Origin: Acidimicrobiales bacterium
Lineage (GTDB): Bacteria > Actinomycetota > Acidimicrobiia > Acidimicrobiales > Acidimicrobilacustridaceae
DNA length: 64,000 nt
Assembly: GCA_025455885.1 (NCBI GenBank)
Contig: JALOLR010000009.1
Span: forward strand, 1 to 64,000
Direction of reading: 5' to 3'
Part shown: piece after piece, positions 1 to 64,000 of the stretch
Position numbering within the stretch: position 1 is the stretch's first letter
How the letters are laid out: the number at the start of each line of letters is the position of its first letter
Made by a program: the position numbers and the translations under genes
Notes under the pieces: generated by a model
The model's input: the letters and a program-made list of their open reading frames with translations, nothing else
Told to the model about the DNA's origin: nothing
Databases searched by the model: none

Positions 1-59
1 GCTGCCGTCGGCGGCGGGCTGGAGCTCGTCATGGCCTGCGACCTCGCCGTGGCCGCCGA
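1..59 (+). repeat. Exact 59-bp copy of 577-635
   Basis: Bases 1-59 are identical to bases 577-635, inside the enoyl-CoA hydratase gene; base 60 is G where base 636 is C, and everything after differs. A perfect match of this length that ends abruptly, at the very start of the window, fits a contig-end overlap or chimera better than an ancient gene duplication. Confidence 0.9.
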
Positions 60-246
60 GGGGATCCTCTGGATGCTGCGGCAACCACCCGGGTACTCGG
101 GGCACCGCGAGTCGATGGCGGCGCTGCGCGACCGGGAGGGCATCATGCCCAGCCGTGCCGAACGGCCCCACACCGGTCGACCCCCGACCGAGCTGTTCTC
201 GGGCCTGGCCGACCTCGGCGACGAGGTCTTCGTCGAACCCTACTGA
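1..246 (+). CDS. C-terminal fragment, probable oxidoreductase tail joined to a crotonase segment
   Basis: The frame is open from base 1 to the TGA at 244-246, so the gene has no start in this window. Codons 1-19 repeat, base for base, the crotonase oxyanion-loop segment of the next gene (577-635). From codon 20 the protein no longer resembles crotonases; it reads like the C-terminal end of a short-chain dehydrogenase (ILWMLRQPPGYSGHRES and onward), but this is a weak family guess. Two unrelated pieces therefore meet at base 59/60 in one frame. The true gene is probably the second piece only, with the first 59 bases placed there by misassembly or recombination. It is followed 21 bp downstream by the enoyl-CoA hydratase. 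Confidence 0.45.
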   Translation, partial: AAVGGGLELVMACDLAVAAEGILWMLRQPPGYSGHRESMAALRDREGIMPSRAERPHTGRPPTELFSGLADLGDEVFVEPY

Positions 247-267
247 CCCCCACCCCCTGGAGATCCC

Positions 268-1035
268 ATGCTCGTCACCCGCGAACGCCACGGCCACACC
301 GAGGTGCTCACCCTCAATCGTCCGGAGGCGGCCAACTCGCTCAACCCGGCCATCATGGACGAGCTCGGGGTCGCCCTCGCCGAGATCCTCGACGACGACG
401 ACGCCCGGGCGGTGGTGTTGACCGGCGCCGGCGAGCGCCACTTCTGCGCCGGCATGGACCTCAGCTCGCTCGGCGAGGTGAACGCCGGCTCCGACGGACC
501 GCGCCCGGGGGCCGAGGCCTTCGGGATGTTCATGTCCGGCGACTACCCGAAGCCCCTCGTGGCGGCGGTCAACGGCGCTGCCGTCGGCGGCGGGCTGGAG
601 CTCGTCATGGCCTGCGACCTCGCCGTGGCCGCCGACCATGCCCGCTTCGGGCTCCCCGAGGTGAAGCGGGGCCTGTACGCGGCGGGCGGCGGCACCATGC
701 TCTCCACCCGCATCCCCCTCGCGCTGGCGTTGGAGATGGGGCTGACCGGTCGGCTCATCCTGGCCCCCAAGGCCGCGGAGATCGGCCTGGTCAACGAGGT
801 GGTCGCCCTCGACGGGCTCATGGCCGCGGCGCGGGCCCTGGCCGACGAGATCGCCGCCAACGGGCCCCTCGGCGTGCAGCTCACGAAGAAGCTGATGCGT
901 GACGCGGTCACCAGGGGCCCCGACGCGGGGAGGGCGACGCCCGAGGAGATGAGCAGGGTGTTCCAGAGCGACGACGCCCGCGAAGGCGCCGCCGCCTTCA
1001 TGGAGAAGCGACCGGCCGCCTTCACCGGGCGCTGA
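268..1035 (+). CDS. Enoyl-CoA hydratase/isomerase (crotonase) family protein
   Basis: The 255-residue product is typical of the crotonase superfamily in length and motifs. It has the CoA-binding HFCAGMDL segment near residue 57, the oxyanion-hole stretch AAVNGAAVGGGLEL around residues 98-111, and GLPEVKRGL near residue 127 with a glutamate where hydratases carry a catalytic one. Hydratases add water to 2-enoyl-CoA in beta-oxidation; isomerases and other crotonases share the fold, so the exact reaction is open. The ATG at 268 follows a GGAGA-like site. It lies 13 bp before an acyl-CoA synthetase on the same strand, so the two are probably co-transcribed. Confidence 0.88.
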   Translation: MLVTRERHGHTEVLTLNRPEAANSLNPAIMDELGVALAEILDDDDARAVVLTGAGERHFCAGMDLSSLGEVNAGSDGPRPGAEAFGMFMSGDYPKPLVAAVNGAAVGGGLELVMACDLAVAADHARFGLPEVKRGLYAAGGGTMLSTRIPLALALEMGLTGRLILAPKAAEIGLVNEVVALDGLMAAARALADEIAANGPLGVQLTKKLMRDAVTRGPDAGRATPEEMSRVFQSDDAREGAAAFMEKRPAAFTGR

Positions 1036-1048
1036 GACGGGGGCGGCC

Positions 1049-2608
1049 GTGGCGTTCGAACGCAGCCTGCAGCACCAGGTCGCCCTGCACCCCGACCGCC
1101 CGGCCGTGATCATGGCCGGATCGGGCGAGATCACCTCGTACGCGGAGCTCGACGACCGGTCGAGCCGGATGGCCCACGTGCTGCGCGACGCCGGTCTGGG
1201 CATCGGCGGGCACGTCGCGCTGATGATGCGCAACAGCTCGGCGTTCCTCGAGGTGGCGTGGGCGGCACAGCGGGCCGGCCTGCGCTACACGGCGCTCAAC
1301 AGCCACCTGCGCGCCGACGAGGTGCAACACATCCTCGACGACTGCGAGGCCACCGCCTTCGTCGTGTCGGCCGACCTCGCCGACGTCGTCGCCGGCCTCG
1401 ACCTGTCCCGCGTCGGTCTGCGCATCGTGGTGGAGCCGCCCGGCGGTCCGGGGCTCGACGGGTTCGTCGACTACGCCCGGGCATTGGCGAGTGCGCCGCC
1501 GGGACCGATCGCCGACGAGGCCGAGGGTCGCGAGATGCTCTACTCGTCGGGCACCACCGGGCGTCCGAAGGGCGTGAACAAGCCGCTGGTGCCGGTCGCC
1601 CCCGGCGACCCGGCGTCCCCCGCGGTGGCCATCGCCGAGGGCATCGCCCTCGCCCTCGGCGACGACGCCGTCTACCTGACCCCGGCGCCGCTCTACCACG
1701 CCGCCCCGCTCGTCTACACGATGGGCTGCCACCGCTCCGGGGCCACCGCGGTCGTGATGGAGGCCTTCGACGCCGCCGCCTGCCTCGACGCCATCGAGCG
1801 TCACCGGGTCACCCACGCCCAGTTCGTGCCGACCATGTTCACGCGGCTGCTGCGCCTTCCCGACGACGTCCGCGCCGGCGCCGACGTGTCGTCGTTGCGG
1901 ATGGTGCTCCACGCCGCCGCCCCGTGCCCGGTGGCCGTGAAGCAGGCGATGATGCAGTGGTGGGGGCCGATCCTCTACGAGTACTACGCCGGCACCGAGG
2001 ACATCGGGGGCAGCTTCATCGGTCCCGACGAGTGGTTGGCCCATCCCGGCTCCGTCGGCCGACCCAACGCCGAGCTGCACGTGCTCGACGCCGACGGCCG
2101 GGAGCTGGGCGTCGGCGAGGCCGGCACCATCTGGTTCGCGGCCGGGGGTCGTGACTTCGAGTACCACAACGACCCGGACAAGACGGCCGCCATGACCAAC
2201 GAGCACGGGTGGCGCACCCTCGGCGACGTCGGCTACGTCGACGCCGACGGCTACCTGTACCTCACCGACCGGTCGGCCGACATGATCGTGTCGGGAGGGG
2301 TGAACATCTATCCCCGCGAGGCCGAGGACGTCCTGGCCCTGCACCCGGCCGTGGTCGACGTGGCCGTGTTCGGCATCCCCGACGACGAGATGGGCGAGGC
2401 GGTCCACGCCGTCGTGCAGCTCGCCGACCCGGCGACACCGGTTCCCGAGGCCGAGCTGCTGGCCTGGTGTCGGGAGCGCCTGGCGTCCTACAAGTGCCCC
2501 CGGTCGATCGAGGCCACCGAGGCGATGCCCCGCGACCCGAGCGGGAAGCTCTTCAAGCGGCGCCTGCGCGATCCGTGGTGGGAGGGGCGCACCAGCCGCA
2601 TCGTCTGA
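1049..2608 (+). CDS. AMP-binding acyl-CoA synthetase (FadD-like)
   Basis: This 519-residue ANL-superfamily enzyme would activate a carboxylic acid to its CoA thioester through an acyl-adenylate. The P-loop-like motif YSSGTTGRPKG is near residue 165, the adenylate-binding YYAGTED segment near residue 311, the TDRSADMIVSGGVNIYP hinge near residue 408, and the C-terminal catalytic lysine in PSGKLFKRRLR near residue 501. The start is a GTG preceded by GGGGGCGG. It sits 13 bp behind the enoyl-CoA hydratase. The substrate cannot be read from sequence; the neighbourhood suggests a lipid or sterol-derived acid. Confidence 0.88.
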   Translation: MAFERSLQHQVALHPDRPAVIMAGSGEITSYAELDDRSSRMAHVLRDAGLGIGGHVALMMRNSSAFLEVAWAAQRAGLRYTALNSHLRADEVQHILDDCEATAFVVSADLADVVAGLDLSRVGLRIVVEPPGGPGLDGFVDYARALASAPPGPIADEAEGREMLYSSGTTGRPKGVNKPLVPVAPGDPASPAVAIAEGIALALGDDAVYLTPAPLYHAAPLVYTMGCHRSGATAVVMEAFDAAACLDAIERHRVTHAQFVPTMFTRLLRLPDDVRAGADVSSLRMVLHAAAPCPVAVKQAMMQWWGPILYEYYAGTEDIGGSFIGPDEWLAHPGSVGRPNAELHVLDADGRELGVGEAGTIWFAAGGRDFEYHNDPDKTAAMTNEHGWRTLGDVGYVDADGYLYLTDRSADMIVSGGVNIYPREAEDVLALHPAVVDVAVFGIPDDEMGEAVHAVVQLADPATPVPEAELLAWCRERLASYKCPRSIEATEAMPRDPSGKLFKRRLRDPWWEGRTSRIV

Positions 2609-2640
2609 ACGGCCGGCGCGGTGCGGTCCGGTGGCGCCGC

Positions 2641-3801
2641 TCAGCGGGGCAGGCCGAGCATCCGCTCGCCGACGATCGTGCGCTGCACCTCCGAGGTCCC
2701 CCCGGCGATCGAGGACGCCTTGCTCCACAGCCACTGCCGCTGCCACCGCCCGGCGGCAGGGTTGTCGCCGGCCGCCCCCCACAGCGGCGAGGCCGGGCCG
2801 ACCACGTCGAGGGCGACGTCGGACAACAGCAGGGTCATGTCGGTCCAGGCCAGCTTGGCGACGCTCGACTCGGGCCCGGGCTCCTCGCCGGCGGCGAGGC
2901 GGGTCATCGTCCGCCAGTTGTGCAGCCGCAGCACCCGCAGGTGCACGTAGGCGTCGACCAACCGGTCGGCCACCAACGGGTCGTCGAGGGTGCCGTTGGC
3001 GTCGGCGAGCGCCACGAGCTCGTCGAGGTACACCTCGTGCACGACCTGTTCCTTGAACGGGAACGTGGTGCCCCGCTCGTGGGCGAGGGTGGTGTTGGCG
3101 ACCGCCCACCCCCCGTCGAGGGCGCCCACCAGGTGGTCGCGGGGCACGAAGACCGAGTCGAGGAACACCTCGTTGAACTCGGCCTCGGTGGTCATCGTGA
3201 CCAGCGGCCGCACGTCGATGCCCGGCGCGTGCATGTCGATCACCAGGTAGGAGATGCCGCGGTGGCGGGGCGCGTCGGGGTTGGTGCGGACGAGGGCGAT
3301 GCCCCACCGGGAGTGCTGGGCGTAGCTCGTCCAGACCTTCTGGCCGTCGACCACCCAGCCGTCGCCGACGTCGGTGGCCCGGGTGGTGAGCCCGGCCAGG
3401 TCCGACCCCGCCCCCGGCTCGCTGAAGAGCTGGCACCAGATCTCGTCGGCGTTCAGGATCCCGGGGAGCCACCGGGCCTTCTGCTCGTCGCTTCCGTGGG
3501 CCAGCAGGGTGGGCCCGGTGAGGTTGACCCCGGTGCGGTTCACGGGCTGGGGAGCCTTCGACCGGGCGTACTCCATGTTGAAGATCGCCACCTCCACCGG
3601 GGTGGCGTCTCGGCCGCCGTAGGCGCGGGGCCAGTGGATGCCGACCCACCGGTCGCGGGCCAGTCGGGCCTGCCAGCGCCGCTCCCACTCGAACTCCTCG
3701 TCGAAGGAGTCGAAGGTGGGCGTGGGCTCGACGTTGGCGTCGAGCCAGGCCCGCGCCTCATCGCGGAAGGCCAGCTCGGCATCGCTCAGCGTCAGGTCCA
3801 C
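2641..3801 (-). CDS. Acyl-CoA dehydrogenase
   Basis: At 386 residues this is a full-length flavin acyl-CoA dehydrogenase, which introduces the alpha,beta double bond into acyl-CoA. Recognisable parts are the helical N-domain (LAFRDEARAWLDANV), the FAD-binding LFSEPGAGSDLAGL stretch near residue 130, the middle beta domain with GDGWVVDGQKVWTSYA, and the C-terminal SIAGGTSEVQRTIVGERMLG helix. It lies 40 bp downstream of a second acyl-CoA synthetase on the same strand and converges on the plus-strand synthetase at 2608. Two-subunit sterol-type dehydrogenases are known in actinobacteria, but only one subunit is seen here. Confidence 0.9.
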   Translation of the reverse strand: MDLTLSDAELAFRDEARAWLDANVEPTPTFDSFDEEFEWERRWQARLARDRWVGIHWPRAYGGRDATPVEVAIFNMEYARSKAPQPVNRTGVNLTGPTLLAHGSDEQKARWLPGILNADEIWCQLFSEPGAGSDLAGLTTRATDVGDGWVVDGQKVWTSYAQHSRWGIALVRTNPDAPRHRGISYLVIDMHAPGIDVRPLVTMTTEAEFNEVFLDSVFVPRDHLVGALDGGWAVANTTLAHERGTTFPFKEQVVHEVYLDELVALADANGTLDDPLVADRLVDAYVHLRVLRLHNWRTMTRLAAGEEPGPESSVAKLAWTDMTLLLSDVALDVVGPASPLWGAAGDNPAAGRWQRQWLWSKASSIAGGTSEVQRTIVGERMLGLPR

Positions 3802-3841
3802 CGGTCCTCCCCGGGGGCGGCCTCGGGCGGGACGGCCCGGG

Positions 3842-5377
3842 TCACGAGGATGCCACCGCCTGGCGGCGGAGTCGGGCCAGGTCGGGCTTGCCGGCCGGCA
3901 GCAGGGGGATGCTCGGCAGGCGGACGACCCGCTCGGGAACCTTGAATCGGGCCACCCGCCGGTCGGCGAACCACTCCCGGCACGAGCCGAGGTCGAAGTC
4001 GTCGTCGCTCACCACGAACGCCGCCACCCGCTCCCCCACCCGGTCGTCGGGGTAGCCGACCACCACCGCCTGGCGCACCGACGGGTGCTCGACGAGGACC
4101 CGTTCGACCTCGGCCGGCGAGATGTTCTCGCCGCCACGGATGATCACGTCCTTGAGGCGCCCCACGATCCGCAGCCAACCCTCGTCGAGCCGGCCGAGGT
4201 CGCCGGTGCGGAACCACCCCCGGGTCACCGCCCTGCGGGTCGCCTCGACATCCAGATAGCCGGCGAACATCTCTGGCCCCCGGAACCAGACCTCGCCCAC
4301 CGCGCCCGGGTCGACGTCACGGCCCGTGGCCGGGTCGACCGTGCGCACCACGCCGTCGCCCAGGGCGTGACCGTCGGTGTCCCGGCCCTTGTCGAGCGGG
4401 TCGTCGGCCTCGCTGGTGGTGATGGTGGGGATCTCGGTGGCGCCGTAGGTGCGTTTCACCCGCGCCCCGAGGCGCGCTGAGGCCTCGGTGACGAACGCCG
4501 TCGACACACCCATGGCGCCGGTGGAGAGGAGCCGGAGCGACCCGACCCGCTCCGGGGTGAAGCCGTCGGTGGCCATCAGCCCGTCGAACAGGGTGGGCGG
4601 TCCCACCATGAAGCTCACCCCCTCGCCCTCGATCCGGGCCAGCCCGACCGACGGGTCCCAGCGCTCCATGAGGACGGTCGTCATCCCCGCCGCCGCCGGG
4701 ACGAGCAGGCCGTTGAGCAGACCCGACACGTGGGCCATCGGCAACGGCATGAGGCTCACGTCCCGGGGGCCGAGTCCGTGGACCCCCACCATCTGGACCA
4801 TCTTGGCGGCCAGGCCGCGGTGTGTGTGCAGCACGCCCTTGGGCTCGCCGGTCGACCCGGAGGTGAACAGCACGAGGGCGACGTCGGCCCCCCGCGCCGG
4901 TGAGACATCGACGGGCGGACCGGCGGGGAGACCGGCGAGACCCGACCGGGAGCCGGCGCCGCGCACCGGTGTCGAAGGCGTGACCTCGGCGAGGGGGAGG
5001 CCGGGGCCGGAGAACGTGACCGCCGGGCGGAGCACCTCGACCATACGCGCCACCTCGTCGCCGCCCGCCTGGTGGTGCAGGGGGGCGGCCACTGCGCCCA
5101 ACCGCCAGCACGCCCGGTAGAGCACGACCGTCTCCCACCAGTTGGGGAGCTGCCAGGCGACGACCGCGCCGCGGCGGACCCCGAGGCGGCGCAGCCCGCC
5201 GGCCAGCGACGCGACCCGGAGGTCGAGCGCGGGGGCATCGAGACGCTCGGCGCCGTCGACCACCGACAGGCCCCCGCTCCGGCCGGCCCGGGTGAGGGCG
5301 TCGAGGGTCCCGACGTCCCACGGCCCGCCCGGGCGGCGATAGCGGGCGGCATGTCCCTCCCGTCGGGTGGCGCGCAT
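3842..5377 (-). CDS. AMP-binding acyl-CoA synthetase (second copy)
   Basis: This 511-residue ANL enzyme is a different family member from the 1049 gene. It carries FTSGSTGEPKGVLHTH near residue 171, the YGATE adenylate motif near residue 315, the hinge GRLKDVIIRGGENISPAE near residue 406, and a C-terminal LLPAGKPDLARLR lysine motif. CoA ligation of an aromatic, alicyclic or fatty acid is the likely reaction; the general layout recalls cyclohexanecarboxylate/medium-chain CoA ligases. It is upstream of, and probably co-transcribed with, the acyl-CoA dehydrogenase (40 bp apart). Confidence 0.88.
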   Translation of the reverse strand: MRATRREGHAARYRRPGGPWDVGTLDALTRAGRSGGLSVVDGAERLDAPALDLRVASLAGGLRRLGVRRGAVVAWQLPNWWETVVLYRACWRLGAVAAPLHHQAGGDEVARMVEVLRPAVTFSGPGLPLAEVTPSTPVRGAGSRSGLAGLPAGPPVDVSPARGADVALVLFTSGSTGEPKGVLHTHRGLAAKMVQMVGVHGLGPRDVSLMPLPMAHVSGLLNGLLVPAAAGMTTVLMERWDPSVGLARIEGEGVSFMVGPPTLFDGLMATDGFTPERVGSLRLLSTGAMGVSTAFVTEASARLGARVKRTYGATEIPTITTSEADDPLDKGRDTDGHALGDGVVRTVDPATGRDVDPGAVGEVWFRGPEMFAGYLDVEATRRAVTRGWFRTGDLGRLDEGWLRIVGRLKDVIIRGGENISPAEVERVLVEHPSVRQAVVVGYPDDRVGERVAAFVVSDDDFDLGSCREWFADRRVARFKVPERVVRLPSIPLLPAGKPDLARLRRQAVASS

Positions 5378-5443
5378 CGTCAGCGCCGCCCCCGGGGGAC
5401 GACGCCGTCGGACCGGCCGGGGCGAACCGTGCGGCCCACGCCG

Positions 5444-6226
5444 TCAGAGGTCGGCCAGGTAGGCGCCGAGGGCCATGTTGCCGGCCCCCAGGCCCAGCAT
5501 CTCGCGCAGCTCCGGCGTGAGGGAACGCCGGGTCTCGCGGGAGAGCGACCGGTTCCAGTTGGTCTGGTGGCGCAGGAACGACCGGGTGTAGAACGCGAAC
5601 AGCAGCGCTCGCTCACGGTCGGTCGAGGTGTTCGCCCCGCTGGTGTGCCAGATGCGCCCGTCCATGAGGATCACCGATCCCGCCCGGGCCTCGAACGACC
5701 GCATCCCGTCGGTCGGGTCGTCGGGGACCTCGGCGAAGCAGGTGTAGCGATGGCTGCCCGGCAGGTAGCGGGTGGCGCCGTTTCCCTCGTCGGTGTCGTC
5801 GAGGCACCAGATGGCGTTGAGGGCGTAGCACGTGGTCCACGGCTCGGGCATGACGGTCGACTGGTCGTTGTGGGGGTTCATCGACCGGCTCCCGGGCAGG
5901 GCCGTGTTGGCCGTGAAGTTCGACACCGCCACGTCGCCGTGCAGGACCGCCGCCACGAGGGGCAGGACCGCCGGGTGCACGACGAGGTCGACGAAGACCG
6001 GGTCGTGCTCGAGGAGGTCGTAGACCCGGATGTTGCGCCCGCCGGGGTCGAGGAACTCCATCCGGGTCGGTACGCCCTTGGCCTCCGAGGCGTCGGCGGC
6101 CCGCTCCAGCGCGGCACGCGCCGCGGCCACCTCGTCGGGTCCGAGCACGTCGGGGAGCACCGCCCAACCGTGCTCGGCGAAGTGGGCCAGGACGGCCTCG
6201 TCGACCTCGGCGGTGGAAACTGACAC
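5444..6226 (-). CDS. Phytanoyl-CoA dioxygenase (PhyH) family protein
   Basis: The 260-residue product has the non-haem iron, 2-oxoglutarate dioxygenase core of the PhyH family. The HxD iron ligands are in MNPHNDQSTV near residue 118, and the distal histidine and oxoglutarate-binding arginine lie in RIWHTSGANTSTDRERAL near residue 190. Such enzymes hydroxylate branched acyl-CoAs or small substrates; the substrate here is unknown. It starts at a GTG 66 bp upstream of the acyl-CoA synthetase gene on the same strand and may lead that transcription unit. Confidence 0.85.
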   Translation of the reverse strand: MSVSTAEVDEAVLAHFAEHGWAVLPDVLGPDEVAAARAALERAADASEAKGVPTRMEFLDPGGRNIRVYDLLEHDPVFVDLVVHPAVLPLVAAVLHGDVAVSNFTANTALPGSRSMNPHNDQSTVMPEPWTTCYALNAIWCLDDTDEGNGATRYLPGSHRYTCFAEVPDDPTDGMRSFEARAGSVILMDGRIWHTSGANTSTDRERALLFAFYTRSFLRHQTNWNRSLSRETRRSLTPELREMLGLGAGNMALGAYLADL

Positions 6227-6381
6227 GCCTGTTAGTCTCGCACGTCACGGGCCGGCCGGCACCGGCAGTCGACCGGCCGGGGTCCCGACCCGGGACCGGG
6301 AACGCATCGCCACGAGGGGGACGACATGGCACACCGGCAACCACACGGGGGCGCACCCCGCCGACGGGCCGGGGTCGTCTG

Positions 6382-7230
6382 ATGGCCGCCATCGACGACG
6401 CGCTGGCGGCCCTCGACCTCGAGGTGGTCGGCGACGACCGCTACCGGGCCCGGAACATGGACTCGCCGGGGCAGGTGGTGTTCGGCGGGCAGATCCTCGC
6501 CCAGGTGATCATGGCCGCCAGCCGCTCCGCGGGCGGCAAGGACGTGCGCTCGCTCCACACGGTCTTCGCCCGCGGGGGCCGACTCGACGCCGACCTCGAG
6601 ATCGCCGTCGAGGCGCTCAACGACGGGCGGGCGATCGGCAGCTCCACGGTGACGGTCTCCCAGGGGGAGCGCACCGTCAGCCGATCGCTCGTGCTGACCA
6701 GCATCGAGGAGGCCGACCTCGTGCGCCACGCCGACCCCATGCCCGACGTCGACGGCCCCGAGGCCTCGCCCGCCTCGGCGCACGGCGAGGGCTGGTGGGA
6801 GATCCGCACCGTCGGCGGCGTCGACATCATGGACCCGACGCTCGTCGGCCCCGCCCGGCTCGACGTGTGGACCCGGGCCGCGGGAGCACCCGACGACGGC
6901 GTGATCGGCCAGGCGCTGCTGGCCTACGCCACCGACGGGTTCCTCATCGCCACCGCCATGCGTCCCCACGAGGGCATCGGCCAGGCCATGGCCCACCGGG
7001 CGGTGTCGACCAGCGTGCTGACCCACACGCTCACCTTCCACGAACCGGTGCGGGCGTCGGAGTGGCACCTGCTCGCCCACGAGAGCACCTACACCGGGCG
7101 GGGTCGCGCCTACGGGCGGGCCGAGGTGTTCACCGAGGACGGTCGGATGGTGGCGTCCTACGTGCAGGAGAGCCTGCTGCGGGCGAACCCCAACTGGGAC
7201 CCCGCCAACGACGTCGCCGTCAAGTACTGA
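6382..7230 (+). CDS. Acyl-CoA thioesterase II-like (TesB family, double hot-dog)
   Basis: The 282-residue protein matches the two-hot-dog TesB architecture. The first half has the FGGQILAQVIMAASR helix motif near residue 34 and SLHTVFARGG; the second half has ISTxxLTH-type residues (VSTSVLTHTLTFHEP) and a C-terminal GRMVASYVQESLLR strand. It would release free acids from acyl-CoA and could recycle CoA in the surrounding catabolic genes. It diverges from the PhyH gene across a gap of about 155 bp and is followed 28 bp later by a reductase gene. Confidence 0.87.
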   Translation: MAAIDDALAALDLEVVGDDRYRARNMDSPGQVVFGGQILAQVIMAASRSAGGKDVRSLHTVFARGGRLDADLEIAVEALNDGRAIGSSTVTVSQGERTVSRSLVLTSIEEADLVRHADPMPDVDGPEASPASAHGEGWWEIRTVGGVDIMDPTLVGPARLDVWTRAAGAPDDGVIGQALLAYATDGFLIATAMRPHEGIGQAMAHRAVSTSVLTHTLTFHEPVRASEWHLLAHESTYTGRGRAYGRAEVFTEDGRMVASYVQESLLRANPNWDPANDVAVKY

Positions 7231-7258
7231 CCGGGGTGCCCGTCCCCGCCGCACTCTG

Positions 7259-8242
7259 ATGCGCGCCCTGCGCTGCGTCCACCACGGGCCGCCCGAGGAC
7301 CTCGAGGTCGTCGAGCTCCCCGACCCGACCGCCGGGCCGGGCGAGGTGGTCGTCACGGTCCACGCCGCGGCAGCGAACTTCCCGGACGTCCTGATCGTCG
7401 CCGACCGCTACCAGATGTCGGTGCCGGCCCCCTTCACCCCCGGCAGCGAGCTGGCCGGGGCGGTGCTCGCCGTCGGCGAGGGCGTCGACGACCTGCGACC
7501 GGGCGACCTCGTCTACGGGACCACGGCGGTCGGCGCCTTCGCCGAGCAGGCCGTGCTCCCCCGCGCCGCGCTCCGGCGGGTGCCCGCGGGCGTGCCCACC
7601 GAGACGGCCGCCGCGTTCGGCGTCACCTACGCCACCGCCTACCACGCCCTGCACTCGGTGGCCGGCGTGGCCCCCGGCGACCGGGTGGCGGTGCTCGGGG
7701 CAGCCGGCGGTGTGGGGCTGGCGACGATCGACCTGGCCCGCGCCGCCGGGGCGGAGGTGGTCGCCGTCGTGGGTGGGGCCGAGAAGGCCGAGCTGTGCCG
7801 GGCCCGGGGCGCGGCGGCGGTGGTCGACCACACGATCGAGGACCCCAAGGCGGCGGTGCGCGCCGCCACCGATGGGGGCGCCGACGTCGTCGTCGACCCC
7901 GTGGGCGGCGCGCTCTCCGAACCGCTGCTGCGGGCCATGCGCTGGGGCGGACGGTTCGTGTGCGTCGGCTTCGCGTCCGGTGAGATCCCCGCCATCCCCC
8001 TCAACCTGGTCCTGTTGAAGGGCGTCACCGTCGCGGCCTTCGAGTTCGGCGGGTTCGCCACGCACCGGCCCGACCTGGTGGCCGCGGGCACCGACGCCCT
8101 CGAGGACCTGTTGGCCCGAGGCGTCGTGGCGCCCCACATCGGCGGGCGCTACCCGCTCACCGAGGCCGCCGACGCGCTGCGCGCCCTCGCCGGTCGGACC
8201 GCGACGGGGAAGCTGCTGATCGTCCCGGACACGACCGGCTGA
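7259..8242 (+). CDS. Zinc-free MDR-family NADPH:quinone oxidoreductase-like protein
   Basis: The product is 327 residues, the usual length for the quinone-oxidoreductase/zeta-crystallin branch of medium-chain reductases. The N-terminal GroES-like domain contains AAAANFPDVLIVADRY with no zinc-binding cysteines. The Rossmann fold follows with GAAGGVGLATIDLA near residue 147. The likely activity is NADPH-dependent reduction of a quinone or enone. It lies 28 bp after the thioesterase and probably shares its transcript. Confidence 0.87.
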   Translation: MRALRCVHHGPPEDLEVVELPDPTAGPGEVVVTVHAAAANFPDVLIVADRYQMSVPAPFTPGSELAGAVLAVGEGVDDLRPGDLVYGTTAVGAFAEQAVLPRAALRRVPAGVPTETAAAFGVTYATAYHALHSVAGVAPGDRVAVLGAAGGVGLATIDLARAAGAEVVAVVGGAEKAELCRARGAAAVVDHTIEDPKAAVRAATDGGADVVVDPVGGALSEPLLRAMRWGGRFVCVGFASGEIPAIPLNLVLLKGVTVAAFEFGGFATHRPDLVAAGTDALEDLLARGVVAPHIGGRYPLTEAADALRALAGRTATGKLLIVPDTTG

Positions 8243-8266
8243 CCCGGACGCCCGACCTGCGGCCGC

Positions 8267-9520
8267 TCACCCGGTGACGAGGACCGGCACGTTCGAGTAA
8301 CCCGCCACGTTCGACATGTGCACGCGGCGCAGCCCGTCCTCGTCGACCTCGTGGCGGGGCCAGCGCCGAGCGATCTCGGCGATGGCCAGGCGGGACTCGG
8401 TGCGGGCCAGCGCCGCCCCGAGGCAGCTGTGGATGCCGTAGCCGAACCCCAGCGACAAGCTGGGCGGACGGTCGATGTCGAAGCGGTCCGGTTCGTCGTA
8501 GGCCCGCGGATCGTGGGTGGCGGCCCCGGTCACCAGGAGCACCGGCTCTCCGGCCGGGATGGTGACCCCGTGCCGCTCGGTGTCGACCAGCGTGTAGCGC
8601 CCCTGGTACTGCGACGGCGGGTGGTAGCGCAGGATCTCCTCCACCGCCGCCGGGATGCGATCCGTGTCGTCGAGGACCTTGGTCCACTGCTCGGGGTTGC
8701 GGGCGAAGAGCACGACGGCGTTGCCGACCAACTTGGTGACCGTCTCGGCCCCCGCCCCTCCGAGGAGGCTGGCGAACCCGGCGATCTCGACGTCGTCGAG
8801 GCCGGTCGCGGAGCCGTCGCCCCGTTCGACCTCAACCGTCGTGAGTCGGCTGATCATGTCGTCGCCGGGATGGCGCCGCTTCTCGACGGTGAGCTCGTAG
8901 AAGTAGGTGCCCATGGCGATCGCCGCCGCGGTGCCCTCCGCCGAGGGGCGCATCTCACCTGGCTCGCGGTGCAGCGACAGGTCGAGGGACTCCCGGATCA
9001 TCTGTCGGTCCCCGGCCGGGACGCCGAGCATGCGCGAGATGATCTCCACGGGGAACAACGCCGAGAACTCGGCCACGGCGTCGAAGGCGTCCCGCCCGTC
9101 GAGCGCCTCGGCGAACCCGGCGATCACCTCGGCGATCATGGGCCCGAGCTCGGTCATGGCCCGCGGGGTGAACACCCGGCTCACGAGAGCCCGCAGCCGG
9201 TCGTGCTCGGGAGGATCCATGAACAGGATCATCGGCGGGACGGCCTCGCGGGAGTGCTGCGTGAGGAAGTTGAGGTCGGTGCCGAAGGCACTCGAGAAGG
9301 TGGGCCAGTCGCGGTGCGCCTCGCACACGTCGTCGAACCTCGACAGGGCGTAGAACCCGTAGCGCTCGCTGTGGTACACCGGCGCCTCGTCGCGGAGACG
9401 GGCGTACATCTCGAGCGGGTCGTCGAAGAAGACGTCGGAGAACGGATCGAACTCGACGGGCTCGACGCCCGAGCCCCGACCGGTCCCGTCGGTCCCGCCG
9501 GCTTCGGAGCGCTCAGCCAT
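8267..9520 (-). CDS. Cytochrome P450
   Basis: A full-length class I bacterial P450 of 417 residues. The I-helix oxygen-activation segment is GGAGAETVTKL near residue 252, the K-helix ExxR is EEILRYHPP near residue 294, and the haem thiolate lies in FGYGIHSCLGAALAR near residue 363. It is a monooxygenase needing a ferredoxin and reductase, neither of which is in the window. The start ATG overlaps the stop of the upstream thiolase by 8 bp, so it is the last gene of a three-gene operon. Operon partners (thiolase, HMGCS/DUF35) resemble those of actinobacterial sterol side-chain clusters, so a sterol or fatty substrate is plausible. Confidence 0.93.
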   Translation of the reverse strand: MAERSEAGGTDGTGRGSGVEPVEFDPFSDVFFDDPLEMYARLRDEAPVYHSERYGFYALSRFDDVCEAHRDWPTFSSAFGTDLNFLTQHSREAVPPMILFMDPPEHDRLRALVSRVFTPRAMTELGPMIAEVIAGFAEALDGRDAFDAVAEFSALFPVEIISRMLGVPAGDRQMIRESLDLSLHREPGEMRPSAEGTAAAIAMGTYFYELTVEKRRHPGDDMISRLTTVEVERGDGSATGLDDVEIAGFASLLGGAGAETVTKLVGNAVVLFARNPEQWTKVLDDTDRIPAAVEEILRYHPPSQYQGRYTLVDTERHGVTIPAGEPVLLVTGAATHDPRAYDEPDRFDIDRPPSLSLGFGYGIHSCLGAALARTESRLAIAEIARRWPRHEVDEDGLRRVHMSNVAGYSNVPVLVTG

Positions 9521-10715
9521 CGCGCTCGGTCCCGACGACGGACACGAAGCTCACGCACTCACCGGGCGCCCCGCCGAGGTTGTGGGTGAGACCGAGCGAC
9601 CGGCCGGCGGCCACCGTGGCGACCTGGCGCTCCGGGGGGGCCTCACCGCGGAGCTGGAGCCAGCACTCGAACAGCATCCGCAGCCCGGACGCCCCGATCG
9701 GGTGCCCGAAGCTCTTCAGCCCGCCGTCGGGGTTGACGGGCAGGTCGCCGTCGCGGTCGAACGAGCCGGCGAGCACGTCCTTCCACCCCGTCCCCCGCTC
9801 GGAGAACCCGAGGTCCTCCATGAGGACCAACTCGGTGGGGGTGAAGCAGTCGTGCACCTCGGCCATCGCGAGCTGGGCGCGCGGGTCGGTCACCCCCGCC
9901 TGGCGGTAGGCGTCCTCGGCCGAGCGCACGACCTCGGGGAAGGTGGTGTAGTCGTAGTCGGGGTCGATCGCTCCCCCACCGGGCCCGGCCACGAAGCTGA
10001 GGGCCTTCACGTACAGCGGGTGGTCGGTGTAGCGGTGGGCGTCCTCGGCGCGGCACAGGATCGCGGCCGCCGAACCGTCGCTCACCCCGCTGCAGTCGAA
10101 CACCCCCAGCTGGCCGGCCACCAGCGGCGACCGGGCGATGGTCTCCATCGAGACCTCCTTGCGGAACTGGGCCCGGGGGTTGAGCGCACCGTTGCGGTGG
10201 TTCTTCCACGCGATGCGGGTCATCACCTCCTTCATCTCCGCCGGGTCGACGCCGTACTTCTGGGCGTAGGCGGGGGCGAGGAACGAGAAGGCGGCCGGGG
10301 AGGACAGGGCGGCGTCGGTGCCGTCGCCCACGGGGCGCACCCCGGTCAGTCCCGAGTAGCCGGTGTCCTTCAGCTTCTCGACACCGATCGCCATGGCCAG
10401 GTCGTAGGCCCCGGAGGCCACCGCGTAGCAGGCGTTGCGGAACGCCTCGGAGCCGGTGGCGCAGAAGTTCTCGAGCCGGGAGACCGGCTTGTAGTCGATC
10501 TTGAGGGGCTTGGACAGGGTCACCCCCGACACCCCCGAACCCATCGTGCCGAGCCAGAACGCGTCGACCTCGTCGAGCCCGACGCCGGCCGAGGCGAGCG
10601 CCTCGACGGCGGCGTCGGTGAGCAGGTCGTCGACGCCCTTGTCCCACCGCTCCCCGAACGGGGTGCACCCCATCCCCACGATCGCCACTCGATCACGGAT
10701 GCCGTGACTCGTCAT
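9513..10715 (-). CDS. Thiolase family protein, lipid-transfer/SCP-x type
   Basis: I place the start at the ATG at 10715, which overlaps the upstream gene stop in an ATGA. This gives 400 residues, the usual size of SCP-x/lipid-transfer thiolases; the longer open frame upstream is a shadow. The nucleophilic cysteine is in ENFCATGSEAFRN near residue 84, and the C-terminal histidine is in SFGHPIGASGLRM near residue 337. The expected second catalytic cysteine near the C terminus is not in the usual motif, as is common in this branch. The likely role is thiolytic or retro-aldol cleavage of a beta-oxidation intermediate, with the DUF35 partner encoded just upstream. Confidence 0.87.
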   Translation of the reverse strand: MTSHGIRDRVAIVGMGCTPFGERWDKGVDDLLTDAAVEALASAGVGLDEVDAFWLGTMGSGVSGVTLSKPLKIDYKPVSRLENFCATGSEAFRNACYAVASGAYDLAMAIGVEKLKDTGYSGLTGVRPVGDGTDAALSSPAAFSFLAPAYAQKYGVDPAEMKEVMTRIAWKNHRNGALNPRAQFRKEVSMETIARSPLVAGQLGVFDCSGVSDGSAAAILCRAEDAHRYTDHPLYVKALSFVAGPGGGAIDPDYDYTTFPEVVRSAEDAYRQAGVTDPRAQLAMAEVHDCFTPTELVLMEDLGFSERGTGWKDVLAGSFDRDGDLPVNPDGGLKSFGHPIGASGLRMLFECWLQLRGEAPPERQVATVAAGRSLGLTHNLGGAPGECVSFVSVVGTERDG

Positions 10716-12184
10716 CGCCCGCTCCCCTCGTCGTCGGCGGCGGCCGGCCCGGTGTCGACCGGACGGGCCTTCCAGAAGTAGTTGTGCACGCCCTGGGCGG
10801 TGTGGAGCCGACGGAAGACCATCTCCACGGGGATCCCGATCGCCACTGCATCGGGGTCGACGTCGGTCATCTCGCAGCGGTACCGCCCACCGCCCTCGAA
10901 GTCGACGACGGCGCCGACGACGGGCGGTGACAGGGAGTAGGCGAGGTGGTCGATGGTGAACGTCGCCACCCTCCCCGGCGTGTCGGCGAGTCGCTCGAGG
11001 CGCATCCGGTCGACGGCGTGGCACGCCAGGCACACCCGCGTGGGCGGCAGGTGCCGGAACCCGCACGCCTCGCACCGGCTGGCCGCGAAGCGGTTCTTCC
11101 ACGGCCCCGACCGCCAGGTGGCGGGGGCCCCCGGCCGCTCCGGGTCGGGGCGCCGGGCCGGTTCGCGGCGCAGCCGGCCCCGCCAGGTCAGGAAGCGGGC
11201 GTAGGGGAGGTCGTCGCGGCCGAGACCGACGAGCTCGTCGACGGTGCGCAGGCCCGAGCGCGTGCGTGCCGCTCGGATCTCGTCGATGCCGTCGGCGATC
11301 TCGAGCACCACCGCGTCGGCGCCGTCGGCGACGACGACCACGACGACCACCTCGCCGGGCCGGGCCCGGTCGAGCACGTCGGCGAGCAGGAACCCCGCCT
11401 GGGCCGCCCCGAGGTTGCCGGCGGTGACCGCCCGATCGGGCACCACCGCCTCGGCCCGCACGCCGAGCGACGTGCGCGCCGCCGCCACCGCCCGGGCGTT
11501 CAGACCGGCCACCACCAGGTGGTCCACCGCCTCGGGGACCACGCCGGCCTGCTTGACGGCGTCGGCGAAGGCCGCCTCGACGAGCGGGCCGTAGACCTCC
11601 TGGCCGAAGCGGTCCTCCCAGGTGCGGGAGTCGTCCTCGCCGGGCAAGCGCCAACGATCCAGGAACTCGGCGCTGGCCCGCCCCCGACCGACGACGGTGG
11701 CCGCCACCGAGCGGGAGCGGTCGTCGCCGAACACCAGCGCCACGGCACCGTCGCCGGCGTCGCGCTCGTCGGGGCCCCCGGCCGGCCCGCTGCGCAGGTC
11801 CGACAGCACGGCGAGGGTGAGGTCGTCCCCGGCGAGCGCCTCGGCGCTGCGCCACGCCCCGACCGCGGCCCGCACCGAACCGACGGCGTCGTAGCTGCCG
11901 ACCGCGTCGTCGAGGGCGAGGGCGGCGTGCACCGCGGCGGCGTTGCTCTTGTCGAGGTAGGCCGGGGCGGGCGTGGAGAACACGAGGTCACCGATCCGGG
12001 CCCCGTCGACGGAGGCGAGCGCCCGGCGGGCGGCCTCGACGCCCATCGTCGTGGTGTCCTCGTCGTAGGAGGCGACCCGCCGGGTGCCCCGACCGGCCGG
12101 CCCGCCGAGCGCCTCGCCGATGGCGGAGCGCCGGAGACGCCAGTACGGGAGGTACACCCCCCACGACACGATCCCGATGGTCAC
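10712..12184 (-). CDS. HMG-CoA synthase-like/KAS III-like protein fused to DUF35 zinc ribbon-OB fold
   Basis: The 490-residue protein joins two modules. Residues 1 to about 340 resemble the thiolase-fold HMG-CoA synthase/KAS III family (IGIVSWGVYLPYWRL at the start). The position of the usual catalytic cysteine reads YDAVGSVRAAVGAW, with serine, so condensation activity is doubtful. Residues from about 360 form the DUF35 module: a rubredoxin-like ribbon with CEACG and CLACH, then an acyl-CoA-binding OB fold. The start is a GTG at 12184. It overlaps the thiolase by 4 bp. DUF35 proteins are known to pair with thiolases, so this is probably the scaffold or partner of the downstream thiolase. Confidence 0.8.
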   Translation of the reverse strand: MTIGIVSWGVYLPYWRLRRSAIGEALGGPAGRGTRRVASYDEDTTTMGVEAARRALASVDGARIGDLVFSTPAPAYLDKSNAAAVHAALALDDAVGSYDAVGSVRAAVGAWRSAEALAGDDLTLAVLSDLRSGPAGGPDERDAGDGAVALVFGDDRSRSVAATVVGRGRASAEFLDRWRLPGEDDSRTWEDRFGQEVYGPLVEAAFADAVKQAGVVPEAVDHLVVAGLNARAVAAARTSLGVRAEAVVPDRAVTAGNLGAAQAGFLLADVLDRARPGEVVVVVVVADGADAVVLEIADGIDEIRAARTRSGLRTVDELVGLGRDDLPYARFLTWRGRLRREPARRPDPERPGAPATWRSGPWKNRFAASRCEACGFRHLPPTRVCLACHAVDRMRLERLADTPGRVATFTIDHLAYSLSPPVVGAVVDFEGGGRYRCEMTDVDPDAVAIGIPVEMVFRRLHTAQGVHNYFWKARPVDTGPAAADDEGSGR

Positions 12185-12314
12185 GTACCCTCCGTTCTAC
12201 GGCCTCGCCACGCGCCCGTCCGCGGGACTCGCGACAGCGGCGGTCAGCGGTTCGAACAGCGGCGTCACGAATCTAGTGGTTGCCCCGATCGGCCGCCCCG
12301 GGCAGGCTCGCCGC

Positions 12315-12977
12315 ATGGAGATCGAGATGGACACCGAGGCCACCGACCACCTGCTCACCACCACCCGGGCGGTGCGCCGCCGACTCGACCTCGACCGGCC
12401 CGTCGACCCGGCGGTGCTCCTCGACTGCCTGCGCATCGCCACCCAGGCCCCCACGGCGAGCAACGACCGCAACTGGCGATGGGTGGTGGTCACCGATCCC
12501 GATCGGCGCGCCGCGCTGGCCGACCTCTACCGCGCCAGCGGGGCCGACTACCTCGCCCGGGCCGCCGAGACCGAGACCGATCCCCAGACCCGGCGGGTGT
12601 ACGAGAGCGCGCTGGCGCTCACCGAGACCCTGCACCGCGTCCCGGTCCACGTGATCCCGTGCATCGAACGTCGCTTCGACGGGGCGGCCAACCCGATCGC
12701 CGCCTCGGCCTACGGCTCGATCCTCCCCGCGGCGTGGAGCTTCCTGTTGGCGTTGCGCTCCCGCGGCCTCGGGTCGGTGTGGACGACCCTGCACCTCTTC
12801 CGCGAGCAGGAGGCCGCGGAGCTGCTGGGCATCCCCGACCACGTCACCCAGGTGGCGCTGTTCCCGGTGGCCCACACCACCGGCGGCGACTTCCACCCCG
12901 CCGCCCGCCCGCCCGTCGAGTCCGTCACGTCGTGGAACCGCTGGGGCGAGGCACCTCCGGGGACCGGCGACCGATGA
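12315..12977 (+). CDS. Nitroreductase family protein
   Basis: I choose the ATG at 12315, giving 220 residues, the standard size of this flavin-dependent family. The N-terminal TTTRAVRRRLDLDRPVDPAVL and IATQAPTASNDRNWRWVVV segments are the FMN-binding phosphate loop region seen in nitroreductases. The C-terminal part (LGIPDHVTQVALFPVAH) matches the family's final strand. The enzyme would use NAD(P)H and FMN to reduce a nitro, quinone or enone group. It is divergent from the HMGCS/DUF35 operon across about 130 bp, so both may respond to the same signal. Confidence 0.87.
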   Translation: MEIEMDTEATDHLLTTTRAVRRRLDLDRPVDPAVLLDCLRIATQAPTASNDRNWRWVVVTDPDRRAALADLYRASGADYLARAAETETDPQTRRVYESALALTETLHRVPVHVIPCIERRFDGAANPIAASAYGSILPAAWSFLLALRSRGLGSVWTTLHLFREQEAAELLGIPDHVTQVALFPVAHTTGGDFHPAARPPVESVTSWNRWGEAPPGTGDR

Positions 12978-13038
12978 GTTCGGGCCCGGACCGTCGTCTC
13001 CATCACCGACACCCGACCGTCCGACCCCGGAGGCCCCG

Positions 13039-13803
13039 ATGACCGCCCGAGACCACGCCCCCACCGGGGCGCCCTGCTGGATCGACCTGTTCACCTCCGA
13101 CGTCGACGCCGCCGTGGCCTTCTACGGCGACCTCCTCGGCTGGACCGCCGACGAACCGAACCCCGAGTTCGGCGGCTACACCAACTTCCGCCACGACGGC
13201 GAGTGGGTGGCCGGGATGATGGCCAACGACCCCAGCTGGGGGGCGCCCGACGCGTGGTCCGTCTACCTCGCCACGAGCGACGCCGCCGCCACCGTGCAGG
13301 CCGTGACGGCGCATGGTGCGACCGTCAGCGCCGGTCCCCAGCGCGTCGGCGAGCTCGGGACGATGGTCGTGATCGACCATCCCGCCGCAGGCGGCGTCGG
13401 GTTCTGGGAGCCCGGCGAGCACGAAGGCTTCCGCACCTTCGACGAGCCGGGCACCCCGTCGCACTTCGAGCTCCACACGCCGGCCTACGCCGAGGCGATC
13501 GCCTTCTACCGCGACGCCGTCGGATGGACGACGACCACCATGAGCGACACCGACGACTTCCGCTACACCGGGGCGGAGTGGGACGGCGAGACGCTGGCCG
13601 GGATCATGGACCGCTCCGACCTGCCCCCTGGTTCGCCGGCCCGATGGGCGATCTACTTCCGCGTCACCGACGTCGACGCCGCGCTGATTCGGATCCCCGG
13701 GCTCGGCGGCACCGTCGAGGCCCCGGCCGCCGACACCCCGTACGGGCGCCTCGCCGAGGCCGCCGACCCGACCGGGGTCCGCTTCCGGGTCGTGTCCGGT
13801 TGA
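13039..13803 (+). CDS. VOC superfamily protein with two glyoxalase-like domains
   Basis: The 254-residue protein contains two tandem VOC modules. The first begins with PCWIDLFTSDVDAAVAFYGDLLGW (split here as a family hallmark: metal-fold strand then FY-GxLLGW helix), the second with SHFELHTPAYAEAIAFYRDAVGW near residue 143. The arrangement is that of the actinobacterial CFP-30B/hydroxylase-associated group. No substrate can be assigned. ATG at 13039 follows GGAGG. It is 61 bp after the nitroreductase on the same strand. Confidence 0.82.
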   Translation: MTARDHAPTGAPCWIDLFTSDVDAAVAFYGDLLGWTADEPNPEFGGYTNFRHDGEWVAGMMANDPSWGAPDAWSVYLATSDAAATVQAVTAHGATVSAGPQRVGELGTMVVIDHPAAGGVGFWEPGEHEGFRTFDEPGTPSHFELHTPAYAEAIAFYRDAVGWTTTTMSDTDDFRYTGAEWDGETLAGIMDRSDLPPGSPARWAIYFRVTDVDAALIRIPGLGGTVEAPAADTPYGRLAEAADPTGVRFRVVSG

Positions 13804-13836
13804 CGACGCGCCCCGCCGACGCCTCCGGCCACGCCG

Positions 13837-14043
13837 ATGACCCGACCGGATCTCTCCCACGTGGATCTGCTGTGCCACCTCCAACGCGCCGCGCAGACCC
13901 TCGGCTGCCGCTTCGTCGTGCACGACGCCGGAGCCGACCTGGTCGAGCTCCTCGAGCTGTCCGGGCTCGACCGGGTGCTGCTCGCCGACCCGCCCACGAC
14001 CGCCCTCGCCGGTCCTCCGGCGAGCCCGGACCCGGGTTCGTAG
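13837..14043 (+). CDS. Short STAS-like protein (anti-sigma-factor antagonist fragment)
   Basis: The 68-residue product resembles the C-terminal half of a STAS domain: [19 protein letters not shown], then a hydrophobic strand, then [16 protein letters not shown], the final helix typical of SpoIIAA-like proteins. The phosphorylatable serine and N-terminal strands are missing, so it is either a minimal variant or a truncated gene. It ends one base before the first codon of the adjacent ECF sigma gene, which suggests co-expression and a role in sigma-factor control. Family assignment is by pattern only. Confidence 0.5.
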
Positions 14044-14044
14044 C

Positions 14045-14970
14045 ATGGGCGCCATGACGACCACGAGCACCGGCCTCGATCCGGCCGCCGCCGAGCTGCA
14101 CCGCCGGGAGCTGACCGGCTACTGCTACCGGATGCTGGGGTCGGCCGCCGAGGCCGAGGACGCCGTCCAGGAGACGATGCTGCGGGCGTGGCGGGCGCCA
14201 CCAACGTGTGCCTCGACATGCACAAGAGCCCGCAGCGCCGCGCCCGGCCGATGGAGCTCGGCCCGGCGCGACCGCCCGACCCTCGGTACCTCGACGCCGT
14301 GGGGCCCGAGAGCCTCTGGGTGACCCCCGTGGCCGACGACCGGGTCCTGCCGGTCAACGCCGATCCGGCCGAGGTGGCCGAGGCCCGCGAGTCGATCCGG
14401 TTGGCCTTCGTGACCGCCCTGCAACACCTCCCCGCCCGCCAGCGGGCGGCGTTGATCCTGTGCGAGGTGCTGCGGTGGCCCGCCGCCGAGGTGGCCGAGC
14501 TGCTCGACACCACCACCGCGGCGATCAACAGCGCGCTCCAACGGGCGCGGTCAACCCTGGCGACCGTCGACACCGCCCCGCTCCGCCCGACCGACGACGC
14601 GGTCCGCGACGAGGTCCTCGAACGCTACGTCGACGCGTTCGAGCGCTACGACATCGAGGCGCTCGTCGCGCTGCTCCGCCACGACGCCATCCAGTCGATG
14701 CCGCCCTACGAGATGTGGCTGCAGGGCGCCGGCGACATCGGGGCGTGGATGCTCGGCGCAGGCATCGGCTGCGAGGGGTCTCGCGTGGTGCCCACCCGCG
14801 CCAACGGCCGGCCCGCCTTCGGCCAGTACCGGGTCGACCCCGACGGCGGGCACTCGCCGTGGGCGCTCCAGGTCGTCGAGTTCGACGGGGACGCGATCGG
14901 GGAGCTCCACTTCTTCCTCGACACGGCGACGTTGTTCCCCCTCTTCGACCTCCCGATGCACCTTCCCTGA
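14045..14970 (+). pseudogene. Broken ECF sigma factor (SigG/SigX5-like with C-terminal SnoaL-like domain)
   Basis: Two frames together spell one sigma factor. The first frame (start 14045 or 14054) gives [20 protein letters not shown] followed by QETMLRAWR, that is, sigma region 2. It then jumps to the frame that continues [19 protein letters not shown] at about 14194-14200 and runs through region 4 (LPARQRAALILCEVLRWPA) and a SnoaL-like C-terminal domain to 14970. The residues normally between these pieces (the FEGRSSLRSWLYRI stretch, about 18-22 residues) are absent. A small out-of-frame deletion in region 2 therefore both removes promoter-recognition residues and shifts frame. The break could be real or an assembly error. 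Confidence 0.72.
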
Positions 14971-14985
14971 TCGGCGGCGCCCCGG

Positions 14986-15795
14986 TCAGTGCGGGGGGCC
15001 GAGCACGTACTCCCCGGTGTCGGGGTGGTGGTACCAGCCGCTGGCGGCGTCGGTGCCGCCGTCGACGTGGATGGTCTGTCCGGTGATGTAGCTGGCGAGG
15101 TCGGAGGCCAGGAAGACGGCGGCCCCGGCCATCTCGTCGACGTGGCCGGCCCGACCCATCGGGACCGTGTGGCCGAACGTCGCCTGCATCCCCGCGGGCG
15201 CCAGGCCGAGGATCCCCTCGGTGAGGGTGATGTCCGGGGCCAGGGCGTTCACCCGGATGCCGTGGGGGGCGAGCTCGAGCGCGGCGGTCTTCGTGTAGTT
15301 GATGACGCCCGCCTTCGCCGCGGCGTAGGCGGCGTAGAGGGGGGCGGCGCGGACCCCCTCGATCGAGGTCACGTTGATCACGCTGCCGGGGAGGCCCGCG
15401 TCGACCAGGCCCCGAGCCACCCGCTGGGTGCACAACAGCACGTGGCGCAGGTTCGCCCGGTAGAGGGCGTCCCAGCCGTTCTCGGTCGTGTCGAGCAGGG
15501 GCGAGGCGAACACGCCGCCGGCGTTGTTGACCAGGATGGTGACGGGGCCCAGGTCGGCGACCGTGCGGGCCAGCGCGGCGTCCACCTCCCCGCTCTCGCG
15601 GACGTCCGTGGTGATGCCGAGGGCGCCGATCTCCTCGGCGGCGGACGCGCAGGAGTCGGCATCGCGCTCCCAGATGGCGACCGACGCGCCGAACGCCGCC
15701 AGGCCGGCGGCGATGCCTCGTCCGATGCCGGCCCCGCCTCCGGTCACGACGGCGACCCTGCCCGTCAACGCGACGTCGGATGGTCCGATGCCCAT
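14986..15795 (-). CDS. SDR family oxidoreductase
   Basis: The start is taken at the ATG at 15795, preceded by GAGGGGGAG; this gives 269 residues. The NAD(P)-binding motif VVTGGGAGIGRGIAAGLA is near residue 14, NNAGG near residue 92, the catalytic serine in NVTSIEG near residue 142, and YAAAKAG (Tyr-x-x-x-Lys) near residue 155. This is a classical short-chain dehydrogenase that oxidises or reduces an alcohol/ketone. The C-terminal extension ends GTDAASGWYHHPDTGEYVLG. It converges with the broken sigma gene and may use a promoter in 15796-15950. Confidence 0.88.
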   Translation of the reverse strand: MGIGPSDVALTGRVAVVTGGGAGIGRGIAAGLAAFGASVAIWERDADSCASAAEEIGALGITTDVRESGEVDAALARTVADLGPVTILVNNAGGVFASPLLDTTENGWDALYRANLRHVLLCTQRVARGLVDAGLPGSVINVTSIEGVRAAPLYAAYAAAKAGVINYTKTAALELAPHGIRVNALAPDITLTEGILGLAPAGMQATFGHTVPMGRAGHVDEMAGAAVFLASDLASYITGQTIHVDGGTDAASGWYHHPDTGEYVLGPPH

Positions 15796-15938
15796 GGCGT
15801 GCTCCCCCTCGACCGGCTGACGCCCGGTCCCGCACCGAACCGTAGATGGTGCTGCCCTGGTCTCGCCGGGACACCGCCGACGCGAGCCCCGCGGCTCCTC
15901 GGACCGTTCCGGGTGGTTGCGCCGTGGCCCGCTCCTGT

Positions 15939-15954
15939 ATACCCTGGGGGGTAT
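15939..15954. promoter_or_regulatory. CsoR/RcnR-type operator-like palindrome
   Basis: ATACCC, a TGGG spacer and GGGTAT form a perfect 6-bp inverted repeat with a G-tract centre. This is the classic shape of CsoR-family copper or sulfur-sensor operators. It overlaps the start codon (15953) of the small Cys-rich gene, so repressor binding would block that gene's initiation. No csoR gene is in the window. Confidence 0.5.
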
Positions 15955-16132
15955 GTGCAGACGAGCCACGTGCCCATCCTGTGACCGACCGACCTTCAAG
16001 GGCTGCGGCGCCCACGTCGAGCAGGTGCTCGCCGACGTCGCCCCCGCCGACCGCTGCCGATGCGCCGACCTCCCCCGGGCTCCGCGCGCCAAGCGGTCGT
16101 GGTTCCGATCCAAGGCCGCCGCCGACACCTGA
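15953..16132 (+). CDS. Small cysteine-rich protein, unknown function
   Basis: A 59-residue protein starts MCRRATCPSCDRPTFKGCGA and contains CPSC, GCG and CRC groups plus a histidine, which looks like a small zinc- or copper-binding ribbon. Small proteins of this pattern recur in actinobacterial genomes as unnamed proteins. The start at 15953 is chosen because the cysteine-rich pattern begins there; an upstream in-frame start at 15917 would add twelve unrelated residues. A CsoR-like palindrome overlaps this start. The C terminus is basic (RAKRSWFRSK). Confidence 0.6.
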   Translation: MCRRATCPSCDRPTFKGCGAHVEQVLADVAPADRCRCADLPRAPRAKRSWFRSKAAADT

Positions 16133-16184
16133 CCGGCGCCCGCTCCCGGGTGCGACCCCGTCGCCGGTGGGCTACACCGGGGCC

Positions 16185-16526
16185 ATGGGTCGATCCGAGC
16201 CGGAGCACGAGTTCACCGCCGAGCTGTGGGAGCACGACGGGCCCGCCGCGTGGTTCTTCGTCAGCCTCCCCGAGGAGCTCGCCGATGACCTCGACGAGCG
16301 CCACGGCCACGAGACCAACGGCTTCGGTTCGTTGCGCGTCGCCGTGCGCATCGGGTCGACCCGGTGGTCCACGTCGGTCTTCCCGGACACCAAGCGCGGC
16401 ACGTTCATCCTGCCGGTCAAGAAGGCGGTTCGACGCGCCGAGGGGATCGACGACGGCGACCGGGTGACGGTCCACCTCACGGTGGTGGGCACCGACGTCA
16501 CGTCCGACCCCGGCCGCCCGGCCTGA
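16185..16526 (+). CDS. DUF1905 domain protein
   Basis: The 113-residue product matches the DUF1905 pattern: FTAELWEHDGPAAWFFVSLP, then GSLRVAVRIGSTRWSTSVFP, and GTFILPVKKAVRRAEGID ending in a short strand VTVHLTVV. The fold is a small beta barrel whose function is not known. The ATG at 16185 is preferred over more upstream in-frame codons that overlap the small Cys-rich gene. It converges on the diacylglycerol kinase-like gene. Confidence 0.8.
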   Translation: MGRSEPEHEFTAELWEHDGPAAWFFVSLPEELADDLDERHGHETNGFGSLRVAVRIGSTRWSTSVFPDTKRGTFILPVKKAVRRAEGIDDGDRVTVHLTVVGTDVTSDPGRPA

Positions 16527-16574
16527 GCGCCGAGCCCGACCAGGCCCTCCGGCGAGCGGGACCGGGCCCGCCGG

Positions 16575-17945
16575 TCAGCGGGCGCTCGCGACGAGCGGGT
16601 CGGCCCCGCGAGCGATCCGGAGGAGGTCGCGCACCGACACGTCCCTGGCCCGCCGTCGCTCCGCCTCGGTGAGGTTGCCCTCGGGGACGAGCAGCCGGAG
16701 ACCCCTGGGGTGGATCCGGAACCGCAGTGGCGCCTCGAGCTCCAGGGCCTCGCCGTCGACGCCGGCGGCGACGGTCCCGCTCCTCGAGCGGACCTCGAAC
16801 TCGCGGCAGGTGAACTCGTGCCAGTGGCGGCTGCGGCGTCGCTGGCCCAGGGCCGACATCGCGACGACCGACGCGGCCTCGGCGCCCGTCGACGCGGTGA
16901 CGGCGACGACCCCCAGGGCGCCGGTGTCGACGCGACGGCGCTGGGCGACGTCGGGGGTCGGGCCGAGCACGTAGGGGTTGTTCGACACCTGGACGAGGAA
17001 GGCGCCGTCGACCTCGTTCCCGTCCGGTTCCCGGAACTCCAGGTCGAACGGGGCCTCGGTCCGGCCCAGCATGTCCGGGAGCAGCTGGAGTGCGGTCTCG
17101 GCCTTGGCCTCGCGGTAGCCGTCGTGCTGGACGATCGTGGCGTACACACCGAGCGACACGTTGTTGACGAAGAGCCGATCGCCGACGGTGGCGTAGTCGA
17201 TCCGGCGCTCGATCCCGTCGCGGAAGGCGCGGAGTCCTTCGCGCGGATCCTCCCGGTTCAGGCCCAGGTCGAGGGCGAGGTGGTTGCGGGTGCCGGCGGA
17301 CACCACCACGAACGGGAGGTCGTGCTCGACGGCGATCGACGCCACCAGTGCCTGGGAGCCGTCACCACCGGCCATGCCCAGGCAGTCGGCGCCCCGGGCG
17401 ACGGCGTCACGGGCCAGCTGCTCGAGGTCGAGCCCGGCGTCGAGCATCACGACCTCGACGTCCATCGACTCGGCCAGTTCGACGAGGCCGAACCGCTCGA
17501 CCTTCCCGCCCCCCGACCAGGGGTTGCAGATCAGCACCGGTCGGCGGGGCACGACGACCGATCTCGGCCTCCGCCGATCGAACTCGTGCAGGTGGCTGCT
17601 CAACGCCGCCCTCGCGGAGCCCACCGCGGCAGCCACCAGGACACCGAGCAGCACCAGCCGCAGCACCGGGTCGTCCCCCGCGGGGCTGGCCTGCCCGACG
17701 ACCACCACCACGAGCGCCCCGCCGAGGGCCAGGCCGACGACACCCAGCAGCCGGCGGGGCATGCGCTCGGTGATGAGCCACCATGCGCCGGCCACCGCGA
17801 CCGCCAGACCGAGCAACGTCAGCAGGACGTAGACCGCGTGTCGCCAGGCGAGGCCGATCGCGAGCACCGCGAGCACCGCTCCCGCAGCGAGTGACACGAC
17901 CGCCCACAGCTGGGCGGGCACGCCGATGGGGGCTCGTTCGGACAT
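16575..17945 (-). CDS. Membrane-anchored diacylglycerol kinase-family lipid kinase
   Basis: The 456-residue protein begins with about four hydrophobic helices (residues 10-110). A soluble DAGK/YegS-type catalytic domain follows from about residue 135: RPVLICNPWSGGGKVERFGL, the nucleotide motif GMAGGDGSQALVASIA near residue 190, and VSAGTRNHLALDLGL near residue 217. It would phosphorylate diacylglycerol or a related lipid at the inner membrane. The canonical GGDGT reads GGDGS, a conservative change. The gene converges with the DUF1905 gene and diverges from the FadD19-like gene. Confidence 0.85.
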   Translation of the reverse strand: MSERAPIGVPAQLWAVVSLAAGAVLAVLAIGLAWRHAVYVLLTLLGLAVAVAGAWWLITERMPRRLLGVVGLALGGALVVVVVGQASPAGDDPVLRLVLLGVLVAAAVGSARAALSSHLHEFDRRRPRSVVVPRRPVLICNPWSGGGKVERFGLVELAESMDVEVVMLDAGLDLEQLARDAVARGADCLGMAGGDGSQALVASIAVEHDLPFVVVSAGTRNHLALDLGLNREDPREGLRAFRDGIERRIDYATVGDRLFVNNVSLGVYATIVQHDGYREAKAETALQLLPDMLGRTEAPFDLEFREPDGNEVDGAFLVQVSNNPYVLGPTPDVAQRRRVDTGALGVVAVTASTGAEAASVVAMSALGQRRRSRHWHEFTCREFEVRSRSGTVAAGVDGEALELEAPLRFRIHPRGLRLLVPEGNLTEAERRRARDVSVRDLLRIARGADPLVASAR

Positions 17946-18093
17946 CCCGACGATCCTAGGGAGCGACGAGTTCGTCGTCGCGCCCGCCGGGTCACGCCGG
18001 CCCGAGCGTCACTAGGCTGCCGGCCACAACGGCGGTCCGACGATTCCGGATCGCCTCGACCGACGTGGCCGCGGGAACGGCCGGGAGGCTTCG

Positions 18094-19719
18094 ATGGGCT
18101 GGAATCTGGCGAACCTGTTCGAGTCGGTGGTCGACGTCATCCCCGACCGGACCGCCCTCGTCGTACCCAACGCCGTCGGCGGACCGGTGCAGCGCACCTA
18201 CGCCGAGCTCGACGAGCGGGCCAACCGCCTCGCCCATGCCCTCGGCGACCGGGGGATCGGAGCCGGGGACAAGGTGGGGATCTACGCCTTCAACTCCCCG
18301 GAGTGGGTCGAGGCGCAGTGGGCGTGCTGGAAGCTGCGGGCGGTCCCGATCAACGTCAACTACCGCTACGTGGAGAACGAGCTCGGCTACCTGTTCGACA
18401 ACGCCGACCTCGCCGCCCTCGTCCACGGCGCCGAGTTCTCGCCCCGCATCGCCGCCGTGCGCGCCAGCTGTCCGCTGTTGAAGGTGTGCCTCGCCTTCGA
18501 CGACGGCTCCGGAACTGACATCTCGGTGTGCGACGCCGTCGACTACGAGCAGGCCCTCGCCGCAGCCTCCCCGGAGCGGGGGTTCGACGAGCGCACCGGC
18601 GACGAGCTCTACATGCTCTACACCGGCGGCACGACCGGCATGCCCAAGGGCGTGATGTGGCGGCAGGAGGACTTCTTCAAGGCCACCATCGGCCCGGTGA
18701 TGACCACGATGACCCCCCCGCTCGTCGAGGAGTCGGAGGTCCCCGAGCGGGCCCTCGAACGGACGCCGTCGGTGTCGTTCCCGGTGGCCCCGCTCATGCA
18801 CGGCGCCGCGCAGTGGACGAGCATCGTGGCCGCGCTCGGCGGCGACACCCTCGCCCTCAGCGGGGCTCACCACTTCGACCCCGTGGAGGTGTGGCGCATC
18901 GCCGCCGAGACCGGCACGGTCACGATGTCCCTGGTCGGCGACGCCCAGGCCCGACCCCTCGCCGACGCCCTCGAGACGCTCCCCGACGACATCGACCTGT
19001 CGTCGCTGTTCCTGGTGAGCTCGGGCGGGGCGATCCTGTCGCCGTCGGTCAAGCAGCACCTCTCGACGCTGTTGCCGAACATCATCATCTTCGACGCCAT
19101 CGGCGCGTCCGAGACGGGTTTCCAGGGCACCGGCAGCAGCTCGGACGCCCAGGGCCGCCCCCAGTTCATGTTCGGCGACCACACCCTGGTCATCGACGAC
19201 GAGGGCAACCCCACCACCCCGGGTGACGGCCAGGTGGGCCGGCTCGTGCGCCGCGGCCACATCCCTCTCGGGTACTACAAGGACGAGGTCAAGACCGCCG
19301 AGACGTTCCCGACCATCAACGGCGAGCGCTGGGTCGTCCCCGGCGACATGGCGGTGGCCGAAGCCGACGGCTCCATCACCCTGCTCGGGCGGGGTTCGGT
19401 GTCGATCAACTCCGGCGGGGAGAAGATCTTCCCCGAGGAGGTCGAGCTGGTGCTCAAGGGCCACCCCGACGTGTTCGACGCGGTGGTGGTGGGCGTCCCC
19501 GACGAGCGCTGGGGCGAACGGGTCGCCGCGGTGATCGCCCCTCGAGGCGACGCCCGACCCACCGTCGAGGAGCTCCGTGACCACGCGAAGGCGATGCTGG
19601 CCAGCTACAAGTTGCCCCGGGAGGTGCACTTCGTCGACGAGATGGTGCGCTCACCCTCGGGCAAGGCCGACTACCGCTGGGCCAAGGGCGTGGCCCGGGA
19701 CGACGAGTCGTCGTCCTGA
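18094..19719 (+). CDS. Acyl-CoA synthetase, FadD19-like (sterol side-chain type)
   Basis: The 541-residue protein closely follows mycobacterial FadD19, which activates sterol C26/C27 side-chain acids. Matching stretches are VNVNYRYVENELGYLFDNAD-type residues near 88, MLYTGGTTGMPKGVMWRQED near residue 170, ASETGF near residue 336, GRGSVSINSGGEKIFPEEVE near residue 430 and PSGKADYRWAK near the C terminus. I compare from memory of the family, not from an alignment run. It stands alone as a divergent unit from the DAGK gene. Together with the P450 and thiolase operon it supports sterol-like lipid catabolism. Confidence 0.88.
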   Translation: MGWNLANLFESVVDVIPDRTALVVPNAVGGPVQRTYAELDERANRLAHALGDRGIGAGDKVGIYAFNSPEWVEAQWACWKLRAVPINVNYRYVENELGYLFDNADLAALVHGAEFSPRIAAVRASCPLLKVCLAFDDGSGTDISVCDAVDYEQALAAASPERGFDERTGDELYMLYTGGTTGMPKGVMWRQEDFFKATIGPVMTTMTPPLVEESEVPERALERTPSVSFPVAPLMHGAAQWTSIVAALGGDTLALSGAHHFDPVEVWRIAAETGTVTMSLVGDAQARPLADALETLPDDIDLSSLFLVSSGGAILSPSVKQHLSTLLPNIIIFDAIGASETGFQGTGSSSDAQGRPQFMFGDHTLVIDDEGNPTTPGDGQVGRLVRRGHIPLGYYKDEVKTAETFPTINGERWVVPGDMAVAEADGSITLLGRGSVSINSGGEKIFPEEVELVLKGHPDVFDAVVVGVPDERWGERVAAVIAPRGDARPTVEELRDHAKAMLASYKLPREVHFVDEMVRSPSGKADYRWAKGVARDDESSS

Positions 19720-19733
19720 CACCGCGCCGACAC

Positions 19734-19768
19734 GGGAGCGGTCGCCCTCACCGCCACCGTCCGCTCCC
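19734..19768. terminator. Possible bidirectional terminator between convergent genes
   Basis: GGGAGCGG (19734-19741) and CCGCTCCC (19761-19768) form a perfect 8-bp stem with a 19-base loop, exactly between two convergent stop codons. There is no U-tract, as is common in high-GC actinobacteria. Confidence 0.4.
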
Positions 19769-19782
19769 CCGGGTCGCGCCGG

Positions 19783-21306
19783 TCAGCCGACCCGCTCGGG
19801 CTGGGCGTAGTCGAGGAGCAGGGCGCGGTCCTCGGGCAGCACGAACCCGGCGTCGATGCCACGGTCGGTCGCCTCGGCGAAGCGCCGCTCGTAGTCGGCC
19901 CGGCTCGGGTGGAGCTCGGCGATGCGCTCCGGCGGGAGCGGGAGCGTCGAGCCCATCAGCAGGCAGAGCAGCGAGGCGTCGGGCGCCGACTCGCCCGACA
20001 GTACGTCGACGGGCACGTCGACCACCGGGGTGCGCACCCCGCCGACGGCGATGCCGTCGGCGTCGCGGACGATGTCGGGCGCGTCGGTCACCTCGAGGCG
20101 CGGGGCGGCGGGGGGCGGCTCACCCGTGCGGACCCAGTGCTCGAGGCCCCGCAGCGCAGCTTTGGCGACGACATGGGTGGCACTGTCGTTGATGGGCACC
20201 GCGCACCCCAGCGAGTCGGCCCGGTCGCCGACCAGTCGGGTGTCGGCGTGGGCGCCGCCGGCGACCTCCCACAGCCGGTAGGTGTCGGTGTCGGGTTGGC
20301 GGACAGCCACCGATCCGAGGACGCTCGTCACGTCGCCCTCGGCCTGCAGGACCATGACCGGTGCCTCGAGGTCGCTGCGCAGCAGGACGGGGTCGGGCAC
20401 CCCGAGCGAGCCGGCCAGGTCGACCGAGGCGCCCGGCTCGGCGAGCGGCAGCGCCACGAACGCCCGGCTGTGCACGAAGAAGCCGTCGAAGGCCCGGGTG
20501 AGCGGCTGGACCCCGTTGTGGTAGGTGGTGAGGGCGACCGCGGACTGGGACTCGCCGACGGCGAGCACCACGTCGGGGGTCACGCCGCCGGTGGGCGCCC
20601 CGCCGTCGCGCAGCGCCCGGGCCACCTGGGTGTAGATGTCGAACGAGTAGCCGTCGCCGGGATGGTCGAGGGTGGCGTACCGGGCCGGGTCGAGGGCCTT
20701 CAGGCCCTTGCCGGTGATGCCCTCGGCGCCGGGGGTGGAGACCAGCACGGGTCCGCCCTCGACGCCGCTGCGCTGGGCGGAGACACCGACCCAGGTGTGG
20801 CCTCGACGGGTGATCTCCTCGGCCAGCACCACCCAGTCGGGGTTGGCGTCGGCGCCGCCGCTCACGTTGAGCCACTCGACGAGCACCGTTCCACTGGCCT
20901 CGGCCGGGTCGGCGGGCCGGCGGACGACGATCCGGGTCCGGTACGGGGCCGTGGTGTCGGGCACGAACGACCACACGCCGTCGCCCGGGAGGCCGTCCGG
21001 CGCGGCGTAGTCCGTCGCCGTCCCGGCCGCCACGAACTCCTCCTGCACGTAGCCGGTCAGGTCCGGTTCGGTCGCCTCGGCGACGAACGGCTCTCCCGGT
21101 CCGGTGATCTGTTCGGAGAGGTCGGCGACGGGACCGTCCGGTCGGGCGACGGTCGGGACGGTCGCGCCGGCGGTCGCGTCGCTGCCCGACTCGTCCGACG
21201 GCCCCGAGCAGGCTGCGACGACGAGCATCGCCACCACGAGCCCGATCGCGCCGATCGCACGTCCCCGGCGCCGCCCCGCCTCCACCCCTGGACCGGCCAC
21301 TCGCAT
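19783..21306 (-). CDS. Alpha/beta-hydrolase domain lipoprotein
   Basis: The 507-residue protein starts with a basic stretch and a hydrophobic helix ending in the lipobox VVAACSG near residue 33, so it should be lipid-anchored outside the membrane. The rest matches the large alpha/beta hydrolase family known as abhydrolase_10, with EWLNVSGGADANPDW near residue 145, and the probable nucleophile serine in AVGESQSAVALT near residue 248. The substrate is unknown. It converges with the FadD19-like gene; the neighbouring TetR gene ends about 100 bp upstream on the same strand. Confidence 0.8.
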   Translation of the reverse strand: MRVAGPGVEAGRRRGRAIGAIGLVVAMLVVAACSGPSDESGSDATAGATVPTVARPDGPVADLSEQITGPGEPFVAEATEPDLTGYVQEEFVAAGTATDYAAPDGLPGDGVWSFVPDTTAPYRTRIVVRRPADPAEASGTVLVEWLNVSGGADANPDWVVLAEEITRRGHTWVGVSAQRSGVEGGPVLVSTPGAEGITGKGLKALDPARYATLDHPGDGYSFDIYTQVARALRDGGAPTGGVTPDVVLAVGESQSAVALTTYHNGVQPLTRAFDGFFVHSRAFVALPLAEPGASVDLAGSLGVPDPVLLRSDLEAPVMVLQAEGDVTSVLGSVAVRQPDTDTYRLWEVAGGAHADTRLVGDRADSLGCAVPINDSATHVVAKAALRGLEHWVRTGEPPPAAPRLEVTDAPDIVRDADGIAVGGVRTPVVDVPVDVLSGESAPDASLLCLLMGSTLPLPPERIAELHPSRADYERRFAEATDRGIDAGFVLPEDRALLLDYAQPERVG

Positions 21307-21406
21307 CGCTCCCCCGTCGCCGCCCTTGCGACCGTCGGCGGGACCCTCCCGCCCGGGCGAGGCTATGCGACGGGCCGCCGCCCGACGCGGGACGCGTCCC
21401 CTTCGC

Positions 21407-21991
21407 TCAGACCGACGCGGTGCCGCCGAGGCCGCGCCACACGAGCGACGCGACGCGCTCGGACCAGTTCCGCGTCGGGGGTCGCCCTGCGAGGGCGTTG
21501 GCGTACCAGCTCCCGGTGAACACGGTGAGCGCCACCTCGACGTCGGCGTCGGCGTCGAGCAGGCCCTGCTCCCGGGCCCGTTCGAGGATGCCCCGCAGGC
21601 GCGACCGGCGCGGTGCCACGACCCGCTCGCGGTAGAGGGCGACCAGGGTCGGGTCCGTCGAGTCGAGCAGCATCGTCCCGACCATCGAGAGGCCGTCCGG
21701 GCGGCTCACCCCCCGGCGGAAGGCATCGAGCTCCCGCACGAGGTCGGCGAAGGGGTCGTCGGTGGGTGGTCGAGCCTCGGCGGCGGACATGGCGGCGATG
21801 GCCGCGGTGGCCAGGTCGGCCTTCGACGACCACCGGCGGTACACGGCCTGGCGGGTGGTGCCGGCCTCGGCGGCGATCGCCACCATCGACATGGCGCCGT
21901 AGCCGTGGGCGGCGAGGTGGCGACGGGTGACCTCGAGGACCCGGCTGTCGATCGCCGGGTCACGGGGCCGTCCGGGCGGGCGTTCGGGCAC
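21407..21991 (-). CDS. TetR family transcriptional regulator
   Basis: The 194-residue product has an N-terminal TetR helix-turn-helix: LEVTRRHLAAHGYGAMSMVA followed by IAAEAGTTRQAVYRRWSSKA, residues about 18-58. The C-terminal ligand-binding half is generic. The start is GTG at 21989-21991. An inverted repeat at 22021-22038 lies 30 bp upstream between this gene and the divergent Coq4-like gene, so it probably represses itself and that neighbour. Confidence 0.9.
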   Translation of the reverse strand: MPERPPGRPRDPAIDSRVLEVTRRHLAAHGYGAMSMVAIAAEAGTTRQAVYRRWSSKADLATAAIAAMSAAEARPPTDDPFADLVRELDAFRRGVSRPDGLSMVGTMLLDSTDPTLVALYRERVVAPRRSRLRGILERAREQGLLDADADVEVALTVFTGSWYANALAGRPPTRNWSERVASLVWRGLGGTASV

Positions 21992-22020
21992 GGGAGGGAG
22001 GGTAGCGGAGAGCGGGGTTT

Positions 22021-22038
22021 CATTACAGGGCTGTAGTG
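22021..22038. promoter_or_regulatory. Inverted-repeat operator for the adjacent TetR regulator
   Basis: CATTACAG, a GG centre and CTGTAGTG form an 18-bp near-palindrome (7 of 8 positions pair) between the divergent tetR and Coq4-like genes. A TAGAGT -10-like hexamer follows at about 22041. The half-site resembles the TTGTAG/CTACAA operator near 25.87 kb. Confidence 0.6.
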
Positions 22039-22220
22039 TTTAGAGTCACTGTCCGGAACTCGCGGTCACGTCCCCGACCGAGGAGAGGAGACCTGCGGCA
22101 ACGGGCTCGACATCGCCGACGCGCTCCTCCGGCGGTGACGGTCCGGGCTCCGCTCACGACGACGACCGACGACGACCCGCCCCTCGACCACGTGACCCCG
22201 ACCAGACCGACGAGGAACCG

Positions 22221-23366
22221 ATGACGCCGACCCCCCTCCCCTCCCCCGCCACCACGAACCTCCGGCCCCCCGACCCCGCGGAGGTGGACCTCCTGGCCCG
22301 CGGCGTCCTGAGCGCCGTGCGACCCCCCGGGGGTCACAGCGAGTTCCAGGTGCTGCTCGTCCAGTCGGCGTTCGAGGCGCTCACCGGGCACCGGATCGAC
22401 CCCGCCGCGCTCCCCCCGATCTCCGCCACCGAGCTCGCCGAGGGGATGGCGGACCGCAACGCCGCGTTCCGCACCCGGATCCTGCAGACGATGATCCTCG
22501 GGGCCCTGGTGCTGCGCCCGCTCCCGCCGGCCGTCGCCGCCCAGGTGGAGGAGTTCGCCACGGCGATGTCGGTCGACGACGGCATGCTCGCCGTCGCCCA
22601 ACGCTTCGCCGACGGCCAGCTCGGGTTGGCGGCCGTCGACTTCGACCGAAACGGGTACACGTCGGGATGGAGCGAGGAGCGGGCCACGAAGCTGAACGCC
22701 GCCGGACTGGCCGATGCCTGGGAGCAGTCGTCCGACGACCCCGCCCTGGCGGCCCGGTGGGCGGCGCTCGAGTCGCTCCCCGCCGGTACCCTCGGGCGCC
22801 GCATCTGGGAGCTCTACCGGGCCCGCGGTTTCGCCTTCCCCGGTCAACCGGGTTCCGCACCCCCGCTGCTCGCCCAGCACGACTGGGTCCACGTCCTGGC
22901 CGACTACGGCACGAAGGTCGAGGCCGAGCTCGAGGTGTTCGCGTTCATCGCCCGCGCCAACGACGACCCCAAGGGGTTCTCGCTGCTCGCCATGGTGGTG
23001 AGCCTGTTCGAGACGGGGTACCTCGCCACCGGGGCCGGGCTCTTCGAGTCGTTCCCCGGCCAGCTCTCCCGCGACGGGATGGCCGACCGGATCGCAGATG
23101 CGTTGCGACGCGGGGCGATGAGCCACGGACTCGACGATGAGCCCGATGTCGACTTCCTGGCCATCGACTGGTTCGAGCTGGCCGCACACCCCGTCGACGA
23201 GCTCCGTGAGCGGTTCCACATCACCCCGAAGTCGACGACCGCCGTGGCCGCCGGCAGCGTCGGGCCGTGGGAACGAGGAGGCATCAGCGAGTACCAGTAC
23301 GACACCGCCCGTCGAGCCGCCGAGGCGGCCGGCGACACCTACGACGCCTACGGCGCCACCCCGTGA
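22221..23366 (+). CDS. Coq4-like domain protein
   Basis: The 381-residue product is not a standard enzyme I can name. Its middle (about residues 190-285) recalls the Coq4 family: LGRRIWELYRARGFAFPG, then HDWVHVLADYGTKVEAELEV with the histidine-aspartate zinc-site pattern HDxxHVL. The N-terminal 150 residues are alpha-helical and resemble TerB-like bundles. The C-terminal 50 residues are polar. Coq4 proteins act in quinone biosynthesis scaffolds, but this assignment is a structural guess. A 180-bp untranslated stretch with a TetR operator precedes it, so it is probably the TetR target. Confidence 0.6.
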   Translation: MTPTPLPSPATTNLRPPDPAEVDLLARGVLSAVRPPGGHSEFQVLLVQSAFEALTGHRIDPAALPPISATELAEGMADRNAAFRTRILQTMILGALVLRPLPPAVAAQVEEFATAMSVDDGMLAVAQRFADGQLGLAAVDFDRNGYTSGWSEERATKLNAAGLADAWEQSSDDPALAARWAALESLPAGTLGRRIWELYRARGFAFPGQPGSAPPLLAQHDWVHVLADYGTKVEAELEVFAFIARANDDPKGFSLLAMVVSLFETGYLATGAGLFESFPGQLSRDGMADRIADALRRGAMSHGLDDEPDVDFLAIDWFELAAHPVDELRERFHITPKSTTAVAAGSVGPWERGGISEYQYDTARRAAEAAGDTYDAYGATP

Positions 23367-23442
23367 CCGGGCCGACGCATCGACCCTCGGTGGGCGGCGC
23401 GGGTCGGGGAACGTCCGTGCCCCGGTGAGCGTTGCACCGCCC

Positions 23443-24138
23443 ATGCGCATCGACGTGTGGTCCGACGTGATCTGCCCCTGGTGCTTCCTCGGCAAGCGCC
23501 GCCTCGACACCGCGCTCGCCCGGCTCGACTGGGGCGACGAGGTGGAGGTGCGCTGGCGGGCCTACCAGCTCGACCCCACCGCCGGGCCCGAGCCCGGCGA
23601 CCTGCGCCAGGCACTCGAGCGCAAGTACGGGCCGGGCGCCTTCGAGTCGATGACCAGCCGGCTCACCGCGCTGGGCGCCGACGACGGCATCGACTACCGG
23701 TTCGACCGGGCCCTGCGGGTCAACACCGTCGACGCCCACCGCCTGCTGGCCTGGGCCTGGGACCAGGGCGGGGCGCCTGCTCAGGGCGCGCTGGCCGAGC
23801 GGCTGTTCCTGGCCTACTTCACCGAGGGCGCCAACGTCGCCGACCACGCGACCCTCACCGGCCTGGCCGGCGAGGCGGGGCTCGACGCCGCAGTCGCGAC
23901 GTCGGTGCTCGCCGGCGACGGATTCCGCTCCGAGGTCACCGGGGAGCTGCACGGCGCGCTCGAGCGCCAGATCAGCGGGGTGCCGGCGTTCGTCATCGAG
24001 GACCGGTTCATGATCCCCGGCGCCCAGGACGTCGACACGTTCGTGGCCGTACTCACCCAGGCCCGCGACCGTCTGGACCCGGTCGGCCCGGGCACCCCGG
24101 ACGGCGAGGCCTGCGCGGTCGACGATCCGACCTGCTGA
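23443..24138 (+). CDS. DsbA family oxidoreductase (FrnE-like)
   Basis: The 231-residue protein begins MRIDVWSDVICPWCFLGKRR; the CPWC redox pair is at residues 11-14. FrnE-type DsbA proteins are cytoplasmic dithiol oxidoreductases, and no signal peptide is seen. The C-terminal VPAFVIEDRFMIPGAQDVD contains the cis-proline of the thioredoxin fold. The ATG at 23443 is preferred; an in-frame GTG at 23425 is an alternative start. The gene lies 76 bp after the Coq4-like gene. Confidence 0.9.
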   Translation: MRIDVWSDVICPWCFLGKRRLDTALARLDWGDEVEVRWRAYQLDPTAGPEPGDLRQALERKYGPGAFESMTSRLTALGADDGIDYRFDRALRVNTVDAHRLLAWAWDQGGAPAQGALAERLFLAYFTEGANVADHATLTGLAGEAGLDAAVATSVLAGDGFRSEVTGELHGALERQISGVPAFVIEDRFMIPGAQDVDTFVAVLTQARDRLDPVGPGTPDGEACAVDDPTC

Positions 24139-24243
24139 TCCCCCGGGGGCCGTCCCGATCGGCTCGTGTATCCCTCGACGGGGTTCGTTCGTCTCCTCGG
24201 TGCGGACCTGAACGACAGGCCCGAACGAGAGAGGGAGATCGTC

Positions 24244-24459
24244 ATGACGAACGAGGCTGGTTGGGATCGTGTGGCCCGGGTGGTGCTCGGGATGGTGCTG
24301 TTGGTCGTCGGCTTCGGCGTGCTCGGCGGGACCGCCGGGGTGATCGTCGGGGTGGTGGCCCTCGTGCCGCTCCTGACCGGGATCATCGGCTTCTGCCCGC
24401 TGTACGCGGTGTTCGGCATCCGGACCAACCGGACCGAACAGCACACCAGCCCACGATGA
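24244..24459 (+). CDS. DUF2892 small membrane protein
   Basis: The 71-residue protein has two hydrophobic helices (residues about 10-30 and 33-55) and ends GFCPLYAVFGIRTNR, the pattern of DUF2892 (YgaP-like membrane segment) proteins. These often accompany rhodanese genes, but no rhodanese domain is adjacent here. A GAGAGGGAG site precedes the ATG at 24244. Function unknown. Confidence 0.8.
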   Translation: MTNEAGWDRVARVVLGMVLLVVGFGVLGGTAGVIVGVVALVPLLTGIIGFCPLYAVFGIRTNRTEQHTSPR

Positions 24460-24547
24460 GGGAGCGGCGGACGGGCCCGGCTCGGTCGGCTCCTACGCTG
24501 GCCGCCGAGGGGGCCCCCGCCGACCCGACCCCCCGTGGAGGCGGTCG

Positions 24548-25303
24548 ATGAGCTTCGATCCCGACGAGCTTCCCGAGCACCTGGACGTGCTGTACCGCTA
24601 CGCCGTCGGAGTGACCCGTGACCCCGGTCTCGCCGAGGACGTCGTGCAGGAGACGGTGCTGCGGGCCCTCGAACGCCGCGACCAGTACCGCCGCGACGCG
24701 CAGCTGTCGCACTGGCTGATCCGCATCGCCCACAACCTGATCGTCGACAGGGCCCGCCGGTCGAGCCGGGAGATCCTCGTCGACGCCGTCGAGAACGACT
24801 GGCGCGACGACGCCTTCACCGTCGACGCCGATGCCGTCATCGAACAAGCGGCAACACGCGCCGAGCTGCTCGACGCCCTGGCCCGACTGCCCTTCATCTA
24901 CCGGTCGGCGGTGGTGCTCCACGACGTGGAAGGGCTGCGGGTCAGCGACATCGCCGAGATCTCGGGGGTGTCGCTCCCCGCCGCCAAGCAACGACTGCGG
25001 CGAGGGCGCATGGCCCTCGTCAGCGCCCTCGCTACCGGACACGAGCGCCGACTCGCCCTCGAAGGAGTGCCCATGCCGTGCTGGGATGCCCGACGCCACG
25101 TGAGCGACTACCTCAACGGCGAGCTCGACACGGACACCAGGTCCATGATCGAGACCCACCTCGCCACCTGTCCGACCTGCCCACCGCTCTACGCCGCGTT
25201 GGTCGGGGTGAGCGACGAGCTCGGGCAGCTGCGCGACCCCGACTCGGTCATCAACCCCGAGATCGAGGCCCGCGCCCGGGCCGCGATCGCCTCGCCGGCC
25301 TAG
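24548..25303 (+). CDS. ECF sigma factor fused to a zinc-finger anti-sigma domain
   Basis: The 251-residue product has a complete ECF sigma: region 2 (LYRYAVGVTRDPGLAEDVVQ, residues about 15-75) and region 4 (LPFIYRSAVVLHDVEGLRV, residues about 115-170). It continues without a stop into a zf-HC2 module (residues about 176-225): PCWDARRHVSDYLNGELD, then HLATCPTC, the H-x3-C-x2-C zinc site of ZAS anti-sigma factors. In most genomes the sigma and anti-sigma parts are separate genes. This fusion could self-inhibit until the zinc site is disturbed. Upstream DNA lacks an obvious autoregulated promoter that I can prove. Confidence 0.85.
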   Translation: MSFDPDELPEHLDVLYRYAVGVTRDPGLAEDVVQETVLRALERRDQYRRDAQLSHWLIRIAHNLIVDRARRSSREILVDAVENDWRDDAFTVDADAVIEQAATRAELLDALARLPFIYRSAVVLHDVEGLRVSDIAEISGVSLPAAKQRLRRGRMALVSALATGHERRLALEGVPMPCWDARRHVSDYLNGELDTDTRSMIETHLATCPTCPPLYAALVGVSDELGQLRDPDSVINPEIEARARAAIASPA

Positions 25304-25321
25304 GCGCCTCGCCGGTGTCCG

Positions 25322-25858
25322 TCAGCGCACGCCGAGGGCGGATGCGGCCCGCTCGGCGGCCTCGGGTCCGACCGTCTGGCGCAGGAGCAACAGGCCGTCG
25401 AGGAGGGCGATCGTGGCGGTCGCCTCGGTCCGGCGACGCGCCGGTCGGCCCTCGAAGAGGGTGGTGAGCCAGTCGATCCAGGCCTCGACGAGTTGGGGCA
25501 CGAGGGTCCGATGGGGCTCCCGACCCGCCGCGGCCAACCCCGTGGCCTCGAAGAAGAGGGCGAACACGGGGTCGACGCTCGATCGGGCCAACACCGGCCA
25601 CGCCGCACGGGCGAGGTCGAGGTGGCCGTCCGCAGGACCGGTGAAGGCCTCGCCCAGCGCGCTCTGGAGACGGGCCCCGAGTGAGAGCAGCACTTCGGTG
25701 AGCAGGTCGTCCTTGGTGGCGAAGTAGTAGACGACGGTTCGGTCGCTGATGCCGAGGTGCCCGGCGACCCGGCCGAAGGTGATCTGGCTCAGACCCTCGG
25801 CGAAGGCGACCTCGACGGCGCCGGCGAGGATCTCTTCGCTCGAGTGCTTCGGGCCCAT
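25322..25858 (-). CDS. TetR family transcriptional regulator
   Basis: I place the start at the ATG at 25858 (MGPKHSSEEILAGAV), giving 178 residues; the longer frame upstream overlaps the operators. The helix-turn-helix is at about residues 8-52 (VAGHLGISDRTVVYYFATKD). The C-terminal half is a hydrophobic ligand pocket with no recognisable specificity. Two 18-bp palindromes lie 8-50 bp upstream, between it and a divergent hydrolase gene, so it should repress both. Confidence 0.9.
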   Translation of the reverse strand: MGPKHSSEEILAGAVEVAFAEGLSQITFGRVAGHLGISDRTVVYYFATKDDLLTEVLLSLGARLQSALGEAFTGPADGHLDLARAAWPVLARSSVDPVFALFFEATGLAAAGREPHRTLVPQLVEAWIDWLTTLFEGRPARRRTEATATIALLDGLLLLRQTVGPEAAERAASALGVR

Positions 25859-25865
25859 GGCTTGA

Positions 25866-25883
25866 TTGTAGCGATCACTACAA
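25866..25883. promoter_or_regulatory. TetR operator, site 1
   Basis: TTGTAG, then CGATCA, then CTACAA: the outer six bases pair perfectly and the centre contains GATC. It begins 8 bp before the TetR start codon (25858) and so overlaps the repressor's own promoter. Confidence 0.7.
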
Positions 25884-25890
25884 ATAGGGT

Positions 25891-25908
25891 CCGTAGTGAC
25901 CACTACAA
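25891..25908. promoter_or_regulatory. TetR operator, site 2
   Basis: The core GTAGTG - AC - CACTAC is a perfect palindrome; its right half extends to CTACAA as in site 1, while the left half begins CCGTAG. It lies 66 bp before the chosen start of the divergent hydrolase. Site spacing is 25 bp centre to centre. Confidence 0.65.
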
Positions 25909-25973
25909 ACCGTCGGGCACCCGGGCCGCCGCACCACCGCTCCCCTGCTCGACCCTTCGAGACCGGAGAACGG

Positions 25974-26855
25974 GTGCCACCTCTCACCACCGCCACCGCC
26001 GCCGACCTCTTCCGCCGACCGCCCGACCGCCACCTCGACGTCGGCGCCGGCGAGGTCGCCCACCGCTGCGTCGGCAGCGGGCCCGACGTGTTGTTCGTCC
26101 ACGGCTGGCCCGCCAGCGGGGCGACCTTCCGGAAGCTCCTGCCCCACCTGGTCGATCATGTGACCTGCCACGTGATCGACCTCCCCGGTGCCGGTTCGAG
26201 CCGCTTCGACGCGAACACCCCGTTGACCGTCGACCAGCACATCGCGTCGGTCCGTCGGATCCTCGATCTGCTCGAGACGGACGACGTCGCCGTGGTCGGC
26301 CACGACAGCGGCGGTCTCATCGCCCGACATGCGGTGGCCGGCGACCCTCGCCTACGGGCCATGGGGCTCGTGAACACCGAGCAGCCCCACGGGTTGAGCT
26401 GGAGGTTCCGGTCGTTCCTCGCCGTGCGCAGGGTTCCCGGAGTCGGCGGCGGGCTGGGATGGGTGGTCGGTCGGCGGCGACTGCGCCGCCACCGTTTCGT
26501 GCTCGGGGACGCGTTCGCCGATGCATCCCTGCTCGACGGCGAGTTCGACGAGTTCTTCCTGCAACCCCTCCACGACGACCCGGCCCGCCGACGAGCGGCA
26601 GTCGCGCTCCTGCGCAGCTTCGATGTCCGCCTCGTCGGGGAGCTCGCAGGGGTGCACCGCCGTCTCGAGGTCCCCGTCCAGCTCGTCTGGGGCGACCGGG
26701 ACCCGTTCTTCCCGTTGGCCTGGGCCGAGGAGATGGTCGCCGCGTTCCCCGATACCCACCTCCGGGTGATCGAGGGGGCCGGGTTGTTCGCCCACGAGGA
26801 GCGCCCCGCCGAGGTGGCCGAGGCGCTGCTGCCCGTGCTGACCGCGCCCGGCTGA
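25974..26855 (+). CDS. Alpha/beta hydrolase, haloalkane dehalogenase/epoxide hydrolase-like
   Basis: The protein of 293 residues starts at the GTG at 25974, which has GGAG five bases upstream; an earlier in-frame GTG at 25896 lies inside a TetR operator and is less likely. It has HGWPASGATFRKLLP near residue 43, and the nucleophile elbow VVGHDSGGLIARH near residue 108 with aspartate, which places it with dehalogenase and epoxide-hydrolase relatives and not with serine esterases. The acid residue is in WGDRDPFFPLAW and the histidine in GLFAHEERPAEV. It is divergent from, and probably controlled by, the adjacent TetR. Confidence 0.82.
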   Translation: MPPLTTATAADLFRRPPDRHLDVGAGEVAHRCVGSGPDVLFVHGWPASGATFRKLLPHLVDHVTCHVIDLPGAGSSRFDANTPLTVDQHIASVRRILDLLETDDVAVVGHDSGGLIARHAVAGDPRLRAMGLVNTEQPHGLSWRFRSFLAVRRVPGVGGGLGWVVGRRRLRRHRFVLGDAFADASLLDGEFDEFFLQPLHDDPARRRAAVALLRSFDVRLVGELAGVHRRLEVPVQLVWGDRDPFFPLAWAEEMVAAFPDTHLRVIEGAGLFAHEERPAEVAEALLPVLTAPG

Positions 26856-26883
26856 CCTCATCGCCGCCCCGAGCCGGAGGCCG

Positions 26884-27648
26884 TCAGCGAAGCGGTCGGA
26901 CGACGTAGAAGGCGTAGGAGTAGTGGTCGCCGAAGCGCCGGAAGGCGTCGATCTCGGTCGCGGCGGAGCGGACCACCTCAGCGGCGGCCGCGTCGTCGGG
27001 GGCGCGGGCCCGCAGCGCGTCGACGCGTCCCTGCATCGGCTCGTAGTACTCGTCCCACCAGGCCGAGGGGGGCAGCGTGAACATGGCGACGCTGCGGTAG
27101 CCGGCCTCGTCGATCCGGGACCTGATCCCGGTGTCGTCGGTCATGGCCGGATACTCCGACGACCACCAGTCCCGGATCTCGTCCGGGGGCGCCTCGGTGA
27201 GCCAGACCGGTTCGGTGAAGGCCACCGTCCCGCCGGGGGCGAGCAGCGGCCGCCACCCTCGCAGCGCCTCGGTGACGCCCAGGTTGTAGATGGCGCCCTC
27301 GCACCAGATCAGGTCCTGGCCACCCGGCACCACCGGCGGTCGGGCCATGTCGCCCACCTCGGCGTGGGCCCGGCCCTCGAGGCCTGCGTCGACGAGGCGG
27401 CGGTTGGCCTCGTCGACCATGTCGACGAGCAGGTCCAGAGCGAGGATCTCCGCCTCCGGGAGGGATCGAGCGAGGCAGACGGTCTGCGCACCGGGCCCAC
27501 ACCCGAGGTCCAGGACGGATCGGGGGGTCGGCCCGGGCACCAGCGCCAGCGCCCTGGTGGTGTGCTCGTCCCCACCCGGCCCGGCACGGGGAAGGGTGCC
27601 GTACACCTCGAGGAAGCGCTGCAGGGCGTGAGGGTCGTCGAGGTCCAC
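26884..27648 (-). CDS. Class I SAM-dependent methyltransferase
   Basis: The 254-residue product has the SAM-binding motif I VLDLGCGPGAQTVCLARSL near residue 40, with LDLLVDMVDEANRRL after it, and a later IWCEGAIYNLGVTEALRGW segment typical of small-molecule methyltransferases. The C-terminal HYSYAFYVVRP is common in this group. Substrate unknown. It starts at a GTG at 27648 and converges with the hydrolase gene, 28 bp apart. Confidence 0.82.
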   Translation of the reverse strand: MDLDDPHALQRFLEVYGTLPRAGPGGDEHTTRALALVPGPTPRSVLDLGCGPGAQTVCLARSLPEAEILALDLLVDMVDEANRRLVDAGLEGRAHAEVGDMARPPVVPGGQDLIWCEGAIYNLGVTEALRGWRPLLAPGGTVAFTEPVWLTEAPPDEIRDWWSSEYPAMTDDTGIRSRIDEAGYRSVAMFTLPPSAWWDEYYEPMQGRVDALRARAPDDAAAAEVVRSAATEIDAFRRFGDHYSYAFYVVRPLR

Positions 27649-27893
27649 CGCGCCAGCCTACGAACGACGCCGCCCGGCGATCGGTTCTCGTCTCCGCGGT
27701 CCGGGCCTGCACGGACGCCGACGAGCCGACCGGCGTCGACGTCGGGTCCTGGCGGTCACGTCAGCGATCCCGATGTCCTCGACCCGCAGGGCCCGCATCC
27801 GCTCGTCCGGGTCGGACGGCCGCCCCTCCTCGATGCCGACCGGTTCTGCGAACCTCGCCGGCAGCGTCCCGAACCCTGTCGATGGCGACCTTC

Positions 27894-27911
27894 GGGGACG
27901 GCTTTCAAACC
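27894..27911 (+). repeat. 18-bp direct repeat, copy 1
   Basis: GGGGACGGCTTTCAAACC occurs here and again at 28035-28052, 141 bp later. A 12-base part (CTTTCAAACCCT) also occurs at 38920-38931 beside tRNA-Val. In the second copy it forms part of the HTH reading frame (GRLSN). Confidence 0.7.
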
Positions 27912-28034
27912 CTCCCGAGATCGCGGGAACCCTTGCAGGACAGGGGTCAGTGGGCCCGAGGCGCCCGCGGACGGCCGTCGATCGGACGCGAGACGGGGCT
28001 GCGCCGGGCGCGCCGGGCGCGGTTCCAGAGCAAA

Positions 28035-28052
28035 GGGGACGGCTTTCAAACC
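28035..28052 (+). repeat. 18-bp direct repeat, copy 2
   Basis: Second exact copy of the 18-bp element at 27894-27911, here inside the HTH remnant. Two copies 141 bp apart suggest a local duplication or a recombination footprint. Confidence 0.7.
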
Positions 28053-28411
28053 TTGTCCAGCGACGCCTGTCCGAGACCGCAGTGGATGCCATCGTGGTCG
28101 CCCACACGGAGGGGACGACGATCGACGCACTCGCGAGTCGATTCGAGGTCCACCGGACGACCATCCTCCATCACCTCGATCGCCGAGGCGTTCCCCGGCC
28201 GCCAAGCGCGCAAGATGACCGATCGCTCTGTTCACCAGGCGGCCAACGCTACGAGGCGGGCGAGTCGCTCAAGGTCGTTGGGGCCCAGTACGCCATCGAC
28301 GCAGGCACCCTCGCCCGAGAGTTCCGGCGCGCCGGCGTACCGATCCGTCCCCGCCGAGGCTGGGTGCCCCGACCCAACCAGGCGAGCACCCCTTCCCCAA
28401 AGGGTTCCTGA
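28035..28411 (+). pseudogene. Decayed helix-turn-helix gene, recombinase-associated type
   Basis: The frame ending at 28411 reads GRLSNLVQRRLSETAVDAIV, then an HTH (IDALASRFEVHRTTILHHLD) and ends with AREFRRAGVPIRPRRGW. Between about 28195 and 28247 this frame is nonsense, whereas the frame one base over reads ARKMTDRSVHQAA, the expected start of the second HTH repeat. Two compensating small indels explain this. Proteins with this double-HTH pattern often sit beside serine recombinases. Only the remnant is present; no catalytic domain is nearby. The segment upstream (27649-27890) has no convincing gene. Confidence 0.55.
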
Positions 28412-28667
28412 GCTTCCGTCCCTGACGGAGCCGCTGACCTGAAGACGCCAAGTGCAGGACGCTGTGCTGCTCGGTGTCTGCGAGGCGCCGTCGACTCGGG
28501 CTGAGGTCATCGACAGATGTGTCGTTGGCGTCCCGTGAGGTGGTGGAAGTAGCGAGGCGGTCGAGGCCTCGGTCGTCCCGGGCCGGTCCGACCTGGGGTG
28601 GATCTAGTTGTTGCTGCCCGCAGCTGCAAGTGTCCAGCGATGGTGGTATGCGAACCCGACGGCAAAC
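28412..28667. other. Non-coding stretch between the HTH remnant and the alkylsulfatase
   Basis: No reading frame here shows protein-like composition. A small hairpin with stem TCCGTC/GACGGA sits at 28415-28429 just after the HTH remnant. The remainder holds nothing I can identify; base composition is slightly lower in GC than neighbouring housekeeping genes. Confidence 0.4.
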
Positions 28668-28686
28668 CCTGCCGTCCCTCCCCGCA
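28668..28686. terminator. Hairpin after the alkylsulfatase gene
   Basis: GACGGCA and TGCCGTC form a perfect 7-bp stem around a 5-base loop, about 42 bp past the stop of the minus-strand alkylsulfatase. It is a likely intrinsic terminator, without a clear U-run. Confidence 0.5.
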
Positions 28687-28727
28687 GACGATTCGGTAGA
28701 AGACCTCAGTCCGCGACGACTTGCGAT

Positions 28728-30722
28728 TCAGCCTCCGGCGCTGTCGGCCAAGGCCTCCTGGGTGAAGGGGTCGTCGTCGACGGGCACATCGGGGCGTCGG
28801 GTACCGGGCATGATCTCGAAGGTCGGGGTGAAGTGCACGAGCATGCCAGCGAGGGTGAGGAGGACGCCGGGGTCGCCCTCGACCTGGGCGGTGCCATCAG
28901 TGAGCTGCTCCTGCAGGGGCCTCGTACCGATCATCGCCTGCTCGATGTCGGAGCGGTTGATCGTGATCGTGAGGTCGGCGTCCTCCGCGAGGAAGCCTTC
29001 GAGGTTGGTGAGGGTGCCGTTGGTCAGCTCGACGACGAACCGCTCGCCGTTGTCGGGGGTGATCAGGTTGATCGTGAACGACGCGCTCTCGGCTCGCACG
29101 GGGTCGAGCCGGATCCCGAGCAGGTCGAGGAACTGCCCGGTGCTGACGGCGCGGATGACGTCGGGGCCCGAGGCCTTGGGGACCGAACCCTCGGGTAGGC
29201 CTGAGCGCAGCTCGAACGCGGCGGCCAGGAAGCTGTTGCGGACGCTGGGGCTCTCCCGCTGGTAGCCGATCTGCTCGAAGGCGTCGGCCAGCAGCTGGCG
29301 CGCGTCGGCGTTGTCGGGCTCGGCGTAGACGAGCTTGTTGAGGATCTCGACGGCGAGCAGGTACTCGCCCTCGTCGACCAGCTCACGGCCCCGAGCCAGG
29401 ATCGGCTTCGCGCCGCCCATCATCTCGACGTACAGCGGGGCCGAGTCGCTCGGAGACAGCGGGAGCAGGGTGGCGGGGTTGCCGTCCCAGTAGCCGAGCC
29501 AGCGGTTGATCACGGCGCGGGTGTTGTGCTCGACCGAGCCGTGGTAGCTGCGGGCCGCCCACTGCTGCTGCAGGCTCCCCGGTGGCTGGTACACGTTGTG
29601 GATCTCGTTGATGGTGACGCCCTGGTTCGCGAGGTGCAGCACCGCGTTGTTGAGGTGGGCGTAAGCGTCGCGCTGGGTGCGCATCACCTCCTGGATCCGT
29701 TCGTTGCCCCAGCGCGGCCACGAGTGCGAGGCGAACATCACCTCCGCCTCCTTGCCGAAGAGGTAGAGCGCCTTGTTGATCTGGCGGGACCACTCGAGGG
29801 CGTCACGCACGAGCGCGCCGCGCAAGGTGTAGATGTTGTGGACCGTGGCCACGATGTTCTCGGCTGCCCAGAACGCCTTCCACTCGGGGAAGTAGGTGTT
29901 CATCTCGGCCGGCGCCTCGGTGCCGGGGGTGTTCTGGAACACCATCCGCACGCCATCGACGGTCAGCTCCTCGATGTCGTCCGCGATGTGCACCGTCGGA
30001 GCGATCAGGCCGGCGGTCCCGTTGGCCACGCCCTTGCCGATCGCCTGGTCGACGTGACCGAACGGGCTGCGGGCGAGGAGGGTCCCGTACTGGTACACCA
30101 TCCGCCGGTTCATGGCGTTGCCGGCGTACACGTTCTCGGCCACAGCGTGTTCGAGGAACCCGATCGGGGCGATCACCTGGACCGTCCCGGCGGCCACGTC
30201 GGCCGAGTCGATCACGCCCCGCACCCCACCCCAGTGGTCGGCGTGGGAGTGCGAGTACACGACGGCGACGACCGGGCGCTCCCCGAGGTGCTCGGTGACA
30301 AGCGCCAGGGCAGCGGCCGCGGTCTCGGTCATCGTCAACGGGTCGAACACGATCCAACCCGTGTCGCCCCGGACGAACGTGATGTTGGCCAGGTCGAAGC
30401 CGCGCACCTGGTAGATGCGATCGGGCAACACCTCGTAGAGCCCGTACTCCATGTTGAGCACGGCCTGGCGCTGCAGCGACGGGTGGATGCTCTCGAGCGG
30501 CTGCCCGTCGAGCAGGAAGTCGTAGGCACCGATGTCCCACACGGCCCTGCCGTCGTCGGCCACGATCCGGCGTTCGCTCGGTGCAGCCAGGAAGCCCCGC
30601 CGAGCCTCCTCGAAGTCCCGTTCGTCGTCGAAGGGAAGGGCGGCGTGTGCCGTCTCGTGGGCCGCCACCGTATAGGAGGAGGCTGGTCGTCCCAGTGGGT
30701 GGAAGTGTGCGTGATCGGACAT
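28728..30722 (-). CDS. SdsA-type alkylsulfatase (metallo-beta-lactamase fold)
   Basis: The 664-residue protein has the SdsA1/BDS1 layout. An N-terminal MBL domain carries the binuclear zinc motif YSHSHADHWGG near residue 157 and further ligands in FQNTPGTEAPAEMNTYFPEW and FASHSW. A helical dimerisation region follows (about residues 430-530). A C-terminal SCP2-like lipid-binding domain (about 540-650) has ITINRSDIEQAMIGTRPLQE. It hydrolyses alkyl sulfates to alcohol and sulfate. No signal peptide is seen, so it is probably cytoplasmic. It is divergent from a truncated TetR start and a BASS transporter, and its promoter region contains one of the TGTCTACA elements. Confidence 0.93.
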   Translation of the reverse strand: MSDHAHFHPLGRPASSYTVAAHETAHAALPFDDERDFEEARRGFLAAPSERRIVADDGRAVWDIGAYDFLLDGQPLESIHPSLQRQAVLNMEYGLYEVLPDRIYQVRGFDLANITFVRGDTGWIVFDPLTMTETAAAALALVTEHLGERPVVAVVYSHSHADHWGGVRGVIDSADVAAGTVQVIAPIGFLEHAVAENVYAGNAMNRRMVYQYGTLLARSPFGHVDQAIGKGVANGTAGLIAPTVHIADDIEELTVDGVRMVFQNTPGTEAPAEMNTYFPEWKAFWAAENIVATVHNIYTLRGALVRDALEWSRQINKALYLFGKEAEVMFASHSWPRWGNERIQEVMRTQRDAYAHLNNAVLHLANQGVTINEIHNVYQPPGSLQQQWAARSYHGSVEHNTRAVINRWLGYWDGNPATLLPLSPSDSAPLYVEMMGGAKPILARGRELVDEGEYLLAVEILNKLVYAEPDNADARQLLADAFEQIGYQRESPSVRNSFLAAAFELRSGLPEGSVPKASGPDVIRAVSTGQFLDLLGIRLDPVRAESASFTINLITPDNGERFVVELTNGTLTNLEGFLAEDADLTITINRSDIEQAMIGTRPLQEQLTDGTAQVEGDPGVLLTLAGMLVHFTPTFEIMPGTRRPDVPVDDDPFTQEALADSAGG

Positions 30723-30741
30723 CGGACCTCCCGCTCCAGCG

Positions 30742-30762
30742 GTTCGCGCACGACGCTCCGCT
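30742..30762 (+). repeat. 21-bp exact repeat, copy A of duplicated TetR promoter
   Basis: These 21 bases (starting GTTCGCGCACGACG) are identical to 31960-31980. Around them, 30721-30875 resembles 31933-32093 over about 150 bp, through the shared promoter and into the first codons of a TetR gene. Confidence 0.85.
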
Positions 30763-30788
30763 TGGTGAACGCTGCCTGTGTTTCCAAC

Positions 30789-30796
30789 TGTCTACA
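30789..30796. promoter_or_regulatory. TGTCTACA element, copy 1
   Basis: TGTCTACA sits in the alkylsulfatase/TetR-remnant intergenic region. On the plus strand TACACT is positioned as a -10 box about 8 bases before the remnant GTG, hinting at leaderless transcription. The same element recurs at 32008 and 36678. Confidence 0.5.
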
Positions 30797-30806
30797 CTAG
30801 GGGATT

Positions 30807-30881
30807 GTGGTCACGTCAACTCCGAGAGCACAGCAGCGGAGCGACAGCGATGCCGCCATCTTCGATGCGGCCTACCGGCGC
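30807..30881 (+). pseudogene. Truncated start of a TetR gene (copy of the 32026 gene start)
   Basis: From the GTG at 30807, the first 25 codons read VVTSTPRAQQRSDSDAAI then FDAAYRR, closely matching the start of the tandem TetR at 32026 (VVATIPGVQERTDSQAAI then LDAAYGL). After that the similarity stops and no HTH follows. The upstream promoter region is duplicated as well. It is a remnant of a duplicated regulator gene. The 165 bp between it and the BASS gene show nothing recognisable. Confidence 0.75.
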
Positions 30882-31046
30882 TCAACGATGGCCTCCCGCA
30901 GCTGTCCGGCACTCGAACGAGCTGACCCGGCGACGGTCCGGCATCGGCTTCGCGGGAGTGTCCGTGACGGTCGTCGACGACACCGCTCCATCGTCGAAGT
31001 CGCTTGAATCGCCGTCGCGGCGCGGCTCACCTGACGAAGGGCAGAC

Positions 31047-31907
31047 GTGGACACGCTCATCAACATCGCAACGTTGGTCTTCGTGGTCTCGTCGATGCTC
31101 GCCATGGGCCTCAGCCTGACCCTGACCGCGATCTTGGGACCTCTCCGGAGCCCGCGCTTCGTGTTCACCGCCCTCGGGGTCAACTTCGTCGCCGTGCCGC
31201 TCATCGCCGTTGGCATCCAAGCGGTGCTCGACCTCGACGACCCCCTCTACGCCGGGCTCTTGCTCATCGCAACCGCTGCTGGTGCCCCGTTCCTGCCCAA
31301 GCTGGCGGAGCTCGCCGGCGCCGACGCGGCCCGGGCGGTCGGCCTCATGGTCCTGCTCATGACAGCGACCGTGCTCTACATGCCTGTGGTGCTCCCGATG
31401 CTGCTTCCCGAGGTGACCCTCCACCCGTGGGACATCGCTTCGTCGCTGTTGCTCCTGATGCTCCTCCCGCTCGCCGTCGGCCTCCTCGTCAAGGCCAGAG
31501 CCGGACGAATCTCGGAGAAGTGCCAACCGATCGCGGCGCGTACATCCACCATCGCCATTGCCGTCCTCGTCGTGGTGGGCATCGCCGCGAAGTGGAGCAA
31601 CGTCGTCGACCTGTTCGGCACCGGCGGACTGGCCGCCATCGCAGCCTTCCTCATCGGCGCGCTCGTGGCCGGCTTCCTCGCCGGTGGCACCGAGCCCGCT
31701 GCCAGGTCACTCAGCGGGCTCGGAACCGCCCAGCGGAACCTGTCCGCCGCGCTCGTCGTCGCCGCCCAGAACTTCAGCGACACGCCCGACACGCTGACGT
31801 TCGTCATCGTCGCCGCCCTCGTCGGCCTCGTCGCGCTGATCCTTGCTGCGAGCCTGTTCGGGCGACGAAACCGACCGGCCGCGCCCACGGATTCGCAGGG
31901 GGCTTGA
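31047..31907 (+). CDS. BASS (bile acid:sodium symporter)-like transporter
   Basis: The 286-residue product is almost wholly hydrophobic, with about nine membrane helices, the size and layout of prokaryotic BASS/SBF proteins. Family-like stretches are MGLSLTLTAILGPLRSPR near residue 20 and GLGTAQRNLSAALVVAAQNF near residue 230, matching the helix-breaking crossover region with the QRN motif. BASS proteins import organic anions such as bile acids or sulfonated/sulfated compounds with sodium. Its place beside an alkylsulfatase suggests uptake of sulfated organics. Confidence 0.82.
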   Translation: MDTLINIATLVFVVSSMLAMGLSLTLTAILGPLRSPRFVFTALGVNFVAVPLIAVGIQAVLDLDDPLYAGLLLIATAAGAPFLPKLAELAGADAARAVGLMVLLMTATVLYMPVVLPMLLPEVTLHPWDIASSLLLLMLLPLAVGLLVKARAGRISEKCQPIAARTSTIAIAVLVVVGIAAKWSNVVDLFGTGGLAAIAAFLIGALVAGFLAGGTEPAARSLSGLGTAQRNLSAALVVAAQNFSDTPDTLTFVIVAALVGLVALILAASLFGRRNRPAAPTDSQGA

Positions 31908-31959
31908 ACCTGCCCAGCCTCGTGCGCGTGGTCGGACACCGGGTCTCCCGCTCGTGGCA

Positions 31960-31980
31960 GTTCGCGCACGACGCTCCGCT
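31960..31980 (+). repeat. 21-bp exact repeat, copy B of duplicated TetR promoter
   Basis: Identical to 30742-30762. Here it precedes the intact tandem TetR gene by about 46 bp. The last ten bases (GCTCCGCTCG with the next two bases) recur once more at 36660-36669 between the SulP and CPA2 genes. Confidence 0.85.
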
Positions 31981-32007
31981 CGGTGACGAAGCTGTCGCGT
32001 TTCCAAC

Positions 32008-32015
32008 TGCCTACA
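32008..32015. promoter_or_regulatory. TGCCTACA element, copy 2
   Basis: TGCCTACA, with TACAGT as probable -10, lies 10 bases before the GTG of the tandem TetR. The short distance implies a leaderless transcript. It corresponds in position to copy 1 at 30789. Confidence 0.5.
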
Positions 32016-32025
32016 GTGGAAGACC

Positions 32026-33270
32026 GTGGTTGCGACAATTCCGGGGGTCCAAGAGCGGACCGACAGCCAGGCGGCCATCCTCGATGCGGCCTACGGGCTG
32101 TTCGCCCGCTTCGGGCCCGACGGCGCCTCGTTGCGGGCCATCGGCGAGGCCGCCGGCTACACCCACGCGTTGGTCGTGCGCCACTACGGCACCAAGGACG
32201 GGCTCGTTGACGCCGTCGCGGCCCGCATGGCTGCCGTCGTCGATGGCGGAGTCGACAGGATCACCACGACGTCGGACCAGCCGGTGGCCGAACTCCTGCA
32301 CGCCGCCCGCACCCATCGGGCCAGCAGCCAGCTCCTGATCCGCAGCGCCTTGGGTGATCTCCCGGCGACGGGCTTCCCGGCGTGCCTGCACCTCGGTTGG
32401 CTGCAGGCTCACGCGAACCGCCAGGGGCGTGCGAGCACGGCGATGCCAGAGCGGCGCCGACGAATCGCCGCCTACGCGGCGACCTGCGTGATGCTCGGTT
32501 TCGTCACCTTCGAGGGCTTCGTGGTTGCCGCCACCGGACTGGGTGCGCTCTCGCCTAAGCGACGCGACCGCGCGGTCGCACTCTCGGTGGATCGAATGCT
32601 GCAGGTCGGCGGCAGCCACGAGCCGCGCCTCGAGTCGCGCGATCTGTCGCCGCTGCCGTCGGTGACGGCCGCCGACACGGAGGACGACGACCGTCCAGCA
32701 TCAGGTCGTGACGCCCTCCTGGCATCGGCCATCGAGCTCTTCGCGGCACGTGGCCCGGCTTCGGTGTCGGTGCGCGGCATCGCCCACCATGCGAACGTCA
32801 ACCAAGGTCTGATCTACCGCCACTTCGGCTCCAAGGACGCGCTGCTGGCGGTGGCGATCGAGGAGAGCAGCAGCGGTCTGTTCCCCGCCGCGCTGGCGGA
32901 CGAGGGCTTCGACTTCGACGCGGTGAGCTGGATGGTGCACCACCGCTCCCCCGCTCCCCGCCTGATCGCCCGGACCCTCGTCGACGACGTCGACATCCGC
33001 ACCGTCCGTCGACGGTTCCCGATCCTGCGCCGCCTCATCGACGACTTCGACGATGTGCCCACCGGCGCGGGGCCGGGCGACCTGTCCGATCCCAGGGTCG
33101 CCGTCGCCTCGGCTGCCAGCCTCGTGCTCGGATCCGCCGTGTGGGGCGAAGCGGTTGGGCCCGCCCTCGGGCTGCGAGGCGGCATCGAGAGCGCTGTCTC
33201 CGACCTCGCCCGCCTCCTCGTCGCCGAACCGCTGGCGATGCAGACTGCGCCGGTCCGCGGGGATGGCTGA
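32026..33270 (+). CDS. Tandem (double) TetR-type transcriptional regulator
   Basis: This 414-residue protein contains two complete TetR units in one chain. HTH 1 is at about residues 13-58 (ASLRAIGEAAGYTHALVVRH followed by YGTKDGLVDAV). HTH 2 is at about residues 226-272 (VSVRGIAHHANVNQGLIYRH followed by FGSKDALLAVAI). Each is followed by a helical ligand domain. A linker near residues 200-225 is acidic and Pro/Ser-rich. A monomer could therefore imitate the usual TetR dimer. The GTG start at 32026 lies just after a -10-like TACAGT. Its last 8 bp overlap the next membrane-protein gene. Likely target: the TGYCTACA-containing promoters of this locus. Confidence 0.88.
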   Translation: MVATIPGVQERTDSQAAILDAAYGLFARFGPDGASLRAIGEAAGYTHALVVRHYGTKDGLVDAVAARMAAVVDGGVDRITTTSDQPVAELLHAARTHRASSQLLIRSALGDLPATGFPACLHLGWLQAHANRQGRASTAMPERRRRIAAYAATCVMLGFVTFEGFVVAATGLGALSPKRRDRAVALSVDRMLQVGGSHEPRLESRDLSPLPSVTAADTEDDDRPASGRDALLASAIELFAARGPASVSVRGIAHHANVNQGLIYRHFGSKDALLAVAIEESSSGLFPAALADEGFDFDAVSWMVHHRSPAPRLIARTLVDDVDIRTVRRRFPILRRLIDDFDDVPTGAGPGDLSDPRVAVASAASLVLGSAVWGEAVGPALGLRGGIESAVSDLARLLVAEPLAMQTAPVRGDG

Positions 33271-33988
33271 CCCCGGCAACCCGCCGCTCCTGGCGCCCAG
33301 CCCATGGCGCCGCCGGTTCGCCTCGATCCAGGCGGCGGCCGTGGCGGGCATCATCTGTGCGGTCGGCTGGTCGGTGTCGCTGAGAGGACTGCTCGCTGCG
33401 CCAGGCATCTCGGCCACCGACGCCGAAATCGCTAACTTCTACGCCGAGCGGGCCAACGCCACCGCTGCGCTCGTGTGGCTGCAGGTCCTCGTGTTCTCCA
33501 CCATCGCGTTCCTGTGGTTCGTCGGGGTCGTTCGTGGTCGAATCGGCGACAGCGAACCCAAGCTGTTCGGCACGGTGTTCCTCGGTTCCAGCATCCTGTT
33601 GGCCGCGCTGCTCTTCCTCGGCGGCGCGCTGCTGGCGGCACCGGCCGTCCAAGTGGCGGTGGCGGACAAGTCGCCGGACCCTGGCGCGGTGTCGCTGCTG
33701 CGGTCGACCGCTGCGGGCGTGCTCACGGTGGTGCTCCCCCGGGTGGCGACGCTGGTCATGTTCTCCACCGCCAGCCTGGCACGAGCCACCGAGGCGCTGC
33801 CGCGGTGGCTCGTGCTGCTCACCTACGCCGTCGGCGTGTACGAACTTGTCAACGTCACCGTCGACACGCCAACCGTCTACATCGTCCCCGCCTGGATCGC
33901 CCTCGTCAGCGTCGTGCTCCTGGTCCGCCGCCCCGCCCATCCCTTCGAGCTCGACGCCGCGACGACCCGACCGAACTCACCTACCTGA
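33263..33988 (+). CDS. Multi-pass membrane protein, unknown function
   Basis: The 241-residue product starts at the ATG inside the last codons of the TetR gene (ATGGCTGA overlap), so the two are translationally coupled. About six hydrophobic helices are visible (starting near residues 18, 62, 94, 150, 182 and 207). Between helices 1 and 2 is a short acidic loop (ATDAEIANFYAERAN). I do not recognise the family. Coupling to the regulator suggests it may sense or transport the same signal, but this is inference. Confidence 0.7.
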   Translation: MADPGNPPLLAPSPWRRRFASIQAAAVAGIICAVGWSVSLRGLLAAPGISATDAEIANFYAERANATAALVWLQVLVFSTIAFLWFVGVVRGRIGDSEPKLFGTVFLGSSILLAALLFLGGALLAAPAVQVAVADKSPDPGAVSLLRSTAAGVLTVVLPRVATLVMFSTASLARATEALPRWLVLLTYAVGVYELVNVTVDTPTVYIVPAWIALVSVVLLVRRPAHPFELDAATTRPNSPT

Positions 33989-34035
33989 CCGAACCACCGA
34001 TCGGGCCACAGCGCAAGCACCTCTGCGACCCCACG

Positions 34036-34956
34036 TCAGCGCACCGCCGGCGGGTCGTCCCACGAGGGATCGGCGGAGAACTCGACGGTCAGCCACGCGT
34101 CGAGGCCGAGATCGGTGAGTGCCCTGGCGACGGACCGGCGGACGTCATCGGTCTCACCGACCGTCCGGTCGGGCTCGGTGACGTACTCGGCGTCGACGTA
34201 GAGCTTGGTGCCGACCTTGGTCATCCGCACGGTCGGCGAGTCGAGGCCATGGGCCACCGACACGGCCTCGATGGCCGACTGCACCCGTTCCTGCACGGCG
34301 TCGTCGGGTGCCGCCTCGAGCAGCTCGCGCAACATCGTGCGCACCATGCGCAGCGGCGGCACGACGAACACGCACGCCGCCACCAGCACGAGGCCGGGAT
34401 CGACGTAGCCGGCCAGGTCCGACCGCGACGAGTCCGCCAGCAGCTGCGCCCCGACGAAGGCGGCGAGCATCCCGGCGCCGAACGCACCGCCTGCCCGCCA
34501 CTGGGTCGCCTCGGCGTCGACCAGCTCCGACGACGACGTCCGAGTGAGCCAGGCGGCCATGCCGAGCGGGGCGACGAAGGAGATGGCGGCGTAGACGAGC
34601 CCCCATCCGCCGACCACCTCGCCACCGCCGGAGAGGATCGTGGAGAGCGCCTCGAAGGCGGCGTAGGCGCAGGTGGCCAGCAGGGCGACACCCTCGATCC
34701 CGATCACCAGCGGAACGACGCCCTCGCGTCCGTACGGGTAGCCGGGTGTGGGACCGCTGCGGCCGGCGCGTGACGCGAGCAGCGCCATCCACGCCAGCCC
34801 GACGCCGAGGAGGGAGAAGGCGCCGTCGAACAGGATCACCTGCGAGCCAGACACGATGCCCAACACGATGCCGATGGCTGCGAACACCCCGGCACCGACC
34901 ATCGACGCCGTCAGCGCCCGCCGCTCGTTCCTGGCTTCGTCGGCCTGAGCTGGCAC
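34036..34956 (-). CDS. Divergent cation diffusion facilitator (CDF)-like protein
   Basis: The 306-residue product has the CDF layout: five to six membrane helices (residues about 15-215) and a C-terminal cytoplasmic ferredoxin-like domain (about 220-305; MTKVGTKLYVDAEYVTEPD). Helix 2 reads ILFDGAFSLLGVG, where the usual second metal-binding aspartate is missing, and the helix 5 HxxxD site is also not apparent. It may therefore move something other than Zn2+ or work differently. It begins with GTG 2 bp after the SulP stop, so the two form an operon. Confidence 0.75.
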   Translation of the reverse strand: MPAQADEARNERRALTASMVGAGVFAAIGIVLGIVSGSQVILFDGAFSLLGVGLAWMALLASRAGRSGPTPGYPYGREGVVPLVIGIEGVALLATCAYAAFEALSTILSGGGEVVGGWGLVYAAISFVAPLGMAAWLTRTSSSELVDAEATQWRAGGAFGAGMLAAFVGAQLLADSSRSDLAGYVDPGLVLVAACVFVVPPLRMVRTMLRELLEAAPDDAVQERVQSAIEAVSVAHGLDSPTVRMTKVGTKLYVDAEYVTEPDRTVGETDDVRRSVARALTDLGLDAWLTVEFSADPSWDDPPAVR

Positions 34957-34958
34957 CG

Positions 34959-36647
34959 TCAGGTCCCCTCGTCGTCGGCCGGGCGGTGTTGCTCGACCCA
35001 GGCGGCGGCGTCCATCTCGGCGGCTTGCAGGGCGGCGCCAACCCGCTCGTCGCCCCGGTAGAGGGCCTCGGGTCCGACGACATCGAGCACGCCGGTGGCG
35101 GCCAGCTGCTCTTCGATCCGCTCGTTGGTCGAGACGACGAGGAGTCGTGACCCGACCTCTCTGACGGCGATGGCGTAGCGGCGCACGACGTCCATGAACG
35201 TGGTCCCGAGGTCCGACCGCCCCCGCAGCCGGAGGACGACGACCGTGCCACGTGAGGTCGACGCTACCGTCGGCAGGGCGTTCTCGAACACCGGGGCGGC
35301 GGCGAAGAACAGGCTGCCGTAGGGCTGCAGCACCACGACTTCGCCGGCGGGCAGCTCAGCTGGTGGTGCGACCTCGATCACGTGGCCGTCGGCGTCTCGG
35401 ACCCGCCGCACCACCGTCACCTGGTTGGATTGGCGCACCACGTGCAGCACGACCGACAGGCCGACGCCGACCATCACCGCGTACTGCAGCGGGATCACCA
35501 TCGTGAGCACGAACGTGACGACCAGGACCGCCTTCTGCACGACACCGGTCCTCCACACCGAGCGCACGTCGGCGGGCTTGACGGTGCGCACGCCGATCAG
35601 GATCAGCAGGCCGGCCAGCGCAGGCATGGCCAGGTAACCGACGGCGTCACCGAACGCGACGATCACGACCGCCATCACCGCTGACGCGACGATCGGCGCC
35701 CAGCGGCTGCGGGCGCCGGCCGCCTTGTTGATGGCCGACGCCGACACCGACCCGCCGACCGGCATGCCCTGCATCACCCCCGACGCCACGTTGGCGACGC
35801 CCTGCCCGACGAAGTCCCGGGACGCGTCCGGGTAGCGGCCATCGGGGTTCACGAAGTTCGCCGAGATCCCAGCACCCTGCACCAGCCCGACGAACGCCAG
35901 CGACGCCGCCGGCACCAGCAGTGCCGGCACCGCGCCGACCAGGGGCCACGTCGGTGTGGGCAACCCGTCGAGGTCGACACCGAGATCGGACAGCGTGGCG
36001 ACGCCCGACCAACCCAGCGTCGCAGCGGCGGCCGAGGTGGCGATCACCCCGACCACCAGGCCCAACGCCCCGATCGATGTGCGTTCCAGAGCGATGATCA
36101 GCAGGATGGTGCCGAGGCCGACGGCCACGCTCCGCCAGTCGAGCTCGCCCGGCGACAAGACGGTGTTGAGCGCCCGGACCACCCGATTGGCTCCGTCGGC
36201 GGCGAACCCGGTCAGGTTGGCGAGCTGGCCGAGCACGATGTTCACGCCGACGGCGTTGATGAAGCCGACCATGACGGCGTTGGACACGAAGCGCAGCACC
36301 GAACCCAGCTTGAGGAGCCCGGCGGCCAGCATCACTGCGCCCGTGAGGATCGACAGCGTGAACAGCGCCCGCTCGGGGTCGGTGCTGTCGTGCACTGCAG
36401 GAACGTCGGCGACGACCATGGCCATCGCTCCGGTGCCCTGCACGACCATGAACGTCGACGAGGTCGCCGCTGCCCCGGCGAGGGTGCCGACCACGTAGGC
36501 GTAGAGGCCGGCCAACGGGCTCACCCCGGCGAGCAGCCCCGTCGCCAGGCCATCGGGCACGCTCTGCACACCGAGGACGAGACCGGCCACGCCGTCGCGG
36601 CGCAGCCTGCGACCGATCGCTGCGACGCGACTCGACCTCATCGTCAC
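34959..36647 (-). CDS. SulP family inorganic anion transporter with STAS domain
   Basis: The 562-residue protein has a SulP transport domain (about residues 15-400, roughly 12-14 helices; GVQSVPDGLATGLLAGVSPL at the start is the family signature region). A C-terminal STAS domain follows (about 430-540; VVLQPYGSLFFAAAPVFENA). SulP members carry sulfate, bicarbonate or other anions. Next to an alkylsulfatase, sulfate is the leading candidate. The start is either GTG 36647 or ATG 36641, with GGAGG upstream. It is first in a SulP-CDF operon and divergent from the CPA2 antiporter. Confidence 0.9.
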   Translation of the reverse strand: MTMRSSRVAAIGRRLRRDGVAGLVLGVQSVPDGLATGLLAGVSPLAGLYAYVVGTLAGAAATSSTFMVVQGTGAMAMVVADVPAVHDSTDPERALFTLSILTGAVMLAAGLLKLGSVLRFVSNAVMVGFINAVGVNIVLGQLANLTGFAADGANRVVRALNTVLSPGELDWRSVAVGLGTILLIIALERTSIGALGLVVGVIATSAAAATLGWSGVATLSDLGVDLDGLPTPTWPLVGAVPALLVPAASLAFVGLVQGAGISANFVNPDGRYPDASRDFVGQGVANVASGVMQGMPVGGSVSASAINKAAGARSRWAPIVASAVMAVVIVAFGDAVGYLAMPALAGLLILIGVRTVKPADVRSVWRTGVVQKAVLVVTFVLTMVIPLQYAVMVGVGLSVVLHVVRQSNQVTVVRRVRDADGHVIEVAPPAELPAGEVVVLQPYGSLFFAAAPVFENALPTVASTSRGTVVVLRLRGRSDLGTTFMDVVRRYAIAVREVGSRLLVVSTNERIEEQLAATGVLDVVGPEALYRGDERVGAALQAAEMDAAAWVEQHRPADDEGT

Positions 36648-36677
36648 CGGACCTCCACAGCTCCGCTCGTTACCATA

Positions 36678-36685
36678 TGTCTACA
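36678..36685. promoter_or_regulatory. TGTCTACA element, copy 3
   Basis: TGTCTACA occurs in the 55-bp gap between the divergent SulP and CPA2 genes, and GCTCCGCTCG at 36660-36669 also matches the duplicated TetR promoter. This links these genes to the regulon suggested for the alkylsulfatase locus. Confidence 0.45.
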
Positions 36686-36702
36686 CCTGGAGGATCTGGC
36701 CG

Positions 36703-38700
36703 ATGAACTGGTCCGAAGTGCAGATGAGTCCGGCGTTCGGCTTCACCGTGGTCGGGCTGATCATCGTGGCCGCACCGATCATCTTCGAGCGACTCCGCCT
36801 GCCAGCCGTGCTCGGGCTGCTCACCTTCGGCGCCCTGATCGGCCCGAACGTGCTCGATCTGCTCCCGCAGTTCACCGGCCTGCGCGCCGTCGGGAGCATC
36901 GGCGTGCTCTACCTCATCTTCCTCGCCGGGTTGCAGCTCGACCTCGAGACCTTCGCCCGCTTCCGCAAGATCTCCGCCGGGTTCGGCGCACTCACGTCCG
37001 TCGTCCCGATGGCGCTCGGCACCGGCGTGGCGCTGCTCCTCGGCATCGACCCGCGCCCGGCGCTGCTCATCGGATCGTTCTGGGCGTCGTTCACCCTGAT
37101 CGCCTATCCCACAGTTGCCCGGTACGGCCTGTCGAGGACTCGCGCCGTCGCGGCGATCGTGGGTGCCAGCGCGATCACCGACGCCGTCTCGCTCGTCGTG
37201 CTCGCCCTCATCGTGGGCGCCGAGACCGGCGACGCCGGCGGCGCCCAGCTGGTGCTCCAGATCGCCGCCGGGTTCGTCGTCCTCGGCATCTACTGCTTCG
37301 TCGTGGTCCCAGCTGTCGCCCGCTGGTTCTTCACCGGTCTCGGCCAGGAGCGCACCCTGCGCTACATGCTGGTGTTCATCTCGCTCACCTCGTCGGCCAT
37401 GGTCGCCGAGCTCGTCGGTGTCGAGCCGCTCATCGGCGCCTTCTTCGTCGGGGTCGGGCTCAACCGCCTCGTGCCGAACGCAAGTCCGCTCATGGCCGTG
37501 ACCGACTTCTTCGGGAACGCCCTGTTCATCCCCACCTTCCTGATCTCGGTCGGGCTGCTCTTCGACCCAGAGGTCATGTTCGTCTGGTCGACCATGCGAC
37601 TGGCCATCGCCTTCACCGCCGCGCTCGTCGTCGGCAAGGCCATCGCCGCCTGGCTCACCGGACTGACCTTCCGTCTGGCGCGAGCCGAGGTGGGACTGCT
37701 GTTCTCCATGTCAGTCGCCCAAGCCGCAGCGACCCTTGCCGCCACCGTGATCGGGTACGAGATCGGCCTCTACGGCGCCGACGTGGTCAACGCCGTCATG
37801 GTCGTCGTGGCCGTGAGCCTGATCATCACCTCCGTCACCACCAACCGATTCGCCCCCCGCGTCCCACCTCCCGACGACGACCGCCGCCGCGCCGGCGAGA
37901 TGGTGCTCGTACCCGTCCTCGGCAACCTCGACGGGCTCCCCGAGATGCTCCGGCTCGGTCGTGACCTGGCCGACCCCGCCGGCGGCATCGTCCAACCGCT
38001 GGTCCCGGTGGCCTCTGCGACCAGAGACGACCTCCGTGCCGGGCGCGCCATGCAGGCCCAAGCCGACCAGGCACTGCGCGAGCTCGGAGGCGACGAGGAG
38101 ACCCTGCTTCGGGTGGACCGGTCGGTCGCCGGCGCATTGCACCAGGCGGCCATCGAACATGACGCCTCCCTCCTGCTCCTCCAGTGGCCCGGACCCGGCG
38201 ACCTCCGTGCCCGGATGATCGGCGCGACGTTCGGTGAGATCATCACCGCCACGTCGGTCCCCGTCGTGATCGCCGGACTCCACCCCCGCAGCGGCGGCGA
38301 GCGCATCGTGGTGTACGGCACGCACCAGGACCTCGTGCCCGGCAACCGGCCCACGATGGCGCTCGCGCTCGAGGTGGCGTCCGCACTGTGTCGCCGCAGG
38401 GACGAGCCGCTCGTCATCGGCCCGGTCCCCCCATCAGCACTCGAGGACGCCGGTCTCACGATCCCTCCGACCGCGGACCATCGGGAGGCAGACGAGGACC
38501 TCGAGACCTGGGCGGCGGCAGTGACCCGCCCCGGCGACGTCGTCGTCGTACCGATCCACGACCGCGCCATCCGCAACGACGCGATCCGCGTCTACCAATC
38601 CGGCCGATCGGTGCTCGCGGTCAACCAGAACCCGGAAGCGTCGTCGGGACCGGCCACGAGTCCCCTGAACCTCGCCGTCGGCCGCTCGTTCGCCACCTGA
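36703..38700 (+). CDS. CPA2-type cation:proton antiporter with C-terminal USP-like domain
   Basis: The 665-residue protein has an N-terminal Na+/H+ exchanger domain (about residues 10-385, some 12 helices; GASAITDAVSLVVLAL near residue 150 carries the functional aspartate). The cytoplasmic C-terminal half (about 400-650) resembles paired universal-stress-protein folds (MVLVPVLGNLDGLPEML and IIVYGTHQD-like segments). It could rebalance H+ and cations during anion transport. GGAGGATCTGGCC precedes the ATG, which is only 55 bp from the SulP start. Confidence 0.88.
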   Translation: MNWSEVQMSPAFGFTVVGLIIVAAPIIFERLRLPAVLGLLTFGALIGPNVLDLLPQFTGLRAVGSIGVLYLIFLAGLQLDLETFARFRKISAGFGALTSVVPMALGTGVALLLGIDPRPALLIGSFWASFTLIAYPTVARYGLSRTRAVAAIVGASAITDAVSLVVLALIVGAETGDAGGAQLVLQIAAGFVVLGIYCFVVVPAVARWFFTGLGQERTLRYMLVFISLTSSAMVAELVGVEPLIGAFFVGVGLNRLVPNASPLMAVTDFFGNALFIPTFLISVGLLFDPEVMFVWSTMRLAIAFTAALVVGKAIAAWLTGLTFRLARAEVGLLFSMSVAQAAATLAATVIGYEIGLYGADVVNAVMVVVAVSLIITSVTTNRFAPRVPPPDDDRRRAGEMVLVPVLGNLDGLPEMLRLGRDLADPAGGIVQPLVPVASATRDDLRAGRAMQAQADQALRELGGDEETLLRVDRSVAGALHQAAIEHDASLLLLQWPGPGDLRARMIGATFGEIITATSVPVVIAGLHPRSGGERIVVYGTHQDLVPGNRPTMALALEVASALCRRRDEPLVIGPVPPSALEDAGLTIPPTADHREADEDLETWAAAVTRPGDVVVVPIHDRAIRNDAIRVYQSGRSVLAVNQNPEASSGPATSPLNLAVGRSFAT

Positions 38701-38734
38701 CAGCCCCCAGCCCGGGAGGAGCGAAGCAGGACCT

Positions 38735-38812
38735 CTCTCCAACGTGCCTACGAGCCACCCGGATCACGTCCTCGCGGAACTCACGGGGATAGGGCTTGGG
38801 CATGGTGGACAT
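38735..38812 (-). pseudogene. Start of an IS3-type transposase OrfA, truncated
   Basis: On the minus strand from the ATG at 38812 the frame reads MSTMPKPYPREFREDVIRVA then RRHVGE, which matches the opening of actinobacterial IS3-family OrfA proteins. The HTH that should follow is absent, so only about 26 codons survive. It is an insertion-sequence scar between the CPA2 gene and tRNA-Val. Confidence 0.6.
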
Positions 38813-38982
38813 CCTTCCAGCGGTGCCTTCCGGCACCACAGATCAGATGTCACCGACTCACGGGGCAGGTATGACTCCCATGTTCGTAGCAGGTCTCGCC
38901 CGAGGAACCTTCGTCGCATCTTTCAAACCCTGCCTCTGACCAGGGGTGATGCGGCGAATCGTTGCGTTTTCCACAACGTTCG

Positions 38983-39056
38983 TGGGCGTAACAGGACTCG
39001 AACCTGTGACCTCTGCCGTGTGAAGGCAGCGCTCTAACCAGCTGAGCTATACGCCC
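38983..39056 (-). tRNA. tRNA-Val (anticodon CAC)
   Basis: Read on the minus strand, the cloverleaf has acceptor GGGCGTA pairing with TACGCCC, D-arm with AGCTCAGCTGGTTAGAGC, anticodon stem CTGCC/GGCAG around loop TTCACAC (anticodon CAC, valine GUG), and T-arm with GGTTCGAGTCC. The discriminator base is A and CCA is not encoded. Its 3' end faces the accessory island at lower coordinates. Confidence 0.95.
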
Positions 39057-39066
39057 GGGGTCCGGC

Positions 39067-39096
39067 ACGATACCGCAGGCCCTCGGAGCCGCCCAA
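39067..39096 (-). promoter_or_regulatory. Probable promoter of tRNA-Val
   Basis: On the minus strand TTGGGC and TATCGT are separated by 18 bases and end 11 bases before the tRNA. This is a reasonable sigma-70-type -35/-10 pair. Confidence 0.45.
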
Positions 39097-39119
39097 CCGG
39101 TGCCGGGCGGTCGCGCCCG

Positions 39120-39494
39120 TCACGGGTAGGTGCGCAGCTCCACCACGTTGCCGTCCGGGTCACGCACGTAGACCCCCGTCCCCCACCCTCGGGCGCCGAA
39201 GAGGCGCCGGGGCCCGACGACCACGTCGAACGCCCCCGAGGCCGCCACCTCGGCCAGATCGGCGCCCTCGACGACGACGCACACGTGGTCGGCGTTCACC
39301 CCGCTGCGCTCGGTCTCCAAGAGGTCGATGATCGTGGTGTCGTCGAGGCGGACCGACAGGAACGGCGCCTCGCCGGCCTCCCACTCGGCGAGGCGGACCG
39401 GCTCCGCGCCGAGCAACCCCTCCCACCAGGCCAGCGCCCGCCGGGCATCGGCCACGTTGAGCACCACGTGGTCGAGTCCGGTGACGCGCAGCAT
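39120..39494 (-). CDS. VOC/glyoxalase-like protein
   Basis: A single VOC module of 124 residues: VTGLDHVVLNVADARRALAW at the N terminus, HVCVVVEG in the middle and YVRDPDGNVVELRTYP at the end, with His and Glu metal-ligand positions retained. The start is the ATG at 39494; a longer frame adds a poorly conserved tail. The reaction is unknown. It lies upstream of tRNA-Val in the same orientation. Confidence 0.85.
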   Translation of the reverse strand: MLRVTGLDHVVLNVADARRALAWWEGLLGAEPVRLAEWEAGEAPFLSVRLDDTTIIDLLETERSGVNADHVCVVVEGADLAEVAASGAFDVVVGPRRLFGARGWGTGVYVRDPDGNVVELRTYP

Positions 39495-39558
39495 CAGCCC
39501 AGGGTAGGACCGGCCCGGCGGTCGTCGCATCCCTCCTGGCGCGACCCCGGCGTCGGGT

Positions 39559-40206
39559 TCAGCGGGAGCTCTTCAGGCACAGGGTCGTGCGGTTGTCGTC
39601 GAGCGGCAGCGGCCGGGTGTCGGGCGGGCACGGTCGGGGCGTGGCCACGATCGAGGAGACCACCGCCGAGTTCCCGGTGCCGCAGCTCACCTTCACCGGC
39701 TGGGGCCCGGTGTCGAGCGCCGCCACGAGCAGGCACGACCCGACCGGGAACGTGGGCTGGGTGGTGGGCGGCGACGGCGTCGGGCCGGCGTCGTCCTGTT
39801 GGGTGGCGTAGGCGCTCACCACCAGGATGCCGATGAGCACCGCGGCGATCACCACCACCGGGAGGAACCGGAAGAACGGCGCATGGGCCTCCGCCACGAC
39901 GATCCCCGACGGCTCCCAGTCCGGCGGGCGCCGCGGCGGACCCGCCGCCTCGCCCTGCACCGGGCCGGGAACCGTCGCGCCGCGGGCCAGCATCCGGTCG
40001 TACTCGGCACGCCGCGCCGGGTCGCGCAACACGTTCCAGGCCGCGTTGGCCGCCTTGATGGTGGTGTCGGCGCGCGCTCGACGCAGCGGGTCGTCGGCCT
40101 GGCGGCGGTCCGGGTGGTTGGCCTTGGCCAGCCGGACATAGGCCTGGCGGATGTCGTCCGTCGAGGCCCCCGGCGAGACCCCCAGCACCTCGTAGTGCGT
40201 GCCCAC
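39559..40206 (-). CDS. J-domain membrane protein
   Basis: The start is the GTG at 40206 (VGTHYEVLGVSPGASTDDI), giving 215 residues. A DnaJ J-domain occupies residues 1-70 with HPD in NHPDRRQADD near residue 31. A proline-rich linker, one membrane helix (about residues 112-133; LPVVVIAAVLIGILVVSAY), and an extracytoplasmic tail with four cysteines follow (CLLVAALD, SCGTGN, PCPPDT, CLKSS). It could recruit DnaK to the membrane while sensing something outside. It is divergent from the pseudokinase gene. Confidence 0.8.
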   Translation of the reverse strand: MGTHYEVLGVSPGASTDDIRQAYVRLAKANHPDRRQADDPLRRARADTTIKAANAAWNVLRDPARRAEYDRMLARGATVPGPVQGEAAGPPRRPPDWEPSGIVVAEAHAPFFRFLPVVVIAAVLIGILVVSAYATQQDDAGPTPSPPTTQPTFPVGSCLLVAALDTGPQPVKVSCGTGNSAVVSSIVATPRPCPPDTRPLPLDDNRTTLCLKSSR

Positions 40207-40343
40207 TCGACGCCATCTCCCTCGCGGCCCGCCCCCAGCGTAGGTGGGCCCGCCGGAGCCGCCACCGGGGCCCCAGGGATGTTTTTCGTACTTTTCATTA
40301 CTTTTCACTTGATTCCAGACACACCGTCCGGGAGGATGCCGGC

Positions 40344-41762
40344 ATGGGACACCGGGTCAGGGTGGTGCACGACGACGACGGTCGGCTGATGGCGGTGAAG
40401 TCGCCGCCCCCCGACGACCCCGACCGGACCCGGAGGGAAGTCGGCCTCCTCCGCGGCGTCCACCACCCCGGCGTGGTCGAGCTGGTCGACGGGGAGGACG
40501 ACGACGCCACGGTCCGCACCCGCTGGGTGGGCGCCCGCACCGTGGCCGACCTGCCTCGTCCCCTCGACCCACCCCGGGCCGCCGGGATGGTGCTGGCGGT
40601 GGCGGCGACCATCGCCGACCTGCACGCCGCCGGCGTGGTGCACGGCAACCTCGACCCCACCCACGTCCTGCTCGACCCCTACGGCCGACCGGTGCTGTGC
40701 GGCTTCGGCGAAGCCCGGCGCCTCGACGCCGCCGACCCGCCCCGGCCCTCCACCGACGTCGCCGGCCTGGGGGCGTTGCTCGCCACGCTGCTCGCTCCGG
40801 CCGACGAGGACCCTGCGGCGGACGCACCGCCCGTGCCCCGCCTCCGCCGGCGGCGCAGCGTGCCGGAACGGGCCCTGCTCGCCGTCGCCCGCCACGCCAC
40901 GGTCGACGACCCGGCCGGGCGGCCCGGGCTGCGGGCCTTCACCGACGCGGTGCACAAGGCCGCCCCCGACGCCCGCCTGGCCACCGGCGGTCCCCCCCGA
41001 CCCGAGGCCCCGGCGGCGTCGACCACCCCCGCCGCCCACGGCGACCTCGACCCGCTCGTCAGCCTCCTCGCCGAACCGACGGGGGGACCGACGATCGACC
41101 CCCCACCGGGCGACGGCGCCGCCCCGAGTCGGGCGGAGCACGACGACGAGACCGGCTTCTGGGACGAGCTCGAGAGGCTGCGCCCCGCGGACGACCCCGA
41201 CCGTGTCCACCGCCGTCGCCAGTGGTGGGGCGCCGGGGTCACTGCCGTGGGCCTCGCCGTGCTCGGGTTCGTCGGCATGTCCGCCGCCACCGGCGACCCG
41301 ACCCCGCAGCCGGGGGCGACACCGGACACCACCGTCGCCGCCCCCTCGCCGGCGGCGGCACCCCGCGCCGAGACCGGCACCACCGGGCCGACGGTCCCGA
41401 GCACATCGAGCACCACCCCCACCACGGCGCCCGTCGTGGCGGTCGTCCCGGGCGAGGCGGTCACCGTGGAGCGGGACGGCCGCCGCTTCGCGGTCGGCGA
41501 CCCCGGCGACCTCGTGCTCGTCGGCGACTGGCGCTGCGACGGCCGTCAGCTCGCCGCCGCCTACCGGCCGTCGACGGGTTCGCTGTTCGTGTTCGACGCC
41601 TGGCCCGAGGTCGGTGACCGCCTCGACACCGCGGCGGTCACGGCGTTCCCGGACGGGACGGCGCTCGCCCCCGGTCCGGCCGACGCCGACGGGTGCGCGA
41701 CCCTCGTCATCGAGCGGGGTCCCGAACCGGCGGCGGTGCTCGGACCGGAGGAGCTCCGGTGA
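40344..41762 (+). CDS. Membrane pseudokinase (Ser/Thr kinase-like, catalytically degenerate)
   Basis: The 472-residue protein has an N-terminal kinase-like lobe (about residues 1-215): the ATP-site lysine appears in LMAVKSP near residue 18. However, the catalytic loop reads VVHGNLDPTHVLL (no aspartate base) near residue 99, and the DFG position reads LCGFGEARR near residue 118. The glycine-rich loop is also missing. A membrane helix lies near residues 291-312, followed by a Thr/Pro-rich stalk and a small extracellular domain (about 375-470). It overlaps the LysM gene by 4 bp. It is probably a scaffold or sensor. Confidence 0.78.
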   Translation: MGHRVRVVHDDDGRLMAVKSPPPDDPDRTRREVGLLRGVHHPGVVELVDGEDDDATVRTRWVGARTVADLPRPLDPPRAAGMVLAVAATIADLHAAGVVHGNLDPTHVLLDPYGRPVLCGFGEARRLDAADPPRPSTDVAGLGALLATLLAPADEDPAADAPPVPRLRRRRSVPERALLAVARHATVDDPAGRPGLRAFTDAVHKAAPDARLATGGPPRPEAPAASTTPAAHGDLDPLVSLLAEPTGGPTIDPPPGDGAAPSRAEHDDETGFWDELERLRPADDPDRVHRRRQWWGAGVTAVGLAVLGFVGMSAATGDPTPQPGATPDTTVAAPSPAAAPRAETGTTGPTVPSTSSTTPTTAPVVAVVPGEAVTVERDGRRFAVGDPGDLVLVGDWRCDGRQLAAAYRPSTGSLFVFDAWPEVGDRLDTAAVTAFPDGTALAPGPADADGCATLVIERGPEPAAVLGPEELR

Positions 41763-42625
41763 CCCGCCCGCCCACGGCCCGCGCCCCGCTCCCCACCCAC
41801 CCGGCCGCTCCTCCCGTCGCGCGCCGCATCGCCGGGCTGACCCTCGTGGCGGCGATCGTCGGCCTCGGAGCGGTCACCGCACTGCTGTGGTGGAGCGGGA
41901 ACGCGCTGCCCCCGCCGACCACGCTCGACGAACGGGGCGTGGCCGAGTGGCTCGGCACCACCGATCCGGTGGTGGCCGCCTTCGCGCTCGTCCGCCTCGC
42001 CGGCCTGGCGGCGGCGGCCTGGATCGCGATGACCGGCACGGCGTCCCTGCTCGTCCACCTCAGCCGGCTCCGGAGGATCCGTTGGCTGCGCCGCCTGGTC
42101 GACCGCCTGTGCCTCCCCGTGGTGCGGCGTCTGGTGCACGGGGTGGCCGGCGTGACCCTGGCTGCGGCGACGCTGGCGCCCGGCGCAGCCGGCGCCGTCA
42201 CCGCCCCGACGCCGCCCGCCCGCGTCGAGACCGCCTTCCTCGTCGCCGTCGAGGGGCCCAACGGTGCACGAGAGCCCGTCCCGACCGCCGACCGGGCCCG
42301 GATCGTGAGCCTCGACCCGGCCCCCACTGCACCGGCCCCCGCTGCGCCGACGCCCGCGAGTCCCGCGTCGGCCCCGCCTCCGTCGCCCGCCCCGGCGGCC
42401 GGCGAGACCTGGGAGATCCGCCGCGGCGACCACCTGTGGCACGTCGCCGAGGCCACGCTGGCCCGCCGCCACGGCACCGCCCCCACCGACGCCGAGACCG
42501 CCGGCTATCTGGCGGTCCTGCACCAGGCCAACCGCGATCGCCTGCTCGTGCCCGACGACCCCGACCTCGTCGTCGCCGGGCAGGTCATGACCCTCCCACC
42601 CACGACGCATCCCGGACCGGGCTGA
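41759..42625 (+). CDS. Membrane protein with C-terminal LysM domain
   Basis: The start GTG at 41759 overlaps the pseudokinase stop (GTGA). The 288-residue product has about three membrane helices (near residues 23, 75 and 125), a Pro/Ala-rich linker, and a C-terminal LysM-type module (about residues 218-283: WEIRRGDHLWHVAEATLARR, then QVMTLPP). LysM binds peptidoglycan, so the pair would link the membrane pseudokinase to the wall. Confidence 0.8.
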   Translation: MTRPPTARAPLPTHPAAPPVARRIAGLTLVAAIVGLGAVTALLWWSGNALPPPTTLDERGVAEWLGTTDPVVAAFALVRLAGLAAAAWIAMTGTASLLVHLSRLRRIRWLRRLVDRLCLPVVRRLVHGVAGVTLAAATLAPGAAGAVTAPTPPARVETAFLVAVEGPNGAREPVPTADRARIVSLDPAPTAPAPAAPTPASPASAPPPSPAPAAGETWEIRRGDHLWHVAEATLARRHGTAPTDAETAGYLAVLHQANRDRLLVPDDPDLVVAGQVMTLPPTTHPGPG

Positions 42626-42628
42626 ACG

Positions 42629-43717
42629 TCAACGCAGGCGGACGGCCACCTCGTTGGCCAACAGGCGACCCGGGACGGTGAGGCGCAGCCGCCCGCCCGA
42701 CTCCTCGACGAGACCGTCGAGCAGCTCGCGGTCCTCGACCGCGAGCGCGTCGACCGGGACGCCGGCGGTGGTGCGCAGCGCCAGCTGGAGCGCCTCGACG
42801 CGCCGGCGCCGCGGTTCGAGCTCCTCCGCCGCCGCTTCCGTGGGTGCCCCCGCCTCGACCGCGTCGATGTAGCGATCCGGGGTGCGCACGTTCCACCACC
42901 GCCGCCCGGCGAGATGGGAGTGGGCGGCGCAGCCGAAACCCAGGTAGTCGCCCTGGTCCCAGTAGAGCTCGTTGTGCCGGCAGCGGTGCCCCGGCTTCGC
43001 CCAGTTCGAGATCTCGTACCACTCGAGGCCGGCCCCCCCGAGCACCTCGGTGGCGAGGAGGTACTTGTCGGCCTGGTCGTCGTCGTCGGGATGGCGTTCG
43101 ACGTCGTCGGCCAGCGGCGTGCCGGGCTCGACGGTGAGGCCGTAGGCGCTCACGTGAGGCGGGTCGAGGGCCACGACGGCATCGAGGGTGCGAGCCCACT
43201 GCTCGAGCGTCTCGCCCGCGCCGCCGTAGATGACGTCGAGGTTGACGTTGGTGATGCCCACCGCCCGGGCCGCGGCCACGCTGCGCTCCACGTTGGCCGG
43301 GTCATGGGTGCGGCCCAGCGCGGCGAGGACCTCCGGGACCATCGACTGCACCCCGAACGAGACGCGGTTCACCCCACCCTCGACATAGGTCGCGAGGAGC
43401 GCCTCGTCGACCGTGTCGGGGTTGCACTCCACGGTCACCTCCGCACCGGGGCGGCGGGGGATCTCGGCCAGCACGGCCGTCAGCCCGGCCGCGGGCACCA
43501 TCGACGGAGTGCCACCCCCGACGAAGATCGACGACACCTCGCCGAGGCGCCCGTCGTCACGGTGCCGGGCGATGTCGGTGGTCAGCGCCCGCAGGTACGG
43601 CTCGGTCAGGTGGTGGCGGTCGGTCCAGGTGGCGAAGGCGCAGTAGTCGCACCGGGCCGCACAGAACGGGATGTGGACGTAGGCGCCGAACGGACGGGCG
43701 TCGGGCGACGCCGACAT
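42629..43717 (-). CDS. hemW: HemW-like radical SAM protein (haem chaperone)
   Basis: The 362-residue protein is of the oxygen-independent coproporphyrinogen III oxidase-like HemW group. It has YVHIPFCAARCDYCAF with the CxxxCxxC iron-sulfur motif at about residues 19-26, then FVGGGTPSMVP and the conserved RVSFGVQSM region. HemW delivers haem and lacks true HemN activity. I choose the ATG at 43717 (sharing the A of the upstream TGA) over a TTG one codon earlier. It is coupled to the bldD-like gene upstream. Confidence 0.9.
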   Translation of the reverse strand: MSASPDARPFGAYVHIPFCAARCDYCAFATWTDRHHLTEPYLRALTTDIARHRDDGRLGEVSSIFVGGGTPSMVPAAGLTAVLAEIPRRPGAEVTVECNPDTVDEALLATYVEGGVNRVSFGVQSMVPEVLAALGRTHDPANVERSVAAARAVGITNVNLDVIYGGAGETLEQWARTLDAVVALDPPHVSAYGLTVEPGTPLADDVERHPDDDDQADKYLLATEVLGGAGLEWYEISNWAKPGHRCRHNELYWDQGDYLGFGCAAHSHLAGRRWWNVRTPDRYIDAVEAGAPTEAAAEELEPRRRRVEALQLALRTTAGVPVDALAVEDRELLDGLVEESGGRLRLTVPGRLLANEVAVRLR

Positions 43718-44238
43718 CAACCGTTGTGCCCGAGACCCAGGTCGTCGAGCCGGTCGCCGGCCAGATCGGGGCCGACACCGAGGATGCAGGCGATGGCCCG
43801 CAGGTCGTCCTTGCGGATCGTGAGCACCCGGCCGTTGAAGTCCTGGCGCTGCACCTGGATCATCGTGAGGTAGCGGTTGAGCATGTCGGCCTCGGGCCCG
43901 CTCAGGTCCTCGAGGCGACGCAGGTCGATGGTGAACGAGCGGTCGTCGAACATCCCGGCGGCGGCCGGCGCGGCGTCGGGGAACCCGGGGCTCTCGTCGG
44001 CAGGCAGGAGCTGGTCGACGGGGACGCTGTAGAAGCGGGCCAGGCGCTGGAGCCTCGGAACGGAGATGGCCCGCTCACCGCGCTCGTAGGCGCCGAGGAC
44101 CGACGCCTTGAACTCCAGCTCGGAGTTCGCCTCGACCTCCTGGAGGCTCAGACGCTTCTGCCGACGGATCGCCCGGAGGCGGTCGCCCACCTTGCGACTG
44201 TAGGTGGTGGTCATCTCCCCCGTCGCCGACTCGCTCAT
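43717..44238 (-). CDS. BldD-like HTH regulator with c-di-GMP-binding motif
   Basis: The 173-residue product follows Streptomyces BldD closely. The N-terminal XRE-type HTH is KVGDRLRAIRRQKRLSLQEV at residues about 15-70. The C-terminal domain (about 100-165) contains QRQDFNGRVLTIRKDDLR, which keeps the RxD-x8-RxxD cyclic-di-GMP signature. In Streptomyces BldD represses development when dimerised by c-di-GMP. The start ATG at 44238 follows GAAAGGA-like sequence. It lies upstream of hemW and downstream of rsmE with a 108-bp gap that may carry its promoter. Confidence 0.87.
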   Translation of the reverse strand: MSESATGEMTTTYSRKVGDRLRAIRRQKRLSLQEVEANSELEFKASVLGAYERGERAISVPRLQRLARFYSVPVDQLLPADESPGFPDAAPAAAGMFDDRSFTIDLRRLEDLSGPEADMLNRYLTMIQVQRQDFNGRVLTIRKDDLRAIACILGVGPDLAGDRLDDLGLGHNG

Positions 44239-44319
44239 CGAAAGGACTCCTTCGCGCCTCTGCAGGCTCGCCCGGGCACGCACGCCCGGGGCCCAGCCAC
44301 CCATTGTGGCCCAAGAATC

Positions 44320-44334
44320 ACCACGGAGGGTGGT
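44320..44334. promoter_or_regulatory. Short inverted repeat upstream of the bldD-like gene
   Basis: ACCAC and GTGGT, five bases apart, form an inverted repeat about 82-96 bp upstream of the bldD-like start. It could be an operator for autoregulation, but the match to known BldD boxes is weak. Confidence 0.3.
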
Positions 44335-44346
44335 TTCGTGAGGATT

Positions 44347-45048
44347 TCACGGCTCACCGGTGCCGGCCACCAGCCCCTCCCGCAGCGCCGCGAACACGGC
44401 ACCGGCGGCGATGGCGGCGGTCTCGGCCCGCAACACGGTGGGCGCGAAGCCCACCCTCGCCGGGAGCCGACTCCGCTCCTCGGGCGACCACCCCCCCTCG
44501 GGGCCCACGAGCACGAGGGCGGAGCCCGGCCGAGGCGGCGGCCCGCCCGGGTCGGCGGCCACCGCGTCGGGACGGGCGATGACCTCGTCGAACGTCGTCA
44601 CCGGCTCGACCTCCGCCAACCACGTGCGACGGCTCTGCATGGCCGCCTCCCGAGCGATCCGGGCCAGCCGCTCGGCCTGGCGGGCGCCCTTGGCGTCGTC
44701 CCAGCGCACGACGGATCGGTCGGCGACGAAGGGCACGATGCGGTCGACCCCGAGCTCGGTGAGCTTCTGCACGACGAGGTCGGGCCGAGCTCCCTTCACC
44801 AGCGCGAAGGCCACGGCCAGAGAGGGCTGGGGAACCGGATCGGCGACGACCTCGCCGTCCACGGCGAGCAAGGATCCGAACCGGCACCACCGCCACCGGC
44901 CGGCGCCGTCGGTCACGCTCACCGGATCGCCGTCACGCACCCGCCGCACCCGTTCGAGGTGGTGACGGTCGTCGGCGTCGAGCTCCGGGTGCTCGACATC
45001 GGCCACGATCACGTGCGGCGCCGCTCCCCCCGGGCGGTGCAGCGGCAC
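44347..45048 (-). CDS. rsmE: 16S rRNA (m3U1498) methyltransferase RsmE
   Basis: The 233-residue SPOUT-family protein has the PUA-like N-terminal domain with HHLERVRRVRDGDPVSVTDG near residue 28 and the knotted C-terminal half with LVLVGPEGGWSPEERSRL near residue 181 and LRAETAAIAAGAVF near residue 208. It methylates uridine 1498 of 16S rRNA. The GTG start is 2 bp after the dnaJ stop, the usual hrcA-dnaJ-rsmE arrangement. Confidence 0.92.
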   Translation of the reverse strand: MPLHRPGGAAPHVIVADVEHPELDADDRHHLERVRRVRDGDPVSVTDGAGRWRWCRFGSLLAVDGEVVADPVPQPSLAVAFALVKGARPDLVVQKLTELGVDRIVPFVADRSVVRWDDAKGARQAERLARIAREAAMQSRRTWLAEVEPVTTFDEVIARPDAVAADPGGPPPRPGSALVLVGPEGGWSPEERSRLPARVGFAPTVLRAETAAIAAGAVFAALREGLVAGTGEP

Positions 45049-45050
45049 GG

Positions 45051-46160
45051 CTACTTGAACGCCGACTTGAGCCGGGTGAAGACCCCGCCCTCGGGCGGGG
45101 CGACCTCGTGGCCGCGCAGCTCGGCGAGCTGTTGGAGCAGCGCGACCTCCTCATCGCTGAGGTCCGTGGGCGTCTCGACCACGATCTGCACGATCAGGTC
45201 GCCCCGGCCCCTCCCCTGGAGGTGTGGGACGCCCTTGCCCCGGTACCGGACCGTGCGTCCGGTCTGGGTGCCGGCGACGAGGTCGAGGTCTTCCTCGCCG
45301 TCGAGGGTGTCGAACGTGAGCCGGGCCCCGAGCGCCGCCTGGGTCATCGGCACGTACAGGTCGAGGAGGAGGTCGTCGCCGTGGCGGGTGAACACCTCGT
45401 GAGGTGCGACCCGTACGTGCACGTAGAGGTCGCCGACCCCGCCGCCCCGGGGCCCGACGGCACCGCGACCGCTGAGGCGCAGGGTGGCCCCGCTGTCGAC
45501 ACCGGCGGGGACGTCGACGGTGAGCGTGCGCTCCTCGACGACCCGTCCCTCGCCCCGACAGCGCGGGCAGGGTGTGGGGACGACCGATCCCATGCCCGAG
45601 CACCGCGGGCACGGACCGGCGGTGACCATCTGGCCGAGGATCGACTGGCGCACTCGACGCACCTGGCCGGCCCCGTCGCACTCGCTGCAGGTCTCGACGC
45701 CGGTGCCCGGCGCCGCCCCGGTGGCTTCGCAGTCGTCGCACGGGACCGCCGTGCGGACGGTGACCGGCGCCTCGACGCCGAACACGGCGTCGGCGAACTC
45801 GAGGTCGACGACGACCTCGAGGTCCGATCCGCGAGGTGGCCCGGACGGGCCGCTCGCCGCGCCGCCACCGAACGGGCTGCCGCCGGTGAAGAACATGTCG
45901 AAGATGTCCCCCAGACCCCCGCCGCCGCCGAAGGGAGAGCCCCCCGGGCCGGCCTCGCCGAACCTGTCGTACTGGCGGCGCCGGTCGGGGTCGGAGAGCG
46001 TCTCGTACGCGACGGCGATCTGCTTGAAGCGGGCCTCCGCCTCGACGTCACCGGGGTTGGCGTCGGGGTGGAGCTGGCGGGCGAGGCGCCGGTAGGACCG
46101 CTTGATCTCGTCGGGGTCGGCGTCGCGGGTGACGCCGAGCAGCTCGTAGTAGTCGGCCAC
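45051..46160 (-). CDS. dnaJ: Chaperone DnaJ
   Basis: The 369-residue product is a type I J-protein. The J domain (residues 1-68) has LHPDANPGD near residue 31. A Gly/Phe-rich region follows (about 70-110). The zinc domain (about 135-205) has all four CxxCxGxG-type repeats: CDDCEATG, CSECDGAG, CPRCSGMG and CPRCRGEG. Then come substrate-binding beta domains. It starts with GTG 3 bp after the hrcA stop, so the heat-shock repressor and chaperone are one transcript. DnaK and GrpE are not in the window. Confidence 0.95.
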   Translation of the reverse strand: MADYYELLGVTRDADPDEIKRSYRRLARQLHPDANPGDVEAEARFKQIAVAYETLSDPDRRRQYDRFGEAGPGGSPFGGGGGLGDIFDMFFTGGSPFGGGAASGPSGPPRGSDLEVVVDLEFADAVFGVEAPVTVRTAVPCDDCEATGAAPGTGVETCSECDGAGQVRRVRQSILGQMVTAGPCPRCSGMGSVVPTPCPRCRGEGRVVEERTLTVDVPAGVDSGATLRLSGRGAVGPRGGGVGDLYVHVRVAPHEVFTRHGDDLLLDLYVPMTQAALGARLTFDTLDGEEDLDLVAGTQTGRTVRYRGKGVPHLQGRGRGDLIVQIVVETPTDLSDEEVALLQQLAELRGHEVAPPEGGVFTRLKSAFK

Positions 46161-46163
46161 CGC

Positions 46164-47180
46164 TCAGCCCTCGCTCAGCTGACGGCCCAGGCGGTTGCTG
46201 ACCACGGCCACCGCCGCCAACGCCTGGTCGTAGTGCATGCGGGTGGGTCCGAGCACGCCGATGGAGCCCGCCGTCTCGCCGTCGACCAGGTAGGGGGCGA
46301 CGACCAGGGAGCAGTCGGAGAGCGCCTGGTTGCCGGTCTCGGTGCCGATGGCCACCGAGAGTCCACGGTCGAGAACGTCCTCGAGGAGGCTGACCACCAC
46401 GAGCTGCTGCTCGAGGATGCGCAGGATCTCGCTCACGGTGTCGACGGCGTCGAAGGCGGCGGCCATCTGGGCGGTGCCGCCGATGAACACCTGGTCGTCG
46501 TGACGGTGCTCGCCCCGCAGCTCGACCAGCGCGGCGTGCACGACGTCGGCCACCCCGGGACCGGCGTCCCCGTGCTCCGGTCCGTCGAGGTCGATCGAGG
46601 CCGCCGCGGCGAGCGTCTGGCCGACCAGGATCGACCCGAGGCGCACCCCGGCGGCGTTGACGACCAGCTCGTCGACGTCGCCGTCGAGGTCGATCGTGTG
46701 CTTCTCGAGGGCACCGTTGGACAGCACGAGGACGGCGAGCACGACCCGGGGCGCCAACGACACGAGCTGCACCGACTTGATGGTGGCCACCTCGTGGGGC
46801 GGCCCCACCACCACCGCCGCGTACTGGGTCAGCTTGGACAGCAGCCGGGTGGTGTCGGACAGCATCTCCTCGAGCTCACCGTGGGTCCGGGAGAAGAACG
46901 ACCGCACCTGCTGGGCCTCGGTCGACCCGAGCCGACCGGGTCCGCCCAGCTGGTCGACGAAGAAGCGGTACCCCTTCTCGGTGGGCACCCGCCCGGCGCT
47001 CGTGTGGGGCTGGGTGAGGTACCCCTCGGCCTCCAGGGCGGCCATGTCGTTGCGCACCGTGGCCGAGGACACGCCGACCTCGGGCGACCGGGCCACGTGC
47101 CCGGAACCGACCGGCTGGGCGGTCTCGATGTACTCCGTCACCACCGCCCGCAGGACGGTGGCCTTGCGATCGTCGAGCAT
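46164..47180 (-). CDS. hrcA: Heat-inducible repressor HrcA
   Basis: The 338-residue protein has the winged-helix start MLDDRKATVLRAVVTEYIET, the recognition region PEVGVSSATVRNDMAALE near residue 32, and the GAF-like body ending ALAAVAVVSNRLGRQLSEG. HrcA represses chaperone genes by binding CIRCE. The ATG at 47180 has GAGGACG upstream; longer frames to 47831 overlap lepA and are not used. A CIRCE-like element lies 75-100 bp upstream, consistent with autoregulation. Confidence 0.93.
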   Translation of the reverse strand: MLDDRKATVLRAVVTEYIETAQPVGSGHVARSPEVGVSSATVRNDMAALEAEGYLTQPHTSAGRVPTEKGYRFFVDQLGGPGRLGSTEAQQVRSFFSRTHGELEEMLSDTTRLLSKLTQYAAVVVGPPHEVATIKSVQLVSLAPRVVLAVLVLSNGALEKHTIDLDGDVDELVVNAAGVRLGSILVGQTLAAAASIDLDGPEHGDAGPGVADVVHAALVELRGEHRHDDQVFIGGTAQMAAAFDAVDTVSEILRILEQQLVVVSLLEDVLDRGLSVAIGTETGNQALSDCSLVVAPYLVDGETAGSIGVLGPTRMHYDQALAAVAVVSNRLGRQLSEG

Positions 47181-47253
47181 GGCGTCCTCTGGTTCGGAGG
47201 ATCGGCGACCGAGCGGTCGGCCGTCCCTGCATGGTACCGGTCGACCCACCCGG

Positions 47254-47280
47254 CCAGCAGACGCAGGGCGCGAGTGCCAG
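47254..47280 (-). promoter_or_regulatory. hrcA: CIRCE-like element upstream of hrcA
   Basis: On the minus strand the left half CTGGCACTC is an excellent CIRCE half-site. After exactly nine bases the right half reads GTCTGCTGG, which keeps only five of nine consensus positions. The spacing and location (74 bp upstream of hrcA) support a degenerate operator. Confidence 0.5.
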
Positions 47281-47299
47281 CCCGGACGGGGGCGCGCGC

Positions 47300-49084
<1,785 letters not shown>

Positions 49085-49174
49085 CGGGGATCCGACGATC
49101 TCTTCGTGCTCAGGGGGACGAGCGCCGACGCCGGTGCGTCAGGCCCGGGGCGAGCCTACCGGTGGGCCCGGGGT

Positions 49175-49203
49175 GTGACGTGGGTGGCCCCGGCCGCTAT
49201 CAT
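49175..49203 (+). promoter_or_regulatory. rpsT: Probable rpsT promoter
   Basis: GTGACG and TATCAT are separated by 17 bases. The -10 box is about 80 bp before the rpsT GTG, leaving a leader that contains the tandem repeat at 49249-49272. Confidence 0.5.
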
Positions 49204-49248
49204 CGCGTCTTCGTGTCCGGGCCCTGCCGCCCGGCCCTCCCCACAGCA

Positions 49249-49272
49249 CCCCTCGCACCGCCCCTCGCACCG
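49249..49272 (+). repeat. Two tandem 12-bp repeats in the rpsT leader
   Basis: CCCCTCGCACCG occurs twice in direct succession just before the rpsT ribosome-binding region (GAAGG). It is a slippage product or a leader element; S20 autoregulates at the mRNA level in E. coli, but no similar structure is proven here. Confidence 0.7.
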
Positions 49273-49283
49273 AAGGTCTCCAC

Positions 49284-49553
49284 GTGGCCAACATCAAGAG
49301 CCAGATCAAGCGCAACAAGCAGAACGAGCGGCGTCGCCTGCGCAACAAGGCGGTGCGCTCCGAGCTGAAGACCCGCACCAAGCGGGCCGAGACCGCCGCC
49401 GCCGAGGGCTCCGACGACGCCACCGAGGCGCTGCGCGAGGCCATCAAGCGGATCGACAAGGCCGCCAGCAAGGGCGTGATCCACAAGAACCAGGCCGCCC
49501 GGCGCAAGAGTCGGCTGGTCAAGCGGATCTCCACCGCCGACGCCGCCGAGTAG
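49284..49553 (+). CDS. rpsT: 30S ribosomal protein S20
   Basis: The 89-residue product begins [20 protein letters not shown] and continues as two long basic helices, ending in [18 protein letters not shown]. Length and composition match S20, a primary 16S rRNA binder. The start is GTG at 49284. It is a single-gene unit with its own promoter and a strong hairpin after it, divergent from lepA as in many actinobacteria. Confidence 0.97.
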
Positions 49554-49590
49554 CAGCCGGCCGCTCCCGGCCACCGCACCACCGCTCACC

Positions 49591-49613
49591 GACCGGAGCC
49601 TCGTGCTCCGGTC
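49591..49613. terminator. Strong hairpin between rpsT and holA
   Basis: GACCGGAGC and GCTCCGGTC form a perfect 9-bp stem with a 5-base CTCGT loop, placed between two convergent genes (rpsT on plus, holA on minus). It can serve both directions. Confidence 0.75.
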
Positions 49614-49634
49614 GTGTCGCGCCCGGGCCCGAGC

Positions 49635-50684
49635 TCAGCGCCGCGAGGCCGCCCGGGTGCGCCCGGCGAGGCGGGCCACCAGCACCTCGACCACCACGTC
49701 GGGCGGCCACGCCCTGGCCCCGTGCAGGTCGAGGTCGGCCCGGGCCAGCAACTCGACCACCTCGGCCAGGCGGTCCGAGCCCAACCGCTCGGCGCCGGTG
49801 AGCGCCTTCTTGGCGGGGAACGTGCTGCCCTTGATGCCGAGCACCTCGGCGGCCGCCTTCTCGCCGCGCACGTCCGGGTCGTCGAGGCGCAGCATCCGCA
49901 GGTAGTGGTTCGTGAGGGTGGCCATCACCTGCAATGGGTGCCGGCCGCCGCCGTCGAGCATCCGGTGCAACATGTCGAGAGCCCGGGGCACGTCCCCGGC
50001 GTCGATGGCGTCGGTGAGGTCCCAGGGGGCGACGTCGCCCGCACCGCCGAGGTAGGGCTCGACGTCGTCACGACCGACCCGGGCTCCCTCCCCGAAGACG
50101 CCGGCGAGGGTCACCAGGAGGGCGGGCAGGCGCCCGAGGTCGTCGCCGAGGGTGTCGACCACCGCGGCCCGGGCGGCCGCGTCGAGGACCACCGACGCGT
50201 CGCGGAGCTGGTCGTCCACCCAGGTCGTCCGGGCCTTCCCCCGGCCGGGAGCGGTGTCGACCACGACCCCGCCGGCCCCGCTGACGGCATCGGCGAGGCT
50301 GCGCGGGACGTTGCCGAGCCGGCCCTGCCGGCCGGGTCGGTCGTCCTTCTCCCACACCAGCACGAGGGCCGTGCTCGGCAGGGGATCGTCGAGGTAGGCG
50401 ACCAGCGGCGCGACCGCTTCCTTGGTGGTGAAGACCGCAGCGTGGCGGGCGACCACCACCCGACGGTCGGTGAGGAACGGCGGCGTCTGGGCGGCGTCGA
50501 CGAGCGGCGCGACGTCGAAGGCCCCGGCGTCGCGTTCGAACGCGTCCGCGGTGAGCTCCTCGACCATCAGTGAGCGGTCCCCGTCGCCCACGAGCTCGCG
50601 CACCAGGTCGACCGCAGCCGTCTCGAGCAGCACCTCGTCCGAGCCCTTCAACAGATAGACCGGGAGTGCGGTGTCGACGTTCAT
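49635..50684 (-). CDS. holA: DNA polymerase III subunit delta
   Basis: The start is the ATG at 50684, overlapping the FolP2-type stop in ATGA; this gives 349 residues. The HolA pattern is visible: VYLLKGSDEVLLETAAVDLV near residue 9, DDRPGRQGRL-type region, WDLTDAIDAGDVPRALDML near residue 220 and the C-terminal collar-domain helices (LLARADLDLHGA). Delta opens the sliding clamp during loading. The longer upstream frame is a shadow of the folP and comEC genes. It is last in the comEA-comEC-folP2-holA operon. Confidence 0.9.
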   Translation of the reverse strand: MNVDTALPVYLLKGSDEVLLETAAVDLVRELVGDGDRSLMVEELTADAFERDAGAFDVAPLVDAAQTPPFLTDRRVVVARHAAVFTTKEAVAPLVAYLDDPLPSTALVLVWEKDDRPGRQGRLGNVPRSLADAVSGAGGVVVDTAPGRGKARTTWVDDQLRDASVVLDAAARAAVVDTLGDDLGRLPALLVTLAGVFGEGARVGRDDVEPYLGGAGDVAPWDLTDAIDAGDVPRALDMLHRMLDGGGRHPLQVMATLTNHYLRMLRLDDPDVRGEKAAAEVLGIKGSTFPAKKALTGAERLGSDRLAEVVELLARADLDLHGARAWPPDVVVEVLVARLAGRTRAASRR

Positions 50685-51544
50685 GCGGCGGCGAGCACCG
50701 CCGACATGGTGTCGGCCACGCGGCGGCCGTCGCGGGCGTCGTGGGACCGCAGGATGCGACAGCCCAGGGCGATGCCGAGCGCGTGGGCGGCCATCGTGCC
50801 CATCTGGGCCTCGGAGCGATCGACGCCCAGGAGCGTCCACAGGAACCGCTTGTTGGAGGCCGAGAGGAACACCGGGTACCCGAGCTCGGCCAGGCGATCC
50901 GACGCCCGCAGCAGCACCAACGACTGGGCTTCGGACTTGCCGAGGTCGAGCCCGGCGTCGACCATGATCCGCTCGCGCGGGATGCCGGCGACCCGGGCCC
51001 GCTCGGCCCGGTCGGCGAGGAAGGCGCACACCTCGCCCACGAGGTCGTCGTAGTGCGGGTCGGGGTCGGGGACCCGCGGCGCCAGGCGGATGTGGGTGGC
51101 CACCACCGACGCGCCGGCGGCGGCGCACACGTCGAGGTAGTCCGGGTCGGCGAACCCGCTGATGTCGTTGCCGACGCACGCCCCGGCCTCGAAGCACGCC
51201 GCGGCCACGGACGCCCGCCAGGTGTCGACCGAGAGCGGGAGGTCGAACCGGCTGCGCAGCGCCTCGACGGCCGGGACGACCCGGTCGAGCTCCTGAGCCT
51301 CGGTGACCTCCTCCCCCGGGCCGGCCTTCACGCCCCCCACGTCGAGGAAGTCGGCGCCGTCGACGACGAGTTGCTCGGCCTTGCGGAGGAAGGCGTCGAA
51401 CTCGTAGTAGGCGCCCTGGTCGTAGAACGAGTCCGGTGTGCGGTTCAGGATGCCCATCACCACGGCCCGGGTGGTGATGTCGAAGCGGGTCGTCCCGAGG
51501 TCGAGGAACACGCGCCGGACCCTACCGTCGGTCCGACGCGTCAC
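50681..51544 (-). CDS. FolP2-type dihydropteroate synthase-like protein
   Basis: The 287-residue TIM-barrel protein starts at GTG 51544, overlapping the comEC stop in GTGA; a GTG at 51511 is an alternative. It has MGILNRTPDSFYDQGAYYEF near residue 28 and DVGGVKAGPGEEV near residue 68. Typical DHPS has DIGGxSTRPG at the second site; VKAGPG is the hallmark of mycobacterial FolP2, whose DHPS activity is not established. It may therefore not make folate. It is coupled to comEC and holA, an unusual place for a folate gene. Confidence 0.82.
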   Translation of the reverse strand: MTRRTDGRVRRVFLDLGTTRFDITTRAVVMGILNRTPDSFYDQGAYYEFDAFLRKAEQLVVDGADFLDVGGVKAGPGEEVTEAQELDRVVPAVEALRSRFDLPLSVDTWRASVAAACFEAGACVGNDISGFADPDYLDVCAAAGASVVATHIRLAPRVPDPDPHYDDLVGEVCAFLADRAERARVAGIPRERIMVDAGLDLGKSEAQSLVLLRASDRLAELGYPVFLSASNKRFLWTLLGVDRSEAQMGTMAAHALGIALGCRILRSHDARDGRRVADTMSAVLAAA

Positions 51545-53415
51545 CGCGGCGACCCGTCGGGGTCCGTGGCGACGTCGACGTCGACGTCGACGTCGAGGCG
51601 GGGCTGGGTGGCCTGCACGTCGAGGGTGAGCCCGGCGAGGCCGACCCGACCCGGGTCGGGCGTCACGGCCCCGGGGATGCGGTGCCCCGGTGGCGCCCAG
51701 ACCACGCCCAGGTCGACGCGCTCGTCGAGCGCGGCGAGTGCGGCGGCGGTACGGCTGCCCCCCGATCGGGCGACGACCAGGGCGACCTCCTCGACCCCGC
51801 GATCGCGCAGCGCGGCGAGGAGCGGGGCGGCGGCGACCGTCCCGTCCACCACCAGGACGGTGAGCGTGTCGCCCGAGGCGCCGTCGGCCGAGACCCAGAG
51901 CTGACCGCCCGCCACCTCCACGGGCCCCTCGGGCCGCAGCCCCGTCGCCGTCGAGCAGGCATGGACCGGCACGGCCACCAGGAGGAGCGCGACGACGGTC
52001 GCGAGGGCCCGGCGGCCCCGGCGGGCGGCGAGGACCGACACCCCGAGCCCGGCGGCGACCGCGGCCACGCCGACCGACCCGAGGCCGCCGAGGGGGAGAT
52101 CGGCCGCCCAGCGGGCCACCGCCGCCACCCAGCCGATGCCCAGGCCGGTCGGCCACTGCAGCACGGCGGCCACCGGCCCGCCGGCGACGCCCGCCACCAG
52201 ACCGGCGCTGCAGCCCCACATCATCACCAGCCCTGCGACGGGCTCGGCGAGGAGGTTGGCCGGGATCGCGGCCACCGGCATCGGGCCGAACGTGGGGATG
52301 AGCACCGGGGCCACCCCGGCCTGGGCGGCGAGGGTGACGGCCAGGGGCAGGACGACGAACCGGGGCCCGGGGATCGCCGCCGCCAACGGCGCGGCCAGGA
52401 AGAGGATGCCCGCCGACGCCGCCACCGAGAGGCGGAATCCGACGGCGTGGACGAGGAAGGGGTCGGCCACGACGAGCGCGGCGACGGCGAGGGCCAGGAC
52501 GCGAACCCCGGATGCTGCACGACCGAGGGCCACCGCGAGCGCCGCGAGCCCGGCCATGACCGTGGCCCGCAGCACCGACGGCTCGAACCGGGTGACGGAG
52601 GCGAAGACGACCAGCAACGCCACCGTCGCCGCGAGACGGGTTCGGCGGTCGAACCCACGCAGCAGCGGACCGGCCACGACGAGGACGAACGCCACGTTCT
52701 GACCGGACACGACGAGCAGGTGCTGGAGGCCGGCGGCATCGAAGTCGTCGGCCACCTCCGGGGGCTGGCCACGGTCGTCGCCGAGCACGAAGCCGAGGAA
52801 CAGCGCCCGCTGGTCGTCGGGCAAGGGCTCGGCACCGCGACGCAGCACGGACCGCACGCCGTTGGCCAGCCGTCCCAGCGGCCCGCCCTCCCGCCAACCC
52901 CCGACCTCGTCGACGACGAGGCGGCCGACCACGTGGCGGGCGGTCAGCCACGGCATGTCCCGGATCGGCTCGATCCGGCCGACGACGTCGACGTGCTGCC
53001 CCGCCGAACGGTCGGAGAGGCGGGCGCCGGCCGCCCCGGGAGCGAACGCCTCGAACCGGCGACCGCCGGCGACCACCTCCACCCGCCAGCCCCCGTTCCG
53101 GGCCTCCGGGTCACGGGCCAGGGTGACCGCCCCCCGGTACGGCGCGGGATCAGGAGGCGTCATGCCCGTCCAGGCCTGAGCGGCGAGCGACGAGGCCAGC
53201 AACGCTCCCGCCGCCCACACCAGCGCCACCCGGCGTGAGGCGAGCGCGGCGAGGGACACACCCACCGCCCCCACCACGGGGACCGCGACCGCGGCGAACG
53301 CACCGACGACCACCGCCCCGGCCAGCACGACCGCCCCGACGTCGTCGAGCTGTCCGGGCCGGCCCTGGAGGCCCAACCAGTCCAGGGCGCGACGCGACCG
53401 GTCGATGACGCTCAC
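51541..53415 (-). CDS. comEC: ComEC/Rec2-type DNA-uptake channel
   Basis: The 624-residue membrane protein has about ten helices and the competence-domain signature LLVVSGQNVAFVLVVAGPLL near residue 232, with the ALGRAASGVRVLALAVAALV region after it. ComEC forms the channel for single-stranded DNA. The C-terminal part beyond residue 500 is short, and I do not find the HxHxDH zinc motif that most ComEC beta-lactamase domains carry. It starts with GTG overlapping comEA and ends in a run of LDVDVDVDV encoded by a hexamer repeat. Confidence 0.88.
   Translation of the reverse strand: MSVIDRSRRALDWLGLQGRPGQLDDVGAVVLAGAVVVGAFAAVAVPVVGAVGVSLAALASRRVALVWAAGALLASSLAAQAWTGMTPPDPAPYRGAVTLARDPEARNGGWRVEVVAGGRRFEAFAPGAAGARLSDRSAGQHVDVVGRIEPIRDMPWLTARHVVGRLVVDEVGGWREGGPLGRLANGVRSVLRRGAEPLPDDQRALFLGFVLGDDRGQPPEVADDFDAAGLQHLLVVSGQNVAFVLVVAGPLLRGFDRRTRLAATVALLVVFASVTRFEPSVLRATVMAGLAALAVALGRAASGVRVLALAVAALVVADPFLVHAVGFRLSVAASAGILFLAAPLAAAIPGPRFVVLPLAVTLAAQAGVAPVLIPTFGPMPVAAIPANLLAEPVAGLVMMWGCSAGLVAGVAGGPVAAVLQWPTGLGIGWVAAVARWAADLPLGGLGSVGVAAVAAGLGVSVLAARRGRRALATVVALLLVAVPVHACSTATGLRPEGPVEVAGGQLWVSADGASGDTLTVLVVDGTVAAAPLLAALRDRGVEEVALVVARSGGSRTAAALAALDERVDLGVVWAPPGHRIPGAVTPDPGRVGLAGLTLDVQATQPRLDVDVDVDVATDPDGSPR
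51571..51596. repeat. GACGTC hexamer repeat in the comEC 3' end
   Basis: GACGTC is repeated four times (plus GA) at 51571-51596, encoding alternating Asp-Val in the ComEC tail. It is a short slippage-prone repeat. Confidence 0.85.
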
Positions 53416-54248
53416 CCCACGGTCACGAGATCGCGCAGCGCCTCGAGCTTCGCCGGTCCGATGCCACGCACCTCGAGGAGGTCGTCGACCCGGGAGAACG
53501 GGCCGTTGGCCTCGCGGTGGGCGACGATCGCCGAGGCCGTGCTCGGCCCCACCCCGGGAAGGACGTCGAGCTCCGATTCGGTCGCCGCGTTCAGGTCCAC
53601 CGGTCCCCCCGCCGTCGGCGAGGTGCCACCACCGGCCGCGCCCGCCGTGCCTGCACCGTCGGCCGCACCCACCGGTGCGGGCACCGCGGCCTCGCCGAGC
53701 CGGGGCACGTAGAGCCGCTGACCGTCGGCGACGAGGGCGGCCAGGTTGACCCGGTCGAGGTCGGCATCGGGGCCCGGACCACCGGCCGCCGCCAGCACGT
53801 CGGCGACCCGGGACCCGCCGGGGAGGCGGTGCACACCGGGCCTGACCACCGCACCGGCGGCGTGGACGACGACCGCCGTGGTCGTGGTGGGCGCACCGGC
53901 CGTGCCGCCCGGCCCGAGGACGTCACCGGTCCCGTCGACGGCCGTCGTGAACGGGAGGCTCAGGGGCGGCCCCTGCGCGGCGGTCGACCCCCCACCGACG
54001 ACGCCGGTGACCCACAGCACCAGCCCGACGAGCACCACCAGGCCGACCGCCACGGCCACGACCACGCCGCCGGGACGCTCGACCACGGCGGGCCAGCGGG
54101 CGACGACCATCTCCCGGGCCCGGTCGACCCACCACGGTCGGACCAGCTCACCGTCGGCGGGCCGACCCGGCGAGGGCTCACGGCGAAGGGCCTCGAGCGC
54201 GGCGAGCGAGCGCTCGTCGACCGGGCCGTGCGGTTGGGGCTCGGACAC
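53412..54248 (-). CDS. comEA: ComEA-like DNA-binding competence protein
   Basis: The 278-residue product has an N-terminal cytoplasmic stretch, one membrane helix (about residues 62-84), an SLBB module (VVVHAAGAVVRPGVHRLPGG, about 125-185), a Gly/Ala linker, and a C-terminal double helix-hairpin-helix (LNAATESELDVLPGVGPSTA, about 218-278). ComEA binds incoming DNA at the membrane surface. It is the first gene of the operon with comEC, FolP2-type and holA. The start is GTG at 54248. Confidence 0.92.
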   Translation of the reverse strand: MSEPQPHGPVDERSLAALEALRREPSPGRPADGELVRPWWVDRAREMVVARWPAVVERPGGVVVAVAVGLVVLVGLVLWVTGVVGGGSTAAQGPPLSLPFTTAVDGTGDVLGPGGTAGAPTTTTAVVVHAAGAVVRPGVHRLPGGSRVADVLAAAGGPGPDADLDRVNLAALVADGQRLYVPRLGEAAVPAPVGAADGAGTAGAAGGGTSPTAGGPVDLNAATESELDVLPGVGPSTASAIVAHREANGPFSRVDDLLEVRGIGPAKLEALRDLVTVG

Positions 54249-54386
54249 GGCTCCCCCGAACGGGATCGGGCGGCCACCCGACGGTGGTCCACCACGGCAT
54301 CTCTCGGGGGAGGACGGGCGACGGCGCCGAGGGCGCCGGCCCGGAGGCGCAGACTACGACGACGGCGCGACGGGCGAAAGGGCCCG

Positions 54387-55100
54387 CTAGAAGAGCACGG
54401 TCGTCAGGCGCTTGCGGTAGACGGCGGTGCGGGGGTCGTCCGGGCCCAGCAGCTCGAGCAGGTCGACGTACTGCTGACGGGCGTCGTCGTCGTCCTTGAC
54501 GACCGCCAGCAGCTCGTCCAGCCGGGCCTCCACCTCGTCGGCGGAGGTGAACCCCCCGCCGCTCCGGGCCAACGCGGCGACGCGCCGGATGGCCGGCGTC
54601 TCGGGCACGCGGGCCAACAGCTCGAGGGCTTCGTCGTTGCGCTCGTCGGCGACGAGGACCTCGGCGAGATCGGCGATCACGTCGGCGTTGTCGGGCTCGA
54701 GCTCCAGCGCCGTGCGCAGCGACGCCTCGTCGCCGGCCTCCCGTAGCAGGTCGACCTCGCTGGGGGCCGCGCCCCCGTCGAGCCGATCGACGAACGCCTG
54801 GACCTCGGCAGGGCCCTGTGCGCCGATGAACGAGTCGACGACCTTGCCCTCCTGGACGGCGAACACCGCAGGGATGCTCTGCACACGGAACGCCTGCGAG
54901 GTGGCGGGGTTCTCGTCGACGTTCACCTTGACCAGCACCACCCGGCCCTCCGTGGCGTCGACGGCCGCCTCGATGATCGGGCCGAGCGTCGTGCACGGGC
55001 CGCACCACGGCGCCCACAGGTCGACGACCACCGGGGTCGTCATCGACCGCTCGAGCACGTCGGCCTGGAAGGTCTGGTCGGTCACGTCGATGGCTGCCAC
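54387..55100 (-). CDS. Thioredoxin-TPR protein (CnoX/YbbN-like)
   Basis: The 237-residue protein has an N-terminal thioredoxin fold with WAPWCGPCTTLGP near residue 29, then TPR-like helices with LELEPDNADVIADLAEVL near residue 130. CnoX-type proteins act as holdase chaperones and may reduce or protect client thiols; unlike many CnoX with SxxC, the CGPC pair here is intact. The start is the GTG at 55100. It is separate from, and upstream of, comEA and divergent from the phosphotransferase gene. Confidence 0.88.
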   Translation of the reverse strand: MAAIDVTDQTFQADVLERSMTTPVVVDLWAPWCGPCTTLGPIIEAAVDATEGRVVLVKVNVDENPATSQAFRVQSIPAVFAVQEGKVVDSFIGAQGPAEVQAFVDRLDGGAAPSEVDLLREAGDEASLRTALELEPDNADVIADLAEVLVADERNDEALELLARVPETPAIRRVAALARSGGGFTSADEVEARLDELLAVVKDDDDARQQYVDLLELLGPDDPRTAVYRKRLTTVLF

Positions 55101-55202
55101 GACACCACGATACGGGGGCGGGGGACCCACCCCCACGGGTGCGACCCCGGTCGGCGGCCGCCGGTAGGTTGGCCGGGAGACCGGAACGACCGAGGGGGGA
55201 CG

Positions 55203-56237
55203 TTGGCCGACACCGTGGAAGGGATCGACGTCGAGGCCGTCACCGCCTGGCTCGCGCCCCGCGTCGAGCGCCTCACCCCGCCGCTGTCGTTCTCGCTCAT
55301 CCCGGGGGGCCATTCGAACCTCACCTACCTCGTGACCGACACGGACGGCCGCCGTTGGGTCCTGCGCCGCCCGCCCCTCGGCCTCGTGCTGGCCACCGCC
55401 CACGACATGGGTCGCGAGCACCGCATCATCACCGCCCTGCGGGGACACGTCCCCGTAGCCCCGGTCGTGGGCCTCAGCGCCGACGACGCCGTCAACGGGG
55501 CGCCGTTCTACGTCATGGACTTCGTCGACGGCGAGGTCGTCCGCGACGTCGCCGCCGCCGAGGCCCTCACCCCCGCCCAGCGGCACCGTGCCGGCGAGTC
55601 GCTGGTGGAGGTGCTCGCCGCCATCCACGCCGTCGACGTCGACGCGGTCGGCCTCGGCGACCTCGGACGCCGGGAGGCCTACCTGGAACGCCAGCTGCGG
55701 CGCTGGCACGGCCAGTGGGAGACGTCCCGTACCCGAGACCTGCCGGTGGTCGACGACGTCCACCGGCGCCTCGTCGAGAGCGTCCCGGACCAGGGCCCCG
55801 CCACGATCGTCCACGGCGACTACCGGCTCGACAACTGCATCCTGGGACCCGACGGGTCGGTCGCCGCGGTCCTCGACTGGGAGCTGTGCACCCTCGGCGA
55901 CCCGCTCGCCGACCTCGGCCTGCTCTGCGTCTACTGGGCCGACCCCGGTGAGCCCACCCACTCCGGGATGCCCGCCGCGACGACCGTGGACGGCTTCGCC
56001 ACCAAGGCCGAGCTCGTCCACCGCTACGCCGAGCTGACCGGTCGCGACGTCGCCCACATCGGCTACTACGTCGCGTTCGGGTACTGGAAGCTGGCCTGCA
56101 TCATCCAGGGGGTCTTCGCCCGCTACGCCGCCGGGGCGATGGGCGACCGGGGCGACACCGGCGAGTTCGACGTCTTCGGCCGGCAGGTCGAGATGCTCGC
56201 CGACGCCGCCGAACAGGCGCTCGAGGCCATCGACTGA
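55203..56237 (+). CDS. Aminoglycoside-phosphotransferase-like (ACAD10/11-type) kinase
   Basis: The 344-residue product belongs to the choline-kinase/APH fold: IPGGHSNLTYLVTD near residue 34, the catalytic VHGDYRLDNCILG near residue 203, and VLDWELCTLGDPLADLG near residue 222. This branch is often found with acyl-CoA dehydrogenases and probably phosphorylates a hydroxyacyl substrate, as in human ACAD10/11. It starts with TTG after a GAGGGGGGA site. Confidence 0.87.
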   Translation: MADTVEGIDVEAVTAWLAPRVERLTPPLSFSLIPGGHSNLTYLVTDTDGRRWVLRRPPLGLVLATAHDMGREHRIITALRGHVPVAPVVGLSADDAVNGAPFYVMDFVDGEVVRDVAAAEALTPAQRHRAGESLVEVLAAIHAVDVDAVGLGDLGRREAYLERQLRRWHGQWETSRTRDLPVVDDVHRRLVESVPDQGPATIVHGDYRLDNCILGPDGSVAAVLDWELCTLGDPLADLGLLCVYWADPGEPTHSGMPAATTVDGFATKAELVHRYAELTGRDVAHIGYYVAFGYWKLACIIQGVFARYAAGAMGDRGDTGEFDVFGRQVEMLADAAEQALEAID

Positions 56238-56295
56238 ACCGAGCTCCCCGGGGATGCGCCGTGCCCCGGGCCCGGGCGTCGGTACTGTTCGCCTG

Positions 56296-57168
56296 GTGAC
56301 CGCCGTCCTCGCCGTCTGCCTCGCTCTCGCCGTCGTCGCCGCCGTCTGGCTGGGCGCCCGCTCCTCGCGCCTGTCGACCCGGCTCGCCGAGGCCACCGGG
56401 AAGGTCACCTCCCTCGAGGAGGCTGCCGAGGCGGCCGAGGCGGAGCGCTCGTCCCTGGCTGCCTCGCTGGCGACCTCGACCGCCGACGCCACCGAGGCCA
56501 CCTCCCGCGCCGACGCGGCGGACGCCGCTCGCCGGAACGCCGAGACCGACCTCGCCGCGGCGAGGGAGGCCACCGCCGCCGCCGAGGCACGAGCCGTCGA
56601 GGCCGAGACCCGCCGCGAGGAGGCCGACGACCGGTCGTCGGCGGCCACCGCGGCGCTCGAGCAGGCCCTCGCCGAACGATCGGACCCCCGTCCGGAGGGA
56701 TGGAGCGGGCCCGAGCCCGAGGTGCTGTGGGCGCTGGAGCGGACGCGCACCGAGCGGACGTGGCGCACGAGCGTGGCCGCCGACCCGACCTCGAGCGCCT
56801 TCGAACCCGCCCAGGACGTCCTGCGCCGAGCCGTGGAGATCGACCTCGCCGCGCTCCGCGAGGAGGTCGGCGTCGAGTTCGCCCTCACCTGGGACGTCGA
56901 CGTCGAGCTCCCCCACCTCACCTCCCTCGCCGTGCTGCGCACCACCCAGGAGCTCGTGGCGGCGGCCACCCGACTCGCCGACGAGGCCACGGTGTCGGTG
57001 GCGACGAACGACGGCGACATCGTGATCACGCTCCTCGAGGCGAACGGCGACGCCGGTCGCTTCGCCGACCTGGCCACCGAGCTGGCCACCGACCTCGACG
57101 GGCCGGGCCTCGAGGCCGTGCCGGGCGGTGTGCGGCTGGCGGGGGCCGTCCCCGCCCCTCCGACGTGA
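56296..57168 (+). CDS. Membrane-anchored coiled-coil protein, unknown function
   Basis: From the GTG at 56296 the product has 290 residues. An N-terminal membrane helix (about 1-20) is followed by an Ala/Glu-rich coiled coil (about 30-135), then a compact domain (about 140-280). The latter faintly recalls a degenerate histidine-kinase dimerisation plus ATPase fold (RTRTERTWRTSV, then TTQELVAAATRLADEATVSV), but has no His or N-box that I can identify. It follows the phosphotransferase by 58 bp. Confidence 0.65.
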   Translation: MTAVLAVCLALAVVAAVWLGARSSRLSTRLAEATGKVTSLEEAAEAAEAERSSLAASLATSTADATEATSRADAADAARRNAETDLAAAREATAAAEARAVEAETRREEADDRSSAATAALEQALAERSDPRPEGWSGPEPEVLWALERTRTERTWRTSVAADPTSSAFEPAQDVLRRAVEIDLAALREEVGVEFALTWDVDVELPHLTSLAVLRTTQELVAAATRLADEATVSVATNDGDIVITLLEANGDAGRFADLATELATDLDGPGLEAVPGGVRLAGAVPAPPT

Positions 57169-57226
57169 CCGGCCGCCCCCCGACGGGGACGACACCTCGG
57201 CCGCCCGCGTGCGAGGGTGGGCGGCA

Positions 57227-58081
57227 GTGAGCGAGCTCTTCGAACTGCGCAGCCGACCCGATGTCGACGCCCCCGTCCTGGTGATGTGCCTCGACGGGTG
57301 GATCGACGCCGGTCTGGCGGCCACCAACGCCCTCGGCACCGTGCTGGAGGTGCTCGACACCGAGACCGTCGCCGTGTTCGACGCCGACCGCCTGCTCGAC
57401 CACCGCTCGCGTCGCCCGATCATGCACCTCGACGACGGGGTCAACACCGGGCTGACCTGGCCGTCGATCGAGCTGCGGCTCGCCGTCGACCTCGACGGCA
57501 ACGACGTGCTGTTCCTGGTCGGGGCCGAGCCCGACCACGTCTGGCAGGCGTTCTCCCGGGCCGTGGTCGACCTCGCCCTCGAGTTCGACTGCCGGATGGT
57601 GCTCGGTCTGGGCGCCTACCCGGCGCCCACCCCGCACACCCGTCCGACCCGGCTCGTGTCGACCTCCGCCGATCCCGAACGGGTACGACAGGTGGGGGTC
57701 ACCCACGGCCGGATCGACGTGCCCGCCGGGGTGCACGCCGCCATCGAGCACCAGTGCCACGAGGTGGGGTTGCCGGCGATCGGCCTGTGGGCGCAGATCC
57801 CGCACTACGCCGCCGCCATGCCCTACCCGGCCGGCGCGGTGGCGCTGGTGGAGGGCCTCTGGACCGTCGGGGGCCTCCGGTTCCGCATGGGATCGCTGCG
57901 CGAGGACGCGGCGACCACCCACGAACGCCTCGAGAGCCTCGTCGCCAACAGCGACGAGCACGTGCAGATGGTGCAACAGCTCGAGGCCCACGTCGACGCC
58001 ATCGAGTCGGTGACCGACGGCCCCCTCCCCTCGGGCGACGACCTCGCCGCCGAAGTGGAGCGCTTCCTGCGCGACCAGTAG
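57227..58081 (+). CDS. PAC2 family protein
   Basis: The GTG start at 57227 gives 284 residues. The PAC2 fold is indicated by VMCLDGWIDAGLAATNALGT near residue 16 and GLGAYPAPTPHTRPTRLVST near residue 128. In archaea and eukaryotes PAC2 proteins help proteasome assembly; actinobacterial members, like this one, are of unknown role. It converges with leuS. Confidence 0.85.
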   Translation: MSELFELRSRPDVDAPVLVMCLDGWIDAGLAATNALGTVLEVLDTETVAVFDADRLLDHRSRRPIMHLDDGVNTGLTWPSIELRLAVDLDGNDVLFLVGAEPDHVWQAFSRAVVDLALEFDCRMVLGLGAYPAPTPHTRPTRLVSTSADPERVRQVGVTHGRIDVPAGVHAAIEHQCHEVGLPAIGLWAQIPHYAAAMPYPAGAVALVEGLWTVGGLRFRMGSLREDAATTHERLESLVANSDEHVQMVQQLEAHVDAIESVTDGPLPSGDDLAAEVERFLRDQ

Positions 58082-58082
58082 C

Positions 58083-60554
58083 TCAGCCGGCGACGAGGTT
58101 GACCAGCTGGGGCGGCCGGGCGACGACCTTGCGGGGCGGGTTGCCCCCGAGGAACGGCTGCACCTTCTCGCTGGCCAGGGCGAGGCGTTCGGCCTCGGCG
58201 GCGTCGATGCCCGACGGCACCTCGATGCGATCCCGCACCTTGCCGTTGACCTGCACGACCATGGTCACGGTGTCGACGACGAGCAGCGCCGGGTCGGCCT
58301 GCGGCCAGGGCTGTTCGTGCACGTGGCCGCCTCGGCGCCGCTGCCACAGCTCGGCGGTGATGTGGGGCGCCATGGGGGCCATCAGCTCGAGGAGCGTGTC
58401 GACGGCGAAGGCCAGCGTCAGGTCGCGGGGCCCGTCGGGCGACTGCACGTAGCGGTAGAGCTCGTTCGTGAACTCCATGAACGCCGCCACGGTGGTGTTG
58501 TAGGACCATCGTTCGAGGTCGTCGTCGACCTTGGCGATGAGGCGGTGCGTGGCCCGGAGCACGTCGAGGTCGGCGTCGGTGGCGTCCCGGGCGACCGGAG
58601 GGTTCCCGGCGTCGCCGGTCCCCAACCGCCAGACACGGTGCAGGAACCGCGCGCAGCCCTCGATGCCGACGCCCTCCCAGTCGACGTCGTCCTGAGGAGG
58701 CCCGACGAAGAGGTGGGCCAGGCGGAGGGCGTCGGCGCCCTCCCGGTCGAGGATCTCCTCGGGCGCCACGAGGTTGCCCTTCGACTTCGACATCTTGTCG
58801 CCCCCGAGGCGGATCATCCCCTGGGTGAAGAGGCGGGCGAAGGGCTCGCGGAGGTCCTTCGGGGCCACGCCGAGGTCGGCGAGGGCCTTGGTGAAGAACC
58901 GGGCGTACATCAGGTGGAGGATGGCGTGCTCGACCCCGCCGATGTACTGATCGACGGGGAGCCATCCGGCGACCGCGTCGGACGAGAACGGCTCGCGTTC
59001 GTTCCAGGGGTCGGCGAAGCGCAGGAAGTACCAGGACGAGTCGACGAAGGTGTCCATGGTGTCGGTCTCGCGCGTCGCCGGACCCCCGCACGACGGGCAG
59101 GTGGTGTGCAGGAAGCCGTCGTGGTGGCGCAGGGGGGACTCGCCGGTGGGGAGGAACTCGACGTCGTCGGGCGCCAGCACGGGAAGCTGGTCGTCGGGCA
59201 CGGGCACGATGCCGCACCCGTCGCAGTACACGATCGGGATCGGACAGCCCCAGAACCGTTGCCGGCTCACCAACCAGTCGCGGAGGCGGTAGTTGACCGT
59301 GCCCTCCCCGATGCCCTCCCGTTCGAGGAACTCGATCGCCGAGGCGATGGCCTCGGCCTTGCCCATACCGTCCATCCACCCGCTGTTGACGTGCACGCCG
59401 TCACCGGTCCAGGCCTCGCCCTCCCACCCGTCGGGGGGCTGGATCGTCCGCACGATCGGCAGGTCGTGCACACGGGCGAAGTCCCAGTCGCGTTGGTCCT
59501 CGGCGGGCACCGCCATGATGGCCCCGGTGCCGTAGCCCATGAGCACGTAGTCGGCGAGGTAGAGCGGGACGGGCGACCGGGTGAAGGGGTTCAGGACGTG
59601 CGCGCCGGTGAAGATGCCCCGCTTGTCGAGCGACCCCTCCGACGACATGCGTTCGACGTCGCTGGACTGCCCCGCAGCGAGGACGAAGGCGTCGACGTCC
59701 GCCCGGCGGTCGTCGGGCACGATCTCGGCGACGAGCGGGTGCTCGGGGGCCATCACCGCGTAGGTCATCCCGAAGGAGGTGTCGGGGCGGGTGGTGAACA
59801 CCCGCACGCAGAGGCCGTCGGGGCGGGCGACACCGTCGGCGTCGGTGACCAGCAGGTCGAACTCGGCCCCCTCCGAGCGCCCGATCCAGTTGCGCTGCAT
59901 GACCTTGACCCGCTCGGGCCAGTCGAGCGCCTCGAGGTCGTCGAGCAGCTCGTCGGCGTAGTCGGTGATCTTCAGGAACCACTGTTCGAGGTCGCGCTTG
60001 ACGACGGCGTCGCCGGAGCGCTCGCACGTGCCGTCGGCGAGGACCTGCTCGTTGGCCAGCACGGTCTGGCAACCGGGGCACCAGTTCACCGGGGCGTTGC
60101 GCCGGTAGGCCAGGCCGGCCTCGAGGAAGCGCAGGAAGATCCACTGCGTCCAGCGCTGGTACCCCGGGTCGTGGCTGGTGAGGAGGCGCCGCCAGTCGTA
60201 GACCGCCCCGATCCGCACGATCGATCGCCGCAGCTCCTCGATGCGCTCGTCGGTGAACTCGCGGGGGTGACGTCCGGTGCGGATGGCGGCGTTCTCGGCA
60301 GGCAACCCGAAGCTGTCGAAGCCCATCGGCGAGAGGACGGCATAGCCCTTCATGGTGCGCGAGCGCACGATGAGGTCGCCGAACGTGTAGTTGCGGACGT
60401 GGCCCATGTGGGCGGCGCCGCTCGGGTACGGGTACATGCACAGCGTGTACCAGTGCGGCCGCGGGTCGTCGTTGTCGACGTCGTACGTGCCGTGCTCGGC
60501 CCACCAGGCCTGCCACTTCGCCTCGATCGCCTGGGGGTCGTAGCCGTCAGCCAT
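58083..60554 (-). CDS. leuS: Leucyl-tRNA synthetase
   Basis: At 823 residues this is a normal bacterial class Ia LeuRS. It has the HIGH-type motif [20 protein letters not shown] near residue 41, the CP1 editing domain ([19 protein letters not shown] near residue 251), zinc-knuckle cysteines in [11 protein letters not shown] and TCPSCGG, and the KMSKS loop [10 protein letters not shown] near residue 587. It charges tRNA-Leu and edits mischarged products. The ATG at 60554 is chosen; an upstream GTG would add eleven residues. Confidence 0.97.
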
Positions 60555-60628
60555 GGCGCAGGATCCTACGGGATGGGGTGCCCCCACCCTCCGGGGCGAT
60601 CGCGCGCCAGTTCGGGCCCCGGGAGATT

Positions 60629-60656
60629 TTGCGGCCCCCGGTCGTGCCGGTACAGT
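60629..60656 (+). promoter_or_regulatory. Probable promoter of tRNA-Ala
   Basis: TTGCGG and TACAGT are spaced by 16 bases and the -10 ends 13 bases before the tRNA. This is a good sigma-70-type promoter in the leuS/tRNA gap. Confidence 0.55.
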
Positions 60657-60669
60657 CGAGGGTCCCCAA

Positions 60670-60742
60670 GGGGCTATAGCTCAGTTGGTAGAGCGCTTCC
60701 ATGGCATGGAAGAGGTCAGGAGTTCGATTCTCCTTAGCTCCA
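60670..60742 (+). tRNA. tRNA-Ala (anticodon GGC)
   Basis: Acceptor GGGGCTA pairs with TAGCTCC (one G-U), the D-arm contains TAGCTCAGTTGGTAGAGC, anticodon stem CTTCC/GGAAG encloses ATGGCAT (anticodon GGC), and the T-arm has AGTTCGATTCTCC. Discriminator A, no encoded CCA. Confidence 0.95.
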
Positions 60743-60799
60743 CTCCGCGGCGGGCGGCCGGGCACCGTCGACCGACGCTCCGAGCACAGCGGGATCGAC

Positions 60800-61165
60800 T
60801 CAGGTCCGCCAGTCGACGACGGGGACGTCGCCCCAGAGGCGCTCGAGGTCGTAGAACTCCCGCTCGGTGTCGAGCAGGACGTGCACGACGAAGTCGCCGT
60901 AGTCGAGCAGCACCCAACGGTTGGTGTCGCCACCCTCGACGCGACGGGGCTTGGGGCCACCGGCGTCTCGCACCTGCTCCTCGACCTCCTCGGCCAGCGC
61001 CCGCACGAGCCGGGTGTTGGTCGCGCCGGTGATGACGAACCACCCGGTGACCGAGAGCACCGCGCCGACGTCGAGGACGACGGTCGGCTCGTCGGTCTTG
61101 GACGCCGCCGCCCTCGCTGCGACCTTCACCCACTCGAGCGGATCGGGGGTGTCGGCCTCAGCCAC
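60800..61165 (-). CDS. rsfS: Ribosomal silencing factor RsfS
   Basis: The 121-residue protein matches the RsfS/Iojap family: VVLDVGAVLSVTGWFVITGA near residue 29, GDTNRWVLLDYGDFVVHVLL near residue 78, and the ending YDLERLWGDVPVVDW. RsfS binds L14 and blocks subunit joining in starvation. Its start overlaps the stop of the LytR_C gene by 8 bp, giving the actinobacterial nadD - LytR_C - rsfS order. Confidence 0.95.
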   Translation of the reverse strand: MAEADTPDPLEWVKVAARAAASKTDEPTVVLDVGAVLSVTGWFVITGATNTRLVRALAEEVEEQVRDAGGPKPRRVEGGDTNRWVLLDYGDFVVHVLLDTEREFYDLERLWGDVPVVDWRT

Positions 61166-62474
61166 CGGAGCCGCCGAACCCGGAGGCGGCCGACGTCGTG
61201 CCGGCGGGCGGTTCGATCCCGGGGACGCCGAACCCGTCCTCGCCCAGCACGACGGTCACCTGCACGGCGCTGCGCTCCTCGCTGCGCACCAGCTCGCCGA
61301 CCCCGAGGGCGGCGCGCATCCGCTCGGCCGCGGCCAGATCGGCGTCGTCGAAGTAGATGATCTGCGACACCGGGTCGCCGAAGACCGGGGCGTTGCCGAT
61401 CACCTCGACCTGGCCGGAGGCCGCCCCGAGCGTGACCGCGGCGGTGGTGCCGTGATCGAGGCGGCCGGTGGAGTCGAGGACCCGCAGCGTGGTGCGTCCG
61501 CCCGGCGGGCCGGCCGGGAACGGGACGAGCTCGGCGATGGTCGCATCGATGGCCTCGGGCTGGGGCCGGTAGAGCTCGGGAGGCCCCGGGCTGGCCTGGG
61601 TGACGGGGAGGGTCACGAACCGGACCTGACCGGCACCGAGCGCCCCGAGGAAGCGCCCCAGCCCCTGCTCGACGGGTTGGGGGACGCTCTGCAGTCCGGC
61701 CGCGCCGGTGGCGGTGATCCACGCCCGCCAGAACGACTCCACGCGGACGAGGCGGGCGAGGTCGGTCTCGTCGGGGCCGATGGCCCCGAGGAACGTCGAG
61801 ACCTGCTCCGCGGGCACGCCGATCGAACCCCTGGGGAAGAGGATCTGACCATCGGGGCCGACGGCGGCGTCGGGGCTGTTGATCGCGAGCGGCGAGACGG
61901 GGGCCAGGAGGGCGGTCCACTGCTCCGGGCGGATCACCTGGGTGTCCGTGAAGCTCAGGTTGAGCAGGGCGCTCACGTTGTCGCGGACGGCGTCCTCGCC
62001 GAGCGCGAACCAGAGGTACGACAGCGTGACCTCGCCGATGGGGAGGGTGACGATCGTCTCGACCGGGACCTGCAGCACGGCGCCACTCGTGTCGCCGCTC
62101 AGGATGAGCACCGCCAGGCCCTGGAGCTCGTTCGACGCGTCGACGGTCATCACCAGCTCGGAGGGCGTGGGCTCGACGATGGCCTCCCAGCCCGGGGCGG
62201 TGGGGTCGGTGATGCGGGGGACCAGGCGGCCGTCGTTGCTGTCGAGCAGCACCTGGACGCCCGCCCAGACGAGCACCGGGATGGCGACGACGAGCGCCAC
62301 CATGGTCACGGGGAAGCCGAACCGCCACCAGAGCGACCGCTGCGGCGCGGTGGGGGCCGCAGGGGGCGCACCGTCGCCGCCACTCCCCCTCCCTTGCTCG
62401 TCGGGGCGCCGGACCGGCGCCGGTTCCTCGGGGCCGTCCGTGCCGGGCAGCGGTGTTCGGGTGGGACTGGTCAT
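61158..62474 (-). CDS. LCP-like envelope protein with LytR_C domain
   Basis: The ATG at 62474 overlaps the nadD stop (ATGA). The 438-residue product has a Pro-rich cytoplasmic N terminus, one membrane helix (about residues 54-77), an extracytoplasmic region that loosely recalls the LCP fold (VDASNELQGLAVLILSGD, about 110-300), and a C-terminal LytR_C domain (about 345-425; TLRVLDSTGRLDHGTTAAVT). LCP enzymes attach glycopolymers to peptidoglycan, but the arginine/aspartate active-site cluster is not clear here, so activity is uncertain. Confidence 0.75.
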   Translation of the reverse strand: MTSPTRTPLPGTDGPEEPAPVRRPDEQGRGSGGDGAPPAAPTAPQRSLWWRFGFPVTMVALVVAIPVLVWAGVQVLLDSNDGRLVPRITDPTAPGWEAIVEPTPSELVMTVDASNELQGLAVLILSGDTSGAVLQVPVETIVTLPIGEVTLSYLWFALGEDAVRDNVSALLNLSFTDTQVIRPEQWTALLAPVSPLAINSPDAAVGPDGQILFPRGSIGVPAEQVSTFLGAIGPDETDLARLVRVESFWRAWITATGAAGLQSVPQPVEQGLGRFLGALGAGQVRFVTLPVTQASPGPPELYRPQPEAIDATIAELVPFPAGPPGGRTTLRVLDSTGRLDHGTTAAVTLGAASGQVEVIGNAPVFGDPVSQIIYFDDADLAAAERMRAALGVGELVRSEERSAVQVTVVLGEDGFGVPGIEPPAGTTSAASGFGGSGG

Positions 62475-63073
62475 GGGCTCGGCCAACCATAGAGGCGTCG
62501 CCGATCGATCTCGGCGATCACGGCGGGCGGCACGAGCACGTCGAGGGGCCGTCCGGAGGCCACGCGGTCGCGCAACTCGGAGCTCGACACGTCGAGCCGG
62601 GGGACCGACACGTGGACGAAGCGCCAGCCGGCGGGCGGCGGGGGTGACGGCAGCCCGGGGCGGTCGACGAGCACGAAGGTGGCCAGCGCGGCCAGCTCGT
62701 CGGCGCGCTCCCAGGTGGGGAGGCCGGCGGCGGCGTCGGCGCCCACGATGACGAACCACTCGGTGCCCGGCTCGGCGGCCCGCAGGGCGAGGAGGGTGTC
62801 GACGGTGTAGGTCGGTCCACCCCGCTCGACCTCGAGGCCCGACGCCACCACGCCGACGAGGGGGCCCACCGCCGCCTCGACGAGGGCGAGGCGATCGGCG
62901 GCCGGCGTCACGGGTCGGCTGCCCACCTTCTGCCACGGTTCGTTCGCCACCACGAGCCGCACCTCGTCGAGGTGGAGGACGTCCCGTACCTCAACCGCGG
63001 TGGCCAGATGGCCGATGTGAGGGGGATCGAACGTCCCCCCGAGGATGCCGACCCGGGCCGTGTCCTGGGCCAT
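62471..63073 (-). CDS. nadD: Nicotinate-nucleotide adenylyltransferase
   Basis: The 200-residue product has the nucleotidyltransferase signature GILGGTFDPPHIGHL near residue 9, and VDVSSSELRDRVASG-type SSTxxR motif (here DVSSSELR) near residue 160. It makes deamido-NAD from NaMN. It is the first gene of the nadD - LytR_C - rsfS operon; the start is the ATG at 63073. A 270-bp gap with a CRP-type site separates it from the divergent sigma gene. Confidence 0.93.
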   Translation of the reverse strand: MAQDTARVGILGGTFDPPHIGHLATAVEVRDVLHLDEVRLVVANEPWQKVGSRPVTPAADRLALVEAAVGPLVGVVASGLEVERGGPTYTVDTLLALRAAEPGTEWFVIVGADAAAGLPTWERADELAALATFVLVDRPGLPSPPPPAGWRFVHVSVPRLDVSSSELRDRVASGRPLDVLVPPAVIAEIDRRRLYGWPSP

Positions 63074-63182
63074 CGGCGGAGTCTACGGCGCCGTAACCGC
63101 TGGTCACGGCGCCGCCCGGCGGTCTCCGGGCGCCACCGTGGCGCCCACGGGTGACGGCCGGCGTCCCGCCGACGGCCACCAG

Positions 63183-63196
63183 GTGACACAGGTCAC
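63183..63196. promoter_or_regulatory. CRP/FNR-type binding site
   Basis: GTGA-CACAGG-TCAC fits the GTGA-N6-TCAC core of CRP-family regulators exactly. It lies between the divergent nadD and sigma genes, 147 bp before the sigma start, so it could control either. The rest of 63074-63342 shows two TTACACC hexamer-like repeats but no clear promoter pair. Confidence 0.5.
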
Positions 63197-63342
63197 GTCT
63201 CAAACACGGAATCTTCGGGTACGGCCCTGCGGTTACACCTCTGTCATTTCCCCACGATTTACACCCGAGTTGGGAAGCTCGACCACCCCCGAGATTCGAC
63301 CGGCGCAGGGCCCCCGCCCCGTCCCGGCATGGAGCATCAACG

Positions 63343-64000
63343 ATGAGCGATTCAGTCGGCCAGTACCTCAACGAGATCGGCCTCGTCCCCCTGTTGACGG
63401 CCGAGGAGGAGCGCGAGCTCTCCCAGGTCATCGAGAAGGGCCGTGACGCCGCCGAGGCCCTCGACGCCGGTGAGACCGGTGTCGAGCTGAAGCGGGCCGT
63501 GCGCACCGCCGCCGCCGCCAAGGACCGGTTCATCCGGGCCAACCTGCGCCTCGTGGTGAGCATCGCCCGGCGCTACCCCCTTCCCCCCGGCATGGAGCTG
63601 CTCGACCTGATCCAGGAGGGCAACCTGGGCCTCGAGCACGCCGTCGACAAGTTCGACTGGCGCAAGGGCTTCAAGTTCTCCACCTACGCCACCTTCTGGA
63701 TCCGCCAGGCCATCGGCCGGGCGCTCGACCAGAAGGCCAGCCTGGTGCGCCTCCCCGGCGACCGCTCGGCGAGCCTCCGTGCAGCCCTGCGCCAGGTCAG
63801 CGGCGACGGCGACGAGCTCGACGACGAGCACGCCCGTCTGCACCGTCTCACCACCCCGACCTCGCTCGACCGCACCATCGGCGACGACGACTCGAACGAG
63901 CTCATCGACCTGCTCCCCGACTCGCTCCCCGGGCCCGAGCAGATCGTCATGAACCGTCAGGACGAGCAGATGATCACCGACCTGCTGTCGGTGCTCGACG
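63343..64000 (+). CDS. Sigma-70 family, primary-like (group 2) sigma factor, 3' end cut
   Basis: The first 219 codons are present and the gene runs off the window end. It has region 1.2 (VGQYLNEIGLVPLLTAEEER), region 2 (LVVSIARRYPLPPGMELLDL, then IQEGNLGLEHAVDKFDWRKG, then FKFSTYATFWIRQAIGRALD) and the beginning of region 3. The lack of a long N-terminal region 1.1 suggests a group 2 sigma. A CRP-type palindrome lies 147 bp upstream. Confidence 0.9.
   Translation, partial: MSDSVGQYLNEIGLVPLLTAEEERELSQVIEKGRDAAEALDAGETGVELKRAVRTAAAAKDRFIRANLRLVVSIARRYPLPPGMELLDLIQEGNLGLEHAVDKFDWRKGFKFSTYATFWIRQAIGRALDQKASLVRLPGDRSASLRAALRQVSGDGDELDDEHARLHRLTTPTSLDRTIGDDDSNELIDLLPDSLPGPEQIVMNRQDEQMITDLLSVLD

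Follow-up and report, generated by a model that had tools for sequence, protein, structure and literature searches.

A putative TetR-controlled gene module for cytosolic organosulfate cleavage in an Acidimicrobiales bacterium

The seven-gene cluster and its edges

The window, i.e. the whole 64-kb stretch of DNA analysed, contains a complete cluster of seven genes at positions 28728–38700, delineated from the list of ORFs and by Pfam/TIGR profile searches. All seven genes proposed by the earlier sequence-only reading of this DNA are present, the ‘tandem TetR’ being a single protein with two TetR_N domains. The features are as follows (main evidence in parentheses).

28728–30722, minus strand: alkylsulfatase of SdsA1 type (Pfam; phmmer match to SdsA1, 2cfu; N-terminus)
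30705–30879, unstranded: first copy (A) of the 175-bp direct repeat, with the alkylsulfatase start (leftward), promoter/operator and a truncated TetR start (rightward, GTG at 30807)
30781–30797, unstranded: predicted TetR operator site A, TTTCCAACTGTCTACAC
31047–31907, plus strand: SBF/BASS-family transporter (Pfam; between the two repeat copies; GAP and RN motifs)
31922–32098, unstranded: repeat copy B, with a remnant of the alkylsulfatase start (VSDHAHEAGQV), promoter/operator and the intact TetR start
32000–32016, unstranded: predicted TetR operator site B, TTTCCAACTGCCTACAG
32026–33270, plus strand: double TetR regulator, 414 aa, two TetR_N domains (Pfam; homologue in genome G004)
33263–33988, plus strand: membrane protein, 241 aa (no family match; relatives beside SulP in genomes G004 and G239)
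34036–34956, minus strand: cation-efflux-fold (CDF) protein without canonical metal-site residues (Pfam)
34959–36647, minus strand: SulP-STAS anion transporter of a sulfatase-linked subclade (Pfam)
36670–36686, unstranded: predicted TetR operator site C, TTACCATATGTCTACAC, in the SulP/CPA2 gap
36703–38700, plus strand: CPA2-family antiporter with a Usp domain (Pfam)
38732–38803, minus strand: transposase-like start fragment, MPKPYPREFREDVIRVARRHVGER, at the cassette edge
38982–39056, minus strand: tRNA-Val(CAC), at the cassette edge

The start of the membrane protein gene overlaps the TetR stop, the CDF gene lies 2 bp after the SulP gene, and the SulP/CPA2 gap is 55 bp long. The edges suggested earlier were recovered as well: a weak HTH_38 match, under the Pfam cut-off, in the flank at 27773–28411, the tRNA gene and the transposase-like fragment, which we take to be of IS3 type. 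GC content is 0.68–0.72 over 28–38 kb vs 0.70–0.77 elsewhere, a weak difference. Among the cassette genes, Pfam searches detected no alcohol or aldehyde dehydrogenase and no CoA ligase; no sulfate-assimilation genes appeared among them in the ORF list or the Pfam results.

The alkylsulfatase and the transporters

Profiles PF00753, PF14863 and PF14864 (Lactamase_B, dimerisation and C-terminal domains) all matched the alkylsulfatase above cut-off. Its closest solved structure is SdsA1 (2cfu, phmmer E = 1.1e-223), with which the metal-binding and sulfate-site motifs HSHADH, TPGTEAPAEMN, AEN and SWPRWGN align; presumably these motifs hold the catalytic residues. By sequence, the enzyme belongs to the SdsA-type (type III) class and is predicted to hydrolyse primary alkyl sulfates. 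A simple hydrophobicity rule found no signal peptide at its N-terminus.

Signal peptides were compared in 60 alkylsulfatases at least 57% identical and complete at the start (nine others with a cut or late start were left out). Nine of the 60 had no signal. A gene for SulP or for BASS of the Pfam family lies within 0.5 kb of five of these nine leaderless enzymes, vs within 3 kb of three of the 51 exported ones (Fisher p = 0.001; enzymes L097 and L103 were placed among the exported by eye). Locus L065 was not counted as having a BASS neighbour because the gene there matches only an in-house profile and none of the Pfam families; with L065 the count is 6/9 and p = 1e-4.

As regards the alkylsulfatase, the idea that the cassette is a long-standing family trait is not supported. 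The enzyme pairs with an 82% identical one encoded in a different actinobacterial MAG, and its wider group comprises enzymes from Nanopelagicales, Cellulomonas and two genomes of one genus (G333 and G412). Nearly full-length matches in the 60 relatives reach 48% identity; partial matches show up to 54% over 408 residues or 66% over 63 residues.

The BASS protein scores 54.8 bits with PF01758 (cut-off 24.3) and 48.5 bits with TIGR00841 (bass), far below the cut-off of 326.3. The motifs PGG..SN and E.G.QN of a solved relative, which we take from the ASBT structures to form the Na+ site, are replaced by AAGAPFLP and GTAQRN. Since these usual motifs are replaced, Na+-driven uptake is doubtful, and the uptake role proposed earlier for BASS is a prediction. 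The protein is 55 and 57% identical to two aligned BASS proteins unlinked to an alkylsulfatase and 24–49% identical to five linked ones; for 14 of the 17 relatives of BASS, no alkylsulfatase lies within 3 kb.

The CDF-like protein matches the Cation_efflux profile (77.9 bits). At the places of DxxxD (TM2) and HxxxD (TM5), presumably the canonical metal-site residues, it has DGAFS and WRAGG. The loss was judged by eye; the PDB profile alignments cover no transmembrane part. A sequence search of the PDB gave no match, and a profile search gave weak matches, mostly to the MamM C-terminal domain (E = 0.03). A like loss is seen in the CDF proteins of loci L130 and L064. Residue losses read from the BASS and CDF-like sequences argue against the simplest version of an organosulfate module.

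An unlikely alternative is that the regulon is real but serves, with no nutritional role, to detoxify sulfates of amphiphilic character or further anions that act on membranes; the alkylsulfatase would inactivate them, and BASS, CPA2 and SulP would restore ion balance or export the products. TetR regulators commonly control stress and efflux genes, CPA2 carries a Usp domain, and BASS is without Na+ motifs, all of which would suit such a role. So would the lack of a dehydrogenase or CoA ligase in the cassette, unlike the slf operon as described in the available part of its report (PMC3346939). Against it, cytosolic hydrolysis requires prior entry of the compound. Moreover, relatives of this SulP also accompany genes of the arylsulfatase family, whose enzymes are not detergent-defence enzymes.

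The SulP protein contains both PF00916 (Sulfate_transp) and PF01740 (STAS) domains and matches 23 distinct solved sequences; its TIGR00815 (sulP) score of 192.4 bits is under the cut-off of 380.45, and on these scores we assign it to a divergent subfamily. A sulfatase or alkylsulfatase lies within 10 kb in 11 of 42 loci of SulP relatives vs 0.89 expected, with the window, one genome (G211, 36% identical SulP) and a second SulP of genome G303 left out of the count, and with neighbours perhaps undercounted, positions of weaker PF00884 matches not being included. The other 31 loci have no such neighbour within 10 kb; some SulP and BASS relatives appear isolated because their contigs are short. 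In the tight subclade of the window's SulP, six of seven loci (window included) are linked to a sulfatase or alkylsulfatase, and the seventh is cut by a contig end. The SulP and alkylsulfatase genes of the window are >3 kb apart.

SulP might instead import sulfate or the organosulfate itself, the cassette serving sulfur scavenging; we regard this as rather doubtful. The family consists mostly of uptake systems or exchangers, and a Streptomyces plasmid carries consecutive genes for an alkylsulfatase, a Sap/GAP-family protein and SulP. However, the absence of sulfate-assimilation genes from the cassette speaks against this reading, and a sulfate importer would be redundant since cytosolic hydrolysis yields sulfate inside the cell.

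The regulator, the duplicated promoter and the operator-like sites

Profile PF00440 (TetR_N) matches two stretches of the one 414-aa chain. A homologue in G004 is 46–47% identical over nearly the full length; a relative in G379, cut by a contig end, is on a separate contig from the cluster of that genome. A fold model of the double TetR (mean pLDDT 44.9) was too poor to use; for the membrane protein, a model with a mean pLDDT of 64 matched nothing in the PDB under E = 0.001.

The two copies of the 175-bp repeat flank BASS on both sides in direct orientation and agree at 139 of 174 aligned positions (alignment score 189 vs at most 43 for random pieces of the window). Because the repeat carries both gene starts and the divergent promoter on each side of BASS, the alkylsulfatase and TetR genes were probably once divergent neighbours with a common promoter, at a time when BASS did not yet separate them. 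The previously proposed link between regulator and enzyme is strengthened by this ancestral arrangement.

The octamer TGYCTACA, noted earlier in three gaps, indeed occurs exactly three times in the 64 kb, every time in a gap of the cluster (0.36 expected; three reached in 1 of 100 shuffles). An imperfect inverted repeat is centred on it (TGY-CT-ACA). However, the first two gaps share it because both are copies of one 175-bp segment; the occurrences therefore number two independent ones, not three. The idea that site C belongs to a further copy of the repeat was rejected: among random pieces, 9 of 772 reached the A–C score and 368 of 770 the B–C score in gapped alignment. With scores so near random, site C is supported by the short core. 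Another proposed shared signal, GCTCCGCTCG, is present exactly at 31973 and 36660 and with one mismatch at 30755, yet was rejected as a motif, given 23 occurrences in the window vs 26.5 expected with up to one mismatch.

A 17-bp pattern was built from the six sites themselves (three in the window, three in G004). With up to one mismatch, it was found in the genome carrying the cassette (G000, 3.29 Mb) only at the cassette, once in each of its three promoter regions, which supports the suggested single regulon. In G004 it was confined to the double-TetR locus: one site precedes TetR, and two lie in the interval that separates an arylsulfatase/aminotransferase pair from a divergent BrkB-like gene. 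No exact sites occurred in the other 31 genomes. Two observations count against the operator: G320 and G379, which also have double-TetR relatives, have no sites of the pattern, and its total over the 33 genomes does not exceed that of the reversed pattern.

Very unlikely, in our judgement, is a chance patchwork at a tRNA gene, the motif being a by-product of duplication and of −10 elements of what we take to be the TANNNT type, 8 bases before leaderless GTG starts. The tRNA and the transposase-like scar that border the cassette, the two motif copies explained by the repeat and the resemblance of TACACT/TACAGT to −10 elements would all fit, as would the pattern total over the 33 genomes, which is at control level (18 places in 12 genomes vs 23 places in 13 genomes for the reversed pattern). 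Evidence to the contrary includes the CCAACTG flank, which is seen again in G004 both at TetR and next to a sulfatase operon, the confinement of the pattern in G000 and G004, and the linkage of the same families in other phyla.

Recurrence, interpretation and known systems

The full seven-gene set was found in no other searched genome, and the synteny comparison recovered it in pieces; the CDF and membrane proteins were sought within the collected loci rather than genome-wide. Genome G379, from a different family within the same order, has alkylsulfatase, BASS, SulP and CPA2 on one strand. Its CPA2, adjoining SulP, is 74% and its SulP 69% identical to those of the window, whereas its alkylsulfatase is 45% identical. 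Smaller combinations are alkylsulfatase-BASS (G333, G412), SulP with alkylsulfatase (G041, G388), CDF-alkylsulfatase (G006), BASS-CPA2 (G338), SulP-membrane protein (G239) and TetR, SulP and membrane protein (G004). A Nanopelagicales locus (L064) combines SulP, alkylsulfatase, a Na+/H+ exchanger and CDF. In Ruegeria denitrificans and Aliiruegeria lutimaris, alkylsulfatase, SulP and BASS (SBF by Pfam) adjoin one another, with a leaderless alkylsulfatase first; these clusters differ in having no double TetR, CDF or CPA2 match in the stretches compared, their proteins are 24–59% identical, and the A. lutimaris SulP is split over two frames. Eight alkylsulfatase plasmid records out of 130 had SulP nearby in one and a Na+/H+ antiporter in two, with no BASS listed beside the alkylsulfatase in their incomplete gene tables. 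The orthologues are not simply scattered without a shared motif, a pattern said earlier to contradict the module; yet most single SulP and BASS relatives lie apart from sulfatases and alkylsulfatases.

We consider it reasonably probable that the cassette is a module under TetR control in which sulfate esters are desulfated in the cytosol, SulP being the probable sulfate exporter; here we infer the substrate, ligand, repression, transcription units and all transport directions. The double TetR would control, via the imperfect inverted repeat, each unit (alkylsulfatase, BASS, TetR-membrane protein, SulP-CDF and CPA2), and an organosulfate or its alcohol product would release the repressor. The ester would be brought in, probably by BASS, and the zinc alkylsulfatase would then cleave it in the cytosol; sulfate would leave via SulP, while CPA2 may help to restore ion and pH balance. 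The earlier interpretation is supported in part, for the regulon, the link of TetR to the alkylsulfatase and the recurrence in pieces, and weakened at the BASS Na+ site, the CDF metal site and GCTCCGCTCG.

More tentatively, the module may represent a recurring class of cytosolic organosulfate systems, with a leaderless alkylsulfatase and an Arg-type BASS and/or a sulfate-exporting, sulfatase-linked SulP, assembled independently in several lineages (the class of the window organism, Nanopelagicales without BASS, and Rhodobacterales). As parts of this same tentative reading, the BASS arginine would sit where the Na+ ligand does, possibly holding the sulfate group; the operator read by this natural single-chain TetR pseudo-dimer would be slightly asymmetric; and duplication of the divergent promoter around the inserted transporter gene would have enlarged the regulon.

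To our knowledge, ester import and sulfate disposal in bacteria that cleave such esters intracellularly are poorly defined. The cassette offers candidates for the transporters, the repressor and the operator (17 bp) of intracellular organosulfate use, as well as a likely instance of a regulon extended when a divergent promoter was copied to both sides of a new gene; R. denitrificans CECT 5091 is a named strain suited to testing the transporter part. Among the literature matches listed, which in part were unrelated papers, none describes, judged by titles and abstract beginnings, the seven-gene set, in agreement with the earlier statement, or a natural tandem TetR of such kind; the module class likewise seems undescribed in the literature searched.

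SdsA1 of Pseudomonas aeruginosa is of the same enzyme class as the window alkylsulfatase; it is exported and goes with the LysR-type regulator SdsB1, whereas the window has a leaderless enzyme, a TetR regulator and transporters. The YraS alkyl sulphatase of Yersinia ruckeri, of the same family, lies instead between a gene for a hypothetical protein and one for a decarboxylase (PMC4207315). The slfRCHSL operon of Psychrobacter plasmid pP62BP1 likewise places an alkylsulfatase in a dedicated regulated operon, with an AraC-type regulator, dehydrogenases and a CoA ligase and, in the available part of its report, no transporter among the five named genes (PMC3346939); the cassette has transporters and a TetR regulator instead.

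Organization of the cassette and its duplicated promoter segment

The block at 28728–38700 contains seven genes with 544 bp of intergenic non-coding DNA in total. It is a real, partly recurrent and probably co-regulated module, and we infer five transcription units:

Unit 1, (−) strand: alkylsulfatase
Unit 2, (+) strand: BASS transporter
Unit 3, (+) strand: double TetR (one chain with two TetR_N domains) and membrane protein, overlapping
Unit 4, (−) strand: SulP transporter and CDF-like protein, 2 bp apart
Unit 5, (+) strand: CPA2-Usp antiporter

The sequence-only reading had placed this cluster between an HTH remnant and a tRNA/IS scar; its borders indeed carry a weakly matching HTH fragment, a piece of transposase-like sequence and tRNA-Val. 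The HTH-fragment region also holds an exact 18-base direct repeat, GGGGACGGCTTTCAAACC (27894–27911 and 28035–28052).

The motif TGYCTACA, first reported as common to three cassette gaps, occurs three times in the 64 kb, each time in a cassette gap. However, two of these gaps are copies of one segment: 30705–30879 (copy A) and 31922–32098 (copy B) are identical at 139 of 174 aligned positions. At its left end each copy carries the opening codons of the alkylsulfatase, which run leftward (MSDHAH in A, the remnant VSDHAHEAGQV in B); at its right end are those of the TetR gene, which run rightward and are cut short in A and complete in B. The BASS gene sits between the copies. In the simplest history, alkylsulfatase and TetR genes were divergently transcribed from one common promoter, and the promoter with both gene starts was later duplicated around an arriving BASS gene. 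Such a divergent pair is the classical layout of a regulator and its target, and thus ties TetR to the alkylsulfatase independently of the motif.

Predicted TetR operator

The genome G004 belongs to the same family; CCAACTGT-CT-ACAGTT precedes its double TetR (46–47% identical), and two more predicted sites separate an arylsulfatase/aminotransferase pair from a divergent BrkB-like gene (a resemblance below the Pfam cut-off). Of the 8 positions around the CT centre, 6, 5 and 6 are paired in cassette sites A, B and C, and 4, 5 and 6 in the three G004 sites; in most sites the motif dictates three of these pairs.

The pattern TNNCCAWMTGYCTACAS, built from these six sites, was used to scan 33 genomes with at most one mismatch. 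It gave 18 places in 12 genomes vs 23 places in 13 genomes for the reversed pattern, so the overall count is at background. Exact matches were only the six sites; the other 12 places, with one mismatch, were spread over 10 other genomes. Since the pattern was derived from the six sites, their recovery is no test. The real test is that neither the window's own genome (G000; three places, all within the cassette) nor G004 (three, all at TetR) has a further place, together with the flank CCAACTG common to both genomes. The scan at up to one mismatch found no place in G320 or G379, whose double-TetR relatives are more distant. One more candidate site, whose flank is weaker, sits in G041 between the SulP and alkylsulfatase genes.

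Recurrence and linkage in other genomes

TetR, BASS, SulP and CPA2 were each searched class-wide in 395 genomes, and these four with the alkylsulfatase in 61 genomes (own and 60 relatives); the CDF-like and membrane proteins were sought within examined loci only. The following combinations were found:

G379 (another family, same order): alkylsulfatase-BASS-SulP-CPA2
G333, G412 (one genus): alkylsulfatase-BASS
G041, G388: SulP with alkylsulfatase
G006: CDF-alkylsulfatase
G338: BASS-CPA2
G239, G303: SulP with membrane protein (64% and 37%)
G004: TetR, SulP, membrane protein

The gene families of the cassette thus co-occur repeatedly, but most individual members stand apart. Among 66 loci in named genomes, SulP adjoins alkylsulfatase in L064 (Nanopelagicales), L096 (Aliiruegeria lutimaris) and L102 (Ruegeria denitrificans), and BASS lies within 3 kb of it in L090, L096 and L102; the BASS-like neighbour in L065 was matched by a custom profile alone. 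L064 also carries a Na+/H+ exchanger and a CDF relative. In both L096 and L102 (Rhodobacterales), SulP-BASS is flanked by two alkylsulfatases, one leaderless and the other of Tat type. Of 130 matching plasmid records eight were examined, and one of these (L295, Streptomyces microflavus NZ_CP054927.1) encodes alkylsulfatase, a Sap/GAP-family protein and SulP consecutively; the middle protein is of the Sap, sulfolipid-1-addressing, family.

With the window excluded, 9 of 42 SulP loci lay within 5 kb of a sulfatase or alkylsulfatase (0.52 expected) and 11 of 42 within 10 kb (0.89 expected), the Poisson expectations being taken from genome-wide gene counts with kinship of genomes ignored. The window SulP falls in an eight-row tree group (support 100/100). 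Of its seven distinct loci, six have such a gene at a distance of 5.3 kb or less, and the seventh stops at a contig edge. BASS loci neighbour alkylsulfatase in 3 of 17 cases (two genera) vs 0.033 expected, assuming at least one alkylsulfatase per genome.

A second SulP of the window genome (L122, G000:C8, 9147–10730, 73%) lies near an arylsulfatase-family gene (11655–14009), so this genome has a sulfatase-linked SulP beyond that of the cassette; its second alkylsulfatase (L127, G000:C18, 8323–10179) is 44% identical. A 63-residue piece in G006 (C36:14544–14726) is 66% identical to the window alkylsulfatase, above any longer match in relatives. Radical-SAM/SPASM/SEC-C proteins beside BASS and near SulP (L159, 1172–2518; L253, 17035–18414) resemble sulfatase-maturating enzymes. 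In two genomes (L232, 11700–13325; L233, 10961–12571) the gene of a DUF389/DUF308 membrane protein is transcribed away from a SulP-BASS (26%) pair. DUF6325-type small proteins recur near sulfatase-linked SulP (L119, 11221–11637; L122, 14248–14697; L253, 16378–16878), and one such gene in G004 begins directly beside a predicted TetR operator.

Probable site of desulfation and proposed roles of the transporters

The window alkylsulfatase has an N-terminus that is not hydrophobic. Of 60 relatives with 57% or higher identity, 51 appear exported (49 from the script, plus L097 and L103 judged by eye) and nine do not; nine further rows, with a cut match or late start, were excluded. SulP or BASS lies within 0.5 kb of five of the nine non-exported enzymes (L064, L096, L102, and L171 and L172 of one genus). 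L065 has the doubtful BASS as its sole such neighbour, L053 and L054 are at a contig end or on a short contig, and L057 has no SulP or BASS within the stretch examined. Such a neighbour at up to 3 kb is seen for 3 of 51 exported enzymes: that of L090 and the second copy of each of L096 and L102. The difference gave Fisher p = 0.001, or 0.004 with L171/L172 counted once; for two plasmid rows neighbours were read from gene tables alone. Transporters thus tend to accompany a cytosolic alkylsulfatase, as would be predicted when the ester has to be taken up and sulfate disposed of. The preferred reading is that, under TetR control, the ester would enter the cell, be hydrolysed in the cytosol and release sulfate for exit.

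The thinnest support is for CPA2, linked in G379 and G338; L064 and two plasmids carry antiporters unrelated to it, as does L174 next to BASS. Zinc transport by the CDF-like protein is unlikely, as the metal residues are missing from it and from its L130 and L064 relatives. In eight aligned BASS members GAP-type and RN motifs replace PGG..SN and E.G.QN of a solved relative; Na+ coupling is therefore doubtful, and the arginine may serve to bind the sulfate group.

The impression that this exact set was undescribed agrees with the openly licensed papers listed by the searches, among which no alkylsulfatase locus has the gene set of the cassette; in the excerpts of PMC3346939, PMC4207315 and PMC6107682, alkylsulfatase loci have other partners.
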